Source: a virus. From it: 24,185 bases of DNA. The stretch spans positions 1 to 24,185 of IMG/VR virus record IMGVR_UViG_3300043403_000217. One strand, given 5' to 3'. Shown in pieces: positions 1 to 24,185 of the stretch (position 1 is the first letter of the stretch; each line of letters begins with the position of its first letter). Under the pieces are notes generated by a model. That model was not told the origin of the DNA, searched no databases, and saw nothing but the letters and a program-made list of their open reading frames with translations. The position numbers were made by a program, and so were the translations under genes.

Positions 1-297
1 AATATGGTATAAGCGCGACGCTTAATAAATAAAATCCCAGTTTTCTTTATTAAAAGAAATTGTTAGTAAAATGATTTTAATTAAATTGACAATAGAGCAT
101 TAAAAAGTGGGTGGGTGGGGGTAAAATCCCCCATGAAAGTGATCAAATACCACTTGAATATCCCTTATTAAATATGGTATAAGCGCGACGCTTAATAAAT
201 AAAATCCCAGTTTTCTTTATTAAAAGAAATTGTTAGTAAAATGATTTTAATTAAATTGACAATAGAGCATTAAAAAGTGGGTGGGTGGGGGTAAAAT
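1..297. repeat. Tandem direct repeat, 170-bp period, truncated at window edge
   Basis: Bases 1-127 recur without a mismatch at 171-297, so the period is 170 bp. The second copy stops short, and the first may extend beyond the left edge. Each copy holds a short hairpin TAAGCG-CGA-CGCTTA near its start, a TTGACAATAG motif (86-95 and 256-265) and a G-rich stretch GTGGGTGGGTGGGGG. In the first copy only, TGGGGG (116-121) can pair with CCCCCA (128-133) around TAAAAT. No open frame with coding character is seen. The repeat could be a control or origin-like region, a terminal repeat, or an assembly duplication. Confidence 0.85.
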
Positions 298-320
298 ACA
301 CTATTTCAAGCAAGATTTAA

Positions 321-350
321 GACCATATCGAGCACATCCTCGGTATGGTC
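321..350. other. 12-bp stem-loop
   Basis: GACCATATCGAG pairs with CTCGGTATGGTC through 12 consecutive pairs, one of them a T-G wobble, around the loop CACATC. On the plus strand it is followed by GGGGTATTTT, which is a poor terminator tail. On the minus strand it is followed by TTAAATCTTG. It could be a weak terminator, an RNA structure in a transcript leading to the tRNA, or a protein-binding palindrome. Confidence 0.55.
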
Positions 351-432
351 GGGGTATTTTAAATGTTTTGAATTCGAGACGTTTAAAAAATTAAATTGAC
401 AATAGCAATTCAAAAAGTTGACAATATAAACG

Positions 433-455
433 CGACGTTATGCGCATTAGCGTCG
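433..455. promoter_or_regulatory. Imperfect 23-bp palindrome, operator-like
   Basis: CGACG (433-437) and CGTCG (451-455) flank the inner palindrome ATGCGCAT (440-447), with both centred near base 444. The site lies just before the long-stem RNA candidate and just after TTGACAATATAAA. Its GC content is clearly higher than the surrounding DNA. A role as a dimeric protein binding site or small hairpin is inferred from symmetry only. Confidence 0.35.
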
Positions 456-457
456 TC

Positions 458-561
458 AACAAGTATTTCTCTAGTTTAGTTTGTAAAGAAATAAAGCTAT
501 AAAGTAGTCACGAGTTAAAGCTAAGATTCCGCGTTCGACTCGCGCTAGAGAAATGCTTGTT
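458..561 (+). ncRNA. Candidate structured RNA with 17-bp closing stem, tRNA-like
   Basis: The arm AACAAGTATTTCTCTAG (458-474) is complementary to CTAGAGAAATGCTTGTT (545-561) over 17 consecutive pairs, with a single U-G wobble. Inside, CGCG-TTCGACT-CGCG (530-544) forms a hairpin whose loop matches the TTCRANN form of a tRNA T-loop. It stacks directly under the long stem, as T and acceptor stems do. TTTAG (475-479) may pair with CTAAG (521-525). The 5' part AGTTTGTAA resembles a D-loop, but no convincing anticodon arm exists and no CCA follows the stem. It lies 31 bases before tRNA-Asn and may share its transcript. It may be a decayed tRNA or a distinct small RNA. The strand is chosen from the T-loop sense and the tRNA. 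Confidence 0.55.
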
Positions 562-592
562 AAATGTTGAAGTTAAAACAGTTAACGAGTAT

Positions 593-668
593 TCCTCGAT
601 AGCTCAGTCGGTAGAGCTCACGGCTGTTAACCGTTCGGTCGCTGGTTCGAGTCCAGCTCGGGGAGCCA
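593..668 (+). tRNA. tRNA-Asn (anticodon GTT)
   Basis: The 76-base gene folds as a standard cloverleaf. The acceptor TCCTCGA pairs with TCGGGGA (one T-G pair), the D stem is GCTC/GAGC, the anticodon loop is CTGTTAA with anticodon GTT, and the T arm is GCTGG-TTCGAGT-CCAGC. The discriminator is G and the CCA end is encoded. The first anticodon-stem pair is a C-T mismatch (CACGG against CCGTT), so this arm has four good pairs. Whether it is a phage-borne or a host tRNA is not decidable here. tRNA 3' ends are frequent phage attachment sites, but no second copy of the 3' end occurs in this window. Confidence 0.93.
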
Positions 669-677
669 ATTATTTTA

Positions 678-788
678 AAAATCAAAACCCAGTCAAGAAA
701 ATATTTTCTAATAAATGGTTGATTTTAAATGAATTTAAAAAAAATTGCACATAAAATATGGTCTAAAATCAAAACCAAATCAAGAAAA
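678..788. repeat. Imperfect 24-bp direct repeat downstream of the tRNA
   Basis: Bases 678-701 and 765-788 match at 22 of 24 positions, beginning AAAATCAAAACC and ending TCAAGAAAA. They lie in the otherwise empty AT-rich stretch 669-897, where no gene is supported. The repeats start 87 bp apart. They may be remnants of a local duplication. No function is inferred. Confidence 0.6.
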
Positions 789-795
789 AATGTTT

Positions 796-839
796 AAAAT
801 AAAACCGCCAAGGTTACGCATTGTTAAGAGTCGTGGCGG
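796..839 (-). terminator. Rho-independent terminator for the leftward HTH operon
   Basis: Read leftward, CCGCCA (839-834) pairs with TGGCGG (810-805) and is followed at once by TTTTATTTT. The loop is long, about 23 bases, with a possible inner TTA/TAA pairing. It lies about 60 bases after the stop of the gene ending at 898, in the correct orientation. It would isolate the leftward operon from the tRNA region. Confidence 0.65.
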
Positions 840-897
840 CTGTTGTTACATGAAGCATTTACAATTTAACTTTAAATGATTTGTTTACAAAAAGAAA

Positions 898-1290
898 TTA
901 AATAATTTGACTTTTACTAAAATTTTTTATTATTTCTTTTTTATGCGGGCAATCTGTCAAACCTTCTTTAATTTTAATTTTATCTTCAATTACATAATAT
1001 TTTACTTGAACGCCAACTTGGCTTAAAAACTCTTTTAAATATTTTTCAACGTCATTTTTGTTCAAAAAAACTCTAAAAATACACGAACGATTTATTGGCG
1101 ACCGAAAAATCTCAAATTTTTTTACTAAATAATCAGTAACATTATCAGTTTTCAATCCGTCAAGAATTCTATCAAGATTTCTATCAAGATTTGATACTTC
1201 AAGAAAACTTAAAACGTCATTAAAATAACATCTTTCATTGTTTATTTTATAGCTATCTAATTCTCTTAAAGTAAAACCAATTTCTATCAT
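898..1290 (-). CDS. Hypothetical protein, third gene of leftward regulator operon
   Basis: This 130-residue protein is not recognised. It is mixed polar and hydrophobic, with no signal peptide or membrane segment. A short internal repeat, NLDR-NLDR-ILDG, lies around residues 35-45, and a Cys-Pro-His near residue 113 could be structural. The start is supported by AAGGA six bases upstream. It lies 15 bp downstream of an HTH gene and is the last gene before a terminator, so it is probably co-transcribed with two putative regulators. That context suggests a regulatory or immunity function, but nothing in the sequence shows it. Confidence 0.7.
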   Translation of the reverse strand: MIEIGFTLRELDSYKINNERCYFNDVLSFLEVSNLDRNLDRILDGLKTDNVTDYLVKKFEIFRSPINRSCIFRVFLNKNDVEKYLKEFLSQVGVQVKYYVIEDKIKIKEGLTDCPHKKEIIKNFSKSQII

Positions 1291-1305
1291 AAAAATCCTT
1301 TATTT

Positions 1306-1551
1306 TTACAAAAAACAATCTATAGTTATTTTTTGACCATACATTTTTTTTAATTCAGTAGAGTAATTTTCAATAAATGCTTGAGCATACAGCATATTAA
1401 CTTTTTTATTTTCCTCGTTTTTCCAACGATGAACAGTTGATTTTTTTACCCCAATCTTTTTAGATATTTGCAAAGCGGTTTCTTTTTCAAGAAGTTTTTG
1501 AATTACGTCTTTTAAGTAAATCTGAAATTTCTTCGAGCACTTCTTTTGCAT
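1306..1551 (-). CDS. Small helix-turn-helix DNA-binding protein (Cro/XRE-like)
   Basis: This 81-residue basic protein has a helix-turn-helix pattern at about residues 25-46. A helix containing TALQISKKIG is followed by the recognition-helix-like VKKSTVHRWKNEE. Such single-domain proteins are typical phage Cro or excisionase-class regulators. The start lies inside the preceding gene, 65 bp before that gene's stop, and has its own ribosome site, AGGAG, within the upstream coding sequence. That points to independent initiation or coupling. It is predicted to bind operators in the divergent region 1730-1845. Repressor and Cro roles cannot be separated from sequence alone. Confidence 0.75.
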   Translation of the reverse strand: MQKKCSKKFQIYLKDVIQKLLEKETALQISKKIGVKKSTVHRWKNEENKKVNMLYAQAFIENYSTELKKMYGQKITIDCFL

Positions 1552-1729
1552 TTAATTTATCTCCTGATTTTTGTAATATTTTTCTTAAAGTTTCTGGCTT
1601 TGGTATGTTATTTTCTTTTTTGAGAGCGTCCAAAAAAGTCGAATACGGAATCTCCAAATACTTTGCAGTTTCTTTTAAAGTATCAAAGTTTTTGCTTGTT
1701 TCTAATAAATAGTTTTTTATTAACTTCAT
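1487..1729 (-). CDS. Small helix-turn-helix regulator, first gene of leftward operon
   Basis: This 80-residue protein has an N-terminal helix followed by an XRE-like helix-turn-helix at about residues 16-37 (DTLKETAKYLEIPYSTFLDA). A lysine-rich helical tail follows. The AGGAG ribosome site sits six bases before the ATG. It is transcribed leftward from a promoter with a consensus TATAAT at 1754-1749 and diverges from the early rightward operon. The layout resembles a phage genetic switch. It lacks the C-terminal oligomerisation or cleavage domain of CI repressors, so if it is a repressor it is of a minimal type. The product assignment is by motif only. Confidence 0.75.
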   Translation of the reverse strand: MKLIKNYLLETSKNFDTLKETAKYLEIPYSTFLDALKKENNIPKPETLRKILQKSGDKLNAKEVLEEISDLLKRRNSKTS

Positions 1730-1748
1730 AAGTTTCTCCTATTTTTTT

Positions 1749-1754
1749 ATTATA
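1749..1754 (-). promoter_or_regulatory. Leftward promoter, -10 element TATAAT
   Basis: Read leftward, a perfect TATAAT occurs 20 bases upstream of the HTH gene start at 1729. The expected -35 position holds only a poor match (GTGGTT). Its position between the two divergent operons and its spacing to the AGGAG site support promoter function. Confidence 0.55.
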
Positions 1755-1789
1755 CACTAAAAATATTTATAAACCACACTTATCTCGTG

Positions 1790-1818
1790 TTGCATTATCT
1801 TTTATTTCGTGCTATAAT
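1790..1818 (+). promoter_or_regulatory. Rightward early promoter with extended -10
   Basis: TTGCAT (1790-1795) and TATAAT (1813-1818) are separated by 17 bp, and TGC immediately before TATAAT makes an extended -10. The start codon of the first early gene is at 1846, so the leader would be only about 20 bases. The core TTTTATTTCGTGCTATA is repeated exactly in the promoter at 2212-2239. A second TCGTG at 1785-1789 lies 22 bases upstream of the TCGTG at 1807-1811 and could be an operator half-site. Confidence 0.75.
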
Positions 1819-1845
1819 TTTTTTTTATTAAAAAATGGGTAAAGA

Positions 1846-2199
1846 ATGAAAACTAAGCTAGATATTATAAAGATACTTCGAGAAAACAAGCGCGGATGGT
1901 GCGAGTCTGGAATTAAAAGAAATCTAAAAATATTAGAAAATTTTAAAGATACTGACACTATTGATGTTATTGCAAAAGAAATTGAATCACAAGATGCGTA
2001 TTACTGGGCTCTTCGCATTGGCGACACAGAAATAATGCGAGATCGTGTGACTAAGTCATACGATGCTTTGAATTGGGCGATTAAAATCGGCGACAGAGAG
2101 ATAATGCGAGATCGTGTGACTAAGTCATGGGATATTGATAAGTGGATTGAATTTTGGCCGCATGACGAAGATTATTTTGTTAAAAAAGGATTGCTATAA
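1846..2199 (+). CDS. WxIGD-repeat protein, first early gene
   Basis: This 117-residue protein has two nearly identical 23-residue repeats. Each contains W-A-(L/I)-(R/K)-I-G-D-x-E-I-M-R-D-R-V-T-K-S, and the copies start about residues 54 and 77. The DNA of the repeat core (2032-2059 and 2101-2128) is identical over 28 bases, which suggests recent duplication. The C-terminal KWIEFW...YFVKKGLL is shared with the proteins ending at 3100 and 4891. The first residues MKTKLDIIKIL match those of the 298-residue protein at 4881. The repeats resemble helical solenoid units such as DUF4116-type repeats, but this is only similarity by eye. The function is unknown. It is driven by the promoter at 1790-1818. 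Confidence 0.8.
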   Translation: MKTKLDIIKILRENKRGWCESGIKRNLKILENFKDTDTIDVIAKEIESQDAYYWALRIGDTEIMRDRVTKSYDALNWAIKIGDREIMRDRVTKSWDIDKWIEFWPHDEDYFVKKGLL

Positions 2200-2211
2200 G
2201 AATGAAAAAGC

Positions 2212-2239
2212 TTGACTGTATTTTATTTCGTGCTATAGT
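2212..2239 (+). promoter_or_regulatory. Second rightward early promoter
   Basis: TTGACT (2212-2217) and TATAGT (2234-2239) are spaced by 16 bp with an extended TGC. The block TTTTATTTCGTGCTATA is identical to that of the promoter at 1790-1818, implying a shared regulator or duplication. It lies in the 77-bp gap between two early genes and drives the gene starting at 2277. Confidence 0.65.
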
Positions 2240-2276
2240 GTAATTGAAAGTTAAGTTAAATTAAAAAGGAGTTTAT

Positions 2277-2765
2277 ATGAAGTTAATAGAAAAGGAAAAC
2301 TATGAAAGCTCGTCATACATTCGCGGAATGATAATGGACATTTACTACGAAATGACTGATTTTTTTAAACATATTAATTTAGAAAAATATGACTCTGGTT
2401 ATGAAGTTTTTAAGCAAATGTTACTTAATAAAAATTACGTTTGGGAAGTGTCAAAAATTTGTTACAAATACGACACTGAAAAAAATAAAATTCAAGCGTG
2501 GTCTTATTTTTTAGAAGATGAAAACATTGCAGCTATTGGTTTGCTTTATGAATTAGAAGTTGATTACAAAGATGAAGCAAAAGACGTTTCAGATATTTTG
2601 TTTAGAAGATCGTTCCCAAATTTTTTGTGTGAATATTACAGTGAACAAGTTTACAAGCTTTCAAAACAGGTTTTTGATGAAAATTGGGATTATGATACTG
2701 AGATAGAGCTTGGTAAAAAAGATCTGGATGACATGAATAGAGAATATTTTGGAGATAGAGTATGA
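2277..2765 (+). CDS. Hypothetical acidic early protein
   Basis: This 162-residue, strongly acidic protein is rich in Tyr and Asp/Glu and is predicted to be mainly helical. It has no membrane segment and no recognised motif. The start is well supported by AAGGAG six bases upstream and by the promoter at 2212-2239. Its stop overlaps the next start in an ATGA junction, so translation is probably coupled. Early phage genes in this position often encode host-directed or anti-defence proteins, but no evidence for such a role is visible in the sequence. Confidence 0.75.
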   Translation: MKLIEKENYESSSYIRGMIMDIYYEMTDFFKHINLEKYDSGYEVFKQMLLNKNYVWEVSKICYKYDTEKNKIQAWSYFLEDENIAAIGLLYELEVDYKDEAKDVSDILFRRSFPNFLCEYYSEQVYKLSKQVFDENWDYDTEIELGKKDLDDMNREYFGDRV

Positions 2766-3100
2766 GTAAAAAGATAATAGACAAGTTATATCTTATCAAA
2801 ATTTTAACAAAAAAAAGAAAAAAATTTTTAAAACTTAACTTTTCGTGGTGTCAAAGCGAAGATATTTTAATAATTATTTATGAAAATCTTTTGACAAAAA
2901 ACTACCATGAAAAAAATATTTTAAATATTTTGGGCGATTTCTCTATTTCAACTCTTCTTGCGCTAGCAACGATAGATAAAAACTTAAAAGAAATTATTAG
3001 AGAAAATTTCTTTTTAGAAAAAGAAATGACAAAGAAATGGATAGAGTATTTTTCAGAAGACAAACAGTATTTTATAGAAAAGGGGTTGATAAATGAGTAA
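2762..3100 (+). CDS. Hypothetical early protein sharing the WxIGD-family C-terminal motif
   Basis: This 112-residue lysine-rich protein is not recognised over most of its length. Its last 21 residues (KKWIEYFSEDKQYFIEKGL) clearly resemble the C-termini of the 117-residue repeat protein and of the small frame at 4781-4891. This suggests a shared terminal module in otherwise different proteins. It overlaps the upstream gene by ATGA and the downstream RecT-like gene by 8 bp, so it is firmly within the early operon. Functional inference is limited to association with the recombination genes. Confidence 0.7.
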   Translation: MSKKIIDKLYLIKILTKKRKKFLKLNFSWCQSEDILIIIYENLLTKNYHEKNILNILGDFSISTLLALATIDKNLKEIIRENFFLEKEMTKKWIEYFSEDKQYFIEKGLINE

Positions 3101-3776
3101 TGAACTAATGAACGTTTCTGACATGCAATTGTTTGCTGATAGTATAGCAAAATCAGGTTTGTGGGGCTTATCTACTCCGCAACAAGCGCTTTCTTTAATG
3201 TTGCTTGCTCAAGCCGAAGGAATGCACCCTGGGATAGCTATTAGAGACTATCATATTATTAACAATAAACCTGCTTTAAAAGCTGACGCAATGCTTGCAA
3301 GATTTCATAAAGCGGGCGGGACGGTTAAATGGATTGATTACGATTCAAAATGCTGTTCAGCTACTTTTACTCATCCTCAAAGCGGTTCTTTAACAATAAA
3401 ATGGACCATTGAAATGGCTGAAAAAGCGGGAATCGCAAAAGGGCCTACTTGGTCTAAGTATCCTCGTCAAATGCTTAAAGCTAGAGTTATTAGTGAAGGA
3501 ATAAGAACAACTTACCCTGGCGTAGTTGTTGGTCAATATACTGAAGAAGAAGTTGAATGTTTTGAAGATACAACTTCATGTTTTGATGGAGAATGTGAAG
3601 ATGTTATTGAGCAAAATATAACTGATTCTGATAAAGAAAACATTTTAAATATCGCAAGAGAAGGTAAAAAGCAAGAGTGCTGGAGCGAAATTCAAAGGCT
3701 TAAGATTCAAGAAGGGCACCCCATTCGAGTTGAGTGCAGGGAAATATTTGAATCATTAAGAAAAAAGGAAAGTTAA
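3093..3776 (+). CDS. RecT-like single-strand annealing recombinase
   Basis: This 227-residue protein matches the pattern of phage RecT-family annealing proteins. It has an N-terminal helix with ADSIAKSGLWG, then LAQAEGMHPGIAIRDYHIINNKP (residues 39-60) and an AGGTVKW strand. TWSKYPRQMLKARVISEGIR (119-138) and a YPGVVVGQYTEEEV segment near 141-154 follow. The acidic, cysteine-containing tail is variable in this family. RecT proteins bind single-stranded DNA and anneal complementary strands during phage recombination and replication. The YqaJ-like nuclease two genes downstream is the expected partner. The start overlaps the preceding gene by 8 bp. Confidence 0.8.
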   Translation: MSNELMNVSDMQLFADSIAKSGLWGLSTPQQALSLMLLAQAEGMHPGIAIRDYHIINNKPALKADAMLARFHKAGGTVKWIDYDSKCCSATFTHPQSGSLTIKWTIEMAEKAGIAKGPTWSKYPRQMLKARVISEGIRTTYPGVVVGQYTEEEVECFEDTTSCFDGECEDVIEQNITDSDKENILNIAREGKKQECWSEIQRLKIQEGHPIRVECREIFESLRKKES

Positions 3777-4055
3777 GTGAGTGATTTATTTAAAGAAGCT
3801 CTTTCGCATTGTTTTAAAGATAAAAATGATAAAAGAACTTTACTTCTTAAATCAGAAAATATTTTTGCCGAAATTTTTTACAATGAAAATAAAGAAGAGG
3901 TTTTTTTTATTGAGTGTGATGAGTGGTGTAAATCAAAAAATTTTTTTATCGTTTCTGAAAATAAAGAAGGTTTTCAATGCAAGCATTGTAGAACTTTTTA
4001 TACGTTTTGTGAGAAAGCAATGCGTATAAAACGCTGGGAGTTGCCTGTTTTATAA
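3777..4055 (+). CDS. Small CxxC-containing protein between RecT-like and exonuclease genes
   Basis: This 92-residue protein starts at GTG directly after the RecT-like stop, with AAGGAAA about eight bases upstream. It is lysine- and glutamate-rich. A C-terminal Cys cluster, CKHCRTFYTFC at residues 68-78, preceded by Cys47 and Cys51, could form a zinc site. Its place between two recombination genes suggests an accessory role in DNA metabolism. No family is recognised, and the metal site is inferred only from cysteine spacing. Confidence 0.7.
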   Translation: MSDLFKEALSHCFKDKNDKRTLLLKSENIFAEIFYNENKEEVFFIECDEWCKSKNFFIVSENKEGFQCKHCRTFYTFCEKAMRIKRWELPVL

Positions 4056-4081
4056 AGTATTAAATAAATAAGGAGTAGCAA

Positions 4082-4699
4082 ATGATCGAACAACGCTCAG
4101 ACGAATGGCATCGCCAACGATACGGAAAAATAACAGCATCAGAAGTGCATAAGCTTATGTGTAAAGACGAAAAATGGTCTCAGACTGCTTTGTCTTACAT
4201 TTACAAACTAGCTGCTGAAAGAATGCTTAAACATGGCTGTATGATGCCAGGATTTTCGTCTGCTGCATGCGACTGGGGCGTAGAGCAAGAAGATAAAGCT
4301 CGTAAAGCTTATGAAGAAATAACCGGATATTGTGTTGATTTGGTTGGTTTCAAAACTTTAAAAGATAATAAATTTATTGGAGCTTCGGCCGACGGTCTTG
4401 TTAAAAAAACAATGTTTGACGATGAGTACATTTGTGGTTTGGAAATAAAATGTCCATTTAATCCAGAAAATCATATTAGATTTCTTGCGGAAAAAGAAAT
4501 ATGCAAAGAACATTATGCTCAGATTCAATTAAATATTTTAGTTCATGATATTGAAATCTGGGATTATGTGTCTTATTGTCCTTTGCTTGAGAAAAGCATA
4601 TGCTTCACTAAGGTTAAACGAGACAACGCTTTTATTGAAAAAATTCTTGTTCAGTGCGATAAAGCTTTGAAAGAGATTGAGTTGATTTGTTCTAAATAG
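4082..4699 (+). CDS. YqaJ/lambda-Exo-like recombination exonuclease
   Basis: This 205-residue protein has the YqaJ viral recombinase pattern. The N-terminal QRSDEWHRQRYGKITAS (4-20) is followed by WGVEQEDKARKAYE (65-78). The catalytic PD-(D/E)XK elements are ASADG with Asp104 and LEIK with Glu121 and Lys123, and the QIQ motif is at 147-149. Enzymes of this fold degrade one strand of double-stranded DNA to expose 3' tails for an annealing protein, here presumably the RecT-like protein encoded upstream. AAGGAG lies before the ATG. A 30-base piece of its 3' end (4634-4663) is duplicated, at 26 of 30 identity, at 4741-4770. Confidence 0.88.
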   Translation: MIEQRSDEWHRQRYGKITASEVHKLMCKDEKWSQTALSYIYKLAAERMLKHGCMMPGFSSAACDWGVEQEDKARKAYEEITGYCVDLVGFKTLKDNKFIGASADGLVKKTMFDDEYICGLEIKCPFNPENHIRFLAEKEICKEHYAQIQLNILVHDIEIWDYVSYCPLLEKSICFTKVKRDNAFIEKILVQCDKALKEIELICSK

Positions 4700-4707
4700 G
4701 CGTTAAA

Positions 4708-4891
4708 ATGAAAACTAAACTAAATATGATAAAAAGTTTTATTAAAAAAATGTTTGTTCAGTGCAATAAAAAAAGAAGAAATGATACATAAAATTAGTGA
4801 TTACGACCATATGGCAAGATGGATTAATAAATTGCCAAAAGACAAAAAATATTTTATTGAAAAAGGATGGATAAATATTTATGAAAACTAA
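4708..4891 (+). pseudogene. Chimeric remnant of WxIGD-family gene with exonuclease tail fragment
   Basis: A frame at 4708-4791 begins MKTKLNMIK, as in the proteins starting at 1846 and 4881. It continues FIKKMFVQCNK, which copies FIEKILVQCDK from the exonuclease tail, and stops after 27 residues. A second frame, 4781-4891, encodes 36 residues ending in ARWINKLPKDKKYFIEKGW, the C-terminal motif of the family. The two pieces are in different frames, so a full family protein is no longer encoded. The second frame could still be translated, since it runs into the next start. Recombination followed by deletion is the simplest reading. Confidence 0.6.
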
Positions 4892-5777
4892 AATAGATGT
4901 ATTAAAAGTATTACAAGACAATAAAGGAAAAATTTTTATAAGATATTATGATTTTTTTTTAAAAGTTTTAAGTAATTTCAATGATGATGATTCTTTTTAT
5001 AAAATAATGAATGCCGGTTTTTTTAATTCAGACTATACTAGTAATGCTTGTGAATATTTGTGTTTTTATTTTTCAACGTATTTTAAAGAAGAAGAATATT
5101 TAGAAGTTTTTAGCGATAAAATAAAACACGGTTATATTTCAATTAGGTTTGCAAAACAATTTAAAAACTACAGAAATAAAATGATTTTAAATATAAAAAA
5201 ATCTGAACATGCATTACTATGGGCGCATGAAATAGGAAATAAAGAAAAAATGAAGCCTCTAATAAATGATTACAAATCTGCATATGGATGGATAATGAAT
5301 ATTTGTCTTTGCAATAAAGAAAGAAAAGAAATGATAAATATAATAAAAAAACAAAGAGATATTATTTCAATTGATGAAATGCTTCATATGGATGCAGTTA
5401 ATTTTGTTGAAACTAAAGAAGAGGTTATTTATTTGGCAAAAAGAATTTCAGAAACAATTGAACTTAAATCAACAGACTGGGTTTTTAATTTAGATAAATT
5501 TTTTAAATTAAGGTATGTTACTTTTTACATTTTTAATAATCGTTCAGATTTTAAATTTTTGTTTGAAAACGAAGTTTTTAAAATTTTGTATTCTTTTCTT
5601 TCGTGCAAAAATCTTTATGAAACAGCTATGAATCTTTTTTCTGTGTCTTGTAATTATTCAGAAAAAAATCTTTTTTGTTTAAAATCAGAAAAAAATCTTT
5701 TTTGTTTAAAAGTTGATAAAAATTGTCGTGAAAAAATTTTAATTGATGTCGCAGATTTTTTGCAAAATAATCTTTAA
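4881..5777 (+). CDS. Large WxIGD-family protein of unknown function
   Basis: This 298-residue protein starts MKTKIDVLKVLQDNK, like the 117-residue protein at 1846. It carries one recognisable degenerate repeat, HALLWAHEIGNKEKM (about 110-124), followed by a weaker unit. The rest is aromatic- and lysine-rich and probably helical. A perfect 27-bp tandem duplication (5658-5711) adds a second SEKNLFCLK near residue 260-277. No enzymatic motif or membrane segment is visible. The start overlaps the small frame ending at 4891, and the preceding GGATGGATAAAT gives only a moderate ribosome site. The function is unknown. Its position ties it to the recombination cluster. Confidence 0.75.
   Translation: MKTKIDVLKVLQDNKGKIFIRYYDFFLKVLSNFNDDDSFYKIMNAGFFNSDYTSNACEYLCFYFSTYFKEEEYLEVFSDKIKHGYISIRFAKQFKNYRNKMILNIKKSEHALLWAHEIGNKEKMKPLINDYKSAYGWIMNICLCNKERKEMINIIKKQRDIISIDEMLHMDAVNFVETKEEVIYLAKRISETIELKSTDWVFNLDKFFKLRYVTFYIFNNRSDFKFLFENEVFKILYSFLSCKNLYETAMNLFSVSCNYSEKNLFCLKSEKNLFCLKVDKNCREKILIDVADFLQNNL
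5658..5711. repeat. Perfect 27-bp tandem duplication inside a coding sequence
   Basis: Bases 5658-5684 are repeated exactly at 5685-5711, adding nine codons (SEKNLFCLK twice) without breaking the frame. Each unit contains a run of seven A followed by TC and six T, which can form a hairpin and favours replication slippage. Confidence 0.9.
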
Positions 5778-5791
5778 AAAAGGGGAAAAAA

Positions 5792-5935
5792 ATGACGTTA
5801 TGGTACTTTACTTGTGTTGTTATTCAAAAAGTGTTGGGAATTATGCTGTTGTTGGGTGTATTATATGTTAGCGCTATTTTTTTAAACATATTTTATTCTA
5901 TTGTAAATAAAGCTTGGAGGAAGATTTTTAAATGA
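5792..5935 (+). CDS. Small single-pass membrane protein
   Basis: This 47-residue frame begins MTLWYFTCVVIQ and contains one long hydrophobic stretch (about residues 13-38). It ends with the basic tail NKAWRKIFK, as expected for a small inner-membrane protein with a cytoplasmic C-terminus. The ribosome site AAGGGG precedes the ATG, and the stop overlaps the next start in ATGA. It lies 15 bp after the previous stop, in the same operon. A holin-like role is conceivable from size alone, but it sits in the early region far from the lysozyme gene, so no function is assigned. Confidence 0.7.
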   Translation: MTLWYFTCVVIQKVLGIMLLLGVLYVSAIFLNIFYSIVNKAWRKIFK

Positions 5936-6192
5936 TGGATATAGACTTAAACAATTTATCGGGTGCTTTGTTCAAAAATGAATCAAAAAAAACAGATAAT
6001 CATCCCGATTACCAAGGAAATTTATCTTACAACGGAACAAAAATTGCATATGTTTCTGCTTGGATAAACACAAGCAAAACTACAGGCAAAAAATTTATTT
6101 CTTTAAAATTAAAAGAAATTGGTTCTGTTGCAAATGAGGAAAAAATTTCAGAACCAGAGCCTGATTATAAAGATGACGACATACCATTTTGA
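5932..6192 (+). CDS. Small SSB-tailed DNA-binding-like protein (DUF736-like)
   Basis: This 86-residue protein has a central segment NHPDYQGNLSYNGTKIAYVSAW (23-44) then TGKKFISLKL, resembling the compact beta-barrel pattern of DUF736-type proteins. Its last residues, DYKDDDIPF, are a textbook single-stranded DNA-binding protein C-terminal tail, which recruits replication and recombination partners. An OB-like fold is inferred, not shown. It ends the recombination block and is translationally coupled to the membrane protein upstream through ATGA. GGAGG lies 11 bases upstream of the first ATG. Members of such families often accompany phage annealing proteins. Confidence 0.7.
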   Translation: MMDIDLNNLSGALFKNESKKTDNHPDYQGNLSYNGTKIAYVSAWINTSKTTGKKFISLKLKEIGSVANEEKISEPEPDYKDDDIPF

Positions 6193-6219
6193 TTGTTTAA
6201 ATTTAAATCACAAATTGTA

Positions 6220-6247
6220 TTGATTTTGTATTTATTAGTGGTAATAT
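6220..6247 (+). promoter_or_regulatory. Candidate promoter for rightward virion operon
   Basis: TTGATT (6220-6225) and TAATAT (6242-6247) are separated by 16 bp, and TGG directly before TAATAT gives an extended -10. It lies in the only sizeable gap (6193-6279) between the early genes and the rightward virion gene run. It would start transcription about 25 bases before the ATG at 6280. Confidence 0.4.
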
Positions 6248-6279
6248 TAAACAATTATTTGTTTGTTTAGTTATGTGCC

Positions 6280-6495
6280 ATGAGAAATATTTTTAAAAAT
6301 GCTATCAAAAGAAAAGGAGGTTTGACGCGAACTGTTGGCGGAAAACCTTCTGAACATATGGAAGCTGTTAAAAAATTAGCTAAGGACGGCACGCCTCTTC
6401 AAAAAAAACAAGCTAATTTCTTTTTAAACATACTTAACAAAAGTAAAAAGAAATCTCGCGGACGGTTACTTAAACGAATTAAAGGCGAAAATTAA
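6280..6495 (+). CDS. Small very basic protein, start of virion operon
   Basis: This 71-residue protein is rich in Lys and Arg, especially in the tail KSKKKSRGRLLKRIKGEN, and could bind DNA or be packed in the virion. It has no recognised domain. No ribosome site precedes the chosen ATG. A perfect Shine-Dalgarno sequence (AAAAGGAGGT, 6312-6321) lies inside the gene, but no well-placed start follows, so the first ATG is retained with reservation. Its stop overlaps the next start (TAATG). Short basic proteins upstream of the portal occur in many podoviruses, but their role is mostly unknown. Confidence 0.65.
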   Translation: MRNIFKNAIKRKGGLTRTVGGKPSEHMEAVKKLAKDGTPLQKKQANFFLNILNKSKKKSRGRLLKRIKGEN

Positions 6496-6860
6496 TGGCA
6501 ATTACGGAAACATCTAGATTTTTGATGGGAAGAGATGGGCATTCTACGCCAACTCTAAGCCATGAAGAATTGTCCCTTGGCTGGTGCGTTAAATTATCTT
6601 CTGCCGCAACGTCCAGTTTTAACATACCAACCTCACCTGCTTGGATTCAATTAACTAGCACTGGAAGCTTGTTAGTCTCGTTTGGAGCCGTTGGAGCTGT
6701 AGCAACTGGAACGCCGGCCGCTACAAACGGTGGGGAGTTTGTTTTTAATGGTGAAAAAATAATCAATATTCAAAGTTCTCAACAAGCTTTTGATACAATT
6801 TATTTCAATAACATTAGTTCATCTGACGTTTATTTGTACTTAAAATATTACAACATATGA
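6495..6860 (+). CDS. Putative small virion protein, beta-rich
   Basis: This 121-residue protein is Ser/Thr/Gly-rich with alternating hydrophobic strands. It has the layout of small phage head-surface or tail proteins: an N-terminal ITETSRF segment, a central LLVSFGAVGAVATGTPAATNGGEF loop and a C-terminal strand DVYLYLKYYNI. It contains no enzymatic motif. It overlaps both neighbours, by one base upstream and by ATGA downstream, in the operon leading to the portal. A decoration or structural role is inferred from composition and context only. Confidence 0.6.
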   Translation: MAITETSRFLMGRDGHSTPTLSHEELSLGWCVKLSSAATSSFNIPTSPAWIQLTSTGSLLVSFGAVGAVATGTPAATNGGEFVFNGEKIINIQSSQQAFDTIYFNNISSSDVYLYLKYYNI

Positions 6861-7015
6861 CAAAAAATGAAATAAAGGAAATCAAAAAAATGTATGAACA
6901 GGTTATTTCAAAGAAAGAATACGAAGTAATCATAAAGAAAAAATCAGAAAACATAGATAATTTTTTGTCTGAAAAAAATTACATTATTATAGACATTTAC
7001 GATGACATTTTATGA
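6857..7015 (+). CDS. Small hypothetical protein, translationally coupled
   Basis: This 52-residue frame begins MTKNEIKEIKKMYEQ and ends YIIIDIYDDIL. It has ATGA overlaps at both ends, which makes it very likely to be a real coupled gene. It is predicted to be an N-terminal lysine/glutamate-rich helix followed by a short hydrophobic strand and an acidic tail. No family is recognised. Confidence 0.7.
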   Translation: MTKNEIKEIKKMYEQVISKKEYEVIIKKKSENIDNFLSEKNYIIIDIYDDIL

Positions 7016-7443
7016 TAAATGAATTTTTTATTATCTTCAAAGATTCCGACAAATGGATAACTAAACTATTACCAAAAGGTTTTAGGCATCTTACATTGTA
7101 TGCGGTTGATAATTCAAATTTAATTTTGTTTGATTTAAGAACTTCAAAAATGGAAGTTTCTATTATACCAGGGATTGATCCAAAAAACATACCTAATATT
7201 GTTTCTACCGCATACAAAGATTGTAAAATTATTCACATAAAAATGTCTCAACATAGTCAATCTTCTGGACTACACCGGATTATTTTTAACTCATGCGTTG
7301 GCATGACAAAATACATTGTCGGATTAAATTGTTCATCTATTACTCCAAAACAATTGTTTAATAAACTAACATCGTGTAATATTAAATCACTTGGAATAGA
7401 ATTCTTAAAAGTTAAAGATGGAGACAAAGAATGGGAATGCTAG
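7012..7443 (+). CDS. Putative permuted papain-fold (NlpC/P60-like) phage protein
   Basis: This 143-residue protein resembles small phage proteins encoded upstream of portals. They have an early His in a GFRHLTLY segment (His26 here) and a later SCVGMTKYIVGL segment (Cys near residue 95), followed by a TPKQLFNKL helix. The order His-then-Cys and the Cys at the start of a hydrophobic helix are compatible with a permuted papain-like cysteine peptidase or amidase. The family link is pattern recognition only, and activity is not demonstrated. It overlaps both neighbours, and the ribosome site for the next gene lies within its 3' end. Confidence 0.55.
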   Translation: MINEFFIIFKDSDKWITKLLPKGFRHLTLYAVDNSNLILFDLRTSKMEVSIIPGIDPKNIPNIVSTAYKDCKIIHIKMSQHSQSSGLHRIIFNSCVGMTKYIVGLNCSSITPKQLFNKLTSCNIKSLGIEFLKVKDGDKEWEC

Positions 7444-7640
7444 GAAATGACGATCAACTGGATGATTTAAGAAAAAAACAAAATGAAGAACAAGCTAAAT
7501 TAGATTTAGAAACAAAACGTCAAAAAGTTTCTGATCAAGAAAGACAAATCAGTTTGTTAAAAAGATTGCAATCGTCCGGGACAGGTCAAACACCCATGGA
7601 CCCTTTAAACAACTCTTTAAAACAAAGACTTGGACAATAA
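7431..7640 (+). CDS. Small coiled-coil protein upstream of portal
   Basis: This 69-residue, highly charged protein has a predicted coiled coil from about residue 8 to 47 (DDLRKKQNEEQAKLDLE onward) and a Pro/Gly-containing tail. The start is supported by GGAG seven bases upstream. It overlaps the previous gene by 13 bp, and the portal ATG follows its stop after one base. Small coiled-coil proteins immediately before portals are common in podoviruses. A role in head assembly is only inferred. Confidence 0.7.
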   Translation: MGMLGNDDQLDDLRKKQNEEQAKLDLETKRQKVSDQERQISLLKRLQSSGTGQTPMDPLNNSLKQRLGQ

Positions 7641-7641
7641 T

Positions 7642-9285
7642 ATGGAACATGATTATTCAGAAAGATTAAAAAAATATTCTGAAGCCGAAGTATACAAAAC
7701 AACAAAATTAACCATTTTTCAGCAAGCGTATAAATATTCATTTCCAGAAAGAAACCAATGGTTATTTATGAATTCAGCCGACGGCAAAATACAAAACACT
7801 CAAATTGACAAAACAATATACAGGTTTGATGTTACAGCAATTGAATCTTTGGAAGTTTTTTCTTCTAATATTCAAAATTGGTATGCAAATCCCTATAAAA
7901 AAATTATTCAGCTTATTCCAGGTCAAAGAATAGAAAAATATTTGAATGACAACATAAAAAAAGATTTGGACTATAATAGTGATCTAATAAAAAAATTTAT
8001 TGATTCTTCAAACTTTAATTCACAATTAAATTTAGCGGCAAAAGATTGTGGAATTTCAACAGGTCTTCTTCAATTAAAAAAATCAAACAACACTTTTAAC
8101 CCGCTTAAATTTGAAGCAATTCCAATGCACCAAGTGGTTCTTGGAGAGCATGACGGTAAAATAACAAATGTCTGGAGAAAATTTTTAGTTCCCGCTTGCG
8201 ATTTGGAATCAATTTGGCCAAACGCAAAATTATCAGACCGCATAAAAAGAATTATTGCAAAAGACCCAGATACTAAAATAAACATTTTAGAGTCAACAAT
8301 ATACTATCCATTAAATCAAAAAGATGAAAAATATGAATACACGGTTGATGACATGGATGGTCAGTTTAATTTGTTAACAATAAAAAAACGATTTAGTGAA
8401 TGGATTCCTTTTCGCTGGAGTGTTTCTCCCGGTGAAATTTGGGGAAGCGGCCCAGTACTTCAAGTTTTAGATTTAATACGTATTGCAAATACCATGGCGT
8501 TTTTTGAAATACGATCAGCTGGTTATCAAGCGGCTAATGTATTAATGAAAGATGCTGAAAGCATAATTAACCCAAATTTAATAAAAATGGAGCCTGGAGC
8601 AATTATAGATGTAGCAAACACTTTAACTCCTCCGATTGTTCCGCTACAAGTTTCTGGCGATGTAAAATTCAGTCAATTAAACTTGTCTTTAATTCAACAA
8701 CAAATTAGAAATATGATGTATGCTGACCCAATTTCTCAAGATAATGAAAGAGAAAAAACAGCCACAGAAGTTCAAATTTTACAAGACAATTGGGTTAAAA
8801 AATCTTCTTCAAGCTTTTGGAGAATTCAAGATGAATTAATGAGACCCTTGGTTTCTAAAGTAATTTTAATGCTTGCTGATGAAAATTTATTAAAGCCAAT
8901 AATAACACCGAAAGGCCCTGTTTCATTTAATTTAGACGACGGCGATTTAGATATAGAAATACTAAATCCGCTTTATGACGCTTCTCAAAATGATGATGCA
9001 AATACGTTGCTTAGGTTTTATCAGTCATTATCTTTTATATTGCAAGGACCGCAAAATTTAGCATCTATTAATACAAAAGAAATTCCTGGTTATTTTGCTG
9101 AAAAATACAACATCCCTCAAATGTTAATAAAATCGCCAGAAGAAATAACGCAATCTGCACAAGATGCGTTAAATATTCAAAATCAGTTAAATCAACAAAA
9201 TAACGCTAACCAACAAAATAATGACCCAAACACTAATTTAGAACAAGCTAAATCTGGAGTTGGAATTTCTTCTTTTATGGAGTAA
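7642..9285 (+). CDS. Portal protein (head-tail connector, T7 gp8-like)
   Basis: This protein of 547 residues from the ATG forms the dodecameric portal through which DNA is packaged and to which the tail attaches. The N-terminus (YSERLKKYSEAEVYKTTKLT) and the following YSFPERNQWLF are typical of podovirus portals. The central PFRWSVSPGEIWGSGP (256-271) and REKTATEV (370-377) match conserved portal positions. The tail is Gln/Asn-rich (IQNQLNQQNNANQQNN), as in many members. An upstream TTG at 7630 is in frame, but GGA seven bases before the ATG at 7642 favours the ATG. The scaffold gene follows after two small genes, as expected. Confidence 0.87.
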   Translation: MEHDYSERLKKYSEAEVYKTTKLTIFQQAYKYSFPERNQWLFMNSADGKIQNTQIDKTIYRFDVTAIESLEVFSSNIQNWYANPYKKIIQLIPGQRIEKYLNDNIKKDLDYNSDLIKKFIDSSNFNSQLNLAAKDCGISTGLLQLKKSNNTFNPLKFEAIPMHQVVLGEHDGKITNVWRKFLVPACDLESIWPNAKLSDRIKRIIAKDPDTKINILESTIYYPLNQKDEKYEYTVDDMDGQFNLLTIKKRFSEWIPFRWSVSPGEIWGSGPVLQVLDLIRIANTMAFFEIRSAGYQAANVLMKDAESIINPNLIKMEPGAIIDVANTLTPPIVPLQVSGDVKFSQLNLSLIQQQIRNMMYADPISQDNEREKTATEVQILQDNWVKKSSSSFWRIQDELMRPLVSKVILMLADENLLKPIITPKGPVSFNLDDGDLDIEILNPLYDASQNDDANTLLRFYQSLSFILQGPQNLASINTKEIPGYFAEKYNIPQMLIKSPEEITQSAQDALNIQNQLNQQNNANQQNNDPNTNLEQAKSGVGISSFME

Positions 9286-9288
9286 ATT

Positions 9289-9444
9289 TTGGACAAAACA
9301 ATACCTGCTGCTCAAGATGTTTTAGACTTGTTAAACTTATTGATCAAATCTAATATAAAAGAACCTGTTATATTTGATGTGGTTTATGACGATGAAGAAG
9401 TAAATAATGAAAAGGAGTTAAATAATGGCTTGGGATCAAAATGA
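9289..9444 (+). CDS. Small acidic protein with TTG start, between portal and Bbp19-like gene
   Basis: This 51-residue frame starts at TTG three bases after the portal stop. GGAG lies six bases upstream, overlapping the end of the portal gene. It begins DKTIPAAQDVLDLLNLLI and ends in an acidic stretch with DVVYDDEEVNNEKE, with composition like its neighbours. It fills an otherwise empty 139-bp gap and overlaps the following gene by 20 bp. No family is recognised. The non-ATG start leaves some doubt. Confidence 0.55.
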   Translation: MDKTIPAAQDVLDLLNLLIKSNIKEPVIFDVVYDDEEVNNEKELNNGLGSK

Positions 9445-9664
9445 TTTTGTTTACTTGTGTGGAATGGTTTTTTGTAACGAATACGGTGATAAATTATTAA
9501 ATATTTTAAAAGAATATTACGTTGATACTCGTTATGAAAGATCTTTGATGGAAGAAAACAACAACAAGGTAATATGGATGCTTGGACAAAGAGACATGGT
9601 TCAAAAAATATTTATTGCTTTAGATGAGTTTAAACGCAAAAAAACAAATGGAGACTTTAAATGA
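9425..9664 (+). CDS. Bbp19-like phage protein
   Basis: This 79-residue protein has the Bbp19-like pattern: an N-terminal aromatic segment, a GDKLLNILKEYY helix, an NNNKVIWMLGQRDMVQKIF segment (46-64) with the conserved L-G-Q-R-D, and a basic end. Such proteins sit between portal and scaffold or capsid in many podoviruses; their role is not established. AAGGAG lies seven bases upstream of the ATG, and the stop overlaps the scaffold start by ATGA. Confidence 0.7.
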   Translation: MAWDQNDFVYLCGMVFCNEYGDKLLNILKEYYVDTRYERSLMEENNNKVIWMLGQRDMVQKIFIALDEFKRKKTNGDFK

Positions 9665-10395
9665 CAGAATTTGTTAATGAAAATCAACAACATTTACAAG
9701 AAATTCATGGTGAAAATAAAAGTTTAAATGAAGTCGGTATTGCTAAAGAGACACTTCAAAAAAGCCAAGATACACCAGAAAGGCCAGACTGGCTTATGGA
9801 CAATTTTAAAACTGTTGAAGAACAGGCAAAAGCAGCCAAAGATTTTAGAGAAGCTTTATCAAAAAAATCTCCTGACGCGCCAGAGGAGTACAAGTTAAAT
9901 TTAGACCAAAGTTTAGTTGAAAAATATGGGCTAGAAGACAACGAAGTATTAAAAGAATTTTCTGATTTAGCAAAACAAGCTAACATTCCTCAAAAAAGTT
10001 TTGATAAATTAGTTGATTTTTACTTTTCAAATTTTGAAAAACAAGAAGCTTATGAAAATGAAATTAAGAAACAGTCAGATGAAGAAACAAAAATAAAGCT
10101 AGGCGAGCACTGGGAAGATAGAATTTCAAACATAGAATCATGGGCAGAAAAAAATCTTCCTGAAAATCTATATTCGCGTTTTTCAGAAATGTGCCAAACC
10201 GCCGAAGATGTTGAAATGTTTGAAGCATTGAAAGGTTATGTTTACGAAAAAACATCAATCCCTGGCAATTTAAGAACAGAAAGAAGTCCAATTAATCGAG
10301 ACGCTCTGATGGAAAAAATGAACGACCCAAAATACTTAAGAGACGCTGAATTTACAAGGATTGTTGAAGAAGAATACCGAAGATTATCTTTCTAA
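9661..10395 (+). CDS. Capsid scaffolding protein
   Basis: This 244-residue, acidic, mostly helical protein has the typical podovirus scaffold layout: RPDWLMDNFKTVEEQAKAAKD (40-60), the DAPEEYKLNL segment, then AKQANIPQKSFDKLVDFYF and a long charged helix. Scaffold proteins guide capsid protein assembly into procapsids and leave before or during packaging. It follows the portal and Bbp19-like genes, as in T7-like phages. Here, however, the capsid gene is not next: it lies 7.4 kb away on the opposite strand. The stop interlocks with that of a convergent gene, and a run of seven T follows (10396-10402). Confidence 0.78.
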   Translation: MTEFVNENQQHLQEIHGENKSLNEVGIAKETLQKSQDTPERPDWLMDNFKTVEEQAKAAKDFREALSKKSPDAPEEYKLNLDQSLVEKYGLEDNEVLKEFSDLAKQANIPQKSFDKLVDFYFSNFEKQEAYENEIKKQSDEETKIKLGEHWEDRISNIESWAEKNLPENLYSRFSEMCQTAEDVEMFEALKGYVYEKTSIPGNLRTERSPINRDALMEKMNDPKYLRDAEFTRIVEEEYRRLSF

Positions 10396-12794
10396 TTTTT
10401 TTGTTTTAAATAAGCGGGTGGTGTTTCGTCAAATACTTTTGATAATTTTTTAATTGTTATTTTGTTTGACGAATAAAGTTTTGAGTCAATAATTTCTTGT
10501 ATAGCTTGGTCTCTATTTAATTTAGATTTTTTCATTATATCGGCTATTTTTGTTTCAAGACTTTGATTGATAATGCTTGTTGGATCACCAAGTTCATTAA
10601 AAGTTACTTTAATTGGTTGATATTTTTCGCCAACTTTTATAGAAATTGGAACATTATTCTGATCAGCATAAACTAAAGAGCCGCCAGTATATTGAATCCA
10701 ATGACCTTGCTCTATTACTTGTTTTTTATATTTTTCATTAACCAATTTTTGAGAAGCGCCTTCAACACTTGCGCGCGGTGAACGTATTTCTGAATTTTCT
10801 AAATTTGAAACTATTAAACTTAAAGATGCTGTGGTATTATTAATGTCTATTGCACGGCCAAACATGTCTAATTTTGGAACAGTTATAGGGTTGTTGTTAA
10901 AAGATGTGGCTTGTTTTTGTTTAGTTAGCAAATCTGAAATAGCTTTTTCAGATGCATCTTCCGCTGTTAACCCTTTGTTCCAAACTAAATAAGATGCGTA
11001 TTGAGTAGCTGGTGCAAACAAATCTGATTCAGTTCTTGAAACGTCTACACCTTGTAATTTGTATTCATTTAATTCGTTTTTTAAATTTGCTAAAACCATA
11101 TTTTGAAGACTGGCAAATCCTTTGCTATCTCCAGTAGAGTTTGCAACCAAATCTTTGTAATCTGATAATTTTATTTTTGTTGAGTTTAAAAATTCACCAG
11201 ATTGGGTGTATGTTTCCGGGTTATTGTACATTGTTAAAGCTAATGGGATTTCTGGTTTTAAACCATTTTTTTTCATATCTCGCATAGCAAGATTAAAATT
11301 GTATTCGCTTCCCATATCGTTTCTTAATTGTAAAATTTCAGAAAACGATTGATCGGGCATTGCATTATTTAATGCATCTGCTAAATCTGATGCTTTCTTT
11401 TTTGTAAGCAAAGAAATGTTGCCCTCATCATAACCCATAATTTTTTGTTTATTTATTATGTATTTGAACAAATCAGTATGATCAGTATTTTCCGGGTCTG
11501 TAAACAGTTTGTCTTTTATTGCTTTATAATCTTTGTCTTGAATAATTAATTGAACCGGGTCCTCTTTTTTTAAAGTCGCATATCCATTTAATTTTTTAAT
11601 TTTATCGCTTAAAACATTTTGCGTTTCGGAAGGAAACTTTTCATTTAAATCGATGTTATTTAAATCTTCTTGAGCTTTGTTTATGTAATCTTGTTGTTGA
11701 GTAATGGGAACGGACTTAAAAAACTCAACGTCGCTATATGCTTGAGCGCCCAATAAAATTTTATGATTAAGCCTTTCATTCTCAACTGGAGATAAATTTG
11801 CTTGCAAAAAATCTAACTTTGTTTGATTTACTTTTCCAGAAGAAAACGATTCATTGTATAAATCATTCTCAACTTCAACATGATTTGTTTTTGTTATACC
11901 AAGCTGTTGTGAATAATTTTGTAAAATAGTATTAAATTTAGTTTGAAGTGTTTTTTTCTCCGTAGGCGTAAAACTTCTGTTAACATCTTTAGACTTCATA
12001 ACAGATTCTTCAAATTTTTTAGCAGTTTGTAATCTTTTGTCCAAATTTGGTATGTTTGGGTCTTCAAATATTCTCTGGTAATCGCCTAGAGATTTGTATT
12101 CAATTAAAGATTGATCTAATAAGTTTTTTCTTCGGATGTATGCTGTTCCGCTTAAATTTGAAGATACAGCATCGTTTTTTAATGTGTTTGATAATTGAGC
12201 ATGCAAAGTTGCCGCTTTTGAGTAATTTCCTTCTTCTACAGCATTGTTCATTTCATTTAAGTTTTGATCGAAACTTTGAGTCAAAACATTAATCATTGAT
12301 TTTTGTTTTTTATTAGTTAATTCTTCATTTAATGAAATAAAATTTTCTGTTTGCTGATGAGTTAATAGATTTTTAATGTACAATCTATTTTCTGTTGGCG
12401 TCGTTGCAATTGTGTTTTTAATATAATCTTCTGATTGCTCTTGGTATTTTTTTAATTTTTCATCGTCAATGTTTATTTTTGCATCAGATTTTAACAAAGA
12501 AAGTTGTTTAAATGCATCAGAAGAAATTACCATTTTATTTGCTTCTAAAGCAGTTTTATTAAATTCTTGCTGTGCTTTTGTATATGCAAAAGGAAGTTTT
12601 ATGTTTTTATTTTCACCATAAACAGCGCCTTCTGATTGTGCTTTTTGTAAATTTATTTGGTCTGCTTCAGAAAATGCTTCTTTAGATACATTGCCAAAAA
12701 GCTCAGAATAAGCGTTAAATACTGATGACTTGTCAACAACCGGGCTATCAGTTGATATTGCTACAGTATTTGAATACTTTGGAATTTCTGCCAT
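10392..12794 (-). CDS. Large internal virion (ejection) protein, gp15-like position
   Basis: This 800-residue protein is rich in Asn, Gln, Lys and Ser and predicted to be long helical, without signal peptide or enzymatic motif. It lies after gp11-, gp12- and gp14-like genes, the position of the large internal core proteins of T7-like podoviruses, which are ejected into the host to form a DNA conduit. Its start follows the previous stop after one base, so translation is probably coupled. It ends the leftward late operon, and its stop codon interlocks with that of the scaffold gene. Assignment rests on position, size and composition. Confidence 0.6.
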   Translation of the reverse strand: MAEIPKYSNTVAISTDSPVVDKSSVFNAYSELFGNVSKEAFSEADQINLQKAQSEGAVYGENKNIKLPFAYTKAQQEFNKTALEANKMVISSDAFKQLSLLKSDAKINIDDEKLKKYQEQSEDYIKNTIATTPTENRLYIKNLLTHQQTENFISLNEELTNKKQKSMINVLTQSFDQNLNEMNNAVEEGNYSKAATLHAQLSNTLKNDAVSSNLSGTAYIRRKNLLDQSLIEYKSLGDYQRIFEDPNIPNLDKRLQTAKKFEESVMKSKDVNRSFTPTEKKTLQTKFNTILQNYSQQLGITKTNHVEVENDLYNESFSSGKVNQTKLDFLQANLSPVENERLNHKILLGAQAYSDVEFFKSVPITQQQDYINKAQEDLNNIDLNEKFPSETQNVLSDKIKKLNGYATLKKEDPVQLIIQDKDYKAIKDKLFTDPENTDHTDLFKYIINKQKIMGYDEGNISLLTKKKASDLADALNNAMPDQSFSEILQLRNDMGSEYNFNLAMRDMKKNGLKPEIPLALTMYNNPETYTQSGEFLNSTKIKLSDYKDLVANSTGDSKGFASLQNMVLANLKNELNEYKLQGVDVSRTESDLFAPATQYASYLVWNKGLTAEDASEKAISDLLTKQKQATSFNNNPITVPKLDMFGRAIDINNTTASLSLIVSNLENSEIRSPRASVEGASQKLVNEKYKKQVIEQGHWIQYTGGSLVYADQNNVPISIKVGEKYQPIKVTFNELGDPTSIINQSLETKIADIMKKSKLNRDQAIQEIIDSKLYSSNKITIKKLSKVFDETPPAYLKQKN

Positions 12795-12795
12795 T

Positions 12796-13239
12796 TTACA
12801 CCGTTAATTCTGTTGAAGGATTATGATAATAAAACGAAGTAGCGTCTTTACCAAGCTTTAATGCGCCCTGTGCAACTTGAATTGGAATCGTATCGTTTAC
12901 ATTATTTATGCTTTGATCAAACGCGGCATTTGTAAAATAACTATTAAGATTGTCAGCATTTACATCGCGAGAATATTCATCCAAAGTGTTTTGTTGGATT
13001 GCTAAAAAATTTGAGCTAGAAAACGAACCTTGGTTTGCTGCTTGAACAGCCATTTGATGAGAAAACAATTTTTTAAGATTACGATTTCTTTCTATGTTAC
13101 GTTGCCCTTGAGCAAGCTTTTCTTGTTCAGCTTTAATTTTTAATGAAGCAGACTGCGCTTCAGAGGCTTGAACAGCGGAATAAGTACTTGCAACAGATGC
13201 TAAGGCGCCTGCAATCATAAACGCTGTAAAGGGGTCCAT
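12796..13239 (-). CDS. Small internal virion protein, gp14-like
   Basis: This 147-residue protein has a hydrophobic N-terminus (AFMIAGALASVASTYSAVQA), then a Lys/Gln/Glu-rich helix (KIKAEQEKLAQGQRNIERN) and a Phe/Asn/Ser region. It matches the layout of T7 gp14-type internal virion proteins, which enter the outer membrane on infection. GGAG lies about eight bases upstream. It is 2 bp downstream of the nozzle gene and directly before the large internal protein, the usual gene order. Confidence 0.68.
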   Translation of the reverse strand: MDPFTAFMIAGALASVASTYSAVQASEAQSASLKIKAEQEKLAQGQRNIERNRNLKKLFSHQMAVQAANQGSFSSSNFLAIQQNTLDEYSRDVNADNLNSYFTNAAFDQSINNVNDTIPIQVAQGALKLGKDATSFYYHNPSTELTV

Positions 13240-13241
13240 TT

Positions 13242-15230
13242 TTAAATCTCCACTTCAAAACCTATGCCTAAAATCAAAAAATCAACTGGCATGCTTTGTG
13301 TAATAACTAACGTGCTTTCTAAATCCCATCCCGCTTCATTTCCTTGGTATGAGCCTGTCAAAAGCGGAACGGGCAAGTTTAACACATTATTACCAAAATA
13401 CATTTCAGGAACTCTTGAGCCGCCAACAATTAAACCGTTTGTTTTGTAGTAAGAAACAAATGACCTAACCATTCGTTTTGGCAAATACAATCTGCCACTT
13501 TCAATGATGTAAACGGGCACTGTTTCTAAATAAACATTAAGCTCAATGCCAACCAAAATTTCCTTTGAGGGCCTTTCAATAGTGATTGAACCATTTGTAA
13601 CCACCCTATCTTGCAATATAAAACCATCGCCAATAACCCAAACTTTAACTCCTTCTAAGCTGTTTAAATTAGAAACAACCGTTTGAGGTGACGAGTACGA
13701 ATTATATATTGTTGAGTCCATTTTAACATCAAATGAAAATTCTTCCAACGTATATATGTACTGCCCATTTACGTATCTTTGAACAGTACAATAAATGTTG
13801 TTATCTACAGAGATTACTTTTAAAAACTTGCCTTGGTTTGGTTTAAAATCATCAATTTTAGTTGCGTCTTGACCGGTAAATCTAAGAGACCAACCCAGTA
13901 TTTGATCGTCTAAATCTGATTGTAAAGTTGCAATTGAACCATCTTCATTAACGACAAATAGATAATCAGAATCGTCGTTATTGCTTCCTATCAATGCCGC
14001 CATCGAAACTGGGTTATTTATCAAAATAGAGGCGTATTTTGATGCGCTAATTGATTTGTAATATGTGTCTGCGCCAGAAATAATTAAAGACATTATTTCT
14101 TGGCCACCTTTTTTTACATAAAAAGTTTGGTCGTCTAAAATAACGGGCGTAACATCTTCAGAGCCTTTTTTTGTTTGTATTCTTATTGAAGAGTTCGATG
14201 CTGTAAACGGTTCATCCCAGGACTGCATTGTGCTAAATTCTGAATTTTCGCAAAATATTTGCAAAGTTTTATCTGCAACAATGTTTAAAATTTTATCAAA
14301 TTTATTTGAGCCAATAGTGTAAATGATGGCGTCGTCATCGTTAGATGAGCCTTGGTCAAAGTTTGTTAAATCGTTAATTTTTGAACAAAAAATAGTTGAT
14401 GGCAAAGAAGTTGTTCCACCGAAGGTAAGCCGACCCTCGTACAAACAAACAGATTGCGGCCAGCCTCTGTCTTCTGAAAATGCTATTTCACCAAGAAAAC
14501 AAGAAGCTCCAGAAACACCCGTTCCTGTTGTTAGCAAAGAATCGTCAAAAGGGTTTATTACGTCAACTGTTACAGATGTTGATGAAGTAAATCCTGTTAT
14601 TCTAGCAACGCCCAACGTGGCTGTTAACCCGATTGATAAAAACAACCCCCCAACGTGCGCCAAATCAAAAACTGCAGTATTACAACTTAATGTTCTTCCA
14701 ATTCCTACACTGTTATCATTAATTTCAAATATTGAAGTGTAATAATCTTTTCTGAAGTCAAATGCGGGCTGATTTTTAAAAACAATCTGTCCAAATGTCC
14801 AGTCAATGTCGCTGTTTCCATTGTGCGTTAAAATGTTTGGCGCACTATCTTTATGAACCAAATACAAAATGTTTTCTGACTGACAATATTTTAGCTCAGT
14901 TATTTCATTATCGGTGTAAGAAATTGTAATTGTATGCACTAAATTTGTGTAAAAATTGTTAAATCTACGATAAATTTTTAATGCTTCGTTTGTAAAAACG
15001 ATTAAATATTTTTCTCCATTTCTTCCAACAAATTCAGCTAAATTATGATTTTGTTCAATAAAATCGTGAAAAATTGTTCCGTGGCATTTTTTAACACCAC
15101 CTTGTTTCCGTATGTAAACGTTTCTAAGTTTTTTCGCTGATTTATAATACGGTGCCCAGTCCACGTTTGCAAACATGCGCGGGTCTAATTCGCCATGTGA
15201 GAAATTATTTTGTACGTACAAATTTGTCAC
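13242..15230 (-). CDS. Tail tubular protein B-like (tail nozzle) protein
   Basis: This 662-residue protein begins with a pattern typical of podovirus nozzle or stabilisation proteins: NNFSHGELDPRMFANVDW (8-25), YYKSAKKLRNVYIRKQGGVKK and the CHGTIFHDF segment. The rest is beta-rich, as expected for gp12-like proteins that form the distal tail tube. It starts at GTG, overlapping the gp11-like stop in a GTGA junction. It is shorter than T7 gp12. It is followed by internal virion genes, as in T7-like phages. Confidence 0.78.
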   Translation of the reverse strand: MTNLYVQNNFSHGELDPRMFANVDWAPYYKSAKKLRNVYIRKQGGVKKCHGTIFHDFIEQNHNLAEFVGRNGEKYLIVFTNEALKIYRRFNNFYTNLVHTITISYTDNEITELKYCQSENILYLVHKDSAPNILTHNGNSDIDWTFGQIVFKNQPAFDFRKDYYTSIFEINDNSVGIGRTLSCNTAVFDLAHVGGLFLSIGLTATLGVARITGFTSSTSVTVDVINPFDDSLLTTGTGVSGASCFLGEIAFSEDRGWPQSVCLYEGRLTFGGTTSLPSTIFCSKINDLTNFDQGSSNDDDAIIYTIGSNKFDKILNIVADKTLQIFCENSEFSTMQSWDEPFTASNSSIRIQTKKGSEDVTPVILDDQTFYVKKGGQEIMSLIISGADTYYKSISASKYASILINNPVSMAALIGSNNDDSDYLFVVNEDGSIATLQSDLDDQILGWSLRFTGQDATKIDDFKPNQGKFLKVISVDNNIYCTVQRYVNGQYIYTLEEFSFDVKMDSTIYNSYSSPQTVVSNLNSLEGVKVWVIGDGFILQDRVVTNGSITIERPSKEILVGIELNVYLETVPVYIIESGRLYLPKRMVRSFVSYYKTNGLIVGGSRVPEMYFGNNVLNLPVPLLTGSYQGNEAGWDLESTLVITQSMPVDFLILGIGFEVEI

Positions 15231-15805
15231 GGTAATACATCGCCATATTTAGAAGCTAAAATTGGGTTTGATTTAATTACAAGAGATGGTTGTTGTTGGG
15301 AATCAATTGTAATCGCTCTTATTTTTTCCATTTTTGACTTGTTTGCAAAAGCCATTGCCAAATCTGGTTTTTGAGTAATTGGCATAGCAAAAAGTTCGGC
15401 CATTTTATAGATTAAATAAGATTCATAATAAACGGGTAGCAAATCTTCTTTAACATAATGCGTGTAATACAACTCAAGGTTGTCGCTATAGTTTGAATAA
15501 AGTACATCTCCGTATATTTTGTAATCACAATATGGTTCTAAACTGTACGATCTAAGAAAATCGCTTGGTAACTTGTAAGCATTATTATAGTAATTAAACA
15601 TTTCACTATCTGAAATTTTTACTAACTTAAATTTTTTTAAAGCAAACAACCATAGGTGATCGCAAAGAAAATTGGAATAAAACAAATCATACAAAGATGA
15701 AGAACGTTTAATTACTTTTGAAGAATCATTATCAATAGCTTGTATTTCGTCTTGCCCAAGCAACAAAAATGCAGCGTTTAAAATTCGTATTTTTGATGTT
15801 GCCAT
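15227..15805 (-). CDS. Tail tubular protein A-like (adaptor) protein
   Basis: This protein has 192 residues from the ATG, starting MATSKIRILNAAFLLLGQDEI, the pattern of gp11-like tail adaptors (short helix, LLG, then a helix with C-D-H-L-W at about residue 50). The YNNAYKLPSDFLRSY segment and the late YLIYKMAELFAMPITQKPDLA helix also fit. Adaptors join the portal to the nozzle. An in-frame TTG two codons upstream is less well placed relative to GAG, so ATG at 15805 is preferred. It precedes the nozzle gene with a 4-bp overlap. Confidence 0.75.
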   Translation of the reverse strand: MATSKIRILNAAFLLLGQDEIQAIDNDSSKVIKRSSSLYDLFYSNFLCDHLWLFALKKFKLVKISDSEMFNYYNNAYKLPSDFLRSYSLEPYCDYKIYGDVLYSNYSDNLELYYTHYVKEDLLPVYYESYLIYKMAELFAMPITQKPDLAMAFANKSKMEKIRAITIDSQQQPSLVIKSNPILASKYGDVLP

Positions 15806-15831
15806 ATTCAATACTCATTATTTGTTTTAAA

Positions 15832-17223
15832 TTAAACAAATTGAACATTGCCAAGATTCAAGTATTGAACCTGTGTTCCAAGCACTGCTTGTAAATTATC
15901 TCCATACATCGAAGACGACAATACTCCACTTGATGTTGCGCTCAATATTATTCCACCGAAGCCTACGCCAGTTCCAACAGTTCCACAGGTTACAACAGAA
16001 TTTGTGGCATTAAAAGATAATGCGTTAATAGTATTAAGTCTATAATTACTCAATGTTGCAAATGAACCTCTAAGAACTAATGCTGCGTTACTTATTATAT
16101 TATTTAAAATATAACCCGTGTCTGAATCATGAGTATTAAATATTCCATTTGCATTTGAACATATGCAATAATTACTAGTAAAAACTGAAGCACCGTATAC
16201 AGAATTAAGTGTTGCATATGGTTGTAACTGTATATTAACATTTAATGGTGAATCTTTATCCGCATAAACACCGACTGTATTTCCCCCGAGGGATGCAGAA
16301 AATATTGTCGTTGTAGAAATATCAGCAACTAAATTAGTTAATTTTCCATTGCTACCAGTTGTGATTGATGGCTTATTTACATCTCCAGAAAATGAACCTT
16401 TGAATTTAATATTTGTTGCATTACTATTTCCGAAATTTGCAACATTGTAAGTTTCGCTTTGATTAGCAATAAATTCAATATTATCATAAAAATCGTCATC
16501 ATTAGTTGTATGTATTCCGCATCCATTGGTCTCGCCTGTTTCATACCATTTTAAACCATTGGCTCTTACTGCAGTACCTCCAGTTGCTAATGTAACATTA
16601 TTTATTTCGTTTTCATTAACAATGAATATGTCATTAAGCGTTAATAAATTAAATGTAGTAAATGGACTTGGTGTTGGTGCTCTGAAAATTGCGCCACCTG
16701 ATGAATTATTTATTCTAATTTGTGATGTACCATAACTATTAATTTGAAGATTAAATGAATTAGAATTAGAAGAAATATATCCGTTTGTAATTCTCCATTG
16801 TGCATATTGATCAATTACAACCGGTGTTGAATTAAGCACAATATTTCCCACATCTTCGCACGATCCTGCAATAATTAAAAATTTTTTTCCATCTTGTAGC
16901 GCTTCTGAAACATTATCATATTGAGAATAAGGACCTCCGATTATTGCGTAATATGAGCCATCCCCTTCGCTTGAACTTATTGGGACAATTGTGACAGGTG
17001 TTACCCCATTTTCAGAAGTTACTCGACAATCTGCCCAATCAGTCTCATTAAAAATCCAAATTCTGTCATTTTTATAAATATCATTACTTAATTCGTTAAA
17101 ATATCCTGATGTTAGCATTGTATCTAAACTATCTGTATTTGAAGCGTAAGTTATGTAATCAGCGGCTGCGGGTCTGTTAGTAGCTCCGCCGATTATCCCG
17201 CAAAATTGTTTAATAAATGCCAT
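15832..17223 (-). CDS. Fibre- or spike-like virion protein with N-terminal decoration domain
   Basis: This 463-residue protein starts with about 80 residues related to the 167-residue protein encoded just upstream. Shared positions include G-(I/V)-(I/L)-(G/A)-G-(A/S)-T-N, then S-(N/D)-T-D and S-x-Y-F-x-E-L, then (R/K)-I-W-I. The remaining 380 residues are Asn-, Ser-, Thr- and Gly-rich with repeated short strands, compatible with a beta-helix or trimeric spike. Catalytic residues cannot be seen. AAGG lies about eight bases upstream of the ATG. A terminator separates it from the capsid/decoration pair, suggesting lower expression. It may be a head fibre or a receptor-binding spike. Confidence 0.65.
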   Translation of the reverse strand: MAFIKQFCGIIGGATNRPAAADYITYASNTDSLDTMLTSGYFNELSNDIYKNDRIWIFNETDWADCRVTSENGVTPVTIVPISSSEGDGSYYAIIGGPYSQYDNVSEALQDGKKFLIIAGSCEDVGNIVLNSTPVVIDQYAQWRITNGYISSNSNSFNLQINSYGTSQIRINNSSGGAIFRAPTPSPFTTFNLLTLNDIFIVNENEINNVTLATGGTAVRANGLKWYETGETNGCGIHTTNDDDFYDNIEFIANQSETYNVANFGNSNATNIKFKGSFSGDVNKPSITTGSNGKLTNLVADISTTTIFSASLGGNTVGVYADKDSPLNVNIQLQPYATLNSVYGASVFTSNYCICSNANGIFNTHDSDTGYILNNIISNAALVLRGSFATLSNYRLNTINALSFNATNSVVTCGTVGTGVGFGGIILSATSSGVLSSSMYGDNLQAVLGTQVQYLNLGNVQFV

Positions 17224-17237
17224 ATCAGTTGCCTTTT

Positions 17238-17268
17238 AAAATAAAGTGGCTGTTAATTTTGCAGCCAC
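17238..17268 (-). terminator. Rho-independent terminator between decoration and fibre-like genes
   Basis: Read leftward, GTGGCTG (17268-17262) pairs with CAGCCAC (17252-17246), seven pairs with four G-C, around a nine-base loop. TTTATTTT follows directly. It lies in the 58-bp gap downstream of the gene ending at 17282, and the next gene starts at 17223. It would let capsid and decoration proteins be made in excess over tail proteins if termination is partial. Confidence 0.75.
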
Positions 17269-17281
17269 AAATATTATTTAG

Positions 17282-17785
17282 TTAAAATGGGGATACAATC
17301 ATTACATTAACTACTGTATCATCTGCTGGGTCGCCGCTAAACCCGATAACGTAATTTCCAGTACCAGCAAATGCTTTTGTAATAGTGACTGGAACAGTAC
17401 CGGGTGTATTTATAGTAGCTATAACAAGATCTGTACTTAAAACACCTTCTAAAGTAACAGTTTCATTAGCATTGCCCCCAACGGTAGTGTAAATATACGA
17501 ATTTTTAATTACTGCCCCATCTTGTGGTAATTTTGTTACAGAAACAGAACTAGTTGTCACTGTATCAAAATAAACAAATACATATCCATCTGACGCCTTA
17601 ATCCAAATTTTTTGACCAACAGCAATAAGGGGATTTTCTAAGTTTTCACACAGCTCTAAAAAATAATCTGACGCAATAATAGTCGCAACATTATCTGTAT
17701 CGCTTATGTAAGACCAGTCCATCAATGCGCCGTTTGCGTTTGTAGAACCCGCTAAAACACCAAAATTTTTATAAACAAAACTCAT
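17282..17785 (-). CDS. Head decoration-like protein
   Basis: This 167-residue protein is encoded directly downstream of the capsid gene. The N-terminal domain (about 1-85) includes YISDTDNVATIIASDYFLEL and GQKIWIKASDGYVFVYF, a pattern common in small phage head-associated proteins and present in the next gene's N-terminus. The C-terminal half is a beta-rich Thr/Val stretch ending VVNVMIVSPF. AGGAG lies seven bases before the ATG. Its position between the capsid gene and a terminator suggests high expression, fitting a capsid surface protein. The function is inferred from context. Confidence 0.68.
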   Translation of the reverse strand: MSFVYKNFGVLAGSTNANGALMDWSYISDTDNVATIIASDYFLELCENLENPLIAVGQKIWIKASDGYVFVYFDTVTTSSVSVTKLPQDGAVIKNSYIYTTVGGNANETVTLEGVLSTDLVIATINTPGTVPVTITKAFAGTGNYVIGFSGDPADDTVVNVMIVSPF

Positions 17786-17802
17786 TTAATTTCTCCTGTG
17801 AT

Positions 17803-17824
17803 TATTCTTTGCTTATTCTTTGCT
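17803..17824. repeat. 11-bp perfect tandem duplication at the capsid gene end
   Basis: TATTCTTTGCT occurs twice in direct succession. Read leftward, the first copy encodes the last codons and stop of the capsid gene, and the second falls in the intergenic spacer before the decoration gene, which suggests a small slippage event that extended the spacer. Confidence 0.85.
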
Positions 17825-18661
17825 TAAGACACGAACCGCACCTAATGCATCAGTCACTAAAGCGCCGAAACTTGCAGATGAGACTGTTTCAGTTCTTTTT
17901 TCCTGAGGAACTGGAATCATTTGAACCATCGGGTCTTGTCTATAAACTATTGACATAGCGTCTCTAGCAAAACAGAAACTTGTTCTAATTCCATCCACAT
18001 CAATTGGCAAACCACCCTCCAACATATCTGGCATTACAATGATTTTAAAACCACCGAATTTTTCAGGATTAGAAGAAGGGGCTACTAACGGTTTTCCGTC
18101 GTTAAAAACAGCAGACGTGTATTCTGTTTGACCAAGCAAGTACCTAAAACTTTGCCAGGTTGTTACAAAGTACAATTCTTCAGTGTCAGCAGAATTTATA
18201 CCGAGCTGCACTCGTGCTTCGATTAACTTTTCAGTGGTTAAATATTCGCCGTTATCAGGAATAAAATTCGTAACAATACTTGGGTCTGTTCCTGCATTAA
18301 GAATATTTTGGTCTTCTCGACGACCCAAAGCTTTCGCATGGTTTTTTGCAAAAATTTCTAACGCGCTTGCGTTAAAATTTAATTGATCAAAATCACTGAT
18401 AGTAAGCTTTAATACGAAATCATCGTACGTAAGAATTGGAGCAGTAACAGTTGGATTAGAAGTTGGAATGTTAGAGTTGTTTGCACCATATGGCTGCATT
18501 ACAGACTGACCCATATACTTAAATTTGTATGCATCACCGACCGCGCCATGCATTTCATTGCATACATTCGCTAATCGTCTGTAAGATTGATATTTTTGTC
18601 TAAATCTGTCTGCAAATTGTACTGAATACGCCTGGGTGAATGGACTTTGTTGAATGGTCAT
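17813..18661 (-). CDS. Major capsid protein (HK97-fold type)
   Basis: This 282-residue protein matches podovirus capsid patterns. It has an N-terminal arm (FADRFRQKYQSYRRLANVC), a YDDFVLKLTISDFDQL segment and the helix HAKALGRREDQNIL (129-142), typical of capsid spine helices. TEKLIEARVQLG, ELYFVTTWQSFRYLLG and the late FGALVTDALGAVRVL follow. It forms the icosahedral shell. GGAG lies about ten bases upstream of the ATG. The leader of about 200 bp is unusually long for this gene-dense region and contains a potential long stem and a promoter. The partner scaffold gene is on the opposite strand. Confidence 0.87.
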   Translation of the reverse strand: MTIQQSPFTQAYSVQFADRFRQKYQSYRRLANVCNEMHGAVGDAYKFKYMGQSVMQPYGANNSNIPTSNPTVTAPILTYDDFVLKLTISDFDQLNFNASALEIFAKNHAKALGRREDQNILNAGTDPSIVTNFIPDNGEYLTTEKLIEARVQLGINSADTEELYFVTTWQSFRYLLGQTEYTSAVFNDGKPLVAPSSNPEKFGGFKIIVMPDMLEGGLPIDVDGIRTSFCFARDAMSIVYRQDPMVQMIPVPQEKRTETVSSASFGALVTDALGAVRVLSKE

Positions 18662-18698
18662 ACCATCTTACTCCGTAAAAATAATTTAATTAAAAGTT

Positions 18699-18780
18699 AT
18701 TTTCAAACGAGTAAGCCGGTAAGGAGTCTTCGCCCGCGTTTAAGGAGGCTTATACAAGTTATTCGGGAACGTTTTGAAAC
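18699..18780 (-). promoter_or_regulatory. Capsid gene leader with nested inverted repeats
   Basis: TAAGCC (18712-18717) is complementary to GGCTTA (18747-18752). Farther out, TTTCAAACG (18701-18709) nearly matches the complement of CGTTTTGAAA (18770-18779), apart from one extra base. The leader RNA could therefore fold into an interrupted long hairpin just upstream of the capsid ribosome site. The enclosed region is GC-richer than its surroundings and contains two copies of TAAGGAG (18719-18725 and 18741-18747). A role in transcript stability or processing is inferred. Confidence 0.4.
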
Positions 18781-18804
18781 CAGTATTTTTAATACTATGA
18801 TCTA

Positions 18805-18832
18805 ATATTACACGACATGATAAAAAAAACAA
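18805..18832 (-). promoter_or_regulatory. Candidate leftward promoter for capsid operon
   Basis: Read leftward, TTGTTT (18832-18827) and TAATAT (18810-18805) are spaced by 16 bp. TCGTG directly precedes the -10, as it does (with one extra base) in the early promoters at 1790-1818 and 2212-2239. It would give a leader of about 135 bases before the capsid start. It overlaps the weak terminator stem. Confidence 0.35.
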
Positions 18833-18841
18833 CTGTTTTTT
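18822..18841 (-). terminator. Weak terminator candidate after spanin genes
   Basis: Read leftward, AAAAAAC and GTTTTTT form a seven-pair stem around AGTT, followed by more T, 19 bases after the stop of the lipoprotein gene ending at 18860. Only one pair is G-C, so termination would be inefficient. It is nevertheless placed correctly between the lysis and capsid gene groups. Confidence 0.35.
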
Positions 18842-18859
18842 GGTTAAAAAATGTATAAT

Positions 18860-19162
18860 TTAATCTGATAATTTATTGATTGACTCAATTTTCATGTTTG
18901 ATTTGTGAATAGAGGCAACAAGATTTATAACATCTACACCTCGGTTTTTTGATTCATTAGTGCATTCTTGTAAATTACTTGGCAAAGGATGCGTGTAATT
19001 ACCAATCAATTTATGATGTTTGTTCTTAACTAATAAATGCTTTGGAACTTGATTGTTTTGAACTCTATAACTCGTCTTCATGCAGCCAATGGTTAAATTT
19101 ATCATCAGAAATATAGCCATTATTTTGCATAATTTTAATATAAACATCGCGATTTCCTTCAT
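18860..19162 (-). CDS. Putative outer-membrane spanin lipoprotein (Rz1-like)
   Basis: This 100-residue protein has a hydrophobic N-terminal signal ending in the lipobox-like L-T-I-G-C with Cys27. The mature part of about 74 residues is polar and Pro/Asn/His-containing. The -3 position is Thr rather than the usual Leu/Val/Ile, so lipidation is likely but not certain. The gene starts out of frame inside the inner-membrane spanin gene, overlapping it by 98 bp, the classical Rz/Rz1 arrangement. AAGGAAG precedes the ATG. Together the two would fuse inner and outer membranes at the last lysis step in a Gram-negative host. It may be longer than lambda Rz1 because the overlap is partial. Confidence 0.68.
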   Translation of the reverse strand: MKEIAMFILKLCKIMAIFLMINLTIGCMKTSYRVQNNQVPKHLLVKNKHHKLIGNYTHPLPSNLQECTNESKNRGVDVINLVASIHKSNMKIESINKLSD

Positions 19163-19355
19163 TTATGCTTCCTTTTCGTTCCATTTCAACTAAAACAACA
19201 TTTTCTTCTTCTTGATCAGATACAATCTCATCAATAATTGCTTGCTGTTGAGTGTGCTCTGCTTTTATTGTGTAATAATTATTCAATGAAGAAACAAAAT
19301 AATAAGACAATATTAAAACAATTGCATATACAAATAATTTTAAACTACTAAGCAT
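19065..19355 (-). CDS. Putative inner-membrane spanin (Rz-like)
   Basis: This 96-residue protein has an N-terminal membrane segment (KLFVYAIVLILSYYFVSSL, about 6-24) and a charged helical periplasmic part, the i-spanin layout. The start at 19355 is chosen because GGAGG lies seven to eight bases upstream. A start 11 codons further upstream is in frame but lacks such a site and would lie deeper inside the lysozyme gene. It overlaps the lysozyme stop by 8 bp and carries the Rz1-like gene in its 3' half. It is smaller than lambda Rz. Assignment rests on topology and gene nesting. Confidence 0.68.
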   Translation of the reverse strand: MLSSLKLFVYAIVLILSYYFVSSLNNYYTIKAEHTQQQAIIDEIVSDQEEENVVLVEMERKGSINEGNRDVYIKIMQNNGYISDDKFNHWLHEDEL

Positions 19356-19983
19356 GAACACCCTCCATTGTCCTTCGTTTAATTCCATTTTTGATTATTG
19401 ACCACAAGTCACTTTTTACGATTTCATCTTTGTACAAATAATATAGCATGTAAGGGTAGCCTGGCCAAATATATTTGCAATTGTTTAATTTTAAAACATC
19501 TTCATCGCTTAATTTTGAGTCCGGTATTATTCTTGCATCACAAAAATCATTAAGCATTTTTTCCATTAAATTGTTTGGCCGACCAGGTCCGAGATTTATT
19601 TGTGCAAGAATAACGGCTAATGCAATATTATCGTCTTGAATGTTATCCGCATTGTATTTATACCAAAAATTTTCTTCGTAAAATTTTATAGCTTCAGCTT
19701 CTGACAAGTTTTTTAATTGCTCTTTTGTGATTTTTTTCTTTGAAACCGAATTGTAAGTTCTAAGAGTAATACCGTATTTTGTTGCTCCACCCGGGTCCCA
19801 ACCGTGATCGTGATAAACGGCGCCCTCATGTTTTATAATTTTCGGAAAAATGTAATGATGAAAACGGTATGATGAAAATGAATTTTGAAAAAAAACAAGG
19901 CAAACAAAAAACAATAATTTATTAATTGTACATTTCTTTAAAAACAAGGTCTGGTATGATTTGGCTGGTTGAACCTCTTTCAT
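19348..19983 (-). CDS. GH108 family endolysin (lysozyme-like muramidase)
   Basis: This 211-residue protein carries the GH108 signature. The catalytic Glu is in KHEGAVYHD (Glu53), followed by DPGGATKYGIT (63-73), and further helices include EAEAIKFYEENFW. It would cleave peptidoglycan glycan strands at lysis. Residues 20-37 form a hydrophobic segment after a basic stretch, so it may be exported by a signal or signal-anchor sequence rather than needing a large-hole holin. The start is uncertain: the ATG at 19983 has only a weak GGATAAG upstream and overlaps the terminase gene by 62 bp. It is immediately followed by the spanin genes. No holin gene is seen nearby. Confidence 0.85.
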   Translation of the reverse strand: MKEVQPAKSYQTLFLKKCTINKLLFFVCLVFFQNSFSSYRFHHYIFPKIIKHEGAVYHDHGWDPGGATKYGITLRTYNSVSKKKITKEQLKNLSEAEAIKFYEENFWYKYNADNIQDDNIALAVILAQINLGPGRPNNLMEKMLNDFCDARIIPDSKLSDEDVLKLNNCKYIWPGYPYMLYYLYKDEIVKSDLWSIIKNGIKRRTMEGVHA

Positions 19984-21259
19984 TTTTTAACTTATCCACT
20001 ACCTGTGCGATTAATAAAAAAGCATCCGCTCCATCCGATGCCCAGTTATGCTCTGGCGTATCTTGATAAACAGCCATTGCTTCATTGTATTTTGCATGAT
20101 ATTCGAGCAAACAGTCAAGCCCTCGCTGCACGTTAGGTATTTTAAATTTACATATTGGGAACATTCCCTTAGCCATTTCTATTGCTAAAGCTTTTTTTGG
20201 TATTCGTTGAACTGGCGCTTCAAACCTAATTCCTAGGCCGCGTGCTATTTCTACAAAGTTTTTGGAATGAACTCGCATTTGCGCAGCATCGTGAGGGCAG
20301 TAATGCGCTTTGTAAATAATTCCATTCTTTGACGCAAAAGTATTCACCCACTCAACGTAATGAGGTAAATCTTCAAATGCATTTTCGTAATATCCAACAA
20401 GCCTAACTTCACCCATGTGCATTTGCGCAACCCAAATCGCTGTTGAATCTCTGTAGCCAATGTCCCAGAATGTGTATGTGCGCATTTTTTGGTCGATAGG
20501 AAATTCACAAACACGACCATCTTCTCGAGCATTTTTAAGTTGTTTAGAAAAATAAGCGCCTGAGCTTGAAGCGGTCCAAGAAAGATACAGCTCTTGTTGA
20601 ATCTTGTTTTCATCCCAACCAATATTTTCGATGTTTTCAATTGGAAACAGTTGATTGCCTTCATTATCTTTTGTTTGATCAATTGATTTGTATTGTGAGT
20701 GCCAAATTTCAGGATTTGCTTGCGCTATTTTAAACAGGTCATAAAAATGATTTTGGCCGCGAGGCGTTGAGATTATAATTTCAATGCCGCCATTTTTTTG
20801 AATCATGGGCAAAATATAATCGCGGGCGCTTGGGTTCTGTTTTGCATATTCGTCAAAAGTAACCATATACGCGCCGGCACCGGTTGCTCTTTCAAATGCG
20901 CCCCCATCGGAACCCATCAATCTAATAATTGAATTATTTTTAAGAGTAACTTTCATCTCTTGGTTGTTAACGTGTTTAATTAGATGTGACGGAATGTGGT
21001 CTAAAAATCTTTTACCGCCCTCAACCGCGTCCCACACTGCAATTTTTGCTTGGTTAATTTTTGGAAACACAATAATATAAAGCCCCACAACAAGTTGCGC
21101 CATTGCAATATTTGCATTAATTGAAGCTTCAGTTTTGCCTGCACGTCTGTGCCAGACAAGCAAAATATGCTTTTTCTTTTCGTAAAAAAGAGCGTTCCAA
21201 AATTGTTTTTGATGATAATAAAAATCTATTTTGTATGGAAAATGTATGTTATTCGTCAA
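19922..21259 (-). CDS. terL: Terminase large subunit
   Basis: This 445-residue packaging motor ATPase and nuclease pumps DNA into the procapsid through the portal. Its Walker A is WHRRAGKT (36-43), its Walker B YMVTFDEY has Asp136-Glu137, and the coupling-like STPRG lies at 164-168. The nuclease domain shows FWDIG with Asp266, CPHD with Asp324 and SDGAD with Asp409/Asp412. The start is a TTG overlapping the previous gene by 11 bp, and no ATG alternative precedes the conserved region, so coupling is likely. It lies between tail-fibre and lysis genes. No small terminase subunit is recognisable in the window. Confidence 0.95.
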   Translation of the reverse strand: MTNNIHFPYKIDFYYHQKQFWNALFYEKKKHILLVWHRRAGKTEASINANIAMAQLVVGLYIIVFPKINQAKIAVWDAVEGGKRFLDHIPSHLIKHVNNQEMKVTLKNNSIIRLMGSDGGAFERATGAGAYMVTFDEYAKQNPSARDYILPMIQKNGGIEIIISTPRGQNHFYDLFKIAQANPEIWHSQYKSIDQTKDNEGNQLFPIENIENIGWDENKIQQELYLSWTASSSGAYFSKQLKNAREDGRVCEFPIDQKMRTYTFWDIGYRDSTAIWVAQMHMGEVRLVGYYENAFEDLPHYVEWVNTFASKNGIIYKAHYCPHDAAQMRVHSKNFVEIARGLGIRFEAPVQRIPKKALAIEMAKGMFPICKFKIPNVQRGLDCLLEYHAKYNEAMAVYQDTPEHNWASDGADAFLLIAQVVDKLKNERGSTSQIIPDLVFKEMYN

Positions 21260-21458
21260 TTTGGTTAATTTGCTCTTCAGTTAATAATACTAAATGTTTG
21301 TTCTCAACTTCATACTCACATAACGACAAAAATCCTTTAAATTTTTCAAGCAAATCTCTTAATTTATCGTTCTGTGTAAATTCTACTCTAATTGTATTGT
21401 TATTAATATTTGTATGAATAAAACAAAATTTTTGTTCAAAAGTATTAATTTGATTCAT
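21249..21458 (-). CDS. Small hypothetical protein upstream of terminase
   Basis: This protein has 69 residues from the ATG at 21458, preceded by GGGAG with six-base spacing. An in-frame ATG five codons upstream has no such site. It is acidic at its C-terminus, with several hydrophobic strands (KFCFIHTNI, HLVLLTEEQ) and a central charged helix. It overlaps the gene upstream by 14 bp and TerL by 11 bp. Its position just before TerL is where a small terminase could be encoded, but it is too short and lacks a recognisable HTH, so that is not claimed. Confidence 0.65.
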   Translation of the reverse strand: MNQINTFEQKFCFIHTNINNNTIRVEFTQNDKLRDLLEKFKGFLSLCEYEVENKHLVLLTEEQINQIDE

Positions 21459-21606
21459 CAATAACTCCCTCATTTAATTTAAAACATTTAATATGAAAAA
21501 GCGGATTATACTCGTTAAAACTTTTTTTTCTGTATTTTTTTGCGTTTTCAATGTTTGAAAAAACGCCGACCACCATACCCTCGTCGATACAAACATAAAT
21601 GTTCAT
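21445..21606 (-). CDS. Small phage protein (MNIYVCIDEG type)
   Basis: This 53-residue frame starts MNIYVCIDEGMVVGVFSNIE and continues with a lysine-rich helix and an FHIKCFKLNEG strand. The pattern of a short strand pair followed by an Ala-Lys helix resembles small phage proteins of unknown role. It fills the 8 bp-separated space after the fibre gene and overlaps the next gene by 14 bp. The ribosome site is weak (GAG nine bases upstream). Coding composition and tight packing support it. Confidence 0.65.
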   Translation of the reverse strand: MNIYVCIDEGMVVGVFSNIENAKKYRKKSFNEYNPLFHIKCFKLNEGVIDESN

Positions 21607-21614
21607 TATTTTTC

Positions 21615-23120
21615 TCAAAGTTTAATAAATGCCATTACGCCCAAATAAGGGCTCATATTATTGTGCGCAATTGCACCGCCAGTTAAACTTGTTGTAAAAT
21701 TTCCGGACGTACTTCTATTATAAAGAGGCCTACCTGAACTGTCACTTGTTACGTCGTTGCCGTTTGGTAAACTTATAGTGTGACTGTGCGGGGGCAAATT
21801 ATTTAAATCAACCAAAACTTCGTGACTTCCAAAATACTCTCCGGCCACAATTTCATCTTCAGCAATTTGAATTGTATGAACCCCTGTTCCTGCGTTTGTA
21901 ATATCAACAAACACATTATTAATTGCATTAATTGTTGAACTTGCTAATTTAATTTCAGTAGCTGAATTTATCCAGACATAATAAATAGTATCTGGAGACA
22001 AACCATTTGGCAAAGTTCCAGTTGATGAAACAGTTACTTTTTGATGCCATTCGAACCAAACACCCGCGTGTGGCGCGGAAATTGTTAAAATATCTGTTGA
22101 CGCATCTGCTGTAAATGTGTTTTTGTTTAAAACTGCTTGACCAACAGTTCGTAAAACTCTTCCGGTTGAATTTGGCAAGAAAATCGCTTTGTTACTTGCA
22201 AAATCTGCTGCTGCAGACGCGCCACGACCTCCCACGACTTCGCAATAACTATCATCTACTAAATCCCAGAGATAAGTAAATAAATCTTGTGTATCGTTAT
22301 TTGCTCTAACTGTAGCGCTTGACGCAGCATTACCTATTGTTCCAGTCTGAAGCCGTAACCAACCCGCAGATTCTGCTACAGCATCTGGCGTAAAGCCGAA
22401 TGAAATAAACCCCGTTGGTAACGCCGCCGCTAAAACTGCAGCGTTTAATGTGTTTAGTGAGCTCCTTACAGTTTCTGAAGTTGTAGTTGTTGTATTATAG
22501 TATCCAACCAAGCCCGCGCCATCAGTTCCAGCGTCTGCATTGGCTAAATCAGCACGCAATGTAGATGCGTCGATGTTTTCTTCAATTGAAGTGGCTACTA
22601 AATTACCTGTTGAGTCCGTGCTCCATATTGGAATATCATCACCAATATGTGGTGGTAAATCAGGAAGTATATTGGCGCCACGATTATGTACAAGAAAATC
22701 AGTGTTTTGATATTTTAATCCAAACCGGTAAATCCACATTTTTATTTGCTGACCCATCGCCGTCAGCCTGTCTAGTTGATTGTTAAGCATTTCAGAATTA
22801 AGTTCAGCGCCTTGAAAATCTGTGTCTCTCTCAAATGGCATATCCATCATAATGACTATTTTATCGCCTTCCGTTGTTCCGGTTGGAAATACAGACGGAG
22901 ACAAGTTCACAAAACGTGCAGGAGATTCAAAACCTTCACCTTGGACCGTGTAATCTACGCCAAAAATCAATTTATCATCAGAATCGTCCGGCGTATCCCC
23001 TGCTGGCGTTCTGTAAACCGCCAAATCTGAACCAAATTCAAACACAAATGAAACAGAAAACTGAAAATCACCGTTTGCAGCAGTGTACGTATCGATCGGT
23101 AAAAAGGAATTAATCGTCAT
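21615..23120 (-). CDS. Tail fibre protein (T7 gp17-like N-terminus, collar-like C-terminus)
   Basis: This 501-residue protein has a phage tail fibre N-terminal region (about 1-140): YTAANGDFQFSVSFVFEF, KLIFGVDYTVQGEGF and SEMLNNQLDRLTAMGQQIKMW. This is the pattern of T7 gp17-type attachment domains. The middle is Ala/Thr/Asn-rich. The C-terminus has LPPHSHTISLP and ends SPYLGVMAFIKL, typical of collar-type distal fibre tips with metal-binding His. It would attach to the tail and recognise a surface receptor. The ribosome site is weak (GAG). It lies 11 bp after the internal virion gene, and the order gp16-like then fibre agrees with T7-like phages. Confidence 0.82.
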   Translation of the reverse strand: MTINSFLPIDTYTAANGDFQFSVSFVFEFGSDLAVYRTPAGDTPDDSDDKLIFGVDYTVQGEGFESPARFVNLSPSVFPTGTTEGDKIVIMMDMPFERDTDFQGAELNSEMLNNQLDRLTAMGQQIKMWIYRFGLKYQNTDFLVHNRGANILPDLPPHIGDDIPIWSTDSTGNLVATSIEENIDASTLRADLANADAGTDGAGLVGYYNTTTTTSETVRSSLNTLNAAVLAAALPTGFISFGFTPDAVAESAGWLRLQTGTIGNAASSATVRANNDTQDLFTYLWDLVDDSYCEVVGGRGASAAADFASNKAIFLPNSTGRVLRTVGQAVLNKNTFTADASTDILTISAPHAGVWFEWHQKVTVSSTGTLPNGLSPDTIYYVWINSATEIKLASSTINAINNVFVDITNAGTGVHTIQIAEDEIVAGEYFGSHEVLVDLNNLPPHSHTISLPNGNDVTSDSSGRPLYNRSTSGNFTTSLTGGAIAHNNMSPYLGVMAFIKL

Positions 23121-23131
23121 TTATTTCTCGC

Positions 23132-24185
23132 TTAAAATACTTTAATGTCGTTTTCATGTTGCTTTTTTAAATTGTTTTTCATTCTGTGCGCATATTGTGA
23201 GTCTAGTTTATCAACAATTGCGGAATGAAACAATTTTTGATATGCGTCTTTAAAAAACAAAAAGTTTGGCAAGAAATGTTTTTCTAAGTACAAATATGTC
23301 ATAAGAGCCGCGCCCTGGTGATAGGTTTGGTCGTTTTTAAATGGAATCTCGCCCATTTTTTTAACATACGCATACGTATCATCAACCAATCCAGCAGTGG
23401 GTCCAGCTAAATCAAGAAGCTTTGTTGTGCTTGCGTTTGATTTATAGTCGTGAAAAATATCTGTTAGAAGACCAGCGGCGCCACCTCGCAAAAATGCTTG
23501 TTCCCAAGTTGCAGCTTTTGTAGGGTCTGGCAAATAACCTTTCATCAAGCCGCTCAATGACAGCGAAACATAACCAAGACCGGTTGCCATGACTGAAAAC
23601 TCAGCCAAAACTCTGTACATTCCATTGCCGTTTTTAAGCGATTGAAAAAAATTGTCTTGTCCATTTTCCATTAATGCGCGCCCAATCGTCCCATCTATAA
23701 CAGAAATTGGGTAAGCTTTGTACTGCATAATTGAGCGCCAAACTTCGCCGATCAATGTTCCACGTTGAGAATTTAAATTAACCATGCCGCGTGTTCTTGC
23801 ATTGCCCTTCGGTTGCGCAAGCTCTGTTAAGTCAACAAAATAATTCCTAAGCATTTCTTCAACAGATTGACGATAAGATTCGATGGTTTCGGGCGTTATT
23901 TTTTCAATATCTGGGCTGACTTTTTTAATGTAATTAACTAAAGAGTCGTCAGTAAAATGCGTTGCTAAATCTGGCGTAAGATAATCTTTATCTGTAATAC
24001 GCATAAATTCTTTGTTTTCTCTAAACAATTCCCACTCATTTGAGTCAATACCATAGCGAAGCAAAGCTCCACGAGTTCTTTCGTTTAAAGACGCAAAATC
24101 TTTGTCTATTTGCATACCAAGTTCGCGAGAAAGCGCTGTTCCAAACGTTTTCCGCAAATGATTATCCCAGTGCTTTATGCCCGTC
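23132..24185 (-). CDS. C-terminal part of a large internal virion protein (gp16/LPD38-like), cut by window edge
   Basis: The frame is open through the right edge; the codons upstream of a TTG at 24157 continue without a stop, so this is the C-terminal 350 or so residues of a longer protein. The segment with QRGTLIGEVWRSIMQYKAYPISV, around 210 residues before the end, resembles the region I associate with large polyvalent protein domain LPD38 in T7-like phages. Hydrophobic stretches (VLAEFSVMATGLGYVSLSLSG) follow. Such multi-domain proteins often carry an N-terminal transglycosylase and are ejected into the host. The N-terminal domains are outside the window. The family call is by eye. Confidence 0.65.
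   Translation of the reverse strand, partial: TGIKHWDNHLRKTFGTALSRELGMQIDKDFASLNERTRGALLRYGIDSNEWELFRENKEFMRITDKDYLTPDLATHFTDDSLVNYIKKVSPDIEKITPETIESYRQSVEEMLRNYFVDLTELAQPKGNARTRGMVNLNSQRGTLIGEVWRSIMQYKAYPISVIDGTIGRALMENGQDNFFQSLKNGNGMYRVLAEFSVMATGLGYVSLSLSGLMKGYLPDPTKAATWEQAFLRGGAAGLLTDIFHDYKSNASTTKLLDLAGPTAGLVDDTYAYVKKMGEIPFKNDQTYHQGAALMTYLYLEKHFLPNFLFFKDAYQKLFHSAIVDKLDSQYAHRMKNNLKKQHENDIKVF

Follow-up and report, generated by a model that had tools for sequence, protein, structure and literature searches.

A probable relic copy of tRNA-Asn, with a long and near-perfect stem, beside a viral tRNA-Asn gene

Is the long hairpin that lies beside the tRNA-Asn gene of this virus a working RNA, a signal for its neighbour or what is left of a second tRNA gene? 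We analysed it within the window, that is, the whole stretch of the virus record (24,185 nt, linear, 32% GC). The reading we favour, at a probability of roughly 0.6, is that the gene for tRNA-Asn (or for a class I tRNA close to it) was duplicated along with its leader, and that the body of this copy decayed while its stem was perfected and extended. The locus comprises the following features:

458-561, + strand: the element, tRNA-derived and closed by a 17-bp helix (from helix pairing and alignment to tRNA-Asn)
455-466, + strand: copy of the tRNA-Asn leader (from the match of 455-471, which includes the acceptor start, to 581-597)
467-473, + strand: 5' acceptor strand, TTCTCTA (TCCTCGA in tRNA-Asn)
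472-488, + strand: D-arm-like sequence TAGTTTAGTTTGTAAAG (TAGCTCAGTCGGTAGAG in tRNA-Asn), from an alignment that allows 472-473 to be assigned to the end of the acceptor or to positions 8-9
489-529, + strand: apparently decayed and expanded middle without a 5-bp anticodon stem, overlapping an imperfect internal repeat
530-544, + strand: T-arm-like sequence CGCG-TTCGACT-CGCG, recognized by motif and of low folding probability
546-552, + strand: 3' acceptor strand, TAGAGAA (TCGGGGA in tRNA-Asn), the perfect complement of 467-473
553-561, + strand: ATGCTTGTT at the place of the discriminator and CCA, pairing with the leader at 458-466 with one G-U
581-592, + strand: leader of the intact tRNA-Asn, the second leader copy, matching 455-466
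593-668, + strand: intact tRNA-Asn(GTT) with encoded CCA, the sole tRNA called in the window

Helix, internal fold and setting

Positions 458-474 (AACAAGTATTTCTCTAG) pair with 545-561 (CTAGAGAAATGCTTGTT) to give 17 bp with 70 nt between the arms, the single U-G pair falling at 464-555; an 18th pair, also U-G, is possible. Partition-function calculations gave pair probabilities of ~0.95-1.0 along the helix and 0.55 for its outermost pair, bearing out the first-pass annotation, which had described a 17-bp helix with one U-G around 70 enclosed bases. The same annotation held that such a helix was unlikely by chance, and this survives in weakened form. With G-U pairs allowed freely, 81 of 300 shuffled versions of the window contained a helix of at least 17 bp, so that length alone is weak evidence and the helix is less improbable than had been claimed. 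When Watson-Crick pairs were rewarded and G-U pairs penalized, however, it was the best helix in the window, its score being reached in 5 of 400 whole-window shuffles and in 4 of 3,000 shuffles of positions 1-900.

The T-loop-like hairpin that had been placed under the helix is present as sequence but disfavoured as a structure: its pairing probability is only ~6%, as against ~90% for a competing hairpin (511-516/537-542), relative to which the T-arm fold costs ~1.8 kcal/mol. The D-loop lacks one of the conserved GG pair, and the interior holds an imperfect repeat (483-499 and 507-523, 13 of 17 positions identical) that was equalled in 14 of 1,000 shuffles. A Rho-independent terminator was rejected as an identity for the element, the T run after the stem being missing.

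Several other features of the window were recorded alongside. At the very end of the record, 1-134 recurs at 171-304 (134 nt, 98% identity, 170 nt apart), either as a real tandem duplication or as an assembly-end artefact, and a diverged third piece of this repeat lies at 389-418. Upstream of the element, at 321-350 on the + strand, a 12-bp hairpin (GACCATATCGAG/CTCGGTATGGTC) followed by GGGGTATTTT is terminator-like. Overlapping small leftward ORFs at 1306-1729 (- strand), one with HTH/CII-like matches, stand opposite a rightward RecT-YqaJ recombination module at 3093-4699 (+ strand), an arrangement that a temperate phage might have, although the proteins scanned yielded no integrase. Two uncharacterized ORFs, 1846-2199 and 4881-5777, share an N-terminal segment (16 of 39 residues identical, E 5e-6 in a single comparison) and may represent a small family of paralogues within the phage.

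Likeness to tRNA-Asn and loss of the tRNA fold

Local alignment laid 455-488 onto the leader and 5' half of tRNA-Asn (GTcAACaAGTATTtCTC--TAGtTtAGTttGTAaAG), with a leader-plus-D-arm score that ~0.1% of 2,000 shuffles equalled and that none of 388 further segments of the window attained; for the whole element against tRNA-Asn, 1 of 2,000 shuffles scored as high. The first-pass description was incomplete in this respect, having overlooked both the D-arm-like sequence at 472-488 and the leader repeat at 455-471. The latter is the best match in the window to 581-597 (14 of 17) and lies directly 5' of the D-arm-like sequence; the next matches reach 12 of 17 on the same strand and 13 of 17 on the other, where one of the 13/17 matches is the element's own complementary arm. 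The GTTCRANTC motif occurs only twice in the window, at 533 and, in tRNA-Asn, at 645. The D-arm motif, which was composed from its two copies themselves, likewise occurs only at 472 and 600. The blocks of the element follow the order of a tRNA gene (leader, acceptor, D-arm, T-arm, acceptor), and over four ungapped blocks the element and tRNA-Asn agree at 38 of 50 positions. At 10 of the 12 differing positions a G or C of tRNA-Asn stands against an A or T of the element, the bias that relaxed drift should produce in DNA of 32% GC. The middle is less telling: over 475-529, which includes most of the D-arm, 113 of 2,000 interior shuffles were as tRNA-Asn-like in global alignment, a marginal result that leaves room for a parent among the other class I tRNAs. 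Against a panel of 48 tRNAs, global scores placed tRNA-Asn genes at ranks 1, 3, 4, 6 and 9, with a tRNA-Asp second.

Threaded as a tRNA, the element has acceptor pairs 1-72 to 7-66 of T-A, T-A, C-G, T-A, C-G, T-A and A-T, where tRNA-Asn has T-A, C-G, C-G, T-G, C-G, G-C and A-T. Both bases of pairs 2-71 and 6-67 are thus changed relative to tRNA-Asn, and 4-69 has gone from T-G to T-A, so that all five acceptor changes preserve pairing and do so purely with Watson-Crick pairs. The stem then continues for 9 bp past the acceptor into the leader, an extension that no tRNA needs.

This likeness is not matched by any present ability to be recognized as a tRNA. Searching Rfam at E values up to 10 gave no tRNA match in 458-561, the sole score at or above the gathering threshold being that of 593-665. 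ARAGORN made no call at 458-561 even when introns were permitted and its thresholds were set at 60%, on which ground an intron-containing tRNA was rejected. No tmRNA was called, which disposed of that candidate, and overlaps with microRNA families in Rfam fell far below gathering and were discarded as chance. The predicted fold of 458-561 contains no 5-bp anticodon stem, and neither CCA nor a single-stranded acceptor end is encoded, ATGCTTGTT at 553-561 being paired with the leader; the absence of an anticodon arm and of CCA had been noted in the first pass and is upheld, although CCA may still be added after processing. The element thus shows none of the marks of a functional tRNA (covariance score, four-arm cloverleaf, encoded CCA). 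It does show those of a pseudogene, namely significant similarity to a tRNA gene, D- and T-arm blocks included, together with loss of the tRNA fold as judged by Rfam, ARAGORN and the partition function.

We also searched for relatives. The exact 21-mer spanning the T-arm and 3' arm returned no homologue. A leader-plus-D-arm pattern gave 17 matches that on inspection were unrelated DNA or the intact tRNA-Asn genes of other phages, and a tRNA-Asn pattern gave four, all ordinary tRNA-Asn genes without the element. Queries with the neighbouring proteins (YqaJ, RecT, TerL and a 117-aa protein) led to no homologous element locus; the near relative L018, with a TerL 93% identical, covers only 9183-24185 of the window and hence not the element region. 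A covariance model built on the element and run on sampled phages raised above noise only the element itself and its own reverse strand, and other phage loci with tRNAs did not match the model. A weak, sub-threshold tRNA-like match (23.6 bits) at 1504-1574 of L016, a RecT-related phage, sits just past a 359-aa ORF resembling a tyrosine recombinase; this tRNA fragment is for that reason probably an attP in a tRNA gene and no homologue. An exact 47-nt tRNA-Asn pattern identified no host in a collection of bacterial and archaeal genomes.

Origin of the stem and rival explanations

Two processes can perfect and extend such a stem: selection on an RNA, and template switching, in which one arm of an imperfect hairpin serves the polymerase as template for the other. 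Template switching is documented to yield fully paired stems and several compensatory substitutions at a single stroke, and to correct pairs to U-A or G-C (PMC8794818). The element has near-perfect Watson-Crick pairing beyond the old stem and paired changes relative to its paralogue, the pattern looked for in a template switch. We favour such a switch on a relic because the rest of the element has drifted and the decoding arm is lost, only the inverted repeat being perfect and running past the old boundary. The preserved acceptor pairing could equally be the product of purifying selection on a structured RNA.

In the course of events that we infer, the gene for tRNA-Asn, or for a class I tRNA close to it, would first have been duplicated in tandem, leader included. 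The copy would then have drifted to the A+T-rich composition of the phage while its middle expanded, and a short template switch in replication (quasi-palindrome correction) would have copied the 5' acceptor strand and continued into the leader. This would have rewritten the 3' acceptor strand and turned the discriminator and CCA into the reverse complement of the leader, so that a single event would account for the near-perfect stem of 16 to 17 bp. Were transcription to read through from a promoter upstream, the hairpin would do no more than form part of the 5' region of the tRNA-Asn precursor.

The main competitor, itself unlikely, is a functional phage tRNA-like small RNA, stable and RNase-resistant, in which the long stem is joined to a T-loop-like module; it may engage proteins that bind tRNAs, for instance by acting as a decoy for host defences that target tRNAs, or be a stable RNA of the tRNA cluster. 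Its stem is the best in the window with pairing probability near 1, its acceptor changes preserve pairing, and acceptor, D- and T-like elements are all retained; two papers (PMC10264068, PMC11555353) also provide a precedent in phage tRNAs that counter tRNA-cutting defences. Against this, the T-arm is disfavoured in the predicted fold, the D-loop is incomplete, there is no anticodon stem and loop to serve as nuclease bait, and the differences from tRNA-Asn show A+T drift. A more specific version, a tRNA mimic that lost its decoding arm, doubled its acceptor stem and was kept by selection because it is stable, is expressed along with tRNA-Asn and acts as a decoy or binds proteins, we consider somewhat less likely again. 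The first-pass annotation had offered a tRNA-mimicking phage RNA as one of three options, for which we found nothing positive and, in the sampled phages and every other collection searched, no homologue.

It is doubtful, too, that the element is what remains of a tRNA of some other isotype, whether class II or another member of class I, that was the first gene of a two-tRNA cluster. The 87 nt from acceptor to discriminator are of class II length and a tRNA-Asp came second in the panel, but the D-arm is class I-like and the 14/17 leader repeat shared with tRNA-Asn points to duplication. We give still less weight to a role of the hairpin in processing or regulating the tRNA-Asn downstream, whether as RNase III/RNase P context or as a switch between 458-466/553-561 and 552-563/582-593. 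The second of these pairings, 12 bp between the 3' arm of the element and the tRNA-Asn leader, does exist, yet it arises because the leader is present in two copies of one sequence, and the stronger 17-bp helix would form first. The helix, moreover, ends 31 nt upstream of the tRNA and encloses tRNA-derived sequence, and other phage tRNA loci carry no match to the model; the processing signal suggested in the first pass is unsupported. Least probable is a chance inverted repeat in A+T-rich DNA. A comparable helix appears in about 1% of shuffled windows, but here it coincides exactly with a tRNA-like acceptor that frames D- and T-like blocks beside a tRNA, and the joint evidence disfavours chance.

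Of the three options first proposed, a decayed tRNA is the best supported, since tRNA-Asn offers a counterpart to each of its leader, acceptor, D-arm and T-loop while the tRNA score is lost. On this comparison of sequences a tRNA origin is well supported; the element is most likely a relic, not a novel functional RNA, and probably has no dedicated function. As a relic, it would illustrate how a decaying tRNA gene can pass for a new structured RNA, and how pairing-preserving differences and a perfect long stem, commonly read as proof of RNA function, can be the outcome of a single error in replication. A functional element would instead be, speculatively, a phage tRNA mimic of unusual shape.

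Comparison with known systems

Pseudogenes and degenerate tRNAs occur in phage tRNA clusters. Like them, the element is tRNA-derived, lies beside an intact tRNA, has lost its anticodon arm and CCA and falls below the thresholds of tRNA finders; ordinary relics, in contrast, lose stem pairing, whereas the element pairs perfectly along its acceptor and carries the stem on to 17 bp. YrlA (bacterial Y RNA-like, RF02553) is a tRNA mimic with a long terminal stem and resembles the element in joining such a stem to a tRNA-like module, but the family has no match over 458-561, its only hit (E 3.6) falling on 546-647, partly on the real tRNA. The tRNA cluster of phage T4 holds stable RNAs, species 1 and 2 (RNA C and D). 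The element, if transcribed, would resemble them in being a small non-tRNA RNA among phage tRNA genes. The template-switch hairpins of Monttinen and Loytynoja (2022, PMC8794818) were read from ancestral reconstruction, whereas the switch proposed here is read from a paralogue in one genome; the element shares with them a near-perfect reverse-complement stem, multibase compensatory changes and correction to Watson-Crick pairs.
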